A DNA stretch of 64,000 nt from Alphaproteobacteria bacterium. Lineage in GTDB: Bacteria > Pseudomonadota > Alphaproteobacteria > SP197. This document shows, piece by piece, positions 1 through 64,000 of this stretch. The notes under the pieces were generated by a model, which was given only the letters and a program-made list of their open reading frames with translations, did no database searches and was not told where the DNA came from. Position 1 is the stretch's first letter, and the number at the start of each line of letters is the position of its first letter. The DNA lies in contig VGDP01000014.1 in the NCBI GenBank assembly GCA_016869675.1, forward strand, positions 1-64,000, read 5' to 3'. The translations under genes and the position numbers were made by a program.

Positions 1-1
1 G

Positions 2-187
2 ACGCCGGCACGGCGCGCCCAGATCGACACCGAGGGCCGCTGGACCATCAAGCGCGGACGCAAGCGTGAGGCGCCCGGCGGCGGTCAACCCCGTCAAGCG
101 CTTGGCGCGATCGCGGTGCCGATGTTCATGTTTCAGCAAATCCTGCGGCTGATCGATGGGCTGCGACGAAAACCGGCCTCTGCTTGA
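2..187 (+). pseudogene. IS5-like transposase fragment
   Basis: A frame open from the window edge ends at TGA 185-187. It contains a stretch reading IDTEGRWTIKRGRK and then AIAVPMF, which resembles the middle of IS5/IS1182-type DDE transposases, where an Asp-rich Trp-Thr segment is followed by a 'IAIPxFGYK' segment. The usual downstream His-Gly segment is missing and the tail looks like unrelated sequence, so this is probably a truncated copy. Recognition is from memory of the family only. Confidence 0.35.
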
Positions 188-360
188 GCCTTGGCACGGT
201 CGGGTGCGTCATCACGACGGGAGGAGTGTGTCCGAATGACGAGGGACGTGGCCAGATCGGCGGATCGGACGTCGTTCGGGACAACTGGAATGCCGGGAGC
301 ACTGCGAAACCCGCCTATGCCTTCTGGGGAACCCAGCCGTATGCTATCGTCCACGCCGTT

Positions 361-386
361 CCAGAGTTCATCTGGCGAATGTCGGC
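361..386 (+). repeat. Imperfect direct repeat, copy 1
   Basis: This 26-base stretch contains TTCATCTGGCGAATGTCGGC (367-386). It recurs at 1334-1359 with 2 mismatches over 26 bases. The copy sits just upstream of the start of the 416-931 gene. Its nature (element end, regulatory site or coding remnant) is unknown. Confidence 0.5.
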
Positions 387-415
387 TGAGCGAACGCGCC
401 ACCGGGACGGACACC

Positions 416-931
416 ATGGACGAACGCACCCGAGGGTCGCCTGATGGTGGCGCCAGGATCGACCCGGAATACCTGAGGCTGCTCCTGCTCTACTACGAGG
501 AGGAGATCATGGGCCAGGGGTACTTCGACGCCCTGGCCAGCGCGAATGCGGACCCGGACCAGCACGCGAAACTCGTCCTGCTCGGCCAAGTCGAGCGGCA
601 CGCGGCCAACATGGTCGTGGCGCTGCTCGGTGCCTACGGGCTGCGGCCGCGCGACGAAGCGGGTCTCCTGTCCCAGGGCGCGGCGGGCGCGGACCGTCAC
701 AAGAACCTCGGATGGGTCGAGTTCATTCACGACATGGCGACCAGTTATCCGCGCTTCATCATCGAGTTCGAGAACCTCGAGCGCCTGGCACCGGATGCTG
801 ACCGGCCCGCCCTGAAGCGGCTGACGCTTCATGAGGTCCTGACAATCGACTTCGCCGAGCGAGAGCTGGCGCGCGATCCAGACAGCACCCAGCCCTTGCT
901 GTCCTACCTGCACGTCTCGCCCGACGCGTAG
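416..931 (+). CDS. Hypothetical all-helical, ferritin-like protein
   Basis: The product is 171 residues and is not confidently recognised. It is predicted to be almost entirely helical. It has a YYEEE cluster near residue 25, an ERH pair near residue 57, an FEN segment around residue 115 and an HEVLT...ERE segment near residue 140. That spacing of Glu and His on helices resembles a ferritin-like or rubrerythrin-type four-helix fold, but metal binding is only a guess. The ATG at 416 was chosen because the longer open frame from 191 runs through low-quality sequence and a repeat. No signal peptide is seen. It stands alone between transposase debris and an MFS remnant. Confidence 0.55.
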   Translation: MDERTRGSPDGGARIDPEYLRLLLLYYEEEIMGQGYFDALASANADPDQHAKLVLLGQVERHAANMVVALLGAYGLRPRDEAGLLSQGAAGADRHKNLGWVEFIHDMATSYPRFIIEFENLERLAPDADRPALKRLTLHEVLTIDFAERELARDPDSTQPLLSYLHVSPDA

Positions 932-1040
932 GGGTCGAGGATGCAGGCGATGGAGCTGCATCATGTACGACAAGCCGATCGGTTCCTGAGAATTCGTTGT
1001 GGCGGACGCCCGTGCGCCCTAACGAAGCGCCGACCCGTCC

Positions 1041-1196
1041 ATGGCTGCCCGTCCCCTCGCCCGCGCCTACCATGCCCTCGCCACGCCAGGGCCGTGGTCG
1101 TTCGCCGTGCTCACGGCGATCGAGGGCTCGGCGCGCGCGTCGTTCGCTACGGTCATCCCGCTGCTCGCCTTCGAGGTCATGGGCAATGCGCGTTGA
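1041..1196 (+). pseudogene. MFS transporter N-terminal fragment
   Basis: A 51-residue frame from ATG 1041 to TGA 1194 reads like the amino end of a major facilitator permease: a short cytoplasmic start, then a hydrophobic helix containing LTAIEGSARASFATVIPLL. The 'A(I/V)E...RA...VIPL' pattern is common in the first helix of MFS multidrug-type carriers. The remaining 350 or so residues are absent, so this is a stub left by a deletion or rearrangement. It could instead be a chance short frame. Confidence 0.35.
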
Positions 1197-1333
1197 TGAC
1201 GGGAAACGGACCAATCAGCAGCCCCAAACGGCCGCTGGCGATGCTCGCAGCGGCGAGCAACGTTCATCACTGCTGCTCAACGCCCCCCCCAGATTGCCGC
1301 ATGGGCCCCAAATGGATACCGTGATGCTCGGAA

Positions 1334-1359
1334 CCAGGGTTCATCTGGGGAATGTCGGC
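1334..1359 (+). repeat. Imperfect direct repeat, copy 2
   Basis: This is the second copy of the 26-base element at 361-386 (24 of 26 bases identical); the shared core is at 1340-1359. The flanks diverge quickly on both sides. Confidence 0.5.
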
Positions 1360-1567
1360 GAATACGGCCGGAACACGAACGGGCCGACGCCATCGGGACC
1401 GTCGCAACGAACACGACAGCTGCCGCAGCGGGTGTCATTGGCGACAGGTGTCTGACGGCAGGGGCGGAAGGATGCGGTCGAAAACCCGGCCCGCGTTGAC
1501 CTCCCTGCGCCCATGGTAACGTGAGTTCGGTCCCACGGCCCTCGGGATGCTCGCCCAAGGAGAGACG

Positions 1568-2374
1568 ATGCGCACCATCCTTTCGTTGTCCCTGGTTGTC
1601 GCGATCCTCGTGGCGCTGTCCTCGGTAGCGGTCGCCGCGGAATCCGTCACGATCACCTACCGGGCCGACGGCAAGACCGTCGAACTCGACGGCAAGCTCC
1701 ATCGCCCCTCCGGTGCCGGACCGTTTCCGGCGGTGGTGCTCATGCACGGCTGCTCGGGTGTCGAGAAGAACCACGGCGCCTGGGCGCGCAAGCTGGAAGC
1801 GCGTGGCTACATGGCCCTGATCGTGGAAGGCTTCCGCAGCCGGGGCGTCAGCGACGTGTGCACCGAGCGGACCTTCAACAAGGTCTCGTACGCCGCGCGC
1901 GTGGCCGATGCCTACGCCGGCGCGGCCTTCCTGCGCGCGCGCGCCGACGTGGACGGCGATCGTGTGGGCGTCATCGGCTGGTCGCACGGCGGCATCATCG
2001 CGCTCAAGCTGGCGGCCAAGCAGCCGGGCAAGCTGTCCTGGACCGACGTGCCGATCGTGCCGTTCCGCGGCGTCGTCGCGTTCTACCCTTACTGCGGCTC
2101 TGCGAAGGACGCGGTCCTGCCGCTCCTCATCCTCATCGGGACTGAGGACGACTGGACGCCGGCGGCGAATTGCCAGGGCTACGAGAAGATGCAGCGGGCG
2201 ATCGGCGCGCCGGTCGAGCTCGTGCTCTACGAGGGCGCGACCCACTCCTTCGACGAGGCGAGCGTCGGTCAGGGCTACGTCTATGCCGGCCACTTCCTGC
2301 GCTACGACGGCGGCGCAACCGCCGACGCGGCCGAGCGCCTGTTCGCCTTCCTCGGGCGCACGCTGGGCGATTGA
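1568..2374 (+). CDS. Secreted dienelactone hydrolase family enzyme
   Basis: A 268-residue alpha/beta hydrolase. Residues 1-24 form a signal peptide ending in AVAA, so the enzyme should act in the periplasm. The oxyanion region is VVLMHGCSG (residues 56-64). The nucleophile elbow is GWSHGG with Ser139, where classical dienelactone hydrolases use Cys. The acid is probably in the TEDDW segment and the histidine in GATHSFDE. The ATG at 1568 was preferred over 1547 because AAGGAGA lies just upstream and the signal peptide then starts cleanly. It has no operon partner; the substrate is probably a small ester or lactone and cannot be specified. Confidence 0.85.
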   Translation: MRTILSLSLVVAILVALSSVAVAAESVTITYRADGKTVELDGKLHRPSGAGPFPAVVLMHGCSGVEKNHGAWARKLEARGYMALIVEGFRSRGVSDVCTERTFNKVSYAARVADAYAGAAFLRARADVDGDRVGVIGWSHGGIIALKLAAKQPGKLSWTDVPIVPFRGVVAFYPYCGSAKDAVLPLLILIGTEDDWTPAANCQGYEKMQRAIGAPVELVLYEGATHSFDEASVGQGYVYAGHFLRYDGGATADAAERLFAFLGRTLGD

Positions 2375-2650
2375 CGCCGGTCCCCCTTCCGAGAGTGTCC
2401 GTCGTCAGGATAAGTGGGACAGCCGGGGCGGTTTTTTGCGGAGGCTCTGGCTCATGATGGTTGATGTCAAGCGGCTTGCCGCTGGTGGTCCAGGCGGCGG
2501 TCGAAAACGGGCCGCAGGGAGCCGCGACCCGATTCACCCGCCGGGTTCCCCATCCGGGCCGCCCTCCAACACCCTTAAGTCTATAATTCTTATATCAGAA
2601 ATGGGCCATTCAGGCATCAGCAATACCGGTCACTTGGGAAATGCGGGTTA

Positions 2651-2693
2651 GGTTCAGTTTGATCGGATAAAGTTGCTCGCGATTCAAGAATCC
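2651..2693 (-). repeat. Dispersed repeat, single arm
   Basis: Read on the minus strand, this stretch matches 44373-44412 at 32 of 40 aligned bases, including CGCGAGC and ATCCGA blocks. At 44 kb the same sequence forms the left arm of a long hairpin; here only one arm is present. It lies downstream of the minus-strand catabolic operon. Confidence 0.55.
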
Positions 2694-2712
2694 AGAGCGG
2701 CTTGCCCGTTCG

Positions 2713-2737
2713 CGTGGGATCACAAGATGATCCCACG
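2713..2737 (-). terminator. Perfect 10-bp stem-loop after the catabolic operon
   Basis: CGTGGGATCA (2713-2722) pairs perfectly with TGATCCCACG (2728-2737) around a 5-base loop. It begins 16 bases beyond the stop of the last minus-strand gene, the position expected of a terminator. There is no clear T-run after it, so it may be an RNA 3'-end stabiliser rather than an intrinsic terminator. Confidence 0.5.
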
Positions 2738-2752
2738 TGGTTGGTCCCCGCT

Positions 2753-5170
2753 CTAAGCGCGCAGCCTGGCTCCGTCGGGGTCGAACGGCGGCCGGGCCAG
2801 CATGCGCGCGGTGTGGGGTTGGCCGACGATCGCCACGTGGACCGTGTCGCCGACAGCGCCGCAGCCCGCCTTGAGGTACGCGATCGCCAGGGACTTGCCG
2901 ACCGCGTAGCCGTACGCCCCCGAGGTGACCTGGCCGGCCGCCGTGCCGTCGGTCAGGAACACGGGCTCGCCGCCCGAGGCGTCGGCGGTTGTCGCGTCGA
3001 TCTCGAGCATGACCATGCGGTAGCGTGCCGGCCGATCGGCGATCGCCGCCCACGCCTCCTTGTTGAGGAAGGTCTTGTCCGCCTTCACGAGGCGGTCAAG
3101 CCCGCTCTCCTGGGGCCAGTACTCCGGGCTGTAGTCGCGCCCCCACGAGCCGTAGCCCTTCTCGATCCGCAGGCTCATGAGCGCGCGCGACCCCACCGGC
3201 CCGACGCCCATCTCCCGTCCCGCCTTGAGCAGGGCGGTCAGCAGCGTCACCTGATCCTCGACCTTGCAGTGCAGCTCCCAGCCCAGATCGCCGGTGAACG
3301 AGACGCGGATCGCCGTCACATCGACGCCGGCCACCGTGATTTGCGCCGAGCGCATGAACGGGAAGTCGTCGTTGGCGAGCGAGGCGTGGGTCAGGCGTTG
3401 CAGCAGGGCACGCGAGCGCGGGCCCGCGACGTTGAAGCCGCACACCGCTTCGGTCAACGAGCGGAATGTGGTGCCGGCGGGCAGGGGGTGCGCACCGAAG
3501 AACCGCTGGTGGAAGCGCTCGGCCATGCCCGAGCCGACGATCAGGAACTCCTCGTCGCCCAGCCGTGTGACCGTGAAATCACCGGCGACGCCGCCGCGCT
3601 TGCCGATCAGCGGCGTCAGGCACGAACGGCCCACCTGGCGCGGCAAACGGTTGGCGAACAGGGCGTCGAGCCATGCCTCGGCACCCGGCCCCTGCACCGC
3701 GTACTTGGCAAAGTTCGAGATGTCGATGATGCCGGCGCGTTCGCGCAGCATGCGCGCCTCGCGCCCGACCGGCGCCCACCAGTTCTGCCGCGTGAAGCCG
3801 TAGGTCTCCTCGCGCGGCTCGCCCTCGGCCGCGTACCACAGCGGGTGCTCCCAGCCGTAGTTGAGGCTGAACACCGCGCCCAAGTCCTTCTGCAGGGCGT
3901 AGGCGGGGCGTGTGCGCACCGGGCGTCCGGCTGCGCGCTCCTCGTTCGGAAAATGGATCTTGAAGCGGTGCGTGTACTGGTCGCGCACGCGCGCCTTGGT
4001 GAACGCACGCGAAACCCAGGTCCCGAAGCGCGCCAGGTCCCAGCTGAACAGGTCGAGCGTCGGCTCGCCCTCGACGATCCATTCGGCCGCGAGCTGGCCG
4101 AGCCCGCCCGACTGAGAGAAGCCCGGGATGATGCCGTTGCAGCAGAAGTAGCCCTTGAGCTCCGGCACCGGGCCGAACAGCGCGCTGGAATCCGGCGACC
4201 AGATCATCGGCCCGTTGATGACCCGCTTGATCCCGGCACGGCCGGCGGCCGGCACGCGATGGATCGCGCGCATGACGTTCGGCTCGATGCGGTCCAGGTC
4301 GTCGGGGAACAGCTCGGTGCCGAAGTCGGCCGGTGTGGCGTCCTCGGCCCAGAACTTCATGGCCTTCTCGTAGGCGCCGATCAGCAGGCCCCTGCCCTCC
4401 TGGCGCATGTAATACTCGCCGTCGCGGTCGGCGACCGAGGGCAGTCGGCGATCGAGCGCCGCGATCTCGGGGATCGTCTCGGTAACGAAGTACTGGTGCT
4501 CGGTCGGGATCAGCGGCAGCTCGATTCCCGCCATGCGCGCGACCTCGCGTGCCCACAGCCCGGCCGCGTTGACGACCCAGGGCGTACGGATGTCGCCCTT
4601 CGCGGTGCGCACGATCCAGGTGCCGTCGGCCTGCGCCTCGGTCGCGACGGCCGGCGTGAAGCGGTGGATCTCGGCGCCGCGCTGGCGCGCGCCAAGGGCA
4701 TAGGCGTTGGTGACGCCCGAGGGGTCGACGTTGCCGCCGTCGGGCTCGTACATGACGCAGCGGACGTCGTCGTAGTCGACCAGGGGGTGCAGGCGCTCGG
4801 CCTCGGCGCGATCGATCTCGTGGAAATTCATGCCGAAGTAGCGCGCCTTGGCCGCCTGCAGCCGGAGTTGGTGCTCGCGCGCCTCGGTCTGCGCCAGGTA
4901 CAGCATGCCCGGCTGGAAGATGCCGCAGCTCTGGCCGGTCTCGGCCTCCAGCTCCTTGTAGAGCCGCATCGTGTAGTGCTGCAGGCGGCTGATGTTGGTC
5001 ACGTCGTGCAGGCCGTGGATGCTGGCCGCGGCGTGCCACGTGGAGCCCGAGGTGAGCTCGGCGCGTTCCAGCAGCACGACCTCGGTCCAGCCCTTTTTGG
5101 CCAGGTGATAGAGGATCGAACAACCGACGAGGCCGCCGCCGATCACGACGACCTGGGCGTGGGTGCGCAT
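2753..5170 (-). CDS. Dimethylglycine/sarcosine dehydrogenase-like flavoprotein
   Basis: An 805-residue two-part protein. The N-terminal half is a DAO-type FAD oxidoreductase with a VVIGGGLVGCS dinucleotide motif at residues 8-18 and a GSTWHAAA segment near residue 42. That histidine is where dimethylglycine and sarcosine dehydrogenases attach FAD covalently. The C-terminal half (about 430-805) is a GcvT-like aminomethyltransferase domain that captures the released formaldehyde unit on tetrahydrofolate. Size and order match mitochondrial-type DMGDH/SARDH. It is the last gene of the minus-strand N-methyl amine operon, 61 bases after the MttB-like gene. The exact N-methyl substrate cannot be read from sequence. 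Confidence 0.88.
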   Translation of the reverse strand: MRTHAQVVVIGGGLVGCSILYHLAKKGWTEVVLLERAELTSGSTWHAAASIHGLHDVTNISRLQHYTMRLYKELEAETGQSCGIFQPGMLYLAQTEAREHQLRLQAAKARYFGMNFHEIDRAEAERLHPLVDYDDVRCVMYEPDGGNVDPSGVTNAYALGARQRGAEIHRFTPAVATEAQADGTWIVRTAKGDIRTPWVVNAAGLWAREVARMAGIELPLIPTEHQYFVTETIPEIAALDRRLPSVADRDGEYYMRQEGRGLLIGAYEKAMKFWAEDATPADFGTELFPDDLDRIEPNVMRAIHRVPAAGRAGIKRVINGPMIWSPDSSALFGPVPELKGYFCCNGIIPGFSQSGGLGQLAAEWIVEGEPTLDLFSWDLARFGTWVSRAFTKARVRDQYTHRFKIHFPNEERAAGRPVRTRPAYALQKDLGAVFSLNYGWEHPLWYAAEGEPREETYGFTRQNWWAPVGREARMLRERAGIIDISNFAKYAVQGPGAEAWLDALFANRLPRQVGRSCLTPLIGKRGGVAGDFTVTRLGDEEFLIVGSGMAERFHQRFFGAHPLPAGTTFRSLTEAVCGFNVAGPRSRALLQRLTHASLANDDFPFMRSAQITVAGVDVTAIRVSFTGDLGWELHCKVEDQVTLLTALLKAGREMGVGPVGSRALMSLRIEKGYGSWGRDYSPEYWPQESGLDRLVKADKTFLNKEAWAAIADRPARYRMVMLEIDATTADASGGEPVFLTDGTAAGQVTSGAYGYAVGKSLAIAYLKAGCGAVGDTVHVAIVGQPHTARMLARPPFDPDGARLRA

Positions 5171-5231
5171 GATCGTCAGGCCCTTCTTGGTAAGGGTTGG
5201 AACGGGAATGGTCGCGGCGTCGATGACGTGG

Positions 5232-6686
5232 TCATGGTTCGCCGGACCCGATTTCCTCGCGCCGCTTGGCGACGTAGGCGTCGAGCTCCTCGCGCACGGC
5301 CGGGTCCATCGTGGGCTCCTGATACTCCTCGAGCGCGCGCTGCCAAAGCTGGGTCGCGCGGGCCAGCGCGTCCTGGGCGCCCGCCGCCTCCCACGCGCCG
5401 TAGTTGGTCCAGTCGGACAGCAGGGGCCGGTAGAACGCGGTCTCGTAGCGCGCCATGGTGTGCGCTGTCCCGAAGAAGTGCCCGCCAGTGGGGACCGCCG
5501 CGATCGCGTCGAACCCCAGCTCGTCGGGCGTGGTCTCGATGGGGCGCAGGATCTCCATCATGTTCTGCAGGATTTCCACGTCCAGGATCAGCTTCTCGTA
5601 CGACGCGGTCAGCCCGCCTTCCAGCCAGCCCGCCGCGTGGTAGATCAGGTTGCCGCCGCCCATGATCGCACCCCACGTTGCCATGCTCGTCTCGTACGCG
5701 GCCTGCAGGTCCACCGCGTTCGAGGCGTTGGTGTTCGACGTGCGGTAGGGCAGGCGGTAGCGGCGCGCGAGCTGGCCGGCGATTAGGTTGGCCTTGGTGT
5801 TCTCGGGCGTGCCGAAGGCCGGCGCGCCCGAGCGCATGTCGACGTTCGAGGTGAACGCGCCGTACATGACCGGCGCGCCCGGCTTGACCAACTGGGCCAG
5901 CGCGATGCCGAACAGGGCCTCGGCGTTCTGCTGCACCAGCGCGGCCGGCAACGTCACGGGCGTCATGGCGCCCATCAGGGTGAAGGGCGTGATCGTCACC
6001 GGCTGGCCGTGCTCGGCCATGGCGATCAGGCCCTCGGCCATGGCGTCGTCGAACAGGCGGGGCGAATTGACCGAGATGATCGTGGTCACCCCGGGGTCCC
6101 GCGCCATCGCCTCGACCGACAGGCCGCGCGCGATCGCCATCATGCGGATACCGTCCATGGCGCGGCCCCGGCCGATGGCCGTGCAGTGGTATGTCAGGTC
6201 GGACAGCGTCAGGTTGGCGCGGTACGTGTCCAGGTGCCGGTTGTTCGCCGGCAGCTCCTGCGGCGCCACGACCTGGTTGCCGATCATGTGGATGGCGTTG
6301 AAGACGTGGGCGAGGCGGATGAAGTTCTCGTAGTCCGCTAGGTTGCCCGAGCGCCGGCCGTTGACGCGGTCGTGCACGTTAGGCGGGCCCGCGACCAGGC
6401 CGAACACCACGTGGCGGTCGCCGAAGGTCAGGCGCTTGGCCGGGTTGCGCGCGGTCAGGGTGAACCGCTCGGGCGTGGTCTTGAGCGCGGCGGCGATCAG
6501 GCTCTCGTCGACCCGGATGACCTTCTCGGCGCGGTCGACGATGGCGCCGGCCGCGGCGAACAGGTCGATCACCCGATCGCTCATGACCCGGATGCCCAGC
6601 TCCTTCAGGACGCGGACCGAGGTTGCGTGGATCGCCTCGATCTGCTCCGCGTCGGCGATCTCGATGGGCCGGTACGGGTTGACCAT
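5232..6686 (-). CDS. MttB-family corrinoid methyltransferase (non-pyrrolysine)
   Basis: A 484-residue protein of the trimethylamine methyltransferase (MttB) family, seen in segments such as SVRVLKELGIRVMSD near the start, TSNTNASNAVDLQAAYE and IMGGGNLIYHAAGWLEGG. Archaeal TMA methyltransferases contain pyrrolysine encoded by in-frame UAG; this frame has none, so it belongs to the broad non-Pyl branch that includes the glycine-betaine methyltransferase MtgB. The start at 6686 (MVNPYRPIE) is preferred over 6770, whose extra 28 residues are Arg/Gly-rich and unlike the family. No corrinoid protein gene lies nearby, so the methyl acceptor must be encoded elsewhere. Context suggests a quaternary or tertiary N-methyl compound. 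Confidence 0.85.
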   Translation of the reverse strand: MVNPYRPIEIADAEQIEAIHATSVRVLKELGIRVMSDRVIDLFAAAGAIVDRAEKVIRVDESLIAAALKTTPERFTLTARNPAKRLTFGDRHVVFGLVAGPPNVHDRVNGRRSGNLADYENFIRLAHVFNAIHMIGNQVVAPQELPANNRHLDTYRANLTLSDLTYHCTAIGRGRAMDGIRMMAIARGLSVEAMARDPGVTTIISVNSPRLFDDAMAEGLIAMAEHGQPVTITPFTLMGAMTPVTLPAALVQQNAEALFGIALAQLVKPGAPVMYGAFTSNVDMRSGAPAFGTPENTKANLIAGQLARRYRLPYRTSNTNASNAVDLQAAYETSMATWGAIMGGGNLIYHAAGWLEGGLTASYEKLILDVEILQNMMEILRPIETTPDELGFDAIAAVPTGGHFFGTAHTMARYETAFYRPLLSDWTNYGAWEAAGAQDALARATQLWQRALEEYQEPTMDPAVREELDAYVAKRREEIGSGEP

Positions 6687-6788
6687 TGTCCGCCACGGAA
6701 GCTGGGGGATCGGGCCGCCGCTGCGATCGGACTTGCCCCGTCGCCCGCCGGCGCGTCGGTCCCGTGTCATGGCTTCATGCCCTCCGCC

Positions 6789-7757
6789 CTAATACCCGCG
6801 CACGGGATCGACCACGTTGAACCGCGCCTCGCCGCGCCGGTAGCGCGCCAGATTGTCGGCGAACAGGGCGGCCGACGTCCGCTCCCATCCCTCGAACACC
6901 GACGAGCAATGGGGCGTCACGATCACGTTGCCCATGGACCAGAAGGGATGGTCGGCGGGCAAGGGCTCGGTCGTGAACACGTCGAGCGCGGCCCCGGCCA
7001 GCTGCCCGGACCGCAACGCGTCGAGCAGGGCGGCCTCGTCGACGACGCCGCCACGCGAGACATCGACCAGGACGGCACCAGCCTTGATTCCCGCGAACGC
7101 ATCGCGGCCGACTAGGCCGCGCGTCGCGGGCAGCAGCGGCACGCACACGACCACCACGTCCGCGCGCGGCCACAGGTCGGGCAGGTCGGACGTGCCGTGA
7201 ACCTCGTCGATGTCCGGCATCGGCGCCGGGTGCGCGCGGGCGCCCAGCACGGTCAGGCCGAGCGCTTTGGCGCGGCGCGCGACCGCGCGCCCCGTATGGC
7301 CGAGGCCGAGGATCAGCATGGTGCGCCCCGTGATCGGCGCGACCCGGCCCGCGACCCAGCGCCGTCCCGCCTGGGCCTTGGCGAAGTCGCGCAGGCCGAG
7401 CGTGAAGGACAGGGCGGTGCCGATGGCGTACTCGGCCATGGTGTCGGCGGCCACGCCGGCCGCGTTGGTGACCGTCAGCCTCGCCGGGTCCCACGGGCCG
7501 AGATGGTCGGTCCCCGAGCCGCCGACCGCGACCCACGTGACCGTCGGGCTGTCGATCAGGGCCTGACAAGGGAACCGCGGCGTGCCGTCGAAGCGCACCG
7601 AGTAGACGACCTCGGCCCGTGTCGCAGCCAGGGCGGCCGGCAGCCCGGCGTAGGTCTCGCACGTGTGGATCGCGAGGTCGGGATGGGCTGCGGCGACGAT
7701 CGCGCGCACCGGTTCCGGCGCATCGGAGTGCACGAGGACGATGGGCGCGCGGCTCAC
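6789..7757 (-). CDS. D-2-hydroxyacid dehydrogenase, NAD-binding
   Basis: A 322-residue member of the D-isomer-specific 2-hydroxyacid dehydrogenase family. The NAD-binding Rossmann motif is LILGLGHTGRAVARRAKALG near residue 147. The catalytic triad is visible: Arg in DVSRGGVVDE, Glu in TTEPLPADHP and His in VTPHCSSV. It reduces 2-oxoacids (glyoxylate/hydroxypyruvate type) with NAD(P)H. It starts with GTG 3 bases after soxG, so it is co-transcribed with the sarcosine oxidase genes. A role in disposing of glyoxylate or hydroxypyruvate formed from glycine or serine is plausible but inferred. Confidence 0.88.
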   Translation of the reverse strand: MSRAPIVLVHSDAPEPVRAIVAAAHPDLAIHTCETYAGLPAALAATRAEVVYSVRFDGTPRFPCQALIDSPTVTWVAVGGSGTDHLGPWDPARLTVTNAAGVAADTMAEYAIGTALSFTLGLRDFAKAQAGRRWVAGRVAPITGRTMLILGLGHTGRAVARRAKALGLTVLGARAHPAPMPDIDEVHGTSDLPDLWPRADVVVVCVPLLPATRGLVGRDAFAGIKAGAVLVDVSRGGVVDEAALLDALRSGQLAGAALDVFTTEPLPADHPFWSMGNVIVTPHCSSVFEGWERTSAALFADNLARYRRGEARFNVVDPVRGY

Positions 7758-7760
7758 GGT

Positions 7761-8345
7761 TCAGCGGTGCCCGTGGCCGCGATGCGCGCGCCGCAGATCG
7801 CGCAGCACGCCGGCCGTCGCCGTGATGTCGAACAGCACGTCGAAGCCGGCGCCCGCGCGGACCAGCACCGCCTCCACATGGGCGAAGCGCGTCTGGCCGA
7901 TCGCGTCGTCGGCGAAGCGTCCCGGCCTTAGATCGAGCGCGCAGTGCCGCGCCAGGGTCTCGTTGAGACGCGGGCCGGAGAGCCGCAGCCATGCCCAGCT
8001 TTCCTCGCGCCAGCTCGAATACCCCTTGGGCGCCGAGGCCATGTCCCACCGACGACGCACGGCGTCGAGCGCGTCCGGCGCGCCCGGGTCGCCCAGCAGC
8101 GTGATGTCGTTGGCGCCCAGCCGCAGCACCACGAGGCCGCCGGCGCGCGCGAGTCGGTTGATCGCGGGCAGGGCCACGCCGTTGGCGGCGAGCCAGTCGG
8201 CGCTGCCCGGCCCCTTAAGGCCGAAGCGCGGCGCGGCGGTCCGGTCCTCGATGGTCAGGCCTTCGGCCGCGCCAAGATGGATGTCCTCGGCGTGGGCCGA
8301 ACCGCCGGGCTCGAGGGGGTACAGCGGGCGGGTGATCATGGTCAC
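7761..8345 (-). CDS. soxG: Sarcosine oxidase gamma subunit
   Basis: A 194-residue protein matching the gamma subunit of heterotetrameric sarcosine oxidase by length, by its GcvT-like fold features (LGANDITLLGDPG, SSWREESWAWLRLSGP) and by following soxA directly. The GTG at 8345 overlaps the soxA stop (GTGA); an ATG at 8339 is two codons inside. It is a small structural subunit of the cytoplasmic SoxBDAG complex, which oxidises sarcosine to glycine with formation of 5,10-methylene-tetrahydrofolate and hydrogen peroxide. Confidence 0.85.
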   Translation of the reverse strand: MTMITRPLYPLEPGGSAHAEDIHLGAAEGLTIEDRTAAPRFGLKGPGSADWLAANGVALPAINRLARAGGLVVLRLGANDITLLGDPGAPDALDAVRRRWDMASAPKGYSSWREESWAWLRLSGPRLNETLARHCALDLRPGRFADDAIGQTRFAHVEAVLVRAGAGFDVLFDITATAGVLRDLRRAHRGHGHR

Positions 8346-11185
8346 AGGTCCTGACGCGCGTTGGTCGGGTCGACGAACGCGTGGCCCGCGACGATGGCGC
8401 GGATCGGCGCGCCGCTGCGCCCGCGGATCGTCACCACGTGACCAGACTTCGCGTCATCGGGGTGAACGTAGGCCAGCGCGATCGCGTGGCCGAGCGTCGG
8501 CGAGTGGGCGACCGACGTGATGCCGCCGACCGGCGCGCCGTCGCGCAGCACGAGGCAGCTCTCGCCCGGAACCTCGGGTGCATCCGGCGCGAAGGTCAGG
8601 CCGACCAGACGGCGGTCGAACCCCAGACGGCGGCGCGCCTCGAGCGCACGCTTGCCGACGAAGAACGGTTTCTTCTTCGAGACCGCCCAGCCGAAGCCGA
8701 GCTCATCCGGCGACGAGAGCGCATCGGTATCCTGGCCGATCAGGATGTGGCCCTTCTCGAGCCGCAGGACACGGCTCGCCTCCAGCCCGTAGGGCCGCAG
8801 TCCGTGGGGTTCCCCGGCCGCCATCACCGCGTCCCACAGGGTCGCGGCCAGGCTGCCCGGGCAATGCAGTTCGAAGCTCGGCTCGCCGGTGAAGCCGATC
8901 CGCATGGCGCGCACGGGCACGCCCGCGACCGTGCCGACGCGCCCGTCGAGGTACGCGAAGGCGTCGCGCGTGAAATCGATGTCGCTGTCGAGCGCGGTCA
9001 TCACCGCGCGCGCGCCGGGGCCGGTGATGTTGAGCCCGCACCAGGCGCCCGTCAGGTTCAAGACGTCGACCCGCAGGCGCCAGCGCGCGTTCCAGAACGT
9101 CATCTCGGCGTAGACGTGGGCGACGGCGCCGGTCGTCGCCGTGACGTAGTAGCGGTCCTGGTCGAGCCGGTACGCGACGCCGTCGTCGATGACGCTCGCC
9201 ATCTCGTTCAGCATCAGGCAGTAGCGCACGCGGTCGACCGGCTGGTCGGCGTGCGCCATGGTGTAGAGCCGGTCGAGGAAGACGCCGGCGTCGGGCCCGC
9301 GCACCTCCAGCTTGCCGAGTGTTGAGACGTCAAGAACGCCGACACCTTCGCGCACCAGCCGGACTTCGTCGGCGATGGCGCGGGCGCGCTCGCCCGTGCC
9401 GTAGAGATAGGGGCGCCACCAGGCGCCCACCGGCTTCATCTCGGCGCCCAGCGCCATGTGGCGTGCGTGCAGCGCCGTGCGCCGCTCGGCGACATGGCCA
9501 TGGCCGGCGAGCACGCCCAGCGTCTCGGGGCCCACGGGGGGCCGCGCGGTCGTGACCCCCGTCGCGGCCACCGAGCGCCCCGTTGCGGCCGCGACGGTGC
9601 GCGCGGTCGCCAGCGCCGAATGGCGGCCCTGGCTGGGCCCCATGCCGACGGTGGTGAAGCGCTTGACCAGTTCGATCTCGCGATAGCCCTCGGCGACCGC
9701 GTTGATCAGGTCCTTGACCTGCAGGTCCTCGTCGAAATCGATGAAATCCTTGGCGCGGGGATCTGGGTCCAGCGGCAGGGCGCAGTGGGCGAACACCAGG
9801 CCATTGTCGCGCGGCGGCTCGAGGTCCGGGGCGTCGCGGCCCAACGCGCGCAACGCCGCGCGCGCCGCCCGTCGCCCATCGGCGACCACCGCGCCGTGGT
9901 CCGCGTGGCCGGCCGCCGATCCCGCCAGGCGTGCGCCCGGTCGATCGAGCGTCAGCGTGAGGCGCTGGGTGGCCTCGTCATGGCCGAGCCGCCCACCCGC
10001 CTGGCAGGCAAGCTGCCAGGCCGGCGCTTGACCGACCGACACCGTGACGAGGTCGCAGTCGAACCAATCGTCGCCCACCCGCACGGCGCCGACATGCTCC
10101 TTGCCGTCCGCCTCATCGATGCGCCCCGTGACGATGGCGGCGCCGGCGCCGCGCAGGCGCTCCAGCGCCACATCGTGGTCCGGCAACGGGCGGGGCAGCA
10201 CGACGGCGGCGATGGCGACGCCGGCCGCCGCGAGGTCCGTGGCGACGCCGAAGGCGTCGGGTGTGCCGGCCAACACCACGGCGCGCTGTCCGGGGCGCAC
10301 GCCGTAATGCCGGATCAGCCGGCGCGCGGCACCGCCCAGCACGATGCCGGGCCGGTCGTTGTTGCGGAACACAGCCGGCTGCTCGATGCCGCCGGTAGCC
10401 AGGATCACCTCGGCCGCGCGGGCACGAACCAGGACGTCCCCCTGGATCAGCGGCAGCCAGTTGTCCTCGAACCAGCCGTTGCACAGGGTGCCGGTCATGA
10501 CGCGCAGGTTGGACAGGGCGCTGGCCTCGGCGATCGCCGCCGTGGCGGAAGCGCCGTCCGGGGCCGCGTAGGTCAGGCTGCCGCCGAGCTCGGGTTCGCC
10601 ATCGCACAGCACCACGTCGGCGCCGGCGCGCGCCGCCTCGACGGCGGCGGCCAGGCCGGCCGGCCCGGCGCCGACGACCAGCACGTCGCAGTGTAGGTAC
10701 GCCTTGTCGAACGTGCGCGCCGGCACGTCGGTGTCGACGACGCCCAGCCCGGCCTTGCGTCGGATGATCGGCTCCCACAGCCGCTGCCACGCGTCGCGTG
10801 TCGGGCCCATGAAGGTCCGATAGTAGAAACCGACCGGCAGAAACCGGCCGAAGCGGTCGATCACGGCGTCGCGGTCCGCCGCGAGGCTGCCGGCGACGTT
10901 CTGGGCGGTCACGACCATGCCCTCGGCGATCGGCGTCAGGTCGGCCTGGACGTTCGGCTCGCGGCCGACACGCACCAGCGTGTTCGCCTCATGACCGGCC
11001 ATGCTCATGACGCCGCGCGGGCGGTGGTACTTGAACGAGCGGGACAGCATCCACTGGCCGTGGGCGGCCAGCGCGCTCGCGATCGTGTCGCCGGCGAAGC
11101 CCTCGACGCGCCGGCCCTCGAACGTGAACGCGACGGTGCGCGCGCGGTCGATGCGGGACCCGAAGGGCGCGGGCAGGCGCGTCAT
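8342..11185 (-). CDS. soxA: Sarcosine oxidase alpha subunit
   Basis: A 947-residue alpha subunit. An N-terminal ferredoxin-like segment (FTFEGRRVEGFAGDTIASAL) leads to a DVLVVGAGPAGLAAAVEAAR dinucleotide site near residue 170 for NAD+, a second redox domain, and a C-terminal GcvT-type tetrahydrofolate domain from about residue 580. The start at 11185 overlaps the soxD stop by 4 bases (ATGA); the open frame extends further upstream, but that part is Arg-rich noise over soxD. Together with soxB it forms the catalytic core that oxidises sarcosine and passes the methyl carbon to folate. Confidence 0.9.
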   Translation of the reverse strand: MTRLPAPFGSRIDRARTVAFTFEGRRVEGFAGDTIASALAAHGQWMLSRSFKYHRPRGVMSMAGHEANTLVRVGREPNVQADLTPIAEGMVVTAQNVAGSLAADRDAVIDRFGRFLPVGFYYRTFMGPTRDAWQRLWEPIIRRKAGLGVVDTDVPARTFDKAYLHCDVLVVGAGPAGLAAAVEAARAGADVVLCDGEPELGGSLTYAAPDGASATAAIAEASALSNLRVMTGTLCNGWFEDNWLPLIQGDVLVRARAAEVILATGGIEQPAVFRNNDRPGIVLGGAARRLIRHYGVRPGQRAVVLAGTPDAFGVATDLAAAGVAIAAVVLPRPLPDHDVALERLRGAGAAIVTGRIDEADGKEHVGAVRVGDDWFDCDLVTVSVGQAPAWQLACQAGGRLGHDEATQRLTLTLDRPGARLAGSAAGHADHGAVVADGRRAARAALRALGRDAPDLEPPRDNGLVFAHCALPLDPDPRAKDFIDFDEDLQVKDLINAVAEGYREIELVKRFTTVGMGPSQGRHSALATARTVAAATGRSVAATGVTTARPPVGPETLGVLAGHGHVAERRTALHARHMALGAEMKPVGAWWRPYLYGTGERARAIADEVRLVREGVGVLDVSTLGKLEVRGPDAGVFLDRLYTMAHADQPVDRVRYCLMLNEMASVIDDGVAYRLDQDRYYVTATTGAVAHVYAEMTFWNARWRLRVDVLNLTGAWCGLNITGPGARAVMTALDSDIDFTRDAFAYLDGRVGTVAGVPVRAMRIGFTGEPSFELHCPGSLAATLWDAVMAAGEPHGLRPYGLEASRVLRLEKGHILIGQDTDALSSPDELGFGWAVSKKKPFFVGKRALEARRRLGFDRRLVGLTFAPDAPEVPGESCLVLRDGAPVGGITSVAHSPTLGHAIALAYVHPDDAKSGHVVTIRGRSGAPIRAIVAGHAFVDPTNARQDL

Positions 11186-11445
11186 GGCCGCTCCGCCGTC
11201 GCGGGGTCGAAGGTCCGGATCACATCGTTGCTGACCGTGTCGCGCTCGGCCACGAACACGAAGTTGGTTGGCACGTGGCGCCACCACTCGAGCAGGCGCC
11301 CCGGCGGGTTCGCGGCGCGGAACACGTGACGCGCCCACGCGGCGTCGGACGCCGTGTCCGGGTCCGCGTCGTCGCGCACCGGTCCCAGGTACTGGAACTC
11401 GTCGATGTTGCGCGGTCCGTTCATGGGGCAGGTCAGCAGCTTCAT
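11182..11445 (-). CDS. soxD: Sarcosine oxidase delta subunit
   Basis: An 87-residue protein beginning MKLLTCPMNGPRNIDEFQY. It has the typical SoxD length and an N-terminal CPxxGPRxxxEF pattern; in the family this region binds zinc through Cys and His. It contains the usual WWRH segment (EWWRHVPTNFVFVAERDT). It sits 7 bases after soxB and overlaps soxA by 4 bases, the canonical B-D-A-G order. Only one of the usual pair of N-terminal cysteines is evident, so zinc binding may be altered. Confidence 0.88.
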   Translation of the reverse strand: MKLLTCPMNGPRNIDEFQYLGPVRDDADPDTASDAAWARHVFRAANPPGRLLEWWRHVPTNFVFVAERDTVSNDVIRTFDPATAERP

Positions 11446-11452
11446 GGCGCCC

Positions 11453-12694
11453 TCAGTGGCTCGCCGCGGTGGCGCCCATCTCGTTGAGCAGGGCGAAACG
11501 CTCGAAGCGCTCGAGCGCGAAGGGATGCAGGATGGCCGGGACACGGCCCGTGGCGATGCACTCGGCCAGGCGCTTACCGGCCACGCCGGTCGCCTTAAAT
11601 CCCCACGTGCCCCAGCCGCAGTCGAGCCACAGATTGGTCACCGGCGAGGCGCCCATGATCGGGCTGTAGTCGGGCGTCATGTCGGTGATGCCCGCCCATT
11701 GGCGCAGCACACGCACGCCCTGCAGGAACGGGAACAGGTGGACCGAGCCTTCGGCCAGGTGCTCCTTCATGTCCAGCGTCGAGCGGGTCGAATAGAGCTG
11801 GTAGGGGTCCGAGCCGCCGCCGATCACCACCTCGCCGCGCGAGGACTGCACCAGGTACGTGTGCAGGCTGACGGACGAGATCAGGATGTTCAGCCACGGC
11901 TTGACCGGCTGCGTCACCATAGCCTGCAGCGGGTAGGTGCGGATCGGCAGCTCGACGCCCGCCATCTGGGCGACGTGGTAGTTCATGCCGCCGCACGCGA
12001 TCAGCACGTGGTCGCACGCGATCGCGCCGCGGCTGGTGACGACGCCGGTCACGCGCCCGGCCGCGATCTCGATGCCGTCGACCTCGGTGCGCTGGTGGAT
12101 CTCGACGCCGCAGCGCGCGGCCTGGGCGGCGTAGCCCCACGCGACGGCGTCGTGGCGCGCGGTGGCGCCGTCGGCGTGCCACAGCCCGCCCAGGATCTCC
12201 AGCGCGCCGCCGTAGTCCATGTTGAGCTCGGGGCACAGCGCCTCGACGCCCTTGGGGTCGACGACCTCGATGCGGGTGCCCATGTACGTGCCGGCCTCGG
12301 CGCGCGTGTGGAACGCGCGCATCGTCGCCTCGGTGTGGGCGAGCGTGAGCTGGCCACGCTGGGAGAACATGATGTTGAAGTCGAGCTCGTCCGACATGGC
12401 GGCGAACAGCTCGAGCCCCTCCTTGTAGAACGCGATGCCTTGGGGTGTGAGGTAGTTCGAGCGGATCGTCGTCGTGTTGCGCGAGGTGTTGCCGCCGGCC
12501 AGCCAGCCCTTCTCGAGCACGGCGACGCGGCGGATGCCGTGGTAGCGGGCCAGATGATAGGCGCACGAAAGGCCATGGCCGCCGCCGCCGATGATGACCA
12601 CGTCGTAGCGCGGTTTCAGGTCTGGCGTCGCCGGGATGTCGCCCGTGACGGGGTAACGGTGGCTCAGGCCGTACTTCAGGAGGCGGAAGACCAT
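11453..12694 (-). CDS. soxB: Sarcosine oxidase beta subunit
   Basis: A 413-residue DAO-family flavoprotein with DVVIIGGGGHGLSCAYHLAR at about residue 31 for FAD and GGNTSRNTTTIRSNY near residue 67, typical of the beta subunit, which binds FAD and covalently holds FMN at the alpha/beta interface. The C-terminal CGWGTWGFKATGVAG segment is also characteristic. It oxidises the N-methyl group of sarcosine. It is the first intact large gene of the operon; upstream are a tiny ORF and a broken ammonia-lyase-like gene. Confidence 0.92.
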   Translation of the reverse strand: MVFRLLKYGLSHRYPVTGDIPATPDLKPRYDVVIIGGGGHGLSCAYHLARYHGIRRVAVLEKGWLAGGNTSRNTTTIRSNYLTPQGIAFYKEGLELFAAMSDELDFNIMFSQRGQLTLAHTEATMRAFHTRAEAGTYMGTRIEVVDPKGVEALCPELNMDYGGALEILGGLWHADGATARHDAVAWGYAAQAARCGVEIHQRTEVDGIEIAAGRVTGVVTSRGAIACDHVLIACGGMNYHVAQMAGVELPIRTYPLQAMVTQPVKPWLNILISSVSLHTYLVQSSRGEVVIGGGSDPYQLYSTRSTLDMKEHLAEGSVHLFPFLQGVRVLRQWAGITDMTPDYSPIMGASPVTNLWLDCGWGTWGFKATGVAGKRLAECIATGRVPAILHPFALERFERFALLNEMGATAASH

Positions 12695-12700
12695 GGAATA

Positions 12701-12799
12701 TTAGGCGGCGACGTGACGACGGCGGGTGCCAAGGGCGAAGCGCGCGCCGAGATTGACTGGAAGCGCCTGTCGCCGCAATCGCCACGGGGTATGCGTCAT
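12701..12799 (-). CDS. Small Arg-rich ORF between lyase remnant and soxB
   Basis: A 32-residue frame, starting MTHTPWRLRR and ending HVAA. Its ATG overlaps the stop of the preceding ammonia-lyase-like gene in an ATGA arrangement, and it ends 6 bases before soxB. The overlap is the kind that supports translational coupling, and the product is basic (8 Arg). No family is recognised. It could be a coupling peptide for soxB or an eroded gene end. Support is positional only. Confidence 0.3.
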   Translation of the reverse strand: MTHTPWRLRRQALPVNLGARFALGTRRRHVAA

Positions 12800-14202
12800 G
12801 GCCGGGCCGCCGCCGTCGCGCTGAGGCTCGGCATGAGGTCGCCACGCGCCACCAACGCAACCGCGGCCTCGAGATCGGCGGTCAGGCTGCGGTCGTCGTC
12901 GACCCGTGGCACCACCGCGCGCACCGCATCGCGCAGCGCGACGGCGACCGGCGCCGCGCGCGCCGGGCCGCGCAGGTCGTAAGCCTGCGCCGCGACGATC
13001 AGTTCGCACGCGGCGACTTGGCGAAGGGAACCGAGGATGGTGACGGCCTTGCGCACCGCGAGCGGCGTCATGAGCGCGTGGTCCTCGACGTTGTAACCCG
13101 ACGAGTCGTGGATGCTGGCCGGCTGGCACAGGATGTGGATATCCTTCGCCAGCGTCTCGGCGGTCAGGCTGAGCATGCCGACGCCCGCATGGGTCGGGCC
13201 GCGCTCCGTGAGCGAATCCGGCAGGTCCGTGAACGTGCCTTGCAGCAGCCGCGCCGTGCGCTGCGATGCCATCACGGCCATCTGGGCCATGGCGAGCGCG
13301 AGGGTGTCGAAGGCGACCGCCATCGCGTGCGTGTGGAAGTTGCCGTTCGACAGGATCACGTCGTCCTCGGCCACGACCAGCGGGTTGTCGCCCGCGCCGT
13401 TGAGCTCGGCCTCGATGTTCGGGACGCAGAAGTCCATGGCCGTTCGGACGCTGCCGTGCACGTGGCTGGCGCAGCGGATGCTGATGGGGTCCTGGATGCG
13501 GCGCGGCTGGCCCGGCTCGAACAAGGCACTTCCCGCCAGCTTCGCGCGCAGGCTCGCGGCGGATCGCGTCTGGCCCGGCGCGGCGCGCGCCGCCACCACG
13601 CGCGGGTCGATCGGGCTCGGGTTGGCGCGGAACGCCTCCATGGTCAGGACGGCGATGCGGTCCCACAGATCGACCAGCGCGGCTAGGTCGACCAGCAGCA
13701 GCGCGCCGAGACCCACCGAGATGGAGTTGGCGCTGGCCAGGGCCAAGCTCTCCTTCTCGCCCAGTTCCGCGGTGGCGATGCCGGCGCGCGCCATGGCGTC
13801 GGCGCCGGCCAGCATCGCGCACTGGGTCTCCACGATCACGGGCAGCACGCCCGCGCCGCCCCAGGCCATGCTGGACGCGCGCGCGAACAGCGCCGCGCGC
13901 ACAGCCTCGGCCGGCAGCGGATCGCCGGCGCCACACGCGCGCGCGAGCACGACGACGCGGCTGTAGTCCTCGCGTGCCGCGCGTTCGACGCCCTTGACCA
14001 CGCGACTGCCCAGCCCGTGCGTGATCCCTTAGGCCGGCCAGTTCTCCGACGAGTAGCGCTCCACGACCGCGCGCGACGCCTGCATGCGCCGTCGGGCCTC
14101 CGGGTCCAGGGCCGCCGCCGCGCGTTTGCGCGCGACGACCACCACGTCCGCGATCGTGACGGGGCGCTTGCCGAGGGGCGTGCTTTCCTCATTCGCGCTC
14201 AT
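12796..14202 (-). pseudogene. Histidine ammonia-lyase-like gene, inactivated
   Basis: Reading from ATG 14202 gives a start typical of aromatic amino acid lyases (VTIADVVVVARKRA...SRAVVERYS). It then meets TAA (14029-14031) one codon before GITHGLGSRV. Family members have Tyr here ('YGxxTGxG'), a catalytic residue. The same frame stays open to 12796 with QDPISIRC, GAGDNPLV, GNFHTHA and EDHAL segments of the family. The Ala-Ser-Gly loop that forms the MIO prosthetic group is missing: the sequence passes from ETQCAMLAGADAMARAG straight to ELGEKESLAL. The total of 469 codons is about 40 short of usual. A GTG at 14001 could start a 401-residue fragment, but it would lack both catalytic elements. 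Confidence 0.8.
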
Positions 14203-14277
14203 AGTCTTGTCACCCCAAGTTCGCCGCCATCATGGCCACTCCAGGCGCCGGCCAGCCGCCCTACCATCCGACATGGG

Positions 14278-14301
14278 CCAACCCCAACATCATGGGGTTG
14301 G
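14278..14301. promoter_or_regulatory. Palindrome in the divergent lyase / REC-PAS gap
   Basis: CCAACCCCA (14278-14286) and TGGGGTTGG (14293-14301) form a perfect 9-base inverted repeat with a 6-base spacer. It lies between two divergent genes (14202 minus, 14435 plus), so an operator is possible. The regulator is unknown. Confidence 0.4.
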
Positions 14302-14434
14302 AAACGGCATCCCCCTCAAAATGTCGTGTTCAAAAGACTAAACGTGCTGGCCAGACTCCGGGACTTCGTTCATACTTCCTTAACTAATTTGGGGGGCGCG
14401 GGCCGGGTCTGCCTGCTGTTCGGGGATTCAAGGG

Positions 14435-16003
14435 GTGGCGGTTCGAGTCCTCTTGGTCGCGGAGGGGGGCCGCGACTTCACGGCGATCCGAACCCTTCTG
14501 GCGTCGGCGGGCCTGGACGCCGAGCTGGATTGGGTGACGACGGCCAGCGCCGCGCGTGCGCGCCTGGACGCTTACGCGCATGACCTGTGCGTGGTCGTGC
14601 CGCGCACGGGCCAGCGCACCGTGCCCGAGGTGCTGACCTGGAGCGACCTGGGCCCGCCGGTGCCCATGATGGTGCTGACCGAAGGCCACGACGCCGCGCA
14701 CGAGGATGCGCTGATGAGCGCCGGCGCGGCCGAGGTGCTGGACCGCGAAGCGGACGCGCCCGAGGAGATCGGCCGCGCGGTGCGCCGGCTGGTGCACCGC
14801 GAGTCCCGCTTGCGCCGGTTGCGCGAGCGGGCCGAGCGGCTGGTCACCATGGTGGACCTGACGCCGGCCGGCATCATCCACGTGGCGCTGGACGGGCGGG
14901 TGACGGTGGCCAACGGCCGTGCGACGCGCTGGCTGGGCCGTGGCGCCCGGTCGCTGGCCGGCCGACGCCTGGACGAACTCCTGGGCGAGGAGTACGCGCG
15001 GGTCGAGACGTACGTCGACGCGGCGATCGGCGGTCGGGGCGCAGGGTTCGAGACCGAGCTGCGTTTCGGCGGCGACGGCTTGCGCCGTGTCGGCGTCCGC
15101 CTGGTGCCCGACCTCGACGTGCGCAACACCGCGCGCGGCTTCGTCATGATCATCGAGGACGCGCAGCGCGCGAAGGGCGAGGCGATCCTGTCCGGCGGCG
15201 CCGAGGACCGCCTGCGCGATTTCGCGCTGGGTGCCGTCGAATGGCTGTGGGAGACCGATGCCGAGCAACGGCTGGTCTACGTCTCCGAAGGCGTCGAGCG
15301 GCACGCCGGCCGTTCGCCCGACCGCATGCTCGGCCGCACCCTGTGGAACGCGCTCGACGCCGAGGACGACGCCGAAACCGAGGAACTGGTCGCCGCCATG
15401 GGCGCGGGCCGGATGATCGCCGACGCCATCGTCACCGGGCGCGACGAGCGCGGCACGCCGCGCGCCACCCTGGTGACGGCGCGACCGCTCCAGGGTCCCA
15501 ACGGCACGTTCTGCGGCTACCGCGGGCTGGGGCGCGACGTGACCGCCGAGACGCGCGCCATCGCGCAGGAGTTCGAGGCCATCGACCGCCTGGCCGGTCC
15601 CGCTGTCGCGTCGCTCACGCGCCAGGCCTTCGGTCAGGGCGGGTTCGACGAAGCCATGCCCGAGGTGTTCGCTGAGCTGGCCGCCGAATACGGCGCCGAG
15701 CTGGAGCGGATCGCCTCGGTGCCCGAGGAGCGCGCCGTCTTCGTCACCACCCCGGCCCTGCAGGACCTGGCGCAGCGGCTCGGGTTCCTGCGCGCCTCGG
15801 CGCGCGACGTCGTGCGCCTGCACCGCGCCGCCCTGGCCCAGAAGCTGCGGCTCGCCGCGCCCGAGCCGACGCGGCGCATGCTGGCCATCAGCCGGCTGGT
15901 GCTGGTCGGCGCGCTGACCCTGCTGATCGGGCACTTCCGCGCCAGCACCTCGGCCGAGCGGCCGATCGACCGCGACGTGCCCTTGCTGCAGATCAAGAGG
16001 TAG
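14435..16003 (+). CDS. REC-PAS-PAS signalling protein without kinase domain
   Basis: A 522-residue protein starting at GTG 14435. Residues 1-120 look like a degenerate receiver (VRVLLVAEGG, then PVPMMVLTEGHD and GAAEVLDREAD); the usual phospho-acceptor Asp is not evident. Residues about 130-245 form one PAS-like domain (AGIIHVALDGRVTVANGRAT) and about 260-380 a second (AVEWLWETDAEQRLVYVSEG...GYRGLGRDVT). A helical region follows, with one hydrophobic helix near 485 (LVLVGALTLLIGHF). No histidine kinase, GGDEF or EAL domain follows. It is 3 bases upstream of the KaiB-like gene and probably feeds a signal into the KaiB/KaiC pair. Confidence 0.75.
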   Translation: MAVRVLLVAEGGRDFTAIRTLLASAGLDAELDWVTTASAARARLDAYAHDLCVVVPRTGQRTVPEVLTWSDLGPPVPMMVLTEGHDAAHEDALMSAGAAEVLDREADAPEEIGRAVRRLVHRESRLRRLRERAERLVTMVDLTPAGIIHVALDGRVTVANGRATRWLGRGARSLAGRRLDELLGEEYARVETYVDAAIGGRGAGFETELRFGGDGLRRVGVRLVPDLDVRNTARGFVMIIEDAQRAKGEAILSGGAEDRLRDFALGAVEWLWETDAEQRLVYVSEGVERHAGRSPDRMLGRTLWNALDAEDDAETEELVAAMGAGRMIADAIVTGRDERGTPRATLVTARPLQGPNGTFCGYRGLGRDVTAETRAIAQEFEAIDRLAGPAVASLTRQAFGQGGFDEAMPEVFAELAAEYGAELERIASVPEERAVFVTTPALQDLAQRLGFLRASARDVVRLHRAALAQKLRLAAPEPTRRMLAISRLVLVGALTLLIGHFRASTSAERPIDRDVPLLQIKR

Positions 16004-16006
16004 CCG

Positions 16007-16315
16007 GTGAGCGACCCGGCGGGTTTCGGCCGCACGCGTCTGCGCCTCTTCGTCACGGGCGGCACGACCCGGGCACACCGGGCGCTGGTCACGGTGCGGC
16101 GCGTGTGCGAACAGGCGTTCGGCGACGCCTACGACCTGACGGTCGTCGATGTGCTGGACCGCCCCGATTTGGCCGAGCGTGATCGGGTCACGGCGACGCC
16201 GACGTTGGTGCGCGACTACCCGCCACCGGCCCGTCGCGTGATCGGTGACCCGGGCGACGGCGACGCCGTGCGCCGCGCGCTCGATCTCGACCCGGCGATC
16301 GCGCGGAGCCCATGA
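16007..16315 (+). CDS. KaiB-like protein
   Basis: A 102-residue thioredoxin-fold KaiB family protein. It has the strand LRLFVTGGTTRAHRAL, then LTVVDVLDRPDLAERDRVTATPTLV, where the 'ATPTL' cis-Pro motif and the following 'PPPARRVIGD' are KaiB/SasA sensor hallmarks. It starts with GTG 3 bases after the PAS protein and its stop overlaps the KaiC-like start (ATGA). In cyanobacteria KaiB binds the CI ring of KaiC; alphaproteobacterial homologues act in rhythm or stress responses. No kaiA is present. Confidence 0.85.
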   Translation: MSDPAGFGRTRLRLFVTGGTTRAHRALVTVRRVCEQAFGDAYDLTVVDVLDRPDLAERDRVTATPTLVRDYPPPARRVIGDPGDGDAVRRALDLDPAIARSP

Positions 16316-17763
16316 CCGTCCCCCGCGCCAAACTGGGTACGGGCATCCCCGGCTTCGATGCGCTGGCCCGGGGCGGGTTGCCGCGCGCCGGACTCGCCCT
16401 GGTGCTGGGCGATCGCGGCAGCGGCAGGACGACCTTCGGCCTGCAGGTGCTGGGAACGGCCCTGGCGGATTCCGGCGGCGGCGTGTTCGTCGCCTTCGAC
16501 GAGACCCCGGCGGTGCTCGAGGCTGCGGCGCTCGAGCTCGGTCTCGACGTCGCCGCGTGGCGCGGCGAAGGCCGGTTCGCCTTCGTCGACGGCGTTCCCG
16601 ACCCATCCCAGGATGTGGTGTTCGCGGGCGATTTCGACCTGGGCGCCCTGCTGGCGCGGATCGAGGCGGCGGTCGCCCAGACGCATGCCGAGCGGGTCGT
16701 GATCGACAGTCTGGACGGTCTGCTCGCCCAGGTGCCGCACGCCACCGTCATCGGGTCCGAGCTGCGCCGTCTAGCCGCCGCGCTCGGCGCCATGGGCGTC
16801 ACGACCGTGGTGACCGCGGCGCTCGACGGGCCGGCCGCGGCCCTGGCCTCGGCGATCGCCGACACGGTCGTGCGTCTCGAGCGCGCGCGTAATCCCGAAC
16901 ACTGGCCGCTGTCGATCGAGATTGCCGCGATGCGCGGCGCGGCCCATCTGTGGGGGCGGCACCCAGTGGTCATGGTGCCCGGCGAAGGCCTGGCCGTGCT
17001 GGCGCCGCCGGCCTTCGAGACCGAGGCCGCGCCGGTCGAGCGTATGCCGACGGGCAACCCCGGCCTCGACCACATGCTGGGCGGCGGACTGTTCCGCGAT
17101 TCGCTCCTGGTGCTGCGCGGCGCGCCGGGCAGCGGCAAGTCGGTCCTGGCGGCCGAGTACCTGGCGGGTGGCGCGGGTTCGGGCGATCGCTGCGCGCTCG
17201 TCTCGTTCGCCGACAGCCGCGCCCGCCTGGTCGCCGAGGCCGCGAGCTGGGCCATCGACATGGAACGCATGGAGGCCGACCGGCGCCTGGCCATCGTGTG
17301 CGCGCGACCCGACGGCGGCGGCCTGGCCGACCACCTCCATCTGATCGAGACGGTGCTCGAGCGCTTCAAGCCGCGCCGGGTCGTGGTCGACGGCCTCGTC
17401 GCGCTGGCGCGTGCGTGCGACGATCGCCTGTTCCGCCTGGGCCTGGCCCACCTGACCGGGCGGCTGCGTCAGCGCGGCGTGGCGGGCCTGCTGACCTGGC
17501 CCGTGGGCGGGCGGGCGAGCGCGATCGACCTGGACCTGATGACCCACGCGGACGCCGCGGTCGTGCTCGACGACGGCGTGGCGACCGAGGGCGTGCGCAC
17601 CATCGCGGTCGTGAAGATGCGCGGCTCCTGGCACGAGCGCGTAGCGCGCTCCTACGTCATCGACGGCGATGGTTTCCACATCGGGCGGCCGTGGCACGAC
17701 GTGGATCTCGCGGAGCGTGAACTCCCCGCGGCCGCGCTCAACCGCGCCGACGAGGCGTCCTGA
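16312..17763 (+). CDS. KaiC-like double RecA ATPase, degenerate sites
   Basis: A 483-residue protein with two RecA/KaiC modules (about 10-235 and 245-470). The first P-loop is GDRGSGRTT (33-41), with Arg where the invariant Walker A Lys should be. The second is GAPGSGKS (270-277), intact. The paired catalytic glutamates read DE (63-64) in module one and AD (300-301) in module two, so ATP hydrolysis may be weak in both. KMRGSWHE near residue 445 is the conserved KaiC tail motif. It is coupled to the KaiB-like gene. It is more likely an alphaproteobacterial KaiC-type stress or signalling ATPase than a cyanobacterial clock. Confidence 0.85.
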   Translation: MTVPRAKLGTGIPGFDALARGGLPRAGLALVLGDRGSGRTTFGLQVLGTALADSGGGVFVAFDETPAVLEAAALELGLDVAAWRGEGRFAFVDGVPDPSQDVVFAGDFDLGALLARIEAAVAQTHAERVVIDSLDGLLAQVPHATVIGSELRRLAAALGAMGVTTVVTAALDGPAAALASAIADTVVRLERARNPEHWPLSIEIAAMRGAAHLWGRHPVVMVPGEGLAVLAPPAFETEAAPVERMPTGNPGLDHMLGGGLFRDSLLVLRGAPGSGKSVLAAEYLAGGAGSGDRCALVSFADSRARLVAEAASWAIDMERMEADRRLAIVCARPDGGGLADHLHLIETVLERFKPRRVVVDGLVALARACDDRLFRLGLAHLTGRLRQRGVAGLLTWPVGGRASAIDLDLMTHADAAVVLDDGVATEGVRTIAVVKMRGSWHERVARSYVIDGDGFHIGRPWHDVDLAERELPAAALNRADEAS

Positions 17764-17785
17764 AGGCGGAGCGGGCGGTGGCGGT

Positions 17786-18319
17786 TCAGCCGCGCAAGGT
17801 GCGCGGCCGCGTGTAGAACGCGATGTCGGCGTCGATGCGAGCGATCTCGTGGTCGAGCCAGGCGAGGAAGCCGGGCGCGCCGTTGCCTTCGCGGGCGCGC
17901 AGGTCGGCCAGCCGGGCGCGCTCACCGGCGCACGCCTCGGCCAGCAAGGCGAGCTGGTCGGCCTGTTCGTCCTCGGGCAGCAGGTGCAGGTAGCGCAGCT
18001 TCAAGGCGACCACGAGCTTGCGGAAGTCGCTCGAGGGCGCGCGTACGCCGGACTCGAGCAACTCGTTCAGGTGCGCCCGGCCGGCGGCGGTGATGGCGAC
18101 CAGCCGGTCCGCGTCGGCGCCGACCTCGATTAGGCCCTCGAAGCGCAGGAGTTCGATCGACGACGACATCACATCGAGCGTCGGGCCCCAGAACGTACCG
18201 GTGAACTGGCGCACCGCCTGGGCCAGCGCCGTGTAGCCCATGGGCCCCTCGCTGGCGAGCAGGCCGAGCGCCGCCAGGCGGATACCCTCCTTGGGCAGCA
18301 GGCTCTTGTCACGGTACAT
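17786..18319 (-). CDS. Winged-helix-like small protein near ABC importer
   Basis: A 177-residue soluble protein starting MYRDKSLLPKEGIRLAALGL; a GTG 8 codons upstream (18343) is possible. The first 100 residues resemble a winged-helix domain (ALGLLASEGPMGYTALAQAV, then LIEVGADADRLVAITAAGRA), as in PadR/MarR-like regulators, and the rest is a helical, Asp/Glu-rich tail. It follows the ABC permease on the same strand after about 100 bases. It may regulate the transporter, but the family is not securely recognised. Confidence 0.5.
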   Translation of the reverse strand: MYRDKSLLPKEGIRLAALGLLASEGPMGYTALAQAVRQFTGTFWGPTLDVMSSSIELLRFEGLIEVGADADRLVAITAAGRAHLNELLESGVRAPSSDFRKLVVALKLRYLHLLPEDEQADQLALLAEACAGERARLADLRAREGNGAPGFLAWLDHEIARIDADIAFYTRPRTLRG

Positions 18320-18416
18320 GGACGGTCGTCCCTGGAAGGCCACGGCGCGCGACGTCGGCGTTGTTTACCATGCGGCGCGAGTCTACCACAGTTCGCAGCA
18401 CGAACCGTGCCGGACG

Positions 18417-19244
18417 TCAGGGGCGGATGCCGCGCAGTTTCTCGGAGCGCCGGCGCAGCAGCTCGACGGTCGTCAGCAGCATGATCGACAAGAGGATCAG
18501 GATCGTGGCCGCCGCGGTGATGGTTGGGCTGATCTGATCGCGGATGCCGCTGAACATCTGGCGCGGCAGGGTACGGGTCTCGGGGCTGGCGATGAACAGC
18601 ACCACGATCAACTCGTCCCACGACGTGATGAACGCGAACAAGGCGCCCGAGATCACGCCCGGCAGGATCAGCGGCAGGATAACGCGGAAGAACACTGTCA
18701 GGGGGCGCGCGCCCAGGCCCGACGCGGCACGGGTCAGCGAATGGTCGAAGCCCGTCAGCGTCGCCGTCACCGTGATGACGACGAACGGCGTGGCGAGCGC
18801 GGTGTGCGCCAGGATGATGCCGGGGACCGTGCTGATCAGGCCAAGCGTGTTGTAGAAGAAGTACATGCCGAGCGCGCTGATCACGACCGGCACGATGATC
18901 GGCGCGATCAGGATGCTCATGACCGCGGCGCGCCCCGGGAACCCGGCGCGGCTCAGGCCCAGCGCCGCGAGCGTGCCCAGCGAGGTGGCCAGGAACGTCA
19001 CCGAAATCGCGATGGTCGCGCTGTTCTTGATCGCGTCCATCCAGCGCTCGGAGCCGAAGAATTCGTCGTACCAGCGCAGGGAGACGCCCGGCATCGGGAA
19101 GGTGAAGAACGCCTCGGAGTTGAACGACAGCGGGATGACGATCAGGACCGGGATGACGAGGAAGATGAACACCAGCACGCACAGCACGCGGAACGCCACG
19201 TGCCACTTGCGCTCGAGCGGGGTCGCGTAGGCGGGCAGGGCCAT
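18417..19244 (-). CDS. Polyamine-type ABC transporter permease, PotC-like
   Basis: A 275-residue inner-membrane permease with six predicted helices. It has the EAA-type coupling loop AASGLGARPLTVFFRVILPL near residue 185, which contacts the ATPase. It matches the PotC/YdcV class by length and by the ISFNS-like segment (IPLSFNSEAFFTFP) after the first helix. The start at 19244 (MALPAYATPL) is preferred over 19289 because the upstream codons fall in a repeat. It pairs with the larger permease at 19401-20654. Confidence 0.85.
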   Translation of the reverse strand: MALPAYATPLERKWHVAFRVLCVLVFIFLVIPVLIVIPLSFNSEAFFTFPMPGVSLRWYDEFFGSERWMDAIKNSATIAISVTFLATSLGTLAALGLSRAGFPGRAAVMSILIAPIIVPVVISALGMYFFYNTLGLISTVPGIILAHTALATPFVVITVTATLTGFDHSLTRAASGLGARPLTVFFRVILPLILPGVISGALFAFITSWDELIVVLFIASPETRTLPRQMFSGIRDQISPTITAAATILILLSIMLLTTVELLRRRSEKLRGIRP

Positions 19245-19269
19245 GGCGCTCAGGCTCCCAGGGTCCGTG

Positions 19270-19372
19270 CGGCGACACCCCCACCCCAACCCGCCCCCAT
19301 CGAGGGGGAGGGGGACGTATGACGATGCCGCACGTCCCCCCCTCCCTTGCGGGGGAGGGATAGGGAGGTGGG
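19270..19372. repeat. C/G-run inverted repeat between permease genes
   Basis: A C-rich then G-rich block (ACCCCCACCCC ... GAGGGGGAGGGGG) is followed by a mirrored copy (CCCCCCTCCC ... GGGGGAGGGATAGGGAGGTGGG). It resembles the widespread intergenic 'CCCTCCC/GGGAGGG' REP-like units of alphaproteobacteria. It separates the two permease genes and may stabilise or attenuate their mRNA. Confidence 0.6.
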
Positions 19373-19400
19373 ATGGCAGCCAGCGACCATCGGGTGTTTC

Positions 19401-20654
19401 CTACGTCAGGCGCATGCGGTCGATGCCGACCAGCCGGTTGTAGACGAAGTAGAGCACCAGGGTGGACGCCAGCAGGATCGTGCCGAGTGCCGAACCCATG
19501 CCCCAGTTCACGGTGGAGTTGGTGAACAGCGCGATGTACGTCGAGATCAACTGGTCGGTCGGCCCGCCCACCAGCGCCGGCGTGATGTAGTAGCCGAGGC
19601 ACAGAATGAAGGTCAGCAGGCAGCCCGCAGCGACGCCCGGCAGGGTCTGCGGGAAGTAGACCCGGGCGAAGGCGTAGAACGAGTTGGCGCCGAGCGAGCG
19701 CGCGGCGCGCATATGGCTCGGGCTGATCGTCTTCATGACGCTGTAGATCGGCAGCAGCGTGAACGGCAGCTGGATGTGCGTCATCGCCGCGATGGTGCCG
19801 AAGCGCGTGAAGATGAGCTGCACGCGCTCGTCCACCAGGCCCGTGAGCATGAGCAGGTCGTTGATCGGCCCCTGGGTCTGCAGCAGCACGACCCACGCCG
19901 TGGTGCGCACCAGCAGCGACGTCCAGAACGGCAGCAGCACCAGGATCAGCAGCAGGTTCGCGATGCGCGGCGGCTGGGTGGCCAGCAGGTACGCCACCGG
20001 GAAGCCGAGCACCAAGGTCAATGCCGTGACCAGCAGGCTGATGCCCAGCGTGCGCACGAACACCGCCTTGTAGACGGCCTGGCCTTCGGGCACGGCGACG
20101 ACGTCGTTGTCCGCCGTGTACTCGAAGTCGAACGACGACAGGTAGTAGTAGGGTGTGTAGGTGCGCGCGGCGCGCTTGATCACCGCCCAGGTAGCGCGGT
20201 CGCCCCAGATCGGCGCCACGGCGATCATCTGGTCCTTGTAGGGGCCCGCCGTCATCGTCATCGCGGCCTTGCCCGACTTGACCAGTTCGCTGCGCAGGCC
20301 CGACATCTCGTAGTTGAGTCGTCGGCCGATCAGCGCCGCCTTTTTCTCTTTCTGCGCGGCCGCCAGGTCCTGGACCAGAGCGGCGAAAACTGTCTCGTCG
20401 GGTAGGTCCGCGCCATCCCACGTATCCAGCGCCGCCGCCGTATTTGGCATCAGGGTCCGGATGTCCGGGTCGTAGATCGACTGGAACAGCATCACCCCGA
20501 TCGGGATGATGAACGACACCATGATGAACAGGAACAGCGGCAGCACCAGGCCGACAGCCCTCAGCTTGCGCGTCCGCTCGGCACGACGCAGATGCGACTT
20601 CAGCACCGCGCTGCCTTCGATCAGGCCCCCCGCGGGCACGGCCGTGCTGACCAT
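19401..20654 (-). CDS. Polyamine-type ABC transporter permease, PotB-like, long form
   Basis: A 417-residue inner-membrane permease. One helix at about 36-58 (LPLFLFIMVSFIIPIGVMLF) is followed by an extra loop of about 130 residues, probably periplasmic, before the remaining five helices. The EAA loop is AARSLGANSFYAFARVYFPQ near residue 320. PotB proteins are usually about 280-300 residues; longer relatives with this inserted loop occur among putrescine/spermidine-type importers of alphaproteobacteria. It partners the PotC-like permease. Confidence 0.85.
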   Translation of the reverse strand: MVSTAVPAGGLIEGSAVLKSHLRRAERTRKLRAVGLVLPLFLFIMVSFIIPIGVMLFQSIYDPDIRTLMPNTAAALDTWDGADLPDETVFAALVQDLAAAQKEKKAALIGRRLNYEMSGLRSELVKSGKAAMTMTAGPYKDQMIAVAPIWGDRATWAVIKRAARTYTPYYYLSSFDFEYTADNDVVAVPEGQAVYKAVFVRTLGISLLVTALTLVLGFPVAYLLATQPPRIANLLLILVLLPFWTSLLVRTTAWVVLLQTQGPINDLLMLTGLVDERVQLIFTRFGTIAAMTHIQLPFTLLPIYSVMKTISPSHMRAARSLGANSFYAFARVYFPQTLPGVAAGCLLTFILCLGYYITPALVGGPTDQLISTYIALFTNSTVNWGMGSALGTILLASTLVLYFVYNRLVGIDRMRLT

Positions 20655-20676
20655 GGTGTTCCTTCTTGAAAATCCG

Positions 20677-20707
20677 CCGGCCGAGGGGGCTAGGCCCTCC
20701 CGGCCGG
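20677..20707 (-). terminator. Stem-loop between binding protein and permease genes
   Basis: CCGGCC plus GAGGG (20677-20687) pairs with CCCTC and GGCCGG (20695-20707), with a 2-base bulge and a 7-base loop. It lies just after the solute-binding protein stop and before the permease start. In ABC operons such hairpins often leave more binding protein than permease. No T-run is seen. Confidence 0.45.
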
Positions 20708-20720
20708 ACGGATCACGCGG

Positions 20721-21800
20721 TTACTGGGCGAGCCAGGCGTTGAAACGCTCCTGGAGAGCCTCGCTGTTGTCCGCCCAGAACGAGGCATCGACGGTGAACG
20801 CCGTGCCCATGTTGCCGGGGAACGTCGGCAGATCCTTCAGCACGTCCTCGGGGATGTGCGGGATCGCGTCGGCGTGGCTGGGGCCGTAGGAGATGAAATT
20901 CGACTGCCGAGCCATGTTCTCGGGCGCGCTCGCGTAGGCGACGAACTGGTACGCCAGGTCGAGCTTGGGCGTGTTCTTCATGATCGCCCAGAAGTCGAAG
21001 TCGACGCCCTGGTGATCCCACACGATCGTCCAGTCCTTGCCTTCGTCCTTGATGGGCTTGTACAGGCGGCCGTTCCAAGCCTGAGTCATGACGACTTCGC
21101 CGGTGGCCAGCAGCTCAGCCGCCTGGGCACCAGCCTCCCACCACGCGACCTGGCTCTTGATCGTGTCGAGCTTGGCGAAGGCGCGGTCCAGCCCCTCGGG
21201 CGTGCGCAGGACGTTGTAGACGTCTTCCTTGGCGACGCCATCGACGATCAAAGCCCATTCCAGGTTGACGAACGGCTTCTTGTACAAGCCGCGCTTGCCC
21301 GGGAACTTCTCCAGATCGTAGAAGTCGGCGATCGTGGTCGGCGCGTTGCCGCCCCACAGGTTCCCGACGTTGGCGTTGTCGTAGCCAAAGACCGTGGCGT
21401 AGACGATCGTCGCCACACCGCAGTCGAGCGCGCCGCCGACCACGAACTTGTCCCTCGGCTGGCCAACCTTCGCGTAGTCGATCTCCTCGAGGAAGCCCTG
21501 GTCGCAGCCGGCCAACGCGGTCGCGGCGTCGACGTCGATGACGTCCCAGGTCACGTTGCCGCTTTCAACCATGGCACGCATCTGCGCGATGTCGCCGGTG
21601 TACTCGGCCTCGATGATCTTGATGCCCGTCTCCGCCATGTACGGCTCGTGGTAGGCCTTGCGCTGGCTCTCCGAATAGGCACCGCCCCACGAGACGACGG
21701 TGATTGAATCCTCAGCCGCCGCCGGCAGGGCCGACGACAGGGCCAGCGCAGCCACGCCGGCCAGGCAGCCGACGCGCATGCGGTTAGAAAAGTCCTTCAT
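20721..21800 (-). CDS. Polyamine-type ABC substrate-binding protein, PotD/PotF-like
   Basis: A 359-residue family 1 extracellular solute-binding protein. A signal peptide (residues 1-30, ending LPAAAEDS) sends it to the periplasm. The mature start ITVVSWGGAYSESQRKAYHEPY is typical of PotD/PotF-like proteins. A GGAGGG site precedes the ATG at 21800, which is why this start was chosen over 21815. A putrescine, spermidine or related amine ligand is inferred from family and from the amine-catabolic operon nearby. Confidence 0.88.
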   Translation of the reverse strand: MKDFSNRMRVGCLAGVAALALSSALPAAAEDSITVVSWGGAYSESQRKAYHEPYMAETGIKIIEAEYTGDIAQMRAMVESGNVTWDVIDVDAATALAGCDQGFLEEIDYAKVGQPRDKFVVGGALDCGVATIVYATVFGYDNANVGNLWGGNAPTTIADFYDLEKFPGKRGLYKKPFVNLEWALIVDGVAKEDVYNVLRTPEGLDRAFAKLDTIKSQVAWWEAGAQAAELLATGEVVMTQAWNGRLYKPIKDEGKDWTIVWDHQGVDFDFWAIMKNTPKLDLAYQFVAYASAPENMARQSNFISYGPSHADAIPHIPEDVLKDLPTFPGNMGTAFTVDASFWADNSEALQERFNAWLAQ

Positions 21801-21891
21801 GGTGTTTCCCTCCAATACCTCAACTCCCTGTATGCCGGCCGAAGCGACCGGCGGCTCACTCCGCCACGGGCATTCGCCCGCAGCTTCTCGC

Positions 21892-23004
21892 TCAGAGCAC
21901 GTCGAGCGCCCTGCAATCCTCCACTTTCCAGCCGATCGTGATGGCGGATCCTGGCTGGAACGGCACGCGGCCCTCGGCGTTGGGCACCTTGACCACGAAG
22001 TCGTCGTGTCCGCACACCGAGACGCGCGTGCGGATGTGATCGCCCAGGTAGATGAGTTCCTCGACCTTGGCCGGAAAGACGTTGGGAACCGACCCGCTGG
22101 GCGGGTTGATCTTCACGCGCTCGGGGCGCAGCGACAGCAGCGTCGCGGATCCGACGCCGCCGATCCTGACCGCGAGCGCCCTGACCGCGCCGCCGCCCTC
22201 GACGTCCACCTCGCAGATCGTGCCGTTCAGGCTGCGCACCGTGCCGCGCAGCTTGTTGTTCTCGCCGATGAACTGGGCGACGAACGAATTCTGCGGCTCC
22301 TCGTAGAGCGTGTCCGGTGTCGCGAGCTGCTGCACCTCGCCGTCGTTGAAGACCGCGATGCGGTTCGACATGGTCAGGGCCTCGCCCTGGTCGTGGGTCA
22401 CGTAGACCACGGTGATGCCGAGACGCTCGTGCAGGTGCTTGATTTCGAGCTGCATCTGCTCGCGCAGCTGGCGATCGAGCGCGCCCAAGGGCTCGTCCAT
22501 CAACACCAGCTTGGGGTTGAACACCAGCGCGCGCGCCACGGCAACACGCTGCTGCTGGCCGCCCGAGAGCTGCCCGGGCCGGCGCTTGCCGTAGCCACCC
22601 AATTGGACCATGTCGAGCGCGCGCTTCACCCGCGTCTGGATCTCGGCCTTGCCGACCTTGCGCACATCCAGCGGGAACGCGCAGTTCTCCTCGACCGTCA
22701 TGTGGGGGAACAGCGCGTAGTTCTGGAACACCATGCCGATGTCGCGCTTGTGCGGCGGCATGTTCTTGAGCGACTGATCGCCCAGGATGATGTCGCCCTG
22801 GGTCGGCACCTCGAAGCCCGCGAGCATGAGAAGGGTGGTCGTCTTGCCCGAGCCCGACGGGCCCAGCATGGTCAGGAACTCGCCCTTCTTGATGTCGAGA
22901 TTGAGGTCCCGGACGACCAGCTTCTCGCCGTCGTAGGTCTTCTGGACATCGGTGAACCGCACGTAAGGCGCGTTCGCCGCGTCTTCAGCCGCCGTGTTCG
23001 CCAT
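21892..23004 (-). CDS. Polyamine-type ABC transporter ATPase, PotA-like
   Basis: A 370-residue ATPase. Walker A is GPSGSGKTT (48-56), the Q-loop is in [10 protein letters not shown] (91-100), the signature is LSGGQQQR (146-153) and Walker B is [12 protein letters not shown], followed by the switch His in [13 protein letters not shown] domain fills the last 110 residues. This is the PotA layout. It is the first gene of the minus-strand importer operon, 91 bases before the binding protein. Confidence 0.92.
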
Positions 23005-23180
23005 CGCCTACCTGAACTCTTGGCAGCAACCAAAACCTCCGCCGGACGGGCTTCGACACGCCCACCCAGCCTCGACAATCTTCACGCGTGGCCACCCGCG
23101 GCGCCTTTCTCTTTGTTGGCGCCGGCTTCCCAAGTCCTCCAGATTGACAGCAGGCATGGCCGGAAATGTCAACCCTGAAG

Positions 23181-23200
23181 GCACCCGCCAAGGGGTGCCG
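23181..23200 (-). terminator. Short hairpin after the YhdH-like gene
   Basis: GGCACCC (23181-23187) pairs with GGGTGCC (23194-23200) 5 bases beyond the minus-strand stop. No T-run follows, so termination is tentative. The remaining bases up to 23004 show no gene. Confidence 0.35.
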
Positions 23201-23205
23201 AAGGA

Positions 23206-24207
23206 TCAGGCGTCGACGTCCACGACCACGCGCCCGCGCACCTCGCCCTTGAGGATCTTCGGCGCCAGGTCGATCAGGGCGCCCAGCGGCACCACGGTGG
23301 TCACCGCGTCGAGCTTGTCGAGCGGCAGATCGCTGGCCAGCCGGTTCCAGATGCGCCGGCGCAGGGGCGTCGGGCACTGCACCGAATCGATGCCGAGCAG
23401 GTTGACGCCGCGCAGGATGAACGGCAGCACCGAGGTCGGCAGGGTGTTGCTGCCCGCCAAGCCGCACGCCGCCACGGCGCCGCCGTAGCGCGTCTGGCGC
23501 AAAGCGGTCGCCAGCGTCTCGCCGCCGACCGCATCGACGACGCCGGCCCAGCGCTCCTTCTCGAGCGGTCGGCCCGAGGGCGTGGCCAGCTCCTTGCGGT
23601 CGACGATGGTCGTGGCACCCAGGCCAGCCAGATAGTCGTGGGTCGCGGCGCGGCCCGTCGACGCTGCCACCGCGTAGCCGAGCTTGGCCAGCACCGCGAC
23701 CGCGACGCTGCCCAGCCCGCCGGCCGCGCCGGTGACCAGCACTTCGCCGTTGCCCGGCTTCACGCCGTGGTCCTCCAGCGCGACGATCGCCTGCAGGGCG
23801 GTGAAGCCGGCGGTGCCGATCGCCATGGCGCGGCGCGCGTCCAGGCCCGCCGGCATGGGCACCAGCCAGTCGGCCTTGAGCCGTGCGCGGGCGCCGTAGC
23901 CGCCCCAGTGCCGCTCGCCGATGAACCAGCCGGTGGCCAGCACGGGATCACCCACGCGGTAGGCCGGGACCGAGGACCCGGCGACCGTCCCCGCCAGGTC
24001 GATGCCGGGGATGTGAGGGTAGGTCTTGACCAGGCCGCCGAGCCCACGCAGCACCAGGCCGTCCTTGTAGTTCAGGCTGGAGTGGCTGACCGCGACGGTG
24101 ACCTCGCCCTCGGGCAGGGACGCCACAGGCACGTCCTCGATCGCCGCGCTGACCGCGCCGTCGGCTTGGCGCACCATCAAGACCCTGAACGTCGCTCCCG
24201 TGACCAT
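23206..24207 (-). CDS. YhdH/AcuI-family quinone oxidoreductase-like reductase
   Basis: A 333-residue zinc-free medium-chain reductase. HSSLNYKDGLVLRG near residue 43 and the GAAGGLGSVAVAVLAKLGY nucleotide site near residue 152 are typical of the YhdH/AcuI group, which reduces acryloyl-CoA with NADPH. The LGIDSVQCP segment also fits that group. The start at 24207 (MVTGATFRVL) was chosen because the longer frame upstream is Arg-rich. Acryloyl-CoA reduction is the likeliest activity. It is divergent from the acetolactate-synthase-like gene. Confidence 0.82.
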   Translation of the reverse strand: MVTGATFRVLMVRQADGAVSAAIEDVPVASLPEGEVTVAVSHSSLNYKDGLVLRGLGGLVKTYPHIPGIDLAGTVAGSSVPAYRVGDPVLATGWFIGERHWGGYGARARLKADWLVPMPAGLDARRAMAIGTAGFTALQAIVALEDHGVKPGNGEVLVTGAAGGLGSVAVAVLAKLGYAVAASTGRAATHDYLAGLGATTIVDRKELATPSGRPLEKERWAGVVDAVGGETLATALRQTRYGGAVAACGLAGSNTLPTSVLPFILRGVNLLGIDSVQCPTPLRRRIWNRLASDLPLDKLDAVTTVVPLGALIDLAPKILKGEVRGRVVVDVDA

Positions 24208-24344
24208 AGTCCGCTCCCTTCCGCGTTTACGGTCCCGTGTGTCAGCCGGATCGCCGCGAGTCAAGCGGGTGCCATGGTTGACGTCGGTTCGACACACGAC
24301 GGATACTCCGCGCGCACGCGGTCGTGCCGGGAGGGGCAAGCATC

Positions 24345-26006
24345 ATGAAGGCATCCGATCTCTTCGTCCGTTGCCTCGAGGCCGAGGGCGTGACCCATAT
24401 CTTCGGCCTGCCGGGCGAGGAGAACGCGGATCTGATGATCTCGCTGCTCGACAGCAAGATCAAATTCGTGCTGTGCCGGCATGAGCAGGGCGCGGCCTTC
24501 ATGGCCGACGTCTACGGGCGCCTGACCGGGCGAAGCGGCGTATGCCTGGCGACGCTGGGCCCCGGGGCGACCAACCTGGTGACCGGCGTCGCCGACGCCA
24601 ACATGGACCGCGCGCCGGTGGTGGCGATTATCGGCCAGGCCGGAACGTACCGCCTGCACAAGGAAAGCCACCAGAACATGGACGCCATCGCCATGTACCG
24701 GCCGATTTCCAAGTGGGCGCAGTCGGTGACCAACGCCGGCAACATCCCCGAGATCATCCGCAAGGCGTTCAAGCTGGCCGAGCAGGAGAAGCCCGGCGCG
24801 ACCGTGATTGAGTTGCCCGAGGACGTGGCCAAGCACGATATCGCCCGCGCGCCGCTCACCGTGACCAGGACGCGGCGCGCCGCCGCCGACCACAAGGTCA
24901 TCGCCCAGGCCGCCGAGCTGATCGGGCGGGCCGAGCGGCCGATGATCCTGGCCGGCAACGGCGCCATCCGCAAACGCGCGGCGCTGCAGCTGCGCCGCTT
25001 CGCCCACAAGACCGGCATCCCGGTGGTCAACACGTTCATGGCCAAGGGCGCGATCGCGCGCGGCGACGCCCATTGCCTCTACACCATGGGCCTGCAGGGC
25101 AAGGACCACGTCAACCTGGCGATCGACCAGGCGGACCTGGTGATCTCGTGCGGCTACGACTTGGTCGAGTACAGCCCGAACTTCTGGAACAAGACGCCCG
25201 ACAACAAGAAGATCATCCACCTCGACTTCTGGCCGGCCGAGGTGGATTCCGCCTACACCGCCGACGTCGAGATCGTCTCGGACCTGGCGGACGCGCTCTG
25301 GCAGCTCAACGAGGAGGTCAACGCGCGCTTCGAGCGGCGCCTGCCGTTCCACCCCATCGGACGCTGGCAGAAGCTGCGCCAGACCATCCAGGACGACTTC
25401 GCCATGGAAAAGGCGGACACTGCCTTCCCGGTCAAGCCGCAGCGGGTGTTGTGGGACGTGCGCGAGGTCATGAGACCGTCGGACATCCTGCTGTCCGACG
25501 TGGGCGCCCACAAGATGTGGATTTCGCGCTACTACCAGTGCGACGAGCCGAACACCTGCCTGATTTCCAACGGTTTTTGCAGCATGGGCTTCGCCCTGCC
25601 TGGGGCGATCGGCGCCAAGATCGCGTATCCGGATCGCCGGGTGCTGGCGATCAACGGGGACGCCGGCTTCATGATGAACATGCAGGAGCTGGAGACCGCG
25701 GCGCGGCTCGGGCTCAACATCGTGGTCATGGTGTGGCTCGACGGTGAATACGGCCTGATCAAGTGGAAGCAGCAGAACCAGTTCGGCGGCCGCCACAGCG
25801 ACCTCAAGTTCACCAACCCGGATTTTGATCACCTGGCCAAGGCTTTCGGCATCTGGGGCCAGACCATCACGGGTCCGAACCAGATCAAGTCGGCCCTGGA
25901 GGAGGCGTTCGCCCTGAAGGGGCCGGCCCTGATCGCCGTGCCGGTCGACTACGCCGAGAACCGCAAGCTGACCAAACGCCTCGGTGAACTGGTGTTTACG
26001 ATTTGA
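24345..26006 (+). CDS. Acetolactate synthase large subunit-like TPP enzyme
   Basis: A 553-residue thiamine-diphosphate enzyme. The catalytic Glu is probably E47 in CRHEQGAAFMADVYGR. A central FAD/regulatory-type domain follows, then the cofactor motif NGDAGFMMNMQELETAARLG near residue 440. The family includes acetolactate synthases (2 pyruvate to acetolactate plus CO2) and glyoxylate carboligase-type relatives. No small regulatory subunit gene lies next to it, as in catabolic AlsS-type or orphan paralogues. A GGGAGGGGC site precedes the ATG at 24345. Substrate is not certain. Confidence 0.82.
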   Translation: MKASDLFVRCLEAEGVTHIFGLPGEENADLMISLLDSKIKFVLCRHEQGAAFMADVYGRLTGRSGVCLATLGPGATNLVTGVADANMDRAPVVAIIGQAGTYRLHKESHQNMDAIAMYRPISKWAQSVTNAGNIPEIIRKAFKLAEQEKPGATVIELPEDVAKHDIARAPLTVTRTRRAAADHKVIAQAAELIGRAERPMILAGNGAIRKRAALQLRRFAHKTGIPVVNTFMAKGAIARGDAHCLYTMGLQGKDHVNLAIDQADLVISCGYDLVEYSPNFWNKTPDNKKIIHLDFWPAEVDSAYTADVEIVSDLADALWQLNEEVNARFERRLPFHPIGRWQKLRQTIQDDFAMEKADTAFPVKPQRVLWDVREVMRPSDILLSDVGAHKMWISRYYQCDEPNTCLISNGFCSMGFALPGAIGAKIAYPDRRVLAINGDAGFMMNMQELETAARLGLNIVVMVWLDGEYGLIKWKQQNQFGGRHSDLKFTNPDFDHLAKAFGIWGQTITGPNQIKSALEEAFALKGPALIAVPVDYAENRKLTKRLGELVFTI

Positions 26007-26152
26007 TGGCATGGTACCGGGTCCGGTGCCGTCGCCGCGATGCGGTCACGATCGGGTGGTAGCCGTTTCCGGGCGGATTGTGGCCGCGTGTTTGGGTTGT
26101 CCGGGCCGCCGAATCCACGCATTATGCCGTTAACGTCGCAGGGAGCACGTCG

Positions 26153-27088
26153 ATGTTGCATCGCCAAGGCCTGATCCTCGCCGCACTGGTGGCGGTAGGG
26201 CTGGGGTTCTTCGGGCTGCCCGCCCAGGCGCAGCCGTTCATGCAGGGGCCGAAGAAGTGTCAGGAGTGCCACGAGGCCGAAGTCACGGTCTGGGAAGGTA
26301 CCAAGCACTTCGCGTCGTTCCGTGAAGTCCACAAGAGCGACAAGGCCAAGGACATCGTCGCGGCCGTTGGCGGCGAAAAGAACATGAAGAAGAACGAATT
26401 GTGCAACCAGTGCCATTACTCGTTGATCGGCGAGGAGATGAAGGCCGAGGCGGGGCCGAGCTGCGAAAGCTGCCACGGGGCATCGTCCGACTGGTACCCG
26501 ATTCACAACGATTACGGCGGCAAGGACGTCAAGCGCGAGGACGAGACGGCCGAGCACAAGACGAAGCGCATCGCCGACGCCGCGGCGGCCGGCATGATCT
26601 GGCCGCACGAACGCTACGACATCGCGCTCAACTGTATGAGCTGCCACGGATTGGACCGCCCGAACGTGGACGGCGACACCCTGGCCAAGATGCTGGCCGC
26701 CGGCCACCCGGCGAAGCCCGATTACGAATTGGTCCAGTATAGCCAGGGCTCGGTGCTGCACCGCTTCTACCCGCCCGACGTGACCGTGAACAAGCCGCTG
26801 GACGCGGCCGGGCTGGCCGAGGCCTACATCCAGGGCGCGGCGGCCAAGCTGGTCACCGCGTCGGCCGCGCTGGCCAAGTCGAGCGATCCCGCGTACCAAG
26901 CGTTCCAGCAGAAGCGCATCGACCTGGCGCGCCAGGGCATCGAGGCGGTCGGCGACATGGCCGAGGCGCAGGCGCTGCTGACCGACCCGAGCGACGCGAA
27001 CGCGCGCGCGCTGGTCGCGGCCATCAAGGGCCAGGACCTGTCGGGCAAGGTCGGATCGCTGCTGCCGGATCCGGGTACGTACAAGTAA
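26153..27088 (+). CDS. Periplasmic tetraheme cytochrome c (c554-like)
   Basis: A 311-residue secreted cytochrome. The signal peptide (1-27) ends LPAQAQ. Four CXXCH sites are seen: CQECH 36-40, CNQCH 84-88, CESCH 104-108 and CMSCH 161-165. Segments such as WEGTKHFASFREVH and CESCHGASSDW resemble the cytochrome c554 / multiheme family. The last 130 residues lack hemes and are helical. The ATG at 26153 has GGGAG upstream and starts the signal peptide. A strong hairpin follows, so it may be expressed at a different level from the redox genes downstream, to which it probably donates or from which it accepts electrons. Confidence 0.85.
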   Translation: MLHRQGLILAALVAVGLGFFGLPAQAQPFMQGPKKCQECHEAEVTVWEGTKHFASFREVHKSDKAKDIVAAVGGEKNMKKNELCNQCHYSLIGEEMKAEAGPSCESCHGASSDWYPIHNDYGGKDVKREDETAEHKTKRIADAAAAGMIWPHERYDIALNCMSCHGLDRPNVDGDTLAKMLAAGHPAKPDYELVQYSQGSVLHRFYPPDVTVNKPLDAAGLAEAYIQGAAAKLVTASAALAKSSDPAYQAFQQKRIDLARQGIEAVGDMAEAQALLTDPSDANARALVAAIKGQDLSGKVGSLLPDPGTYK

Positions 27089-27094
27089 CCGAGG

Positions 27095-27143
27095 CCGGCG
27101 CGGCGGCGGGTTGTGGGGGCCCGCCGCCGCGCCGGGGTCTTTT
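27095..27143 (+). terminator. 16-bp hairpin with T-rich tail
   Basis: CCGGCGCGGCGGCGGG (27095-27110) pairs perfectly with its complement at 27120-27135 around a 9-base loop, followed by GGTCTTTT. It lies 7 bases after the tetraheme cytochrome stop and 25 bases before the next gene. It may act as an attenuator between the two. Confidence 0.7.
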
Positions 27144-27168
27144 CTGAGCGGAACGGGGGATTGGGGTC

Positions 27169-28845
27169 TTGGCGACTGTCGCGATGATGGCGCGTCCGCA
27201 GCGCTGGGACGCGCCGTTCGGCCAGGACATGACCGACGACGATGTCGAGAAACTGCTGCGGCAGTACCCGATCTCGCTGATCGACAAGGACAAGTTCCCC
27301 CAGCACACGCCGCTCGAAGGCATCCTGCGCAACGACACGCGCATCGTCCGCTACCAGGCGGGCGACATCGTCGTGCGCTCGGGCGATTACGGCAACTCCG
27401 CCTTCCTGGTGCTCGACGGCACGCTGCGCGTGGTGATCGCGCCCGAATTGCCGCGCGACCTGCTGGGGCGCCAGGACGTGGCGCGCAAGGGCTTCTTCGA
27501 GGCCCTGACCCAACTGTGGACCAACCGGCGCGTGCCCGAGGTGCGCGACGTGCGCCGCTACAACCGCTCGGCCATGCGCGCGGGCGGCGACAGCTCCCGC
27601 TCGGTCGTGTTCCTGCAGGACATCCCCGCGGTGCTCGATCGGCACCAGACCGCGACGTTGGGCGGCGGCGCGTTGTTCGGCGAATTGGCGGCGCTGGGGC
27701 GCGTGCCGCGCACGGCGACCGTGTTCGCCGAGAGCGAGGCGCGGCTCCTGGAGATCCGCTGGCAGGGCCTGCGCGAGATCCGCCGCTACGACGAGAGCTT
27801 CCGCAAGCGCATCGACGAACTCTATCGCGAGAACGCGCTGAAGGTGGCGCTGCGCGAGACGCCGGAGTTCGGCGGCCTCGACGAGACGGACCTGCAGGAG
27901 GTGGCGAACAGCGTGCTGTTCGAGACCCACGGCTCGTTCGACTGGTACATCAGCTACCAGCGCATGCGCGGCGCCGGCAAGGAAGGTGCCGCGCACGAAC
28001 CCGCCATCGCGCGCCAGGGCGACTATCCCGATGGCGTGCTGATGGTGCGCGCGGGCTTCGCGCGGCTGTCCATCGCGCTTGGCAACGGCGACCGCACGGT
28101 GACCTATCTCGGCGCCGGCGATCACTTCGCCATGTCCGAACTCTACGATTCGTGGGTCGAGGGCAAGCCGGCGCCGCTGCGCGCCTCGCTGACCGCGTTG
28201 GGCTACGTGGACGTGGTGCGCGTGTCGGCGCCGATCCTGGAGAAGTACGTCTTCCCGCGGCTGGCCGAACGGCCGCGCTCGCCGGTGGATGCCTCGGCGG
28301 CACGCGCCCTGACCGACGATGCGCTGCTCGAATGGGCGGTCAGCGAGCGGTTCATCAACGGCACCCAGGCGATGCTGATCGACCTGGACCGCTGCGTGCG
28401 CTGCGACGATTGCGTGCGCGCGTGCGCCTCGACTCACGGCGGCAACCCGCGCTTCGTCCGCCACGGCCGTACCTTCGATCACTGGATGATCGCCAACGCG
28501 TGCATGCACTGCGCCGACCCGGTGTGCATGATCGGCTGCCCGACCGGCGCCATCCACCGCACGCAGCAGGGCGGCATGGTCGTCATCAACGACGACACGT
28601 GCATCGGCTGCGGCACGTGCGCGAGCTCGTGTCCCTATCAGAACATCCGGCTGGTCGAGATCCGCGACGAGGCCGGCAACGTCCTGCTCGACCGCGACAC
28701 CCAGGCGCCGATCAACAAGGCGACCAAGTGCGATCTGTGCGCGGCCAACCCCGGGGGGCCGGCCTGCGTGCGCGCCTGCCCGCACGATGCGCTCCGCCGC
28801 GTCGGGTTCCACGACGACGACGTGTTCAGGAAGCGTGTGTCGTGA
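27169..28845 (+). CDS. Two cyclic-nucleotide domains fused to a 4x[4Fe-4S] ferredoxin module
   Basis: A 558-residue soluble protein starting at TTG 27169, or ATG 27184. Two CAP_ED-like cyclic-nucleotide-binding modules are seen: about 55-205, with GDIVVRSGDYGNSAFLVLDG and later GALFGELAALGRVPRTATV, and about 225-370, with GVLMVRAGFARLS and GDHFAMSELY. The C-terminal 160 residues are a polyferredoxin like those of DMSO-reductase/hydrogenase electron-transfer subunits. It has CVRCDDCVRAC, CMHCADPVCMIGC, CIGCGTCASSC and CDLCAANPGGPACVRAC: 16 Cys, enough for four [4Fe-4S] clusters. It has no signal peptide. Its stop overlaps the next start (GTGA). A cyclic-nucleotide-gated electron carrier is inferred; the domains could also be purely structural. 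Confidence 0.82.
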   Translation: MATVAMMARPQRWDAPFGQDMTDDDVEKLLRQYPISLIDKDKFPQHTPLEGILRNDTRIVRYQAGDIVVRSGDYGNSAFLVLDGTLRVVIAPELPRDLLGRQDVARKGFFEALTQLWTNRRVPEVRDVRRYNRSAMRAGGDSSRSVVFLQDIPAVLDRHQTATLGGGALFGELAALGRVPRTATVFAESEARLLEIRWQGLREIRRYDESFRKRIDELYRENALKVALRETPEFGGLDETDLQEVANSVLFETHGSFDWYISYQRMRGAGKEGAAHEPAIARQGDYPDGVLMVRAGFARLSIALGNGDRTVTYLGAGDHFAMSELYDSWVEGKPAPLRASLTALGYVDVVRVSAPILEKYVFPRLAERPRSPVDASAARALTDDALLEWAVSERFINGTQAMLIDLDRCVRCDDCVRACASTHGGNPRFVRHGRTFDHWMIANACMHCADPVCMIGCPTGAIHRTQQGGMVVINDDTCIGCGTCASSCPYQNIRLVEIRDEAGNVLLDRDTQAPINKATKCDLCAANPGGPACVRACPHDALRRVGFHDDDVFRKRVS

Positions 28846-29657
28846 GATCGTTCTCGACAACGCACGCCGTCAGCTGGGTCGTGCTCGGCGCCCTGTTCGC
28901 CGGCCTCGCCCTGCACCGCGACCAGGCGGAGGCGGGCCTGGGCGAGCCGGCCCAGATCACCGGCTACGTGCTGTTCGCGCTGTTCGTCGCGCTGGCGTCG
29001 TTCAACGCGCGCAAGCGCCTGTCGATGGTGCCGCTGGGTCGGGCCCGCCTGTGGGCCGTGGTCCACACGTTCGGTGGCGTGTTCGCGCTGGCGCTCTACT
29101 GGCTGCACACCCAGAGCCTGTGGCCGACCGGCACCTACGAGCAGCTACTCGCGGGGCTGTTCTATCTTGTGACTCTCACCGGGATCCTCGGCTGGTTGAT
29201 GCAGCGGCTGTTCCCCGCGCGGCTGACGCAGACCGGCCTCGAGATCATCTACGAGCGCATCCCGCACGAACTGGCGCGCGTGCGCGAGGACGCCGAGGCG
29301 ATCGTCATGGATTGCACGCGCGAGCTGCAGAGCGACACGCTGGCCCGGCACTACTTCGAATCGCTCGCTTGGTTCTTCCGGCGTCCGCGCTTCATCCTGA
29401 GCCATCTGTTCGGTGGCCAGCATGGCGTGCACTGGATACACCAGCAGCGGCTGACCGTGGCGCGCTATCTGAGCCAGCGCGAGACCGAGTACCTCGACGC
29501 CCTGACCGAGCTCGGCTACGCGAAACTCCGCCTTGATCTGCACTACGTTCTTCAGTCGGCCATGAAGAAATGGCTGCTGGTCCATGTGCCGCTTTCGGTG
29601 GCGCTGCTGGGCATAGCGCTCTGGCACCTCGTCCTCGTGCACGTCTACGCCCTATGA
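28842..29657 (+). CDS. Five-helix membrane protein, possible b-type cytochrome
   Basis: A 271-residue inner-membrane protein starting at GTG 28842. Helices are predicted at about 9-22, 38-55, 67-87, 96-114 and 248-270, with a large soluble segment of about 130 residues before the last. Histidines sit in or beside the helices (VVHTFGGVFALALYWLHT; LVHVPLSV; ALWHLVLVHVYAL), a layout like diheme cytochrome b561/ferric-reductase-type proteins. It would pass electrons between the cytoplasmic Fe-S protein before it and the decaheme cytochrome after it. Starts and stops overlap on both sides. Heme ligation is a prediction. Confidence 0.65.
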   Translation: MRSFSTTHAVSWVVLGALFAGLALHRDQAEAGLGEPAQITGYVLFALFVALASFNARKRLSMVPLGRARLWAVVHTFGGVFALALYWLHTQSLWPTGTYEQLLAGLFYLVTLTGILGWLMQRLFPARLTQTGLEIIYERIPHELARVREDAEAIVMDCTRELQSDTLARHYFESLAWFFRRPRFILSHLFGGQHGVHWIHQQRLTVARYLSQRETEYLDALTELGYAKLRLDLHYVLQSAMKKWLLVHVPLSVALLGIALWHLVLVHVYAL

Positions 29658-31630
29658 CTGAACGTCGCATCCGCAACGAACCCGGCCTCGACGTCGAGGC
29701 GTTTCGTCACGATCGCAGCGTCTACGAACGGCCGAACGCGCGGCTGCGCTGCGGCCGCGCGTCGTTCTGGGCGAAGCCGTGCCTGCGCGGACCCAACGCG
29801 GACGGCTCGTGCGGCGGCGTCGCCGATTGCCAGCCGGCGCGGGGCAAGACCGGCCGTTTCGAGTGCCGCCGCCCGAAGCACCTGGGTGGACCGTGCGCGA
29901 CGGGGCCCGGGCCGGACGGGGCCTGCGCCCATCACCGGCCTCCGTGCGTGCCCCAGCCGACGCTGCGCACCATGCGCGGTCGGCTCGCGCTGGTGGTGTT
30001 CTGCGCCGTGGTGGCCCTGGTCATCGCCTTCTCGGGCGCGGTGCGCATCGGCTCCGCCGGCATCAACTCGCTCGAACCCGGCCCGCTGTTCGGCCCGCAC
30101 GCGGGGTTCGCGCCCAAGGGGGCCTGCAGCACGTGCCACGAGGCCCACGGTGGCGATCTATCGACCTTGGTGGCGGCGTTCGTCGAGCCGGCCGACATGA
30201 CCGAGGCGTGCACCTCGTGCCACACCTTCGCCGGCGAGGCGCGCAAGGCACACAACGTCAGCTTCGCCGATCGCCCCGACCTGCCCGACGTAACGTGCAA
30301 CCAGTGCCATCGCGAGCACCTGGGCGCCGACGCCGATCTCACGGCCATCGACGACCGGGTGTGCGCGACGTGCCACACCGCACCCTTCGCGACCTTCGTG
30401 CCCGGGCATCCGGCCTTCAGCCCGGGGTACCCGCACCGGCGCGAAACCTCGATCAAGTTCGATCACGCCAGCCACATCAACAAGCACTTCAGCGACGCCA
30501 AGGTGGCGGACCGCGCGCCGCAAAGCTGCGCCGTCTGTCACGACGTGACGACGGCGACCAACGCCGTGCTGCCGGTGAAGGCGGCGGAAACATGTGACAG
30601 CTGTCACGGGAGTCAGATCACCCAGCGTGATATCGTCGTCTTCCGTTTGCCCGAGCTCGCCACGAGCGAGATCGACGCCGAGGCGGTACGCGACGTGTGC
30701 GGCCCGACCCTGGCGGATTTCGAACGGCTCGAGGAACGCATGGCCGCCATGGAGGCGGGCGAGACGATGGTCGACGAGGAAGCGGAGGACGAGGAGTTCG
30801 AGAGCGTGTCGCTGGATGAGATGGCGCCGCTCGCGTCCTACGTGCTCGACGTCGACGTGGACGACATGGACGCTTACGGCGAGCCGGTGCAGGACCTGGT
30901 GATGGCCATGGCCGAGGAAGGCTCGGTGCCGCTGGCCGCCGCGCTCGAGGACCGGCTGGGCGCACCCACGACGGCCCTGCTCGCCGGGCTCAACCCCGAG
31001 CTGGTCAAGCGCGTCGCCTGCGCCTGGGCCGCCAATGTCGAGTACGAGCCGCCGGCGGATCCGGACAACGGCGGCTGGTTCGGCGACTATCTGGAGTTGA
31101 AGTATCGGCCGATGGGTCACGCCGACCCGGTCCTGCGCGCCTGGATCGAGGCGTCGCTCGCCGCGCCCGACGAGGACGAGCGGACCGAGATGCTGCGTGA
31201 GACCCTGCTCGACCCCGAGGAGGGCCCGGGTGCCTGCATCAAGTGCCACGCCGTGCACGATGCCGCGGCCGATGCGGACGGGCCGCCGCTCATGGTCGAG
31301 TGGACGTACCACGCCGAAGGGCAGCGTGCGTATTACTTCTATTCGCACCGCGCGCATCTGAGCCTCGTCCACCCCACCGATGTGGCCATGTCCACCCAAG
31401 AGGCGGGCTGCCAGACATGCCATCGACTGGACTCGGCCGCCGACTTTGCGGCATCATTCGACGACGCCGATCCGATGACGTTCGCCAGCAACTTCGAGGG
31501 CATCCGGATTGAGACGTGTGCCAAGTGCCACGCCGAACGGGAGGTACGGGCTGATTGCCGGCTCTGCCACCGCTATCACCTCGAAGCCACCTTCAAGCCC
31601 ATTATGATGGGCGCGTTTTCGCAGGAATGA
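29654..31630 (+). CDS. Membrane-anchored decaheme cytochrome with Cys-rich head
   Basis: A 658-residue protein. Residues 1-100 form a Cys-rich head with 8 Cys at 33, 43, 53, 59, 71, 81, 91 and 98, and two similar units, CLRGPNADGSC and CATGPGPDGAC. One transmembrane helix follows at about 110-130 (LALVVFCAVVALVIAFSG), then a periplasmic part with ten CXXCH hemes: CSTCH, CTSCH, CNQCH, CATCH, CAVCH, CDSCH, CIKCH, CQTCH, CAKCH and CRLCH. Six lie before an acidic, heme-free insert (about 345-525) and four after it. The ATG overlaps the previous stop and its own stop overlaps the next ATG. It is probably the quinol- or b-heme-linked entry into the periplasm. Confidence 0.82.
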   Translation: MTERRIRNEPGLDVEAFRHDRSVYERPNARLRCGRASFWAKPCLRGPNADGSCGGVADCQPARGKTGRFECRRPKHLGGPCATGPGPDGACAHHRPPCVPQPTLRTMRGRLALVVFCAVVALVIAFSGAVRIGSAGINSLEPGPLFGPHAGFAPKGACSTCHEAHGGDLSTLVAAFVEPADMTEACTSCHTFAGEARKAHNVSFADRPDLPDVTCNQCHREHLGADADLTAIDDRVCATCHTAPFATFVPGHPAFSPGYPHRRETSIKFDHASHINKHFSDAKVADRAPQSCAVCHDVTTATNAVLPVKAAETCDSCHGSQITQRDIVVFRLPELATSEIDAEAVRDVCGPTLADFERLEERMAAMEAGETMVDEEAEDEEFESVSLDEMAPLASYVLDVDVDDMDAYGEPVQDLVMAMAEEGSVPLAAALEDRLGAPTTALLAGLNPELVKRVACAWAANVEYEPPADPDNGGWFGDYLELKYRPMGHADPVLRAWIEASLAAPDEDERTEMLRETLLDPEEGPGACIKCHAVHDAAADADGPPLMVEWTYHAEGQRAYYFYSHRAHLSLVHPTDVAMSTQEAGCQTCHRLDSAADFAASFDDADPMTFASNFEGIRIETCAKCHAEREVRADCRLCHRYHLEATFKPIMMGAFSQE

Positions 31631-33381
31631 CGACCATGCGCACCGCGATGCTCCGCTCGCTCGCCCTCCTCGCCATCGGCGCGGTCCTGTGGGCCAACCC
31701 CGCAGCCGCCGAAACGACGACCGGGGAAGGGGATCCGCACGTCGATCTCTTCTCGGAGGAATCGTACCCCTCGGCATCGCAGTGCAAGACCTGCCACGAG
31801 CAGATCTACAACGAGTGGCGCTCGTCCAATCACGCGTACGCCGGCATCTCGCCGATGTTCCACAAGTTCGAGCAGAAAATCAACGATCTGTCGGTCGGCA
31901 CCATCGGCACGTTCTGCGTGCGCTGCCATCAGAGCGGCGGCACCGTGCTGGGCGAGGAGCGCTGGGCGCCACTGTGGGAGCGCAGCCAGATCAGCCGCGA
32001 GGGCGTGACCTGCATCACCTGCCACCGCGTGGCGGAGCAGTACACGCGCGGCACCAACGGCGAACGGCGCATCATCCCCGGCAACATCCACGAGCCGGTC
32101 TACGGCCCGATCGGCGGCGACGGCGTCGCCAAGGTGGTTGAGGACGCGTCCTACTGGAAGGTCGCCACCAGCCCCGAGGAGCGCGGCGCCAAGATCCACA
32201 CCAAGGGCGTCAAGTTCGACCAGCTCTCGAAGTCCGAGTTCTGCGCCTCGTGCCACCAGGTGGCCGTCAACGTCGGCATCAAGCTCGAAGTCGTGTGGGA
32301 CCAGTACCGCGCCTCGCCGGCTGCCGCCGAAGGCGTGAGCTGCCAGGACTGCCACATGAGCCAGGATCCCGGCCGCGCCTCGGGCTTCACCACCGGCCCC
32401 ATCGCCGTGGTCAACGGCGAACCCGTCGACGAGACGCGCACGCACCACGACCACTCGTTCGCCGGCCCTGGCTACTCGATCGCCCACCCCGGCATCTTTC
32501 CGCACAATGTCGATTCCGAGCAGTGGACCATCGAGGAATGGCTGCAGTTCGACTACCGCGCGGGCTGGGGCAGCGAGGAGTTCGAGGAGAAGATCGACGG
32601 CGGCGAGCTCGAGGTCGCCTTCCCCGAGGTCTGGGCCGATCCGTTCGACCGCGAGGAAGCGTGGGAGATCGTGCAGGCCAACATCGAGGCCAACCTCGAG
32701 AAGCAGGAGATGCGCCGGCGCGTCATGGAGAACGGCTCGCGCATCGACGGCCCGTACTTCGACGGTACGCCGAGCGTCGGCTCGTCGCTCTCCTTCACCT
32801 ACAACATCACGAACACGAACCCCGGCCACAACCTGCCGTCCGGCTCGCTCGGTGCGCAGCCCGAGATCTGGCTGAACGTCGCGCTCATCGACCCCGACGG
32901 CAACAACGTCTGGGAGTCCGGCTACGTGGACTCGGCCGGCGACATGGCCGACCTGCGCTCGGTCGACGTGCTCGAAGGCCGACTGCCGGCCGACAACCAG
33001 CTCGTCAACCTGCAGTCGAAGTTCCTGACCACCAACGTCAAGGGCACCGACCGCGAGATGTCGCTGCCGATCAACGTGGACGTCGACCAGCTGCCGTTCC
33101 TGCGGCCCTCGGGGACGCCGACCACGGTGATCAACCATCCGCCCTTCGTGCGCATGGAGGCCCGCTCGATCCCGCCGCTCGGCGTGCGCGAGGCCAGCTA
33201 CACCGTCCCGGGCGAGCTGATCACCAAACCCGGCACCTACAAGCTGGCCGTGCGCATGCGCAACCGGGCCGAGCCGATCTATTTCATGCGCTTCGTCGAG
33301 GCGACGAGCGAGATGGAGCAGTCCATGAACCAGTGGATGATCGACGTCCATCCCTACACTGTCGAATTTGTCGCGCAATAG
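31627..33381 (+). CDS. Periplasmic pentaheme cytochrome c
   Basis: A 584-residue secreted protein with a signal peptide at 1-28 (ends NPAAAET). Five CXXCH motifs lie in the first 245 residues: CKTCH 53-57, CVRCH 97-101, CITCH 129-133, CASCH 206-210 and CQDCH 239-243. QIYNEWRSSNHAYAGISPMF is typical of cytochrome c554-like heme segments. The last 300 residues have no heme and end in a beta-rich domain (SFTYNITNTNPGHNLPSGSL ... GTYKLAVRMRNRAEPIYF). A histidine cluster, THHDHSFAGPGYS, follows the last heme. It is coupled to the decaheme gene by ATGA and could be a terminal reductase or an electron shuttle to the barrel. The substrate is unknown. Confidence 0.82.
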   Translation: MTTMRTAMLRSLALLAIGAVLWANPAAAETTTGEGDPHVDLFSEESYPSASQCKTCHEQIYNEWRSSNHAYAGISPMFHKFEQKINDLSVGTIGTFCVRCHQSGGTVLGEERWAPLWERSQISREGVTCITCHRVAEQYTRGTNGERRIIPGNIHEPVYGPIGGDGVAKVVEDASYWKVATSPEERGAKIHTKGVKFDQLSKSEFCASCHQVAVNVGIKLEVVWDQYRASPAAAEGVSCQDCHMSQDPGRASGFTTGPIAVVNGEPVDETRTHHDHSFAGPGYSIAHPGIFPHNVDSEQWTIEEWLQFDYRAGWGSEEFEEKIDGGELEVAFPEVWADPFDREEAWEIVQANIEANLEKQEMRRRVMENGSRIDGPYFDGTPSVGSSLSFTYNITNTNPGHNLPSGSLGAQPEIWLNVALIDPDGNNVWESGYVDSAGDMADLRSVDVLEGRLPADNQLVNLQSKFLTTNVKGTDREMSLPINVDVDQLPFLRPSGTPTTVINHPPFVRMEARSIPPLGVREASYTVPGELITKPGTYKLAVRMRNRAEPIYFMRFVEATSEMEQSMNQWMIDVHPYTVEFVAQ

Positions 33382-33391
33382 GAGCGTTCCT

Positions 33392-34918
33392 ATGGTGGGG
33401 ATTTGGGTACGCGGCGCGCGCCACTGGCGCGTGGCCTTGGGGGCGGGGCTGGGCGTGGCGCTGAGCGCCGGCGCGGCCTGGGCCGGGGATGAGTTCACGC
33501 CCAAGATGTCGCCCGATGCGACGAGGGTGGAGCACGACTCCGACGTCTTCCGCTCCGATCCGACGTACGAGGACAAGCCCTACGACATCGAGGCGCAGAT
33601 CCAGATCTACGGCGGCAAGCGCGCGGTCGTGGCGCCGCGCCCGCTGCTGGAGTTGGGGCGGGAGATCTACACCGCCGGGCCGTTCCAGCAAGCGTACACG
33701 TTCCTCGGCGAGAAGAATCCGGTCATCCCGCGCTTCTACATCTACGGCGACGTGCAGACCGTGCTGGGCTACGCCGACAATGGCGCCGTCGAGCTGGGCC
33801 AACTCGCCGCTCGCGCGAACATCGATCTCGACCTGCAGATCACCTCGACCGAGCGCCTGCACGCGTTCGTCCGCCCGCTCGATCACGACGGCGCCTTCAC
33901 GCGCTGCGAGCTGTTCGGCGACGACGACGACGACAACTGCAACGAGGGGCTGAGCACCGAGATCCAGACCCTGTTCTTCGAGGGCGACGTCGGGCCGATC
34001 ATGATGGGCCTGACCGGCGAGGAGAACCTGATCGACGTGCCCTTCGCGGTGGGCTTCACGCCCCTCCTGTTCCAGAACGGCGTCTGGTACGAGGACGCGG
34101 CGATCGGCGGCGCGTTCACCATCCCGTCGCGCAACTCGCCCGCGCTCGACATCTCGAACATGGACGTGACGTTCTTCGCCATGTTCGACGAGGTCGATTC
34201 GGGTGCCTTCCGCAACAACGCCAACCAGGTCGCCAAGCACGGCGTCAACATCTACGGCGTCAAGACCTTCATCGAGGCGGGCGAGCGGTACTGGGAGCTG
34301 GGCTACGGCTACTCGGACGGCGAAGGCGCGCGCGACGACTTCAGCTACCACAACCTGACCGCGGCGGTGTCCGCCCGGTACGGGAACAAGGTCAGCAACT
34401 CGACGCGCGTGATCTGGAACTTCGGGCAGGACCCCGACGGCACGGCGCAGCAGACCGCCGACGGCGCGCTGTTCCTGTTCGAGAACTCGCTGATCGTCAA
34501 CGAACCCGCGACGATCGTGCCGTACTTCAACCTGTTCCTCGGCCTCGACCGGCCCCAGGGCCTGGCGCAGCAGGCGCGCGGCGTGCTCAAGAACACCGGC
34601 CTCAACTTCGAGACCGACGCGATCACCCAGTTCCCCAAGCTGGACGACACCGGCAACAACACCTGGGGCGGCGCCATCGGCATCCAGTACCTGTTCAACC
34701 TGGACCAGCAGCTCGTGTTCGAGGTCGCGACCAACCAGGTGATCGAGGGCCGCGGCGAAGTGGGTCGTCCCGCGTTCGACGACGAGTACGCGCTCGGCGT
34801 GCGCTACCAGATCCCCATCACCAAGGCGTGGATCGTGCGCGCCGACGCCATGTACGGCTTCCGCGACGGGGTCGACGACATCCGTGGCACGCGGCTCGAA
34901 TTCCGGCGCAAGTTCTGA
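33392..34918 (+). CDS. Outer-membrane beta-barrel protein of the cytochrome cluster
   Basis: A 508-residue exported protein with a signal peptide at 1-31 (ends GAAWAGD). The body shows alternating hydrophobic strands (LHAFVRPL, YWELGYGYSDG, TRVIWNFGQD, ALGVRYQIPI) and ends in Phe (EFRRKF), the usual outer-membrane barrel signature. An acidic loop, ELFGDDDDDNCNEG, holds the two cysteines and could bind metal. AGGAG precedes the ATG at 33392. Placed between multiheme cytochromes and a reductase, it is a candidate MtrB-like porin sheath, but no sequence similarity to MtrB was recognised. Confidence 0.72.
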   Translation: MVGIWVRGARHWRVALGAGLGVALSAGAAWAGDEFTPKMSPDATRVEHDSDVFRSDPTYEDKPYDIEAQIQIYGGKRAVVAPRPLLELGREIYTAGPFQQAYTFLGEKNPVIPRFYIYGDVQTVLGYADNGAVELGQLAARANIDLDLQITSTERLHAFVRPLDHDGAFTRCELFGDDDDDNCNEGLSTEIQTLFFEGDVGPIMMGLTGEENLIDVPFAVGFTPLLFQNGVWYEDAAIGGAFTIPSRNSPALDISNMDVTFFAMFDEVDSGAFRNNANQVAKHGVNIYGVKTFIEAGERYWELGYGYSDGEGARDDFSYHNLTAAVSARYGNKVSNSTRVIWNFGQDPDGTAQQTADGALFLFENSLIVNEPATIVPYFNLFLGLDRPQGLAQQARGVLKNTGLNFETDAITQFPKLDDTGNNTWGGAIGIQYLFNLDQQLVFEVATNQVIEGRGEVGRPAFDDEYALGVRYQIPITKAWIVRADAMYGFRDGVDDIRGTRLEFRRKF

Positions 34919-34926
34919 GGCCCGCC

Positions 34927-36204
34927 ATGCTCGACCAGCTCGTCCAGCTCGCCGCCCTTCTGTTCCTGGTCGCCTCCGGCGCGTACGTGGCCATGCTGGT
35001 GGTGGGACGCGCCCGCGCCGCCGGGATCATGCAGCGTTCCGCCGAGGTGGAAACGGCGCTGCTGCGCGCCAACGTCGACCTCGTCATGGACAAGCGCCGG
35101 TTCGAGGCCAAGCGCTCCGAGCTGGTGTGGAACGGCTTCCGCAAGTTCGAGATCGTGCGCAAGCAGCAGGAGGGCGGCGGCATCTGTTCGTTCTATCTGC
35201 AACCGCACGACAAGAAGCCGCTGCCGCCGTTCCTGCCCGGCCAGTACCTGACCTTCCAGCTGCACATCCCCGGCCAGCGCAAGCCGGCGATCCGCTGCTA
35301 CTCGCTGTCGGACAGCCCGAACCACCCGGATTACTACCGCGTCTCGATCAAGAAGGTGCTGCCGCCGCGCGACAAGCCGGACGTCCCGCCGGGCCTGTCG
35401 TCGTCGTTCTTCCACGACCAGCTCGACGAAGGCGATATCCTGGACGTCAAGGCGCCGGGCGGGCACTTCTTCCTGGACCTGACCAAGCCCTCGCCGGTGG
35501 TACTGATCGGCGGCGGCGTCGGCCTGACGCCCGTGCTCAGCATGCTGAACGCCATCTGCGAATCGGGCTCCAAGCGCGAGACGTGGTTCCTCTATGGCTG
35601 CCGCCACGGTGACGACCTGGTGATGCGCGCCCACTTCGACCGCATCCGGCGCGAGCACGACAACGTCCGCATCTTCATCTTCTACTCGGACGCGCGCGAG
35701 GGCATCGACGAGGCGGGCCGCGATTACGACGTGGGCAGCCGCATCTCGGTCGATTGGATGAAGGCGAACCTGCCGTCGAGCAACTACGAGTATTACCTGT
35801 GCGGCCCGCCGCCGTTCATGGAGTCGCTGGTCAGCGGCCTGGAAGGCTGGGGAGTGCCCGAGAAGGACATCAACTTCGAGGCGTTCGGCCCGGCCACGGT
35901 AAAGCGCACGCCGGCCGCCCAGGCCTCGGCCGAGTCGGCCGGTGCCAGCAAATTCCAGGTGACGTTCGCCAAGTCGGGCAAGACCGTGGCTTGGTCGCCC
36001 GAGATCGGATCGCTGCTCGATTTCGCCGAGGAAAACGGCGTGGCCATCGAGTTCGGTTGCCGTGCGGGCAACTGCGGCACGTGCCTGACGGCGATCAAGG
36101 TGGGCGACGTCACCTACGTCAACCCGCCCGGTTCGCCGCCCGAGGCCGGGTCGTGCCTGGCCTGCGTCTCGGTGCCCAAGTCGAACCTGACGCTCGACGC
36201 CTGA
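34927..36204 (+). CDS. Membrane-anchored FNR-type flavin/[2Fe-2S] reductase
   Basis: A 425-residue protein. An N-terminal helix (about 5-26, LAALLFLVASGAYVAMLVV) anchors it. A ferredoxin-NADP reductase module follows: FAD site RCYSLSDSPN near residue 122, then nucleotide site LIGGGVGLTPVLSM and CGPPPFMESLV. The C-terminal 95 residues are a plant-type ferredoxin with CRAGNCGTC and a later Cys in GSCLAC, giving four cluster ligands. It would link NAD(P)H to a one-electron carrier, as in Hcr/Hmp-like or Na+-NQR F-like reductases. It closes the redox operon and is followed by a terminator. Confidence 0.85.
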   Translation: MLDQLVQLAALLFLVASGAYVAMLVVGRARAAGIMQRSAEVETALLRANVDLVMDKRRFEAKRSELVWNGFRKFEIVRKQQEGGGICSFYLQPHDKKPLPPFLPGQYLTFQLHIPGQRKPAIRCYSLSDSPNHPDYYRVSIKKVLPPRDKPDVPPGLSSSFFHDQLDEGDILDVKAPGGHFFLDLTKPSPVVLIGGGVGLTPVLSMLNAICESGSKRETWFLYGCRHGDDLVMRAHFDRIRREHDNVRIFIFYSDAREGIDEAGRDYDVGSRISVDWMKANLPSSNYEYYLCGPPPFMESLVSGLEGWGVPEKDINFEAFGPATVKRTPAAQASAESAGASKFQVTFAKSGKTVAWSPEIGSLLDFAEENGVAIEFGCRAGNCGTCLTAIKVGDVTYVNPPGSPPEAGSCLACVSVPKSNLTLDA

Positions 36205-36227
36205 TTCGCCGGCGCCGGGGCCGCGCG

Positions 36228-36250
36228 GGCACGGTAGAGGTGCCTTTTTT
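36228..36250 (+). terminator. Intrinsic terminator of the redox operon
   Basis: GGCAC (36228-36232) pairs with GTGCC (36240-36244), followed directly by six T (36245-36250). It lies 24 bases after the reductase stop. Confidence 0.75.
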
Positions 36251-36333
36251 ATGCGAGGCCACGTGGTAAGATGAGGGCGTTAGGCGCGTGGAGGGCTCCC
36301 GCGCCGAATTGGGACATTTCGAGGTTACGCATC

Positions 36334-37929
36334 ATGTCGTTTCGCTGGCTGCGGTGTGGGGCCCTCGCGTCGGTCGCCGCGATCGGTCTGGGCGTCGGCG
36401 ACGCGACGGCGCAGTCCATCGAGGACGAGGTCGCCTACCTGCTGCGCAACCACCCGCAGCTTAAGGGCCTGCGCAACCAGATCGAGGCGTCCGACGAAGG
36501 CATCAACCGGGCGTTCGCTGCGTACCTGCCCAAGGTCGATGTAACCGGCGACTACGGCTACGAGTCGACCGACAGCCCGGCGCGCCGCGACGAAGCGACC
36601 GACGCCGAGAGGCTGGGCACGCCGCGCACGAAGGGCACGCTGACCGTGACCCAGAACCTCTTCGACGGCTGGCGCGGCAGCTCCGAGTACAACGCGGCGC
36701 AGCTGACCAAGCGCGGCGCCGAGATCACGCTCGACAACACGACGCAGAACGTCGTCTTCGAGGGTATCGCGGCCTACGTCGGCGTGCTGCGCAACCGCCG
36801 TCTGGTCGAACTCGCCGGCCAGAACGAGGAGACGATCAAGGTCCAGCTCAACCTGGAGAACGAGCGCGTGCAGCGCGGCTCGGGCATCGCGCTCGACGTG
36901 CTGCAGTCCAAGGCGCGCCTGCAGATCGCGCGCGAACGGCGCGTCGCCTTCGAAGGCGAACTGGCCAACGCGGTCACGCGCTACGTGCAGGTGTTCGGGC
37001 ACGCGCCGAACGTCGATTCCATGACGACGCCCGAGGTGGCGCCGTCGCTGATGCCGCTGTCGGTCGACGATGCTGTCGCCATCGCCTTGGTCGAGCATCC
37101 CGAGACCAAAAACAGCGCCAACCTGATCGACCTGGCGCAGCAGCGCCGGCGCACAGCGAAGTCGGATTTCTTCCCGCGCGTCGACCTGGTCGGCAAGATC
37201 AACTACGAGGACAACGTGTCCGGCGTGAATAGCGTGCGCCGCGACCAATCGGTAATCGTGCTCGGCACGTGGAAGCTGTTCTCGGGCTTCTCGACGCGGG
37301 CCTCGGTGGCCGAGGCCGCGTACCAGTACGCCGCGTCGGTCGACAACCGCAACTTCGTCAACCAGAAGATCGTCGAGGACGTGCACCTGTCCTGGGAGAA
37401 CCTGCAGACGGCGCAGCGCCGACTGCAGCTGCTGTCCAACGCCGTGAACATTGCGATCGAGGTGCACCAGGCCAGCGCCACCCTGCGCGACACCGGCAAG
37501 GAAACGGTGTTGAACGTGCTGGACGCGCAGAACGAGGTGTTCAACGCCCAGATCAACGAGGCTGCGGCCGATCACGACGCGCGCCTCGCGGCCTACCGCC
37601 TGCTGCTGCCCATGGGCCGGCTCGACGCCAAGCATCTGGTACCGGCACTGGCGGGTATTGACGTCGATCCGGCCGCGCACGCCGCCGAGGAGGACGTTGC
37701 AGCGGCGGCGGTCGAACCGGAGACGCTTGCGGTCGCCGAGCCGGTGGAACCGGCGGCCGAGACTCTCGCCGCGATCGAGCCGGCGGCCGGCACGGCCGAG
37801 CCGACCACGTTCATCTCCGGCTTCGGCACCGTCGTGGTGCCGGCGGCCGAGCCGACGCCGGCGATCATCTTCGTCACCACGCCAAAACCGGTCGACCCCA
37901 ACCTCGCGCGCAGCTGGTCGTTCAACTGA
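36334..37929 (+). CDS. TolC-family outer-membrane efflux/secretion channel
   Basis: A 531-residue exported protein. The signal peptide (1-27) ends GDATAQ. Two TolC repeats are seen: SIEDEVAYLLRNHPQLKGLR with VTQNLFDGWRG in the first, and SVDDAVAIALVEHPETK with GTWKLFSGF in the second. The tail after residue 445 is an Ala/Glu/Pro-rich extension ending ARSWSFN, not found in E. coli TolC. The ATG at 36334 was chosen for the signal peptide. With the ABC exporter and adaptor at 40442-43467 it can complete a type I secretion system. Confidence 0.88.
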   Translation: MSFRWLRCGALASVAAIGLGVGDATAQSIEDEVAYLLRNHPQLKGLRNQIEASDEGINRAFAAYLPKVDVTGDYGYESTDSPARRDEATDAERLGTPRTKGTLTVTQNLFDGWRGSSEYNAAQLTKRGAEITLDNTTQNVVFEGIAAYVGVLRNRRLVELAGQNEETIKVQLNLENERVQRGSGIALDVLQSKARLQIARERRVAFEGELANAVTRYVQVFGHAPNVDSMTTPEVAPSLMPLSVDDAVAIALVEHPETKNSANLIDLAQQRRRTAKSDFFPRVDLVGKINYEDNVSGVNSVRRDQSVIVLGTWKLFSGFSTRASVAEAAYQYAASVDNRNFVNQKIVEDVHLSWENLQTAQRRLQLLSNAVNIAIEVHQASATLRDTGKETVLNVLDAQNEVFNAQINEAAADHDARLAAYRLLLPMGRLDAKHLVPALAGIDVDPAAHAAEEDVAAAAVEPETLAVAEPVEPAAETLAAIEPAAGTAEPTTFISGFGTVVVPAAEPTPAIIFVTTPKPVDPNLARSWSFN

Positions 37930-37958
37930 CGATCGGCGCGGCCTATCGCGTCATCGAA

Positions 37959-37988
37959 GGGGCGGGTCATCGACCCGCCCCTCGGTTT
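37959..37988. terminator. Bidirectional terminator between convergent genes
   Basis: GGGGCGGGT (37959-37967) pairs with ACCCGCCCC (37973-37981) around a 5-base loop and is followed by TCGGTTTT. It lies between the convergent TolC-family and adenylate cyclase genes. Confidence 0.65.
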
Positions 37989-38002
37989 TCCGAGGGTTGG
38001 CG

Positions 38003-40306
38003 CTACTTCGACGTGGCGACGAACACGCCGTCCCAATCGGGGCCGGGCGGGTTGGCCTCGTAGATGTCCAGACGCTCGTCGTAGAGGTCGTAGAGCGCGG
38101 CGAGCGCGCCGTCGAGGGCGCGGCTCTCGGCCACCAGGGCTCGCGCGCCGGCCCAGTCCTGCCGGCGGTAGGCGGCCAGCATCGCGGCGTGGCGCTCGGC
38201 CAGGTCGCGGAACGCGGGCGTCGCCGCGTGCGCCGGGTCGCCCAGCACCGTGAACACGCGCACGGCTTCCGCCTTGCCCTTCACCTGGATCAGGTCGAGC
38301 TCGAGCAGGGCGAAATCGTCGGCGCGCGCCTTGGTGTTCTCGCCGATGACGATGCCGACGCCGTAGGTCTTCGACTGGCCCTCCAGGCGCGAGGCCAGGT
38401 TCACGTCGTCGCCGATCACCGAATAGTCGAAACGCTGGTCGGACCCCATGTTGCCGACGAACACCTCGCCCGAATTGACGCCGACACCGATGTTGATGGG
38501 CACGAAGGCGCGGCCCGCGGCCGTGGCCTCGGCCTCGAGCTGGGCATTCAGCTCGCGCGTCTTGGCCTGCATGGCCAGCGCGGTCGTGCAGGCGTGGCGG
38601 CCGTGGTCGTCGTCCGTGATCGGCGCGTTCCAGAACGCCATGATCGCGTCGCCCATGTACTTGTCGATGGTGCCGCCCTTGGCCATGATCAGGTCGGTCA
38701 TCGGCGTCAGGTAGCGGTTGATTAGCCGCACCAGCCCTTCCGGATCGGTCTTGAACGTCTCCGAGATCGACGTGAAGCCGCGGATGTCGCTGAACATGAT
38801 GGTCATGCCGCGCCGCTCGCCGCCCAGGCGGAGTTGGTCGGGGTGGTCGGCGAGCTGCTCGACCAGCGCCGGCGACAGGTACTGGGCGAAGGCCGTGCGC
38901 ACCTGCTTCTTCTGCGCCTGCTCGCGCACGTAGTTGAGGTAGGTCAGCGCGGTGTAGAGGACGAACGACGTGATGGCCGGGTAGACCATGTCGTAGAGCT
39001 GGCCATGCAGGCTGAACATGGCCCACGCGCCACCCAGCTGCCCGCCGATGGCCACCAGCACGACCAGCAGGCCCCACGCCGCGCCCAGCAGCGGCACGGC
39101 GAACATCAGCGCGACGCCGACGCCGACCAGGGTCACCAGCTCGACGCCGATGGCGTCGTTCGGCCGGTGCAGGAATGGCGAGCGCACATCGAAACCCTTG
39201 CCCTCGGCCTCGGCCTGGGCGGCGAGCTGCAGCTGCTGGATGTAGAGCATTATGCTTTCCAGCAATTGGGCGTGGATGTCGACGCCGGGCACGAACGGGT
39301 CCAGCGGGGTCGCCTTGATGTCGAGCAAGCCCACCGCCGAGGTGCCCAGGATCACCCAGCGCCGTTGCAGCCGGTCCGGGCTGACCCGACCGTCCAGCAC
39401 GTCGCGCGCCGAGATGTAGACCGCCTCGCGGCGTTCCTGCGTCCACGGCGCGAAGTGCAGCCACGCGCGCCCCTTTTCGTCCGTCGGGATCTCCAGGCCC
39501 TTGAACAGGATGCTGACAATGCCGATCCGCGGATCCCACTTGATGCCGACGGTCTTCTGCCCGGTGGCGACGCGCAGCATTTCGACCGACAGGGTGGGGT
39601 AGATGACATTGTCCTCGCCGCGGAAGATCAGCGGCACGTTGCGCACGACGCTGTCGATCTCGGCGTCGATGTTAAACACGCCGAGGCCCGCCGCGCCGTT
39701 CTCCAACGTCTCGATGTTGCGGGTGATGCCAGGGTTGGGCAGCAGGAACTGGTAACCCTCGCCGCCGCCCTCGCCGACGGCGCGGGTGCTCTTCCACGCG
39801 TAGGTGGCCTTAACCGCCTTGGGCCGGCCCTCGTTGTGCGCGCTGGGGTAGGGCGTGGTGGACTGGCCCAGCACGGTCGGGATGCGCGCGATCGTCGCGG
39901 CCATGACATTGTCGTTGTTGGGGATCGCCAGCAACGCGTCGCGCGCGGCCTGCGCCAAGCCCTGGTACTGCTCGACGATGCGGTCGGGTGAGGTCCGGTC
40001 AGCCTCGGGGAACACGATGTCGAAGCCGACGATCGTCGTGCCGACGGCCGTCAGCTTGCCGATCAGGTCGGCGATCAGGGTGCGCGGCCACGGCCATTGG
40101 CCGTAGGCGGCCAGGGTCGGATCGTCGATGTCGATCACCGCGACGGGCAGCGGGGTCGGTTCGCGCGGCTCGATGCGCTGGAACACGTCGAAGGTCTTGA
40201 GCCGCATGACCTTGAGCGGCACCGGGTCCCACCAGCGCACGGCGACGCACCCCGCGATCAGCATCAGGCCGACCAGGATCGAGAACTGCCACGCCTTCAG
40301 CCGCAT
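38003..40306 (-). CDS. CHASE2-domain class III adenylate/guanylate cyclase
   Basis: A 767-residue membrane protein. One helix lies at 8-24. A CHASE2 sensor domain (about 45-390, with VAVIDIDDPTLAAYGQWPWP and WVILGTSAVGLLDIKATPLD) faces the periplasm. Three helices follow (about 415-500), then a class III cyclase domain with MTIMFSDIRGFTSISE, YMGDAIMAFWNAP and SVIGDDVNLASRLEGQ. The metal-binding Asp of SDIRGFT is present. A C-terminal helical tail of about 90 residues follows. The start at 40306 was chosen because the upstream frame runs over the exporter promoter. It makes cAMP or cGMP in response to an unknown periplasmic signal. Confidence 0.88.
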   Translation of the reverse strand: MRLKAWQFSILVGLMLIAGCVAVRWWDPVPLKVMRLKTFDVFQRIEPREPTPLPVAVIDIDDPTLAAYGQWPWPRTLIADLIGKLTAVGTTIVGFDIVFPEADRTSPDRIVEQYQGLAQAARDALLAIPNNDNVMAATIARIPTVLGQSTTPYPSAHNEGRPKAVKATYAWKSTRAVGEGGGEGYQFLLPNPGITRNIETLENGAAGLGVFNIDAEIDSVVRNVPLIFRGEDNVIYPTLSVEMLRVATGQKTVGIKWDPRIGIVSILFKGLEIPTDEKGRAWLHFAPWTQERREAVYISARDVLDGRVSPDRLQRRWVILGTSAVGLLDIKATPLDPFVPGVDIHAQLLESIMLYIQQLQLAAQAEAEGKGFDVRSPFLHRPNDAIGVELVTLVGVGVALMFAVPLLGAAWGLLVVLVAIGGQLGGAWAMFSLHGQLYDMVYPAITSFVLYTALTYLNYVREQAQKKQVRTAFAQYLSPALVEQLADHPDQLRLGGERRGMTIMFSDIRGFTSISETFKTDPEGLVRLINRYLTPMTDLIMAKGGTIDKYMGDAIMAFWNAPITDDDHGRHACTTALAMQAKTRELNAQLEAEATAAGRAFVPINIGVGVNSGEVFVGNMGSDQRFDYSVIGDDVNLASRLEGQSKTYGVGIVIGENTKARADDFALLELDLIQVKGKAEAVRVFTVLGDPAHAATPAFRDLAERHAAMLAAYRRQDWAGARALVAESRALDGALAALYDLYDERLDIYEANPPGPDWDGVFVATSK

Positions 40307-40441
40307 GCCGCCGAACCTACCACCTGCACGGGCCCCGACCCCGTACAGGCAGACTAACACAGGCTTGTGCATCTGGCCGTTCCTAAGGCGCCTCGCCTGG
40401 CTCGACTTTCCCGCCAGGACGCTAGCTGGCACACTCCGGCC

Positions 40442-42181
40442 ATGAACGCCGAGACACCGCCGCCCGAGGACAAGGCCTGGCTCGGGTCGCTGGTCGCGCC
40501 GCTGCGGCCCGCGTTCCGCGAGGTCATGGCGGTCTCGCTGTTCGTCAATATCCTGGCGCTCGGTCTGCCGATCTACACGCTGCAGATCTACGACCGAGTC
40601 GTCTTCTACCACGGCTACTCGACGCTCTACGGCCTGACCGTCGGCATCCTGATCGTGCTCGGCTTCGATTTCGTGCTGCGCCAGGCGCGCAGCCGCATCC
40701 TGCAGCGCGCCGCCATGCTGATCGACGTGCGCCTCGGCGAACGGCTCTACGACAAGATCGCGGCCCTGCCGCTGCGCACGCTGGAAGGGTGGCCCAGCAA
40801 CTTCTGGCTGACGCTGTTCCGCGACGCCGAGACCGTACGCAACGTCTTCTCGGGGCCGACCGCGGTTCTGGCGACCGAGCTGCCGTTCGTCGGGCTGTTC
40901 ATCGCGCTGATCTTCATCATCGCCGCGCCGGTCGCCTGGGTGCTGCTGATCGCGGCGCCGCTCTTCATGCTGCTCGCCTGGATCTCGGGCCGGGTCATGG
41001 ACCGCGCCACGGGGCGCGAGCGCGAATCCGGTCTGGGGCGCGAGGCGCTGATCGCCGAGATGCTGGCCGGGCGCGCCACGGTCAAGGCGCTGGCGCTGGC
41101 GCCGGCGGTGCGTCCGCGCTGGGAGGCGAAGCACGCCCAGGCGATCCAGCACGCGCTGGAACGCAGCCGCGTCGGCGACAGCTTCACCAACCTGGGCACA
41201 GCGGCCGCCATGTTCACCACGGTCGCCATGACCACCGTGGGCGCCCTGGCCATCGTCGAGCAAGAGCTGTCCATCGGCGCCCTGATCGCCGCGAACATGC
41301 TGAGCAACCGGGTGCTCCAGCCGCTCAACCAGCTCGTCAACACCTGGCGTCAGGTGTCGCAGTACCGCCAGGCGAAGCAGCGGCTCGGCACGCTGTTCGC
41401 CCTGGCCGAGGACGTCCGCGCGACGCCAGTCGAACTCGGCCGGCCCAAGGGCGAGATCGCGGTCGAGGACGTGGTGTTCGCCTACCAGCTAGGCGCGCGG
41501 CCCGTGGTCGACGGCGTGCGCATGACCATCCGCCCGGGCGGCATGGTCGGGCTGATCGGCGCCAACGGCTGCGGCAAGACGACGTTGATCAAGCTGATGA
41601 GCGGGCTCTACCCGTCGTCCTCGGGCCGCGTGCTGCTGGATGGCGCTGATGTCGCCCAGTTCAGCCGCGCCCAGCTCGCCCGCGTGATCGGCTACGTGCC
41701 CCAGGACGCCACGCTGTTCAGCGGCTCGATCCGCGACAACATCGCGATCGCCATGCCCGACGCCAGCGACGACGACATCGTGCGCGCGGCCCAGCTGGCG
41801 GGCGTCCACGCCTTCGTGGTCGACCTGCCCGCGGGCTACGCCACCGACATCGGCGAGGCGGGCATGCGCATGTCGGGCGGCGAACGCCAGCGCATCGCGG
41901 TGGCGCGCGCCCTCGTGCACGATCCGGCGGTTCTGCTGCTCGACGAGGTCGCCAGCAACCTCGACCGCCAGGCCGAGATGAGCCTGCGCGACTCCCTGGT
42001 CAAGCTGTCGGCGGAGCGCACCATCGTCGTGGTCTGCCACACGCCGGTGCTGCTGTCGGTGTGCAGCCACATCGTGGTCATGGACAAGGGCAAGATCGCG
42101 CTGGCCGGACCGACGCGCGACGTGCTGCCGAAGCTGTTCGGCCCGGCCCGGCCCGAGCCCGTCCAGGAGGCCAAGGCGTGA
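40442..42181 (+). CDS. Type I secretion ABC exporter, PrtD-like
   Basis: A 579-residue ABC half-transporter. Residues 1-300 hold six helices in the exporter fold, starting NILALGLPIYTLQIYDRVV, typical of PrtD/HlyB-type proteins without a peptidase domain. The ATPase domain has Walker A GANGCGKTT near residue 380, signature MSGGERQR and Walker B AVLLLDEVASNLD. It overlaps the adaptor gene by 4 bases. It should export C-terminal-signal proteins such as RTX toxins or proteases; no such substrate gene is seen nearby. Confidence 0.88.
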   Translation: MNAETPPPEDKAWLGSLVAPLRPAFREVMAVSLFVNILALGLPIYTLQIYDRVVFYHGYSTLYGLTVGILIVLGFDFVLRQARSRILQRAAMLIDVRLGERLYDKIAALPLRTLEGWPSNFWLTLFRDAETVRNVFSGPTAVLATELPFVGLFIALIFIIAAPVAWVLLIAAPLFMLLAWISGRVMDRATGRERESGLGREALIAEMLAGRATVKALALAPAVRPRWEAKHAQAIQHALERSRVGDSFTNLGTAAAMFTTVAMTTVGALAIVEQELSIGALIAANMLSNRVLQPLNQLVNTWRQVSQYRQAKQRLGTLFALAEDVRATPVELGRPKGEIAVEDVVFAYQLGARPVVDGVRMTIRPGGMVGLIGANGCGKTTLIKLMSGLYPSSSGRVLLDGADVAQFSRAQLARVIGYVPQDATLFSGSIRDNIAIAMPDASDDDIVRAAQLAGVHAFVVDLPAGYATDIGEAGMRMSGGERQRIAVARALVHDPAVLLLDEVASNLDRQAEMSLRDSLVKLSAERTIVVVCHTPVLLSVCSHIVVMDKGKIALAGPTRDVLPKLFGPARPEPVQEAKA

Positions 42182-43467
42182 GCGCGCTCGACGACGTGGT
42201 GCGGCGCAACCCGCCGTCGGGTGTGCGCATCGCGGCCCGGGCGATCATGGTCCTGGTGCTGGCCTTCGTCGCCTGGTCGTACTTCGCCGAGTTCGAGGAG
42301 GTGGCGATCGCCACCGGCGAGGTGGTGCCCCAGGGCCAGGTCAAGGTCATCCAGCACCTGGAAGGCGGTATCGTCGACCAGATCAACGTGGTGGAGGGCG
42401 ACCGGGTGAAGGCCGGCGACCCCTTGCTCCAGCTCGATCTGATCGCATCCGACAACCGCGAGGTGGAGCTGCGCGTCACGCTCGACGGCCTGATCCTGCG
42501 CCGCGCCCGCCTGACCGCCGAGGCCAACGGCACCGAGCTGGCGTTCCCGGCCGAGGTCGCCGAGCGCCGGGCGGATACGGCCTCGACCGAGACGCTCGCC
42601 TTCAAAACCCGCCGGCTCGAACTGGAAAGCACGCTGCTTGGGCTGGACGAGCAGATCCGCCAGCGCACGCTCGACATCCAGCAGCTGCGCACCGAAAGGG
42701 GCAACAAGGGCAGCGACTTGAACCTCGCGCGCGAGGAGCTGGCGATCTCAGAATCGCTGCTGGACGAGGGCCTCACATCCAAGGTCGATCACCTCGCCGT
42801 GCAGCGCGAGGTCGAGCAGCTCCAGGGCGAGATCGCATCGATCGGCTCGGCGATCGCGCGTGCCGAGGCCGCGTTGGCCGAGGCGGAGCAGAAGCGCCGC
42901 GAGGCCGAGCTCAATTTCCGCCGCACCGCGCTCGACGAGCTCGGCAGGGTCGACCTGGCCATCGATCAGACCAAGGAGGAAATGACCAAGGCTACCGCCG
43001 AGGCGAAGCGTACCGTCATCACCAGCCCGATCGACGGCGCGGTCAAGAGCCTGCAGGTGCACACCATCGGCGCCGTGGTGCGCCCTGGCGATCCGATCAT
43101 GGAGATCGTGCCGTCGGGCGAGAACCTGGTGATCGAGGCGCAGCTCGAGCCCGTCGATATCGGCTTCGTCAAGGCGGGCCAGGACGCCACCGTCAAGATC
43201 TCGACTTACGACTTCGTGCGCTACGGCGGGCTCGCCGCCAAGGTCATCCTGGTTTCGCCCGACAGCCTCACGACCCAGGACGGCCAGACCTTCTTCCGCG
43301 TCATCGCTCAGACCGACAAGGACTACCTGGGCGAGGTGCCGGGCCAGAACCCGATCACGCCCGGCATGGAGGCCACGGTCGACATCCACACCGGAACCAA
43401 GCCGGTGCTGTTCTACCTGATCAAGCCGGTGCTCAAGCTCAGGGACGAGGCGTTCCGCGAGCGCTGA
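42178..43467 (+). CDS. HlyD-family type I secretion adaptor
   Basis: A 429-residue periplasmic adaptor. GTG 42178 overlaps the exporter stop. One N-terminal helix (AARAIMVLVLAFVAWSYFA) is followed by a lipoyl-like half motif GQVKVIQHLEGGIVDQINVVEGDRV (in shorter pieces: VIQHLEGGIVDQI). A long coiled coil spans about 140-270 (LDEQIRQRTLDIQQLRTER, RAEAALAEAEQKRREAE), then a second lipoyl half and a beta-barrel domain with the RTX-adaptor segment TVITSPIDGAVKSLQVHT. It joins the ABC exporter to the TolC-family channel. Confidence 0.88.
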   Translation: MSALDDVVRRNPPSGVRIAARAIMVLVLAFVAWSYFAEFEEVAIATGEVVPQGQVKVIQHLEGGIVDQINVVEGDRVKAGDPLLQLDLIASDNREVELRVTLDGLILRRARLTAEANGTELAFPAEVAERRADTASTETLAFKTRRLELESTLLGLDEQIRQRTLDIQQLRTERGNKGSDLNLAREELAISESLLDEGLTSKVDHLAVQREVEQLQGEIASIGSAIARAEAALAEAEQKRREAELNFRRTALDELGRVDLAIDQTKEEMTKATAEAKRTVITSPIDGAVKSLQVHTIGAVVRPGDPIMEIVPSGENLVIEAQLEPVDIGFVKAGQDATVKISTYDFVRYGGLAAKVILVSPDSLTTQDGQTFFRVIAQTDKDYLGEVPGQNPITPGMEATVDIHTGTKPVLFYLIKPVLKLRDEAFRER

Positions 43468-43471
43468 TGCC

Positions 43472-44371
43472 ATGAGCCTGCGCGCAACCGCCGAAGGCCG
43501 GCTGCCGGCCTTGATCGTGTTCGGCTCGGCCGCGTTCTGGGGCATCTACTGGCTGCCCCAGCGGCACCTGGCCGAGGCGGGCCTGACCGGCGGTTGGGCG
43601 ACATTCGGGCAGTTCTTCCTGGCGGCGCTGGTCCTGGCCCCGGCCATCGCCTGGCGGTGGCTGCGCGGCCAGCCGTCCAACCTGGGCCGGGTGTTCGATA
43701 CGACGCTGATCGGCGGCGGGCTGGTGCTCTACGCCAACAGCCTGCTGCTGACCAGCGTCGCCAACGCGCTCCTGCTGTTCTACCTGGCGCCCGCCTGGGG
43801 CACGTTGCTGGAACTCGGCGTGCAGCGCCGGCGACCCAGCCTGGCCCGCCTGGTCGCGCTTGCCATGAGCCTGGCCGGCCTGTGGATCGTGGTCGGCGAG
43901 GAACACGGCGTGCCGTGGCCCCAGGCGGTCGGCGACTGGTGCGGCCTGCTGGCCGGCATGGCGCTGGTCTATGGCCAGTTCCGCGTGCGCACGGCGCCCA
44001 AGGGCGATGATCTCGGCATCCTGGTCGGCGTGCTGGCGGGTGGCTCGGTGATCGCGCTGCTGTTCGTGGCGGCCTTCGGCGACCGGCTCGGGCCGCCGCT
44101 CACCGCGGCCGGCCTGACCGCGGCGTGGCCGGCGCTTGTGTTGATCACCATCGCCTTCCACGTGCTGGGCAACGTCGGCCTGGTGTGGGGCGCCAGCCGG
44201 CTGGACGCCGGGCGCTACGCCATCCTGATCCTGGGCGATGTGATCGTCGGCGTCGCCTCGGCGGCGCTGCTGACCGCCGAGCCGTTCGGCTGGCGCGAGG
44301 CCACCGGCTGGGCTCTGATCGTCGGTGCCGGAAGCCTGGAAATCCTGGTCCGCCCGAAGGCGACCGGCTAG
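43472..44371 (+). CDS. EamA/DMT-family transporter
   Basis: A 299-residue inner-membrane protein with ten predicted helices in two EamA repeats (AFWGIYWLPQRHLAEAG ... GLVWGASRLDAGRYAILILG). It belongs to the drug/metabolite transporter superfamily, which moves amino acids, nucleotides or other metabolites. It begins 5 bases after the adaptor stop, so it may be co-transcribed, but it is not a secretion component. Substrate unknown. Confidence 0.85.
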   Translation: MSLRATAEGRLPALIVFGSAAFWGIYWLPQRHLAEAGLTGGWATFGQFFLAALVLAPAIAWRWLRGQPSNLGRVFDTTLIGGGLVLYANSLLLTSVANALLLFYLAPAWGTLLELGVQRRRPSLARLVALAMSLAGLWIVVGEEHGVPWPQAVGDWCGLLAGMALVYGQFRVRTAPKGDDLGILVGVLAGGSVIALLFVAAFGDRLGPPLTAAGLTAAWPALVLITIAFHVLGNVGLVWGASRLDAGRYAILILGDVIVGVASAALLTAEPFGWREATGWALIVGAGSLEILVRPKATG

Positions 44372-44372
44372 G

Positions 44373-44442
44373 TCCTTGAACCGCGAGCGACTTCATCCGA
44401 ACACGCCGAACCTTCTTGGTTCAGCGTGATCGGATGTTGCTC
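44373..44442. repeat. Long imperfect hairpin, full copy of dispersed repeat
   Basis: The left arm (44385-44412) and right arm (44418-44442) are nearly complementary, with a 3-base gap and a few mismatches, around loop TTCTT. The left arm and its flank match the minus strand of 2651-2693 at 32 of 40 bases. It lies directly after the DMT transporter stop. It could be a terminator, but no T-run follows. A REP-like mobile hairpin family is more likely. The remaining 140 bases to the next ATG show no gene. Confidence 0.6.
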
Positions 44443-44583
44443 CAAGGGTGCGCGGGCATCGGGAACCAGTCGCGCCGCGTCCGGCCGCGCGCTACCGTAC
44501 GAGGTTCTTGCGACGTTGGGGTGCGGCCGCGATGGCCGGGTCGGGATGGTCGCCTTTGATCGCTGACGGGGGAAGGACGGACG

Positions 44584-45762
44584 ATGGTGCCCTTGCCGTT
44601 CGAGCGTTCCGAGTATGACAGGCGTCTCGGCCGGGTGCGCGTGCGCATGGCGGAACGCGGGCTCGAACTGCTGATCGTGACGGACATCGCCAACCAGCAC
44701 TTTCTGACGGCCTATGACGGTTGGTCGTTCTACACGCCGCAGGTCGTCGTCGTGCCGATCGAGGACGAGGCGCCCATTTGGGTGGGGCGCGCCATGGACG
44801 CGGCCGGCGGCCGACTGACCGCTTGGATGCCGCCCGACCACATCGTCGGCTGGCCCGAGGACCATATCCACCAGTCCGACCGCCATCCGATGGATTGGGT
44901 CGCGGCGTGGATCGCCGGCAAGGGTTGGGGCCGCCGCCGCATCGGCATCGAGACCGACAGCTACTACTACGCGCCCAAGGCCCACGCCCGGCTCGTCGCC
45001 GGCTTGCCGGACGCCCGGTTCATCGAGGCCGATCTGCTGGTCAACTGGGTGCGCGCGGTCAAGAGCCCCGCCGAAGTCGAGTACCTGCGCAAGGCGGCAC
45101 GCATCGCGGAGGACGCCATGCGCGTGGCCTATGACGTGGTCGTCCCCGGCCTGCGCGAGTGCGACGCGACTGCCCGCATCCTGGCCGCACAGGTCGCCGG
45201 GCAGAAGGACTACGCCGGCGACATGACGGCGCTGCCGCCCACCATCATGGCGGGCGAGAACGCCGCGACCCCCCATCCGCTTTGGACCGACCGGCGGTTC
45301 GCCGGCGACGACGTGGTGGCGCTGGAGCTGGCCGGCGCGTGCCGGCACTACACCGCCGGCCTCGCGCGGACCATGCAGCTCGGGCGGCCGATACCGGCGC
45401 TCAAGGACCTGGCCCTGGCGGTCGGCGACGGCATGGACGCCGCGCTTGGCGCGGTCAGGCCCGGGGCGACCGGCGGCGAGGTCGAGGCGGCCTGGCGCGC
45501 GGTCCTTTCGCGCCACGGCCTCAAGAAGGAGTCGCGGATCGGCTACTCGATCGGGCTCGGCTATCCGCCGGACTGGGGCGAGCACACCATCTCGCTGCGC
45601 GCCGGCGACCGCTCGGTCCTGGAACCGGGAAACGTGCTCCACATCATCCTGGGCATGTGGATGGACGGCTGGGGCTACGAGCTCTCCGAGACCGTCCTGG
45701 TCACGGCCCAGGGCGCGCAATGCCTGACCGACTTCCCACGCGATCTGTTCGTCAAGGCGTAG
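44584..45762 (+). CDS. M24-family creatinase/ectoine-hydrolase-like protein
   Basis: A 392-residue pita-bread fold protein. The N-terminal domain (MVPLPFERSEYDRRLGRVR ... TAYDGWSFYTPQ) matches the creatinase / ectoine hydrolase (DoeA) branch of M24. The metal ligands of true aminopeptidases are not conserved: the first Asp region reads ELAGACRHYTAGLARTMQ, and the 'GHGIG' His region reads SIGLGYPPDWGEH. Like creatinase it may therefore hydrolyse a C-N bond without metal. The neighbours expected for ectoine breakdown (doeB and others) are absent. A creatine, ectoine or other amidino/cyclic substrate is possible. Confidence 0.75.
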   Translation: MVPLPFERSEYDRRLGRVRVRMAERGLELLIVTDIANQHFLTAYDGWSFYTPQVVVVPIEDEAPIWVGRAMDAAGGRLTAWMPPDHIVGWPEDHIHQSDRHPMDWVAAWIAGKGWGRRRIGIETDSYYYAPKAHARLVAGLPDARFIEADLLVNWVRAVKSPAEVEYLRKAARIAEDAMRVAYDVVVPGLRECDATARILAAQVAGQKDYAGDMTALPPTIMAGENAATPHPLWTDRRFAGDDVVALELAGACRHYTAGLARTMQLGRPIPALKDLALAVGDGMDAALGAVRPGATGGEVEAAWRAVLSRHGLKKESRIGYSIGLGYPPDWGEHTISLRAGDRSVLEPGNVLHIILGMWMDGWGYELSETVLVTAQGAQCLTDFPRDLFVKA

Positions 45763-45767
45763 CGCGG

Positions 45768-46940
45768 TCAGGCCTGGCTTTCGATCAGGCGCTCGGCGAT
45801 CACCGGCATCCAGTCCGCGTCCAGGTTGGCGAACGCGAAGCGCAGGTAGGCGTCCTGGCCTGGGCCAAAGAAGCTGCCGGGCAGGCACAGCAGGTTGTGC
45901 TCGGTGGCCAGCCGGCGCGCCACGGCGACCGACGGTTCGCCGTCGAACGGGTGGCGCACGTAGGCGAAGTAGGCGCCGCACGACAGCAGTCGGTAGGTGA
46001 GCCCCGGTGTGGCGAACGCGGCGCGCAGCGCCGCCGCGCGCTCGGCCATCAGCGTCCGCTTGGCGCGCCGGAAGCCGTCCAGGTGGGCGAGGCCATAGAG
46101 CGCCGCGTCCTGGCCGATGCGTGGCGCCGAGATCTGCACGCAATCCAGCACCTTGGCCATGGCGCCCGCCAGGCGCGCGTCGCACGCGACCGCGCCGACC
46201 CGGTAGCCGGTCAGGGCGTAGGCCTTGGAAAAGCTGTAGAGATGCACGAGCGTCGCGTCCCACGCCGGGTCGGCGAACAGATCGTGGGGCGGGCGGTCGT
46301 CCAGGAAATCGCGGTAGGTCTCGTCGACGACCAGCGCGATGCCGCGCGCCCGGCTGAGATCGTGGAACGCGCGGATGGTCGCGGGCGGGTAGACCGCGCC
46401 AGTCGGGTTGTTCGGCGTGACCAGCACGATGGCGCGCGTCGCCGGGCTTATCAGGGCGGCGGCCTCCGCCGCGTCAGGCACGCCGCCCGCGTCGGCATCG
46501 CACGGCAGCGGCACCGGCCGGATGCCCAGGCCCGACAGCGTCATCTCGTGGTTGAAGTAGAAGGGCAGGGGCAGGATCACCTCGTCGCCGGCACGCGCCA
46601 GCGCGATCATCGCCGTGTAGAACGCCTGGTTGCACCCGGCGGTGATCAGCACGTGGCGCGGCTCGACGCGGCCGCCGTAGCGCGCCGCGATGTCGGCGGC
46701 CAGCGCCGCGCGCAGGGGCGCGATGCCGGCGATGTCGGTGTAGCGCGCGGTCTCCGGCAGCAGCGCGCGCTCGGCGATGTGCCGGCGCAGCGTCTCGTCG
46801 GGCGGGTAGCCCGGCACCGCCTGGCAGACGTCCAGCAGTGGTCGGTTGGTCGGGAAGTCGCGGCCCTGGACCCAGCTCCACGCCTCGCCGATCGGCGGCT
46901 CCAGCACGCGGTCGACGAGGGCGTTGATCGGGTAGGCCAT
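45768..46940 (-). CDS. Class I/II PLP aminotransferase
   Basis: A 390-residue fold-type I aminotransferase. The PLP Lys is in LYSFSKAYALTGYRVG near residue 240. TPNNPTGAVYPPATI and VVDETYRDF are standard cofactor-binding segments, and the final Arg for the substrate carboxylate is in YLRFAFANLD. It converges with the M24 gene 5 bases away and diverges from the aldolase gene at 47064. Substrate is not determined; sequence style is like AspC-type enzymes acting on amino acids. Confidence 0.87.
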   Translation of the reverse strand: MAYPINALVDRVLEPPIGEAWSWVQGRDFPTNRPLLDVCQAVPGYPPDETLRRHIAERALLPETARYTDIAGIAPLRAALAADIAARYGGRVEPRHVLITAGCNQAFYTAMIALARAGDEVILPLPFYFNHEMTLSGLGIRPVPLPCDADAGGVPDAAEAAALISPATRAIVLVTPNNPTGAVYPPATIRAFHDLSRARGIALVVDETYRDFLDDRPPHDLFADPAWDATLVHLYSFSKAYALTGYRVGAVACDARLAGAMAKVLDCVQISAPRIGQDAALYGLAHLDGFRRAKRTLMAERAAALRAAFATPGLTYRLLSCGAYFAYVRHPFDGEPSVAVARRLATEHNLLCLPGSFFGPGQDAYLRFAFANLDADWMPVIAERLIESQA

Positions 46941-47063
46941 GGCGGCTCCGGGGCCTGGAAGGCGCGGATCATCGCGGCCGCGCCCCGGCAGCGTCAAGCG
47001 CGGGCTGTTGCGGCGCGGCGCGCGCCTTGGATACAGTCGGCACGCGAAAAAGCCGGAGCCACC

Positions 47064-47792
47064 ATGAACACGTCGTTGCGCCGTCTGCGCGTCGATCTGG
47101 CCGCCGCCTACCGCCTGGCCGTGATGCACGGCCTGCACGAAGGCATCTGCAACCACTTCACCCTGGCGGTGCCGGGCCATGACGACCGGTTCCTGGTGAT
47201 CCCCTACGGGCTGCACTGGTCCGAGGTGACCGCCAGCAACCTGATCGTCGCCGACGACCAGGGCGCGACGGTCGAGGGCGACGGCGCGGTCGAGGGGACC
47301 GCGCTGTTCATCCATGGTCCCGTGCACCGCGCCCGGCCCGACGCGCGCTGCGTGCTGCACACCCACATGCCCTACGCGACGGCGCTGACCTCGCTGGCCG
47401 ACGGGCACCTGCCCATGGCGACCCAGAACGCGTTCGGGTTTCACGGCCGCATCGCCTACGACGACGACTATTGCGGGCTCGCGCTCGACGCGGCCGAGGG
47501 CGAACGGCTGGCCCGTGTGCTGGGCGATCGCGACGTGCTGATGATGGCCAACCACGGCGTACTCGCGCTCGGCGCCACGGTGGCCGAGGCCTACGACACG
47601 CTCTACTACCTTGAACGCGCCTGCCTGGTGACAGTGCTCGCGCTGTCCACAGGCCGGCCGCTCAAGGTGCTGCCCGAGCGCCAGGTCGCGCGCGTCGCGG
47701 CGCAGATGCAGGCCGGCGGTCACGAGCGCGACACCCACTTCGAAGCGCTCAAGCGCCTGCTCGACCGCAGCCAGCCCGATTATGTGAACTAG
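47064..47792 (+). CDS. Class II aldolase/adducin-family protein
   Basis: A 242-residue member of the class II aldolase/adducin family. GICNHFTLAVPG near residue 25, LHTHMPYATAL (zinc His pair) near residue 95 and MMANHGVLALGATVAEAY with a third His near residue 157 are the expected active-site segments. Family members cleave sugar phosphates such as fuculose-1-P or act as decarboxylases or epimerases. Standing alone beside transposon debris, its substrate cannot be told. Confidence 0.82.
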   Translation: MNTSLRRLRVDLAAAYRLAVMHGLHEGICNHFTLAVPGHDDRFLVIPYGLHWSEVTASNLIVADDQGATVEGDGAVEGTALFIHGPVHRARPDARCVLHTHMPYATALTSLADGHLPMATQNAFGFHGRIAYDDDYCGLALDAAEGERLARVLGDRDVLMMANHGVLALGATVAEAYDTLYYLERACLVTVLALSTGRPLKVLPERQVARVAAQMQAGGHERDTHFEALKRLLDRSQPDYVN

Positions 47793-47827
47793 CAGGTCGC
47801 TAAGAGTCCGTTTGAGAATGTGTTCAG

Positions 47828-48016
47828 TGGCTGACTCTTCGAAGCAAAAGGCTTTCGAGAGCGGCATGGATCATGGCGTCGGAGACATCGATGCGGCTCT
47901 CGTAGTCGCGCACGAGACGCCGCCAACGGGCTGACCTGACCCCCGACGTTCATCCATTTGCGGCCAGAGTCCGTGGTTGAGAATGGCGCGTGTGCGCCGG
48001 TGGAGCAACGGTCGAT
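47828..48016 (-). pseudogene. IS5-like transposase C-terminal remnant
   Basis: On the minus strand the end of this stretch encodes RWRRLVRDYESRIDVSD followed by MIHAALESLLLRRVSH and a stop (about 47828-47945), a typical carboxyl end of IS5/IS427-type transposases ('RRLxRDYExR...A...LLLRRL'). The part upstream reads in another frame (RAILNHGLWPQMDERR), so there is a frameshift. It abuts a truncated threonine-dehydratase-like gene. Confidence 0.6.
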
Positions 48017-48157
48017 CGGCGTGTGGTTCTCGTGTTTGACCACGACGGCACAACGGTAGCGCCGGGCCAGCAGCGGCCAGGCTATAGCGGGCGTCGGGGC
48101 CATCGCGCCATGCACGATGCCCGCGGCCCACTCGAGTGTGTCGAGGCCGAAGGTCAT
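48017..48157 (-). pseudogene. Truncated threonine dehydratase-like gene start
   Basis: ATG 48157 opens 47 residues: MTFGLDTLEWAAGIVHGAMA, then PTPAIAWPLLARRYRCAVVV and KHENHTP. This is the amino end of PLP-dependent threonine/serine dehydratases, where 'PTP...WPLLA' and 'VKHENHTPTGAFK' lead to the PLP lysine. Here similarity stops before the lysine, exactly at the IS5-like remnant. The catalytic part is lost. Confidence 0.6.
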
Positions 48158-48165
48158 AGACCCCC

Positions 48166-48199
48166 CAAAAAAGCTGGGGGCGGGTTCGCACCCGCCCCC
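48166..48199 (-). terminator. Intrinsic terminator after the peptide-binding protein gene
   Basis: GGGGGCGGGT (48176-48185) pairs perfectly with ACCCGCCCCC (48190-48199). On the minus strand the stem is followed by a run of T (plus-strand A-run 48167-48172). It lies 23 bases after the minus-strand stop at 48222. Confidence 0.8.
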
Positions 48200-48221
48200 G
48201 CGAGCACGTTCGGCCCGCGAC

Positions 48222-49838
48222 CTACGTCGGCGTGTGATAGCGCAGGTTCTGGTTCTGGCCGTCAGGGCTGAGCGCCGGATTGAGCTTGGCGTGATTGTAG
48301 ATGAACGCATTGACCCCGTGGGTCAGGAACTTGTATGCGCCCGATTCCTCCATCAGGTCCTGCATGCGCTGGTAGATGGCGTTGCGCTTGTCAATGTCGG
48401 TCTCGCGCAGGCCGTCCGTGTTCAACGCCTCGAACTCGTCGGAGTAGAACCGCTCCCAGTTCCAGATACCGATCTGGCCGTTGGTGAACCATTCCGTGGC
48501 CCAGCTCGGGTCCGGCGCCATGGTGTACCGGTTGAGGATCAGCTGGTTGGTCATGGCGGTCGGGCTGTCGGCGAAGCCGAGCGTCCAGAATGTGCCCGAA
48601 TCGTGCGGCGTCACCTCGACGTTCAGACCGACGTCCGCAAGATTGGCGGCGATCACCTGGGCGCCCGTCGTCGCCCAGGTCTGGTTGATAGTCGCCAACT
48701 CGATCGTGATACCCTCGTAGCCCCCTGCCTTGATGAGTTCGCGCGCCTTGTCGGGATCGAAATCGTAGATGTTCTTCTCCCGATGGCCGACGAGGCCGGG
48801 CGCGACGATGCCGGTCGAGGGCTGCGCCTGGCCGTAGAACGCGGCGCCGAGGACGTCCTGGACATTGATGCCAAGCTGGATCGCACGGCGCAGGTTGAGG
48901 TCCTGCAGCGGCCCGGGGGATCCATCCGCCTTTTGCTGGTCGACGTTCATACCCAGCCAGATGTAAGCGTTGGGCGGGAACTTCGCGAGCGTGGTGTCCA
49001 GCGGCATGTTGGATTCGAGTTCGGGGATCGACGACGGGTCGATGCCCGTGATGTCCACCTCGCCCGCGAGGTAGGCGATCTCGCCCGCCTTGGGATCCTC
49101 GATGGGGATGACCACGATCTCGTCGAAGGGCGCCTTGTCGCCGGGCCAGTTCGGGTTGGGCTCCAGCACCAGCTTCTGCTTCGGCACCCATTCGCGGATG
49201 CGGTACGGCCCGTTGTAGGCGGGAATTTCGGTGGTCCAGCGCTTCTCGGCCAGGGCCTCGGTCGCCGCCTTGCACACCACGTTCCCCGAGCCGTACGGCA
49301 GCGAGGACGTCCAGAGCGCCGCGAACGGCTCCTTGAGGTGGATGACGCCGGAGACCTCGTCGATGACCTCGACCTCTTTAAGCGACTGCCAATCGACCAC
49401 GTAGTCGGCGGCGAGGCCGGTGATGCCGGCGATGCGCTCGTAGGAGTACTTCACGTCCTCGGCTGTGGTGACGCCGAAGCCGTCCGACCACGGCACACCC
49501 TTCTTGATGCGGAACTTCACGGTCAGGGGATCGATCTGCTCGATCTCCTCGGCGAACTCGTTCTCGAGGGTCCAGTTCGGATCGTTCGCCTTGAAGTGGA
49601 CGAGCCGGTTCATGCAACAGTGCATCACGTCGTCCTCGGCGCCGGCGAGCCGAAACGCCGGGTCGAGGATCTGAATGTCGGCGTAGGAGCGCACGCGCAC
49701 GGTCTTGGTGGCGCTCCACGCCGGGCGGTGGAGCGTGCTCGCGGCGGCCAGGGCGCCCAGCGCCGCGCCGCCCTTCAGCAGGCTGCGGCGGTTGGCCCGC
49801 ATGACCCTTCGCGCGGCCAGGTTGAACCATTCCATCAT
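48222..49838 (-). CDS. Family 5 ABC substrate-binding protein (peptide/opine type)
   Basis: A 538-residue periplasmic binding protein. The start MMEWFNLAARRVMRANRRSL contains a twin-arginine-like signal (NRRSLLKGG), with cleavage near PAWSA. The mature part has the family 5 layout (VRSYADIQILDPAFRLAG ... GPYRIREWVPKQKLVLEPNP ... NLRRAIQLGINVQDVLGAAF). GGAGG precedes ATG 49838, so this start was chosen over 50030. No permease or ATPase gene is adjacent, so it is an orphan or its partners were lost in the rearranged region next to it. Confidence 0.87.
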   Translation of the reverse strand: MMEWFNLAARRVMRANRRSLLKGGAALGALAAASTLHRPAWSATKTVRVRSYADIQILDPAFRLAGAEDDVMHCCMNRLVHFKANDPNWTLENEFAEEIEQIDPLTVKFRIKKGVPWSDGFGVTTAEDVKYSYERIAGITGLAADYVVDWQSLKEVEVIDEVSGVIHLKEPFAALWTSSLPYGSGNVVCKAATEALAEKRWTTEIPAYNGPYRIREWVPKQKLVLEPNPNWPGDKAPFDEIVVIPIEDPKAGEIAYLAGEVDITGIDPSSIPELESNMPLDTTLAKFPPNAYIWLGMNVDQQKADGSPGPLQDLNLRRAIQLGINVQDVLGAAFYGQAQPSTGIVAPGLVGHREKNIYDFDPDKARELIKAGGYEGITIELATINQTWATTGAQVIAANLADVGLNVEVTPHDSGTFWTLGFADSPTAMTNQLILNRYTMAPDPSWATEWFTNGQIGIWNWERFYSDEFEALNTDGLRETDIDKRNAIYQRMQDLMEESGAYKFLTHGVNAFIYNHAKLNPALSPDGQNQNLRYHTPT

Positions 49839-50227
49839 TGGAAGCCTCCTCCCTAGTGACACGACGGCCCTTGGGAGGGCCGCTTGTCGGTGTATAGGAC
49901 GCCATGGAAGCACCGGGGCACGCTCGGCGCAAGGCTCCATCAACGCAACACCGCTTGCGCCGAAACGGGCGTGACCGGGACCTTCAATCGCCCGCAGGTG
50001 ACTCGACCAGCGGTGCTCGACTGTGAACAAGCACCGAAGTTTGACCCCTTTCGGCGCACAACCGTGACCCCAGCGTATCGTGAAGTTTGGATGCCGCTTG
50101 AACTACTTACGGAACCCACGGTGGGGTCAGCCTTCGGCGCCGATCGGGACCCCACCCAGTCATCACTTTTCTTCGTGTCTTCAGCGTCTTGCACCGAATT
50201 CCCGCGGGGTCCCAGTTCGGAGCCGAT
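49839..50227. other. Intergenic stretch with IS-like edges
   Basis: No gene is seen. It contains the leader of the binding protein gene and a stretch (CACCGAAGTTTGACCCC, about 50034-50050) that resembles IS21-type ends. It also has an inverted repeat GGTGGGGTC / GACCCCACC (50120-50128 and 50148-50156). The stretch probably marks older insertions; none can be delimited. Confidence 0.4.
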
Positions 50228-50671
50228 TCACACCATGATCGCCACCAGGTACAAGAAGCCGCGTCCGATCGGGATGTAGGTGATGTCCGCGCACCACACC
50301 TGGTTCGGCCGCTCGATCGCCAAGCCGCGCAGCAGGTACGGGAACACCTTGTGGCCCGGCGCGGGCATGGTGGTCCCCGGCTTCGGCCCCATCGCCACGA
50401 TGCCCATCTTGCGCATCAGCCGCTGCACCCGCTTGCGGTTAACCCCATGGCCGTCGGCGCGCAGCATCGTCGCCATCCGCCGCGAGCCCAGGAACGGCCA
50501 TGTCATGAACAGCTCGTCTATGCCGCGCATCGGCGCCAGGTCATCATCGTTGGCCGGCCGCGGCGCCCGGTACACCCCCGAGCGCGCCACGCTCAACAGC
50601 GTGCACTGTCGCCGGATTGACAGCTCGCCGTGGTCTCGGTCGAGCAACCCCCTACGGTCCGGGGCACTCAT
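50228..50671 (-). pseudogene. IS3-family transposase orfB, 3' truncated
   Basis: A 147-residue frame starting MSAPDRRGLLDRDH. It carries the IS3 orfB N-terminal HTH_21-like region (LSIRRQCTLLSVARSGVYRA ... MRKMGIVAMGPKPGTTMPAP) and the first strand of the DDE domain (RPNQVWCADITYIPIGRGFL), where the first catalytic Asp is present. It stops right after LYLVAIMV, so the second Asp and the Glu are gone and the element cannot transpose by itself. It overlaps orfA by ATGA. Confidence 0.85.
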
Positions 50672-50958
50672 CTGCCGGACCTCATGGCCAACAAATCGCG
50701 CTCCACCGTGAGTTGCCCGATCTTGGCATGCAGCTTCTCGATCGCGCGCTCCCGAGCGCTCTCCTCGTCCCGCCCCGCTCCGGGATCAAACGCGCGCGCC
50801 GCCTGCTCCTGAAGCTGCTTCTTCCAGGCGTAAACCTGGTTGGGATGGACCCCCTAGCGTTGCGCAAGGTCCGCAACGCTCGACTGCTCCCGCAACGCCT
50901 CCAGCGCGATCTTCGCCTTCAGCCCCGCGTCGATCTTCCGTCTCGTCCTCTGGCTCAT
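50668..50958 (-). pseudogene. IS3-family transposase orfA with in-frame stop
   Basis: Starting MSQRTRRKIDAGLKAKIALE, this is an IS3 orfA helix-turn-helix protein. Codon 35 is TAG (50854-50856) in LAQR*GVHPNQVYAWKKQL; relatives have Tyr or another residue there. The frame continues intact through a leucine-zipper-like tail (EKLHAKIGQLTVERDFLAM) to the stop at 50668. The right element end is near 51030, where an IS5-like fragment begins. Confidence 0.82.
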
Positions 50959-51032
50959 CGTCCGCCCCGTTTGTTGCAACGGAGCGGCCTCAAATCCAGT
51001 CAGTCAACCGGTCCCAATTCCAGGGTCCACTT

Positions 51033-51161
51033 CAGATCAGCCGCAAACGCCGTCTCATGCGCGACTTGGAACGTCTTGCCCGCACCGTCGTCACCTTCAT
51101 CCGCCTCGCCATGATCAAGACCATGCTCCGAAGGCTCACTCGGCCACATCCGCGTTCTTGA
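51033..51161 (+). pseudogene. IS5-like transposase C-terminal fragment
   Basis: A 42-codon frame on the plus strand reads QISRKRRLMRDLERLARTV then VTFIRLAMIKTMLRRLTR and a stop. This is the carboxyl end of an IS5/IS427-type transposase. The IS3 element edge lies at its 5' side, so IS3 probably landed in an older IS5 copy. Confidence 0.55.
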
Positions 51162-51180
51162 TCCTAAACTTCCCGGATGT

Positions 51181-51236
51181 GCTCTTAGAGTCTCCTAAAC
51201 TGCGGGTCGGGTGTTCGAGTCACCCCGGGGACGCCA
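51181..51236 (+). tRNA. 3' half of a tRNA-Arg(CCU)-like gene
   Basis: GGGTG TTCGAGT CACCC (51209-51225) is a perfect T arm. It is followed by a 7-base acceptor strand CGGGGAC, discriminator G and encoded CCA (51226-51236). Upstream, CTCCTAA (51192-51198) fits an anticodon loop with CCU. The anticodon stem pairs only 3 bases and no matching 5' acceptor (GTCCCCG) or D arm is found. It is therefore a tRNA fragment, as left at an integration site, not a working tRNA. Confidence 0.5.
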
Positions 51237-51277
51237 TGCTTGGCGAAGCGCTCGCGCGAGGGCGTCGCGCGCTGGTC

Positions 51278-52006
51278 CTAGGGATCGCCCGAGGGCTCCA
51301 GCACCAGTTCGCTGATCGTCACGTGGTCCGGTTGGGCCAGCACCCACGCCACGGCGCGGGCGATGTCGCGCGCGTCGAGCGCGCCCTTGGCGCCGTCGTA
51401 GAAGGCGGCGGCGCGCTGGGCGTCGCCGCGCCAGCGGGTTTCCGCGAACTCGGTGCGGGTCAGGCCGGGCGCCACCTCGCTCACGCGCACGCCGGTGCCC
51501 TTGAAATCCTTGCGCAGCGATTCGGTGAAGCCGCGCACGGCGAACTTGCTTGCAGCGTAGAGCGCGCCGCCCGCGTAGCCCTGGCGTCCCACCACCGAGC
51601 CGATGTTGACCACGTGGCCGCGCTTGCGCGCCACCATGCCCGGCACGATCGCGTGGCACACGCGCACCAGCCCGGTCAGGTTGGTGGCGATGATCGACCC
51701 CCAATCCTCCAGCGTGCCCTGGTCGAAGCGCATGCGCCCGCCCACGTCGTGGCCCGCGTTGTTGACCAGCGCGTCGATCAGGCGCGCGTCGCCCGGCAGC
51801 CGTTCGACGAGCGTCGCGACCGAGCGCTCGTCCGCCACGTCGAGTCGCAGCGGGATCAACGGCTCGCCCAAGGCGTCGCGCAGGGCCGCCAGGCTGTCGA
51901 CGCGGCGCCCCGTGGCGATGACCCGCCAGCCCGCTTCGACCAACGCCTCGGCGGTGGCCGCGCCGATGCCGCTGGACGCGCCGGTGATCAGGGCCAGGCC
52001 GGTCAT
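51278..52006 (-). CDS. Short-chain dehydrogenase/reductase
   Basis: A 242-residue classical SDR. Cofactor site GLALITGASSGIGAATAEAL at the start, NNAG near residue 87, catalytic Ser in VVNIGSVVGRQG and YAASK near residue 150 are all present. The start at 52006 (MTGLALITG) has AAGGA upstream; ATG 52018 is possible. It ends 40 bases from the tRNA fragment and follows another SDR gene on the same strand. Substrate unknown; relatives of the YdfG type reduce 3-hydroxy acids. Confidence 0.85.
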   Translation of the reverse strand: MTGLALITGASSGIGAATAEALVEAGWRVIATGRRVDSLAALRDALGEPLIPLRLDVADERSVATLVERLPGDARLIDALVNNAGHDVGGRMRFDQGTLEDWGSIIATNLTGLVRVCHAIVPGMVARKRGHVVNIGSVVGRQGYAGGALYAASKFAVRGFTESLRKDFKGTGVRVSEVAPGLTRTEFAETRWRGDAQRAAAFYDGAKGALDARDIARAVAWVLAQPDHVTISELVLEPSGDP

Positions 52007-52056
52007 GGCGTCGCGCATCCTTCGATCATCGGCAGGGGCCCTGTCACGAGGCGGTA

Positions 52057-52821
52057 TCAGAACGCGGCGACCGTGCCGCCGTCCACGGTCAAGGTATGGC
52101 CGGTGACATAGGAGGCCGCGTCGGACGCCAGGAACACGGCCGGTCCCGCCAGTTCCTCGGCCGCGCCCCAGCGCCCCATGGGCGTGCGCGCGCGCACCAT
52201 GGCGTCGAAATCCGGTTGGTCGTGCAGCGGCTGGGTCAGCTCGGTGACGAAGTAGCCGGGCGCGATGGCGTTGCACGTCACGCCGTGGGGCGCCAGCTCG
52301 ACGGCCAGCGAGCGCGTCAGCGCGACCAGCCCGCCCTTGGCCGCGACGTAGCCGTGCACGGTCGGGCGCGCGACCAACGCCATGATCGACGCGATGTTGA
52401 CGATGCGGCCCCAGCGGCGCGCGACCATGGGCTTCGCCGCCTCGCGCGCCAGGCGGAAGCACGCGGTCAGGTTGGCGTCGATCACCGCGCGCCAGCGCTC
52501 GTCGTCGTACTCGGTCAGCGGCGCGCGCATGGGGATGCCGGCGTTGTTGATCAGGATGTCGAGCCGGCCATGGTGCCGAGCCACGGCGGCGACGGCGGCG
52601 ATGGCGGCTGGGCCGTCGGTCACGTCGAACGCGGCGATCGAGGCGCTCAGGCCCTCGGCCGCCAGCTCGCGCTGGCGCGCGCCGAGCGTGGCCGGATCAC
52701 GCCCGTTCAGCACCACGTGCGCCCCGGCGCGCCCGAGCCCGCGCGCCATGGCCAGCCCCAGGCCGCGCGACGAGCCGCTGACCAGGGCGACGCGGCCGTC
52801 CAGGGCAAACGGTCCGGGCAT
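52057..52821 (-). CDS. Gluconate 5-dehydrogenase-like SDR
   Basis: A 254-residue classical SDR. VALVSGSSRGLGLAMARGLG is the cofactor site, NNAGIP follows near residue 93, catalytic Ser is in VNIASIMALVARP and YVAAKGG holds Tyr and Lys. The opening (FALDGRVALVSGSSRGLG) and the C-terminal FLASDAASYVTGHTLTVDGG resemble gluconate 5-dehydrogenase/KduD-type enzymes. It is divergent from the Spy-like/MarR operon and 50 bases upstream of the second SDR, probably co-transcribed. Confidence 0.85.
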   Translation of the reverse strand: MPGPFALDGRVALVSGSSRGLGLAMARGLGRAGAHVVLNGRDPATLGARQRELAAEGLSASIAAFDVTDGPAAIAAVAAVARHHGRLDILINNAGIPMRAPLTEYDDERWRAVIDANLTACFRLAREAAKPMVARRWGRIVNIASIMALVARPTVHGYVAAKGGLVALTRSLAVELAPHGVTCNAIAPGYFVTELTQPLHDQPDFDAMVRARTPMGRWGAAEELAGPAVFLASDAASYVTGHTLTVDGGTVAAF

Positions 52822-52887
52822 GGCTTCTCCCTTCTTTCGACGGCGACCGTAGTGGAGTTGATCGCTCGGCGAAACAGCGTGACCAAG

Positions 52888-52949
52888 TTGACAAATTAAT
52901 TGTCATATTGACGCGCCACTGGAATTCGCTATAAGACAATTGAATTGTC
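52888..52949 (+). promoter_or_regulatory. Promoter with two operator palindromes
   Basis: A sigma70-type promoter is visible: TTGACG (52908-52913), 16-base spacer, TATAAG (52930-52935). Two related palindromes flank it: TGACAA ATTAA TTGTCA (52889-52905) and GACAATT G AATTGTC (52935-52949), the second overlapping the -10/+1 region. AAGGAG follows just before ATG 52967. The local AT-richness stands out in this genome. A MarR-type repressor gene sits two genes downstream and is the natural candidate to bind here. Confidence 0.7.
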
Positions 52950-52966
52950 AATTTAAGGAGACAACC

Positions 52967-53434
52967 ATGAGACGACGTACCGCGTTGATCGCTTCGGCCA
53001 CGGGCATCGCCGGTTTCGCGGGAATGTCCGTCCTCGGCCTTGGCCGCGCCCTGGGTTCATGGTCCGAGGATGGCCACGGCTGAGGCCGCTGCCATGGCAA
53101 CTGGGCCGGTCTGTGCCGGGGCGATGGCCTGGATCGGCCCGACGAGGGCCTGGATTGGGTCGAGACTGAGCTGGCGATCCGGGTGGATCAACAGCCGGCT
53201 TGGCGCTAGCTGGCGAAAGCCGTGCGCGCGGCGACCGACCGGGTCGCCATGACATACCTCTCCGGCGGCGCCGGTGGCCAATCCGCGCCCGACCGCCTGA
53301 CCCAGGCCGAGGCCATGATGGCGACGGGGCTCGCCGCGTTGCGCGAGGTCCGGTCGCCGTTCGACGCGTTCTATGATGGGCTCGACGACGAACAGCGGCG
53401 TAAGCTCGATCGCATGCTCGACCATCGCGCCTGA
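52967..53434 (+). pseudogene. Spy/CpxP-like (LTXXQ) periplasmic protein with two stops
   Basis: From ATG 52967, with AAGGAG upstream, one continuous frame of 156 codons reads as a Spy/CpxP-like protein. It has an Arg-rich signal-like start (MRRRTALIASATGIAGFAGM), then WVETELAIRVDQQPAW in place of the LTXXQ segment, and DRLTQAEAMMATGLAALREV ... FYDGLDDEQRRKLDRML at the end. It is broken by TGA 53081-53083 and TAG 53207-53209, with no frameshift. Its promoter, operators and downstream genes are intact. Related proteins bind metals or act as periplasmic chaperones. Confidence 0.7.
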
Positions 53435-53437
53435 CCC

Positions 53438-53899
53438 ATGGCCAAGGACAGCCCCGGCGTCATCGCGCCGCCGCCGCTGCTCGCGCTCGCCACGATCGCG
53501 CTCGGGCTCGCGCTCGACGCGATCTGGCCAGCGCCGCTGTTCGGACCGACCGCCCAGGCGGTCGTGGGCGGCGCTTTGTTGCTGGCCGGATTGGGGCTTG
53601 TCGCCGCCTGCGCCTTGCGGTTCCGCCGTGCCGGCACCAACGTGCCGACCTACCGGCCGACCACGGCACTCGTCACCGACGGGCCCTATCGCTTCAGCCG
53701 CAACCCGATCTACATCGCGTTGTTGGTCACTCTGGCGGGGCTCGGCATCGCCGTGGACAGCGCATGGCTCCTGGCCGGGCTGGTGCCGCTGTTCGTGGTC
53801 TTGCGCTGGGGCGTCGTGGCGCGCGAGGAACGTTACCTGGAGGCCAAGTTCCCCGACGCCTACCCGGCCTACATGGAACGGGTGCGGCGCTGGTTGTGA
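53438..53899 (+). CDS. Isoprenylcysteine carboxyl methyltransferase-family membrane protein
   Basis: A 153-residue protein with four predicted helices. The C-terminal motif GPYRFSRNPIYIAL ... EERYLEAKFPDAYPAYMERV is the hallmark of the ICMT/PEMT-like family, which binds S-adenosylmethionine at the membrane. Bacterial members methylate lipids or small molecules of mostly unknown nature. It starts 3 bases after the Spy-like gene and overlaps the MarR gene by 4 bases, so it belongs to the same regulated operon. Confidence 0.8.
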   Translation: MAKDSPGVIAPPPLLALATIALGLALDAIWPAPLFGPTAQAVVGGALLLAGLGLVAACALRFRRAGTNVPTYRPTTALVTDGPYRFSRNPIYIALLVTLAGLGIAVDSAWLLAGLVPLFVVLRWGVVAREERYLEAKFPDAYPAYMERVRRWL

Positions 53900-54357
53900 C
53901 GACGCCTGACGCCGACGACCTGGTCGAGCTGATCGCGACGATCGCCGCCGCGTTCCACAAACTGCGCGCGGCCGGCAAGCGCCTGGGCGCCGTATTCCCC
54001 ATGGGCGGCGGCACATGGGGGCTCCTGCGCTCGCTCGCTCGCGAGGGACCGCAGACGGTGCCGGCGCTGGCGCGCGCGCGGCCCGTCGCGCGCCAGCACA
54101 TTCAGGTCATGGTCGATGCGCTGGCGGCACAAGGGCTGGTCTCGCTGATCGCCAACCCGCGCCACAAGCGGTCGCGCCTGGTGGCGCTCACGCCGGCTGG
54201 CGAGGTGGCCTTCGCCGCGCTGGACGGGCGCGTGCGCGCCGCCGCGACGAATTTGGCCGCAGGGCTCGACGCCGCCGACGTGACGGTGGCGACGGCGGTG
54301 CTGCGCTCGCTCGCGCGCAAGCTCGACGAAGGTCTGGTCAAACCCCGGCGACGATGA
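53896..54357 (+). CDS. MarR-family transcriptional regulator
   Basis: A 153-residue winged-helix regulator starting at GTG 53896. The recognition helix is within TVPALARARPVARQHIQVMV and the wing within NPRHKRSRLVALTPAGE, as in MarR proteins; helices at both ends would form the dimer. It is the third gene of the operon with the Spy-like and ICMT genes and probably represses the promoter with paired palindromes at 52888-52949. Its last 20 bases overlap the convergent DUF1330 gene. Confidence 0.82.
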   Translation: MTTPDADDLVELIATIAAAFHKLRAAGKRLGAVFPMGGGTWGLLRSLAREGPQTVPALARARPVARQHIQVMVDALAAQGLVSLIANPRHKRSRLVALTPAGEVAFAALDGRVRAAATNLAAGLDAADVTVATAVLRSLARKLDEGLVKPRRR

Positions 54358-54628
54358 CCACGTCGGAGTCCGCGTTGCGCGTGCGTCCCGGCAGGATCGC
54401 CCGGTAGGCCGGCGAGGCGTACCAGCCGCGCGCCGCCTCGACCGAGGGGAACTCGATCACCACCAGGCGCGGGTTCGTCCAGCCGCCTTCCTTGACCTCG
54501 GCCGCGCCGCCGCGCACCAGGAACCGGCCACCGTGCGCCTCGATCGTCGCCAGCACCTTCGACCGGTAGTCCTCGTAGGCCGTGGCGTCGCGCACGGTCA
54601 CCTTGGCCAGCACGTACCCCTTGCTCAT
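54338..54628 (-). CDS. DUF1330 family protein
   Basis: A 96-residue protein with the dimeric ferredoxin-like fold of DUF1330: KGYVLAKVTVRDATAYEDYR at the start, GGRFLVRGGAAEVKEG in the middle and LVVIEFPSVEAARGWYASPA before the end. Function in the family is largely unknown. It converges on the MarR gene with a 20-base overlap and sits 11 bases after the SMP-30 gene, probably in its operon. Confidence 0.85.
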   Translation of the reverse strand: MSKGYVLAKVTVRDATAYEDYRSKVLATIEAHGGRFLVRGGAAEVKEGGWTNPRLVVIEFPSVEAARGWYASPAYRAILPGRTRNADSDVVIVAGV

Positions 54629-54639
54629 GACCGTCCTCC

Positions 54640-55515
54640 TCAGCCGCCGTAGCGCGGTTCGGCGAAGCCGCGCGCGCCGGGCCGGCACGCGAACAGGCTG
54701 CCCGCCTGGGGCTGGCCCGGCGCCGTGGTCGCCACGCGGATCGAGGTGATGTAGAGCACGTCGAGGTCGGGGCCGCCGAACGCGACCATGGATGGCTTCT
54801 CGACAGGCACCGGGATGCGCTGGATGACGCGGCCGTCGGGCGCGTAGCGCAGCACGCACCAGCCGTAGACGCTGGCCGACCAGTAGCAGCCTTCCTCGTC
54901 GCAGCACGCGCCGTCGGGCCGGCCCAACTCGTCGTGGGTGGTGGCGAACACCCGTCGGTTGGCGATCGCCCCGGTTTCCGCGTCGAAGTTGAACGCCCAG
55001 ATGGTCTGCACGTTCGGGTTGGTGTCGGCTAAATAGAACGTGCGGCCGTCGGGGCTGAACGCCATGCCGTTCGACGTACCGATGCCGTCCAGCATGCGCG
55101 TCACGCGCCGGCCGGTACCCAGCCGGTAGAGCGCGCCTTCGCGCAAGCTATGGTCCATGGGATCGCGCATGGTCCCCGCCCAGAACCGCCCGGCCGGATC
55201 GCAGCGGCCGTCGTTCAGGCGGTTCATCGGCTTGTCCGGCTCGGGCGCGACGATCGCCTCGAGCCGGCCGCTCGCCGGGTCGTAGAGATGGAACCCTGAG
55301 CGCAGCGCCACCAGCAGGCCGCCGGCCGCGCGCAAGGCGAACGAGCCCACCTGGCCCGGCAGGCTGTACACCCGGTTCGTCCGGCTCGCCGGGTCGAAGC
55401 GGTTGATCGCTCGGCCGTCGATGTTCGCCCAGTAGAGGCACGCTTCCTCGGCGCACCAGATCGGGCATTCGCCCAGCGCCGCGCGCACGTCCAGCACGCA
55501 AGCCACGTCGACCAT
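54640..55515 (-). CDS. SMP-30/gluconolactonase-family protein
   Basis: A 291-residue six-bladed propeller. ALGECPIWCAEEACLYWANI gives the first metal Glu, RLNDGRCDPAGRFWAGTM the Asn/Asp region, GIGTSNGMAFSPDGRTFYLA the second Asn and DELGRPDGACCDEEGCYWSA the final metal Asp. These are the ligands of SMP-30/gluconolactonases, which open sugar lactones. The uronate-dehydrogenase-like gene lies divergently 100 bases away, and its lactone product would be a fitting substrate. Confidence 0.87.
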   Translation of the reverse strand: MVDVACVLDVRAALGECPIWCAEEACLYWANIDGRAINRFDPASRTNRVYSLPGQVGSFALRAAGGLLVALRSGFHLYDPASGRLEAIVAPEPDKPMNRLNDGRCDPAGRFWAGTMRDPMDHSLREGALYRLGTGRRVTRMLDGIGTSNGMAFSPDGRTFYLADTNPNVQTIWAFNFDAETGAIANRRVFATTHDELGRPDGACCDEEGCYWSASVYGWCVLRYAPDGRVIQRIPVPVEKPSMVAFGGPDLDVLYITSIRVATTAPGQPQAGSLFACRPGARGFAEPRYGG

Positions 55516-55614
55516 CGCGCGCCCTCCCGGCATCGAGCGTAGGGCACGCGGCGCGGCGAAGCCAGTAGGCTGACCAGGCGAAGGTGTTGCTCTAAGGTCG
55601 ACGGCGGGGGAGGG

Positions 55615-56511
55615 ATGAGCATGGCGCGCAAGAAGGTCGTTCTCACAGGCGCGGCGGGCACGATCTCGTCGCAGATCCTGCCGGCGCTGCGCGAACGCTT
55701 CGACGTCACCCTGCTGGACCGCACGCGCGATGGCCGGGCCGGGCGGCTCGACGACGTGGTGCTGGTCGATCTGGCGGACCCCAACCTCGACGCCTACCGC
55801 GCCCACTTCAAGGGCGCCGCCGCCATCGTGCACAATGCCTACGCGATCGACGCCGACCACCCGTCCGATCGCATGGGCCAGTGGCTGCCCCACGAGCGCA
55901 ACCCGTCGCCCTATCCCATGAGTCTCGACGGCTTCGCGGTCGAACGGCTGAACGTGGACATGGTCTACCGCGTGCTCCGGCTCGCGGTGGAGGAGCGAAT
56001 TCCGCGCGTGGTCATCGCCAGCTCGAACCACGCGGCCGACTGGTACGAGACCCGGCTGCACGACGGGCGGCTGCACGCGATCGGGCCCGAGACCTACCCG
56101 CTGTCGGACAACTTCTACGGCTGGGCGAAGGCGTCCTACGAGTTGCTGGCCTTCACCTTCGCCTCGGGCATCTTCGGCCGCGCGGTCGAGACGGTGTGCG
56201 TCCGCATCGGTGCGCCGCGGCCCATCACGGTCGAGATCGAAGGCGACCTGGTGGGCTACCGGCGCAACCTGGGCGCCTATGTCAGCCCGCGCGACCTGGC
56301 TCAGCTCTACGTGCGCGCCATCGAGACGCCCGACATTCGCAACGCCCACGGCGTGCCGTGGCTGGTGGTCTACGGCATCTCGGGCAACGCGCGCGCCTAC
56401 TGGAGCCTGGACAGCGCGCGCAACATGCTGGGCTACGCGCCCGAGGACGATTCCGAGGTGGTCTTCGCCGACGATATCCGCCGGCTGCTGATCGAGCCCG
56501 CGCGCCGTTGA
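55615..56511 (+). CDS. Uronate dehydrogenase-like extended SDR
   Basis: A 298-residue NAD-dependent epimerase/dehydratase-type protein. KKVVLTGAAGTISSQILPAL is the cofactor site, VIASSNHAADWY carries the Ser region and YGWAKAS the Tyr and Lys. The SSNHA segment and overall length resemble uronate dehydrogenases, which oxidise glucuronate or galacturonate to aldarolactones. That reading fits the divergent lactonase. It is followed after 13 bases by the dimethylformamidase-like gene, so other carbonyl substrates are possible. Confidence 0.78.
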   Translation: MSMARKKVVLTGAAGTISSQILPALRERFDVTLLDRTRDGRAGRLDDVVLVDLADPNLDAYRAHFKGAAAIVHNAYAIDADHPSDRMGQWLPHERNPSPYPMSLDGFAVERLNVDMVYRVLRLAVEERIPRVVIASSNHAADWYETRLHDGRLHAIGPETYPLSDNFYGWAKASYELLAFTFASGIFGRAVETVCVRIGAPRPITVEIEGDLVGYRRNLGAYVSPRDLAQLYVRAIETPDIRNAHGVPWLVVYGISGNARAYWSLDSARNMLGYAPEDDSEVVFADDIRRLLIEPARR

Positions 56512-56524
56512 CGGCACGTAACCC

Positions 56525-58840
56525 GTGACGTCGCCCTTGCCGCGCCTGATGGGCTACGCCGACCGCGCCAGCGTGAGGCCGGGCGAGACCATCCGCTTCA
56601 AGGTCAGCGCCCAGGGCATCGAGGACTACCAGGTCGACATCGTGCGCGTGATCGCGGCCGTGGACGCGGCCGACGGACCCGGCTTCAAGGAACGCCTGGT
56701 GGACACGCCGGTCTCGGGTCGCCACGCGGGCCGTTTCCAGCCGATCCATTCGGGGAGCTGCGTCGTCCTGCCCGAGACCGACCGCATCGCGCGGCTGACC
56801 AGCTTCACCATGCAGGCCTTCGTCTGGCCGACCCTGCCCGGCGATGGCGTGCAGACGATCATGGGCACCTGGAGCCCAGGACTCGGCGCCGGCTTCGCCC
56901 TGGTCATCGAAACCGACGGTACGCTCGCGCTCCGCCTTGGCTCATCCGGCGGGTCGTACCTGACGGTCTCGACCGGTGCGCGCCTGCGCGCGCGCACCTG
57001 GAGCTTCGTCGCCGCCAGCTTCGACGGCGCGAGCCGGCAGGCGGTCTTGGTGCAGGAACCGATCGACCCGGTCGCCGATCCGGCCAAGCCGCTGGTCGTG
57101 GGCGCCCGGGTCGAGGGCGCGCGCGCCGACGGCGGGCGCGGCTTCCTGATCGCGGCGTGGAACGGCAGCCAGCGCCCCGATCAGGCGCCACGCGGTGCGC
57201 ACTTCAACGGCCGCATCGAAGCGCCGCGCCTCGCCGACCGCGCCTTGCCGCTGGATGCCGTCGCCGCGCTCAGGAAACCGATTCCACCGCTCGGGCTGAA
57301 CGACGCCTTGCTAGGGTGCTGGGACTTCGCCCGCGACATCGGTTCGATCCGCGTCATCGACGTCGGGCCGGCGCGCCTGCACGGCACCACAATCAACTTG
57401 CCGACCCGCGCCGTGCGCGGCCACCGCTGGACCGGCGCCGAGATGAACTGGCGTTACGCGCCCGAGCAGTACGCAGCCATCCACTTCCACGACGACGATC
57501 TCTACGATTGCGGCTGGGCCGATTCGTTCGTTCTGCAGGTGCCCGAAACCTTGCCGAGCGGCTGCTACGCCGCGCGGCTGGTCGCTGGTGACGCGGTCGA
57601 ACGCATCCCGTTCCTGGTGCGTCCGCCGCTCGGCGCGCCGAGGGCGCGCACGTTGTTCGTCATGCCCACGGCGACCCACATGGCCTACGCCAACGGCGCC
57701 ATGGCGCTGGACAGCGCGGCGGCCGAGGTCGCCAAGGGCGGCTTCACGGTCGCCGACCCGCGCACGGTGACGCTGGCCGAGCACGTGGAACTCGGCGGGT
57801 CGCTCTACGACCATCATCGCGACGGCAGCCCGATCCACCACGCCTCACGTCTGCGACCCATGCTGGACGCGCGCCCCCGGACGGGCCTGTGGACCTTCGA
57901 TGCCGACACCCTGGTTCTCGACTGGCTCGACGCCATCAGCGAGCCGTGCGACGTGGTCGGCGACGAGGACCTGGACGCCGACGGCGCGGCGTTGCTCGCG
58001 CCCTACGCCGTCGTGCTGACGGGGCGGCAGCCCGAGTACGTCTCGACGCGCATGTGGGATGCGTTCGCGCGCTACCTGGCCCAGGGCGGGCGCTTGATGG
58101 CGCTGGGCGGCAACAGCTTCTACTGGCGCATCGCGTTCCACCCGGACCTGCCCGGCGTGATTTAAGTGCGTCGTCCCGAAGGCGGCGTGCGCGCCTGGTC
58201 GAGCGCGCCCGGCGAAGGCCACTTGGCGTTCAGCGGCGAACCCGGCGGGCTGTGGCGGCGTCTGGGCCGTGCGCCCAACCGGCTGATCGGCGTGGGCTTC
58301 ACCGCCCAAGGCTTCGACATGGCGCGGCCCTACCAGCTTATGCCCGGCGCGGCGGATCCGCGCGCCGCCTTCGCCTTCGACGGCGTCACCGAGGCGACGA
58401 TCGGCGACCACGGCCTGTTCGGCGCGGCGGCGGGCATCGAGATCGACCGTTTCGACGCGGGCCTGGGTTCACCACCCCATGCGCTCGTGTTGGCGCGCGC
58501 CGACGGCTTCTCGGGCAACTGGCGCCGCTTGACCGAGGAATTCCTGACGCTCCATCCCATGATCGACGGCGCGGCCAGCGATCTGGTGCGCGCGGACCTG
58601 GTGTTCTTCGAGACGCCGGCGGGGGGCGCGGTGTACGCCACCGGCTCGATCGCGTGGACCGCCAGCCTGTGCAGCGACGGCTACGCCAACGACGTCGCGC
58701 GTGTGACCGGCAACGTGCTGCGTCGCTTCCTGGATCCGGCGCCGTTCGTCATGCCCGCGCCCGATCAGGTGCCCCGCGACGATCCGGACGCCGGCACGCC
58801 GGACGCCGCCGATGTGGTCGAAGGCTACCGCCGCCGCTGA
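56525..58840 (+). pseudogene. N,N-dimethylformamidase large subunit-like gene with one stop
   Basis: One frame of 772 codons from GTG 56525 has a single internal TAA (58163-58165) between PGVI and VRRPEGGVRAW. It matches the large subunit of dimethylformamidase in length and layout: N-terminal GYADRASVRPGETIRFKVS, a laminin-G-like domain around 90-250, then LFVMPTATHMAYAN and YDHHRDGSPIHHASRLRPML, and the C-terminal GLWRRLGRAPNRLIGVGF. Relatives have Glu where the stop is. Both halves are otherwise clean. A GTG follows the stop, so a split two-piece protein is conceivable. No small-subunit gene is present. Confidence 0.75.
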
Positions 58841-58841
58841 A

Positions 58842-59576
58842 CTAAGGGAACCGGCAGGTCTCGCCGGTGACCAGGGCGAAGCCGTTGTCGCCGGCGATGA
58901 CACCGAAGCGGTGCTCGAAGGCGCCGGCGACGACGCTGTGGTTCAGCGGCAGCACGCCGGTCGCCTCGGAGGTCGTGCCGTCGATCAGCGCGAAGCGAAG
59001 CGTGACCGGCGCGGCCGGATCGAACTGGGCCAGCGGGTTGCCGCCCGCATCCTTGGCCGAGGCGCCGGTGCCCGAGACCGTGACCGTGCCGTCGGCGAAG
59101 CCGACCGCCGCGCCGCTGCCGTCCGACAGCGGCGTCTGCACCAGGAACCGCTTGGTCTGCGGTGCCGTCGGGCAATCGCGCACGGCGCTCGCGCGCTCGA
59201 TGACGAGGGCCAGGCGTTCGGCGTCCATGCCTTCGTCGAGGCGGCGGCGGACCATGGCGGCCAGGTCGGCCAGCGCGCCGGTCGGAACCTCGGCGGCGTG
59301 GCGCTCCTTCCACGTGCGCGTCTCCACCTCGGCGGCGCCTTGCGCCGTCAGTGCCGCGTCGCGCTCGGCCAAGGCCTGATCCCGTTCGGTACGCAGCGAC
59401 GTCAGCTCGGATTCCAGCCGGCCGACGTCCTGACGCGCCAGGCGCGCGCCCAGATCGTAGGCATAGACGCCCGCCGCCACGACGGCGCCGATGGCCACGG
59501 CCCAACGAATCAAGACCCACCAGGCACGCCAACGCCGGGCCCGACGTTCGCGATCGCCGAATCGAACCTGTCTCAC
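58842..59576 (-). CDS. Hypothetical membrane-anchored coiled-coil protein
   Basis: A 244-residue protein not recognised by name. It starts at GTG 59576 with a basic leader (RERRARRWRAWW), one helix (about 19-42, VLIRWAVAIGAVVAAGVYAY), a coiled coil of about 45 residues (LESELTSLRTERDQALAERD) and a C-terminal domain of about 120 residues. That domain is predicted beta-rich, with two Cys (DCPTAPQ near residue 134; ETCRFP at the end) that could form a disulfide, so it probably faces the periplasm. It converges with the dimethylformamidase-like gene 2 bases away. Confidence 0.65.
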   Translation of the reverse strand: MRQVRFGDRERRARRWRAWWVLIRWAVAIGAVVAAGVYAYDLGARLARQDVGRLESELTSLRTERDQALAERDAALTAQGAAEVETRTWKERHAAEVPTGALADLAAMVRRRLDEGMDAERLALVIERASAVRDCPTAPQTKRFLVQTPLSDGSGAAVGFADGTVTVSGTGASAKDAGGNPLAQFDPAAPVTLRFALIDGTTSEATGVLPLNHSVVAGAFEHRFGVIAGDNGFALVTGETCRFP

Positions 59577-59683
59577 GGCCGAACCCTACCCGAGAACGCG
59601 CGCGCGCAGAACCCCCGATGACCTTTGCGTCGGAACGCCCCGGTTGCTACGAAACGCCGTGCGGTGACGTGGAGGGAACCATC

Positions 59684-60454
59684 ATGGCGCGTGGCGACGA
59701 CATCCGAGGCCGGCTGGCGGCAGGCGACAAGCTGGTGGCGAGCTGGCTGACCCTGTGCAGCCCCATCGCCGCCGAGATCATGGCGCTGACCGGGTTCGAC
59801 GCCCTGATCATCGACCAGGAGCACGGCCCGGGCGACCTGGTCAACGCCGTGAACCTAATGCAGGCGGCGTGGGCCGGTGGCGACGCACCGTGCCTGATGC
59901 GCATCGGCGGCGCCGAGTTGAACCTGATCAAGCGGTCACTCGACACCGGCATCGATGGCCTCATGGTGCCCGTGGTCGAGACGCCCGATCAGGCGCGCAT
60001 GGTCGTCGCGGCGTGCCGCTTCCCGCCCGAGGGCAACCGAGGCATCGCGCCGGGCAGCGTGCGCGCGGCGCGCTACGGAATGGACCGCGCCGGGTTCGTG
60101 GCGGCGCGCGGGCGCGACGTGTTCGTCATCTGCCAGGTCGAGACCAAGGCGACCGTCGAGCGAATCGAGGCGATCGCGGCGGTGGATGGCGTCGACATGC
60201 TGTTCATCGGCCGCAACGACCTGGCATCCAGCATCGGCCGCGTCGCCGACCAGAACCATCCGGATGCCAAGGCCCTGATGGCCGAGGCGGAGCGCCGCAT
60301 CAAGGCGTCGGGCAAGGCACTGGGCGGCATCACCGCGCCGGGCGACGGCGTGACCGACCTGTTTGGGCGCGGCTACGGGCTGGTCATCGCCGGCAGCGAC
60401 CATACCATCCTGCGCGACGCGGCCCTGGGCGTGGTCAAGGCCGCCCGCGGCTGA
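59684..60454 (+). CDS. HpcH/HpaI-family aldolase
   Basis: A 256-residue TIM-barrel class II aldolase. FDALIIDQEHGPGD near residue 38 contains the catalytic His. MVPVVETPDQARMVV and VICQVETKATVERIEAI contain the metal Glu, and DMLFIGRNDLASSIG the Asp region; all are typical of HpaI/GarL-type enzymes that cleave or form 2-oxo-3-hydroxy acids with pyruvate. GGAGGGA precedes the ATG. It is just upstream of the hopanoid genes (5 bases from hpnB), although its chemistry suits sugar-acid or aromatic breakdown. Confidence 0.87.
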   Translation: MARGDDIRGRLAAGDKLVASWLTLCSPIAAEIMALTGFDALIIDQEHGPGDLVNAVNLMQAAWAGGDAPCLMRIGGAELNLIKRSLDTGIDGLMVPVVETPDQARMVVAACRFPPEGNRGIAPGSVRAARYGMDRAGFVAARGRDVFVICQVETKATVERIEAIAAVDGVDMLFIGRNDLASSIGRVADQNHPDAKALMAEAERRIKASGKALGGITAPGDGVTDLFGRGYGLVIAGSDHTILRDAALGVVKAARG

Positions 60455-60459
60455 ACGGC

Positions 60460-61596
60460 ATGGCCGGCGTTCTCGCCGCGGTCGCGCTGGGCGTCTGGCT
60501 CACCCTGATCGTCGCGCGCGGCCGGTTCTGGCTGGAGCGCGTGCAACCGGCGTCGGCCCGCGCCGGGCCGTGGCCGGACGTTGTCGCGGTGGTTCCCGCG
60601 CGGAACGAGGCGCCGGTGGTCGGCCACGCGATCGTGGATCTGCTCAGCCAGGACTATCCCGGTCGGCTCGACGTGATCCTGCTGGATGACGAGTCGACCG
60701 ACGGGACGGCGGCAGTGGCATGGAGGGCGGCGGCCGGTCACGACCGGCTCGTGGTGGCCCCGGCAGGATCCCGGCCCGCCGGTTGGACCGGCAAGCTGTG
60801 GGCGGTGCACCGGGGCCTGGCCGAGGCCCAAGGGCGCGCGCCCGACGCCACCTGGGTCTGGCTGACCGACGCCGACATCGAACATGGGCCCCGTGTTCTG
60901 GCCGACCTGGTTTCGCGCGGCGAAGCCGGCGGGTACGACCTCGTGTCGCTGATGGCGCGGCTGCGCACGTTGACCCTGGCCGAGCGCGCCCTGATGCCGG
61001 CGTACGTCTTCTTCTTCGCCATGCTCTACCCATTCGCCTGGGTGCACGACCGGCACCGACGCACGGCGGCAGCCGCAGGCGGCTGCATGCTGGTGCGCCG
61101 TGCCGCGCTGAATCGCCTCGGCGGCGTGGCCAGGTTCCGTGGCGCCATCATCGACGATTGCGCCCTAGCACGGGCGGTCAAGGCCGGCGGGGCCGTCTGG
61201 CTCGGTTTGGCCGACGCTTCGTCCAGCCTGCGCGGCTACCCGCGTGCCCGCAACGTCGCCGCCCTGATCGCCCGCTCGGCCTACGCCCAGCTCGGCTACC
61301 GGTCCTGGCTGGTCGTCGTCACGGTCGCGGGCATGGCGCTCACCTATCTCGCGCCCCCCTTGCTCGCGCTCGGCGCCGAGGGCTGGCCCCGCGTCGCCGG
61401 CGCGCTCGCCTGGTCGTTGATGGCCGTGGCCTATGCGCCGACGCTCGCGCGCATGGGCGTTTCGCTCCTGTGGGGGCCGGCCCTGCCCCTAATTGCTCTG
61501 TTTTACGTCGCCGCGACCGTCGGTTCGGCGGTCCGGCATCACCAGGGACGGGGCGGGGCGTGGAAGGGGCGCTTCCAGGCGCCCCGGCCGTCGTGA
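60460..61596 (+). CDS. hpnB: Hopanoid-associated glycosyltransferase HpnB
   Basis: A 378-residue membrane glycosyltransferase of family 2. A first helix (about 2-18) is followed by the GT-A domain with DVVAVVPARNEAPVVG, LDVILLDDESTDGTA and WVWLTDADIEHGPRVLADLV (DAD metal site). Then comes a helix-rich part with RTAAAAGGCMLVRRAALNRL and IDDCALARAVK. This layout and the position before hpnD identify HpnB. Its stop overlaps the hpnD GTG. Its role in hopanoid-producing bacteria is not fully settled. Confidence 0.87.
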   Translation: MAGVLAAVALGVWLTLIVARGRFWLERVQPASARAGPWPDVVAVVPARNEAPVVGHAIVDLLSQDYPGRLDVILLDDESTDGTAAVAWRAAAGHDRLVVAPAGSRPAGWTGKLWAVHRGLAEAQGRAPDATWVWLTDADIEHGPRVLADLVSRGEAGGYDLVSLMARLRTLTLAERALMPAYVFFFAMLYPFAWVHDRHRRTAAAAGGCMLVRRAALNRLGGVARFRGAIIDDCALARAVKAGGAVWLGLADASSSLRGYPRARNVAALIARSAYAQLGYRSWLVVVTVAGMALTYLAPPLLALGAEGWPRVAGALAWSLMAVAYAPTLARMGVSLLWGPALPLIALFYVAATVGSAVRHHQGRGGAWKGRFQAPRPS

Positions 61597-62432
61597 CCAC
61601 GACCGAAGCCTCGCTCGACACACAGGTGCGCGGCGCCGGCTCGTCGTTCTACAGCGCCATGCGCCTGATGTCGCCGGCGCGGCGCAACGCCATGTACGCG
61701 ATCTACGCCTTCGCCCGAGCGGTGGACGACATCGCCGACGGCGACATGGGCGCTGCGGACAAGAAGGCCGCGCTCGATCGCTGGCGCGCCGCGATCGAAA
61801 CGCTCTTCGCCGGCGCGGTTCCGGCCGAGGCATTGGCCCGCGGGCTCGCCGGCCCGATCGCCGACTTCAGCCTGGAGCGCGCCGATCTGCTGGCCGTGAT
61901 CGACGGCGTCGCCATGGACGCCGGTGCGCCGATCAAGGCGCCCATGCAGGCCGAGCTCGACCTCTACATTGACCGGGTCGCGTGCGCCGTGGGTCGCCTG
62001 TCGGTCCGCGTGTTCGGCTGCCCAGCCGGCGAGGGCGTGCGGCTCGCCGCCACGTTGGGGCGTGCGCTGCAGGTCACCAACATTCTGCGCGACCTCGCCG
62101 AGGACGGGGCGCGCGGGCGGCTCTACCTGCCGAAGGAACGGCTCATGCGGCATGGCATCGTGACCGAGGACCCGGCGGCCGTGCTCACCCACGACCGGCT
62201 GCCGGCCGTGGCCTCCGACTTGGCCGCCGAGGCCCTGCGGGCCTTCGACGAGGCCGAGGCGGTCGCGCGGCGTTGTCCGCGCGCCTCCGTGCGCCCGGCG
62301 CGGGTCATGGCCGCGGTCTACCGGGCCCAGCTCGGGCGGCTGGCGCGGCGCGGCTGGCGCGATCTGGACCGCCCAGCGCCCGTACCCCGCGCCGTCAAGC
62401 TATGGCTGGCCTTGCGCCACGGCCTGGCGTGA
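61593..62432 (+). CDS. hpnD: Presqualene diphosphate synthase HpnD
   Basis: A 279-residue trans-isoprenyl diphosphate synthase of the squalene/phytoene synthase family. The first Asp motif is AVDDIADGD near residue 45, the second is NILRDLAEDGARGRLYLP near residue 165. In the three-step hopanoid route HpnD condenses two farnesyl diphosphates to presqualene diphosphate. GTG 61593 overlaps hpnB. hpnC and hpnE, usual neighbours, are not seen: right after hpnD only a 24-residue frame (62429-62503) overlaps its stop before the cyclase begins. Confidence 0.87.
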   Translation: MTTTEASLDTQVRGAGSSFYSAMRLMSPARRNAMYAIYAFARAVDDIADGDMGAADKKAALDRWRAAIETLFAGAVPAEALARGLAGPIADFSLERADLLAVIDGVAMDAGAPIKAPMQAELDLYIDRVACAVGRLSVRVFGCPAGEGVRLAATLGRALQVTNILRDLAEDGARGRLYLPKERLMRHGIVTEDPAAVLTHDRLPAVASDLAAEALRAFDEAEAVARRCPRASVRPARVMAAVYRAQLGRLARRGWRDLDRPAPVPRAVKLWLALRHGLA

Positions 62433-62544
62433 GCTACCAGAGCGGCCTTGCGCCCGGGCCGGCCATGGCGCACCCCGGCGGTGTCCGTTTCATCGGATTG
62501 TAACCGTCGAACTTTTCCGCGCGCCTTAGACCCTGAACAGAGCC

Positions 62545-64000
62545 ATGGGCGGATTCCTGGGACACAGCCGCACCTTCGAACGTGCCCCGGCGCGGGGCAC
62601 AGGCGACGAGACCGGTACCGTCGAGCGCGCGACCGAGGCGCTGGTTCGCCGCGCCAAGGCCGATGGCCACTTCGCCTTCGAGCTTGAAGCGGACGCGACG
62701 ATCCCAGCCGAGTAGGTCCTGCTGCGCCACTTCCTGGGCGAACCCGAACCGGTTCTCGAGGCGCGCATAGGCCGCTACCTGCGCGGCATCCAGGGTGGGC
62801 ACGGCGGCTGGCCGCTGTTCCACGGCGGCGATTTCAACATGAGCGCCAGCGTCAAGGCGTACTTCGCGCTCAAGATGATCGGCGACACGGCGGACGCGCC
62901 GCACATGGCGCGGGCGCGCCAGGCGATCCTGGACCACGGTGGCGCCGCCGGATGCAACGTGTTCACGCGCATCCAGCTTGCGCTCTTCGGCGAGGTTCCT
63001 TGGCGCGCGGTGCCAGCCATGCCGGTCGAGATCATGCTGCTGCCGCCGTGGTTTCCGTTCCACCTGGAGAAGGTGTCGTACTGGTCGCGCACGGTGCTGG
63101 TGCCGCTGCTAGTGCTGATGGCGCCACGGCCGCGCGCGCGCAACCCGCGCGGCGTCGGCATCGCCGAGCTGTTCACGCGCCCGCCCGAGCAAGAGTGGCG
63201 CTGGGGTCCGCCGCGTGAGCGCACGTTCCTCGGCTTCGCGTTCAAGGGGCTCGACCAGGCGCTGCACGCGGCCGAGCCGCTCATGCCGCCGGCGCCGCGC
63301 GAGCGGGCGATCGACTTCGTGCTCGAGCGGCTCAACGGCGAGGACGGGCTGGGCGCGATCTACCCGGCCATGGCCAACACGGTGATGATGTTCGACGTGC
63401 TCGGCGATCGCATCGACGAGAACGACCGCGTCACCGCGCGGCGCGCGGTCGAAAAGCTCCTGGTGGTGTGCGACGATCAGACCTAATGCCAGCCGTGCCT
63501 GTCGCCGGTGTGGGATACGGCGCTGGCGGCCCATGCGCTGCTGGAGACCAAGGCGGAGCCCGAGGCGGTGCGCCGCGCGTGCGATTGGCTGGTGGAGCGC
63601 CAGGTCACCGACGTGGCGGGCGACTGGGCGGCGCGGCGTGGCGACGTGGCGCCCGGCGGCTGACCCTTCCATTACACCAACCCGCACTACCCGGACGTCG
63701 ACGATTCGGCGGCCGTGGTCATGGCGCTGCACCGCGCCGATCCGGATCGGTACGCCGAGCCCATCGCGCGCGGTGTCGCCTGGGTGGCGGCGCTGCAAAG
63801 CCGCAACGGCGGATGGGGCGCGTTCGACGCCGATAACACGGCGTCCTATCTGAACCACATCCCCTTCGCCGACCACGGGGCGCTGCTCGACCCGCCGACC
63901 ACCGACGTCACGGCGCGTTGCCTCGGCATGCTGCTGCAGGTCGGCTGGCCGGTGGACCATCCCCGGGTCAAGGCGGGACTCGACTTCCTGCCCCGCGAAC
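62545..64000 (+). pseudogene. Squalene-hopene cyclase with three in-frame stops, cut by window end
   Basis: One uninterrupted frame from ATG 62545 to the window edge reads as squalene-hopene cyclase: FELEADATIPAE, VLLRHFLGEP, RYLRGIQGGHGGWPLFHGG (a QW-type repeat), ILDHGGAAGCNVFTRI, CQPCLSPVWDTALAAHALLE, HYTNPHYPDVDDSA and QSRNGGWGAFDADN. The catalytic DXDD Asp motif is codons 384-387. Three stops interrupt it: TAG 62713-62715 (after ATIPAE, where relatives have Tyr), TAA 63484-63486 (before CQPC, usually Tyr) and TGA 63661-63663 (after APGG, usually Trp). There is no frameshift. The rest of the gene lies beyond 64000. Either a decayed gene or a sequence-quality problem. Confidence 0.85.

What the first reader, a model, noticed from the sequence alone, without database searches (positions are those of the whole stretch)
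26153..36204. Possible new trans-envelope multiheme electron-transfer system
Six genes from 27169 to 36204 are tightly linked; the first four overlap start-to-stop and a terminator closes the run. They encode a cytoplasmic four-cluster Fe-S protein, a b-type-like membrane protein, a decaheme cytochrome on a membrane anchor, a pentaheme periplasmic cytochrome, an outer-membrane barrel and an NAD(P)H-type flavin/[2Fe-2S] reductase. A tetraheme cytochrome precedes them. With 19 CXXCH sites in three proteins plus a barrel, this resembles the logic of porin-cytochrome conduits, yet none of the parts looks like MtrABC or the known Pcc proteins. The CXXCH motifs and gene overlaps are seen directly; the pathway and its direction are inferred.
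Basis: partly seen in the sequence, partly recalled or inferred. Interest (0 to 1): 0.85.

Follow-up and report, generated by a model that had tools for sequence, protein, structure and literature searches.

The report
NAD(P)H-linked trans-envelope multiheme wire
A conserved set of seven neighbouring genes in many unrelated bacteria appears to build an electrical wire from NAD(P)H inside the cell across the inner membrane towards the outer membrane, with a built-in cyclic-nucleotide sensor; what it reduces is unknown, though distant relatives point to iron.

Summary
The gene run is real: seven genes, 26153-36204, with 4+10+5 CXXCH sites. It is a widespread conserved system (Alpha- and Gammaproteobacteria, Planctomycetota, Myxococcota, Uabimicrobium). 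The barrel follows the pentaheme in 69 of 69 loci with room for it; all seven genes sit together in 21 loci. There are two modules. The inner-membrane module (FNR, tetraheme, Fe-S protein, diheme cytochrome b, decaheme) also occurs alone. The outer module (pentaheme, barrel) was found only with at least part of the inner one, even where unlinked; Hyphomicrobium lacks the Fe-S gene but keeps the rest.

Ligand counts fit a wire: 16 Cys for four clusters, two His-X13-His helices for two b hemes, ten extra invariant His for ten c hemes. A Sphingobium relative fuses the Fe-S protein to an NAD(P)H flavoprotein.

An MtrAB-type conduit is not supported: the predicted barrel is an OprD/MOMP-type fold of about 18 strands. 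Pentaheme relatives sit beside FTR1 iron permeases, so I favour a cNMP-controlled, NAD(P)H-driven envelope reductase, perhaps for Fe(III). Direction, gating and substrate are inferred.

The parts
26153..27088 (+). tetraheme c-type cytochrome with signal peptide (cytochrome c554 family)
   Evidence: 4 CXXCH; PF13435 E=2e-11; exactly 4 invariant non-motif His (H52, H118, H185, H203) in 22 aligned rows
27095..27135 (+). 18-pair hairpin followed by GGTCTTTTCT, possible terminator or attenuator after the tetraheme gene
   Evidence: consensus match only
27169..28845 (+). cytoplasmic protein: cNMP-binding domains plus C-terminal ferredoxin part with 16 Cys (four [4Fe-4S]); translation may start at ATG 27184/27187
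   Evidence: PF00027 E=3e-22 and Fer4 families; cassette FGELAALGRVPRTATV kept in 20 of 21 rows; 15 of 16 Cys invariant, the last in 95%
28842..29657 (+). integral membrane protein, predicted four-helix diheme cytochrome b (H75-X13-H89, H248-X13-H262)
   Evidence: these 4 His are the only invariant ones in 41 rows down to 19% identity; AF2 model all-helical, pLDDT 93; distant Sphingobium homologue has a sub-threshold hit to PF01292 cytochrome b561
29654..31630 (+). decaheme cytochrome: N-terminal domain with two 4-Cys repeats (C-x9-C-x9-C-x5/6-C), one TM helix, ten c-type hemes
   Evidence: 10 CXXCH and exactly 10 other invariant His in 23 rows; 8 N-terminal Cys kept in 21 of 21 non-Hyphomicrobium rows; no Pfam hit to the N-terminal domain
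31636..33381 (+). pentaheme cytochrome with signal peptide (start could be ATG 31627) and conserved C-terminal domain (GHNLPSGSLGAQPE)
   Evidence: 5 CXXCH in all 37 rows; profile matches pentaheme c552 (5ze8) E=1e-10 over all five hemes
33392..34918 (+). outer-membrane beta-barrel, about 18 strands, with conserved N-terminal periplasmic extension
   Evidence: AF2 pLDDT 82; Foldseek best hits MOMP, OprD/Occ, AlgE; next to the pentaheme in 69 of 69 loci
34927..36204 (+). membrane-anchored flavin/NAD(P)H/[2Fe-2S] reductase (FNR)
   Evidence: PF00970, PF00175, PF00111; invariant CYSLS, GxG-TP and ferredoxin Cys positions in 17 rows
36227..36250 (+). intrinsic-terminator-like hairpin
   Evidence: GGGCACGGTAGAGGTGCCT TTTTTA
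38006..40306 (-). CHASE2-class III nucleotidyl cyclase, possible source of the cNMP signal (associated, not part of the run)
   Evidence: PF05226 E=9e-48, PF00211 E=1e-20; related cyclases near the block in 7 other loci; about 10 cyclase genes in this genome

Best explanation
A cyclic-nucleotide-responsive, NAD(P)H-linked electron wire that runs from the cytoplasm across the inner membrane and periplasm to the outer membrane. NAD(P)H is oxidised at the cytoplasmic face by the FNR (flavin, [2Fe-2S]). Electrons pass to the four-cluster cNMP-binding protein, then across the inner membrane through two stacked b hemes. They continue through the ten bis-His hemes of the membrane-anchored decaheme, with the tetraheme as periplasmic shuttle. 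They end at the outer module, where the pentaheme works with an OprD-like porin to reduce an acceptor in the outer periplasm or at the surface. Fe(III) is the likeliest acceptor, for reductive iron handling rather than anaerobic respiration. cAMP or cGMP controls entry. Shown: gene content, conservation, co-occurrence, cofactor-ligand patterns, cNMP cassette, and (by prediction) barrel fold class. Inferred: the order of carriers, export direction, cNMP control, iron as substrate.
For: Co-occurrence: 13 of 299 sampled Pseudomonadota genomes have a strong membrane-protein match (E<1e-35), and the same 13 have the Fe-S protein and the decaheme; FNR and tetraheme are usually beside them even without the outer module. 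Outer module: the barrel follows the pentaheme in 69 of 69 loci, and inner-module genes are present even when unlinked. Cofactors: 16 Cys for four clusters, two H-X13-H helices, and extra invariant His equal to heme number in decaheme and tetraheme. Fusion: in Sphingobium the Fe-S/cNMP protein carries an N-terminal pyridine-nucleotide flavoprotein (PF13738, PF07992) and is followed by homologues of the membrane protein and the decaheme. Regulation: intact phosphate-binding cassette and a CHASE2 cyclase near the block in the window and 7 loci. Iron: pentaheme relatives with both domains (E about 1e-30) in Nitratiruptor and two Shinella plasmids lie between an imelysin gene and an FTR1 iron permease, with an OprD porin and ferritin in Nitratiruptor. 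Lifestyle: no RuBisCO in this genome, so uptake for CO2 fixation by that route is unlikely.
Against: No FTR1, imelysin or OprD relative is linked to the block itself in any locus searched. The FTR1 link comes from relatives at about 22-27% identity. The 69 of 69 figure is conditional on loci fetched with the pentaheme. The cyclase link could partly be chance, since this genome has about ten. Hyphomicrobium and Filomicrobium genomes lack the cNMP/Fe-S protein yet keep the rest, so cNMP control is not universal. Nothing shows that electrons cross the outer membrane. Two stacked b hemes could carry electrons in either direction.
Confidence: 0.5

Rival explanations
1. Porin-cytochrome conduit: the pentaheme sits in the barrel and passes electrons to the cell surface, as MtrAB does.
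For: Strict pentaheme-barrel pairing (69 of 69); conserved N-terminal periplasmic extension of the barrel; in Uabimicrobium the pentaheme has a lipobox-like start by eye.
Against: Predicted barrel is about 18 strands and OprD/MOMP/AlgE-like; textbook geometry gives a backbone radius near 16.5 A against 23.5 A for 26 strands, tight for a 60 kDa cytochrome with a large C-terminal domain; no MtrB_PioB family member in the genome; no surface cytochrome gene seen in the run.
Confidence: 0.17
2. Oxyanion or small-molecule reductase: the OprD-like porin imports the substrate and the pentaheme reduces it in the periplasm, as proposed for ExtI and ExtKL of Geobacter with selenite and tellurite.
For: ExtI is a porin beside pentaheme ExtKL, and its loss lowers selenite and tellurite reduction (PMC5877670); barrel fold is that of substrate-specific channels; pentaheme-family members are proposed to have open hemes (PMC11976967); three extra invariant His in the C-terminal domain.
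Against: Profile similarity to MccSep (presumed ExtKL) is weak and partial (E=0.03); five invariant His in the heme domain could fill all five hemes, leaving no open site; FTR1 context of relatives points to iron.
Confidence: 0.18
3. The same wire runs inward: electrons from an external or periplasmic donor are taken up and reduce NAD(P)+ or ferredoxin.
For: The parts are reversible in principle; an NAD(P)-binding FNR and Fe-S carriers would suit NAD(P)+ reduction.
Against: No RuBisCO in this genome; carriers include heterotrophs such as Hyphomicrobium and Pirellulales; relatives of the pentaheme accompany iron import.
Confidence: 0.12

Closest known systems
MtrCAB and other porin-cytochrome conduits
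   Same: periplasmic multiheme c cytochromes with all-His ligation, an outer-membrane barrel, electron flow across the envelope
   Different: about 18-strand OprD-like barrel instead of the 26-strand MtrB sheath; no MtrB_PioB in the genome and no MtrC-family hit over cut-off for the decaheme; appears to start from NAD(P)H and Fe-S proteins, not from a quinol-oxidising CymA
Geobacter extHIJKLMNOPQS cluster (PMC5877670)
   Same: porin plus pentaheme (ExtI, ExtKL), decaheme (ExtN), tetraheme (ExtS) and b-type cytochrome (ExtP) in one cluster
   Different: Ext has a Rieske protein, rhodanese and 12-heme ExtM; no cNMP/Fe-S protein or FNR is described there; the pentaheme matches MccSep only weakly
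Pentaheme c552 / PHC family (5ze8, cable-bacteria PHCs; PMC11976967)
   Same: five-heme domain of the pentaheme matches c552 over all five hemes (E=1e-10)
   Different: longer, with a strongly conserved C-terminal domain and a constant barrel partner
imelysin - DUF4405 - pentaheme - FTR1 operons (Nitratiruptor, Shinella)
   Same: homologous pentaheme including the GHNLPTG domain, a small cytochrome b-like DUF4405 protein, an OprD porin in Nitratiruptor
   Different: no cNMP/Fe-S protein, decaheme or FNR among the genes listed there; an iron permease instead
NADPH oxidase / ferric reductase (NOX, FRE) electron path
   Same: NAD(P)H, flavin, then two b hemes stacked across the membrane to an outside acceptor (family knowledge)
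   Different: separate polypeptides, extra Fe-S protein and c-heme chain; no homology detected

Membership tests
MtrCAB / porin-cytochrome conduit | MtrB/PioB-type barrel (PF11854) | tested here: not met
   Pfam scan of the stop-to-stop barrel frame gives no family; PF11854 absent from the genome
MtrCAB / porin-cytochrome conduit | barrel large enough to hold a multiheme cytochrome (26 strands in MtrB) | tested here: not met
   AF2 model about 18 strands, OprD/MOMP-like; 26 strands in MtrB
MtrCAB / porin-cytochrome conduit | cytochrome and barrel genes paired and co-inherited | tested here: met
   69 of 69 loci
MtrCAB / porin-cytochrome conduit | electron transfer across the outer membrane | not testable with these tools
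   needs proteoliposomes or cells
Geobacter Ext (ExtI/ExtKL) | pentaheme homologous to ExtKL | tested here: inconclusive
   NF040886 E=1e-11 but 44 bits against a cut-off of 250; MccSep E=0.03 over 48 residues
Geobacter Ext (ExtI/ExtKL) | barrel homologous to ExtI | not tested
   ExtI sequence not fetched
Pentaheme c552 / PHC family | five-heme domain alignable with c552 | tested here: met
   5ze8 residues 41-268, E=1e-10
cNMP-binding (CNB) domain proteins | phosphate-binding cassette with Glu and Arg | tested here: met
   FGE and the following Arg kept in 20 of 21 rows
cNMP-binding (CNB) domain proteins | binds cAMP or cGMP | not testable with these tools
   needs a binding assay
NOX/FRE ferric reductase | ferric-reductase transmembrane domain | tested here: not met
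   no Pfam or PDB match by sequence or fold; only the H-X13-H pattern is shared

The most novel reading that the evidence does not exclude
A previously undescribed class of trans-envelope electron-transfer complex, spread over several phyla, in which a second messenger (cAMP or cGMP) directly gates electron flow from NAD(P)H through a cNMP-binding Fe-S protein, a diheme cytochrome b and a membrane-anchored decaheme to interchangeable outer modules.
Probability: 0.35. Interest if true: 0.88.

Novelty: new variant of a known kind. Interest (0 to 1): 0.72.

Why it matters
Known envelope-crossing electron chains mostly start from quinol and serve anaerobic respiration or metal oxidation. This one seems to start from NAD(P)H, carries its own cyclic-nucleotide sensor on an electron carrier, and is found in bacteria not known for extracellular electron transfer (Hyphomicrobium, Pirellulales). 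Several hosts are cultured, so its role can be tested directly. It would show how such organisms export reducing power, and would link second-messenger signalling to electron flow without transcription.

Tried and rejected
Ordinary porin next to cytochromes by chance: rejected by 69 of 69 pairing and by co-occurrence even when unlinked. Already named reductase operon: no NCBIfam equivalog reaches its cut-off for any of the seven proteins among the hits shown. MtrB family: absent. Electron uptake for Calvin-cycle autotrophy: no RuBisCO. Plasmid search with the membrane protein: no hit. Foldseek of the membrane protein: no match with E below 0.4, so its fold could not name it. FTR1, imelysin, DUF4405 or OprD relatives near the block: none. 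Seven literature searches for this gene set, its hosts or cNMP terms found no paper that I recognised as describing it; most were seen by title and start of abstract only, and subscription papers are not in that library. Early calls in a wrong frame (11-13, 15, 16) gave no result.
Full report
Check of the observation. The seven genes are present as described. Four-base overlaps join the Fe-S, membrane, decaheme and pentaheme genes, and short gaps follow. CXXCH counts are 4, 10 and 5. The tetraheme gene is set apart by the strongest hairpin of the region, 18 pairs at 27095-27135 with a T-rich tail, so it may be transcribed separately. The closing hairpin at 36227-36245 is plausible, but such sites are no more frequent than in shuffled sequence.

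The inner-membrane parts. Its first domain keeps the phosphate-binding cassette FGELAALGRxPRTATV in 20 of 21 rows. Of its 16 Cys, 15 are invariant and the last is kept in 95%: four [4Fe-4S] sets. The membrane protein has only four invariant His in 41 rows, arranged H75-X13-H89 and H248-X13-H262, the pattern of a four-helix diheme cytochrome b (family knowledge). A distant homologue in Sphingobium has a sub-threshold hit to the cytochrome b561 family.

The soluble and anchored cytochromes. The decaheme has ten CXXCH His and exactly ten other invariant His, so every heme can be bis-His ligated. The tetraheme likewise has four and four. That is what a wire, not an enzyme, would show. The decaheme begins with an unannotated domain of two 4-Cys repeats, kept in all 21 non-Hyphomicrobium rows of the alignment and missing in the two Hyphomicrobium rows. 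The Hyphomicrobium and Filomicrobium genomes tested also lack the cNMP/Fe-S protein, which suggests that the two interact. The FNR has flavin, NAD and [2Fe-2S] domains.

Conservation. A scan of 84,980 species genomes with the pentaheme gave 79 named loci from several phyla. All seven genes occur together in 21, and the barrel follows the pentaheme in all 69 loci with room for it; this figure is conditional on loci fetched with the pentaheme. In Planctomycetota the order is rearranged but the two modules stay intact.

Modularity. In an even sample of 299 Pseudomonadota genomes, 13 have a strong match to the membrane protein (E<1e-35), and the same 13 have the Fe-S protein and the decaheme. Two further genomes have a distant form of the Fe-S protein. 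Only three have the barrel, all among the 13. Elsewhere the inner module FNR - tetraheme - Fe-S - membrane - decaheme stands without the outer module. Seven genomes whose fetched locus showed only pentaheme and barrel were searched whole, and all seven have the Fe-S gene elsewhere. So the outer module goes with the inner one, but not the reverse.

Direction of the wire. In Sphingobium plasmids the Fe-S/cNMP protein is fused to a pyridine-nucleotide flavoprotein and followed by homologues of the membrane protein and of the decaheme, the latter with a sub-threshold FHA-like domain in place of the Cys-rich one. This fusion supports NAD(P)H as the cytoplasmic end. It does not fix the direction.

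The outer end. The barrel model (pLDDT 82) matches MOMP, OprD/Occ and AlgE in the PDB, not MtrB. For 18 strands the textbook backbone radius is about 16.5 A against 23.5 A for 26 strands. I therefore do not favour a cytochrome inside the barrel, although I could not run a complex prediction. The pentaheme goes with c552 by profile (E=1e-10 over all five hemes). Relatives with both domains, including the C-terminal GHNLPTG motif, occur in Nitratiruptor and two Shinella plasmids, between an imelysin gene and an FTR1 iron permease; two of the three were seen to have a DUF4405 cytochrome b-like gene directly before the pentaheme. This is the best hint of a substrate: iron. The alternative, an oxyanion as for ExtI/ExtKL (PMC5877670), is kept as a rival.

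Regulation. A CHASE2 cyclase lies 1.8 kb downstream of the run on the other strand (38006-40306), and relatives of it lie near the block in seven other loci. This genome has about ten such cyclases, so chance is not excluded, but with the intact cassette it makes cNMP control the natural reading.

Known or new. No NCBIfam equivalog shown reaches its cut-off for any of the seven proteins, and I found no description in the papers I could search; most were seen by title only. As a working logic it resembles porin-cytochrome conduits and the Geobacter Ext cluster, but it fails the barrel tests for MtrCAB and is inconclusive for Ext. I call it a new variant of trans-envelope multiheme electron transfer.

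Noticed in passing
L112:8684-13856 (Sphingobium herbicidovorans plasmid pMSHV): Distant form of the inner module: flavoprotein-cNMP-FeS fusion, diheme b-like protein, decaheme with FHA-like start, near further multiheme genes; annotated only as hypothetical or generic proteins.
   Followed up: partly
L091:6562-13294 (Nitratiruptor plasmid) and L123:6155-11626 (Shinella sp. HZN7): imelysin - DUF4405 - pentaheme - FTR1 operon, a likely reductive iron-import unit with a homologue of the window's pentaheme.
   Followed up: partly
window 29654-29986: N-terminal 8-Cys domain of the decaheme (two C-x9-C-x9-C-x5/6-C repeats) with no Pfam family; could bind Fe-S or zinc.
   Followed up: partly
window 38006-40306: CHASE2-class III cyclase on the minus strand beside a TolC-like gene (36271-37929).
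   Followed up: partly
window 5235-12700: By eye, a trimethylamine-methyltransferase-like protein and FAD-dependent oxidoreductase genes suggest methylated-amine use; not checked by family search.
   Followed up: no
window 62716-63999: By eye, a squalene-hopene-cyclase-like gene runs off the window end.
   Followed up: no
genome of L029 (Candidatus Uabimicrobium amorphum): Five decaheme-like places in one genome, one next to the Fe-S gene.
   Followed up: no
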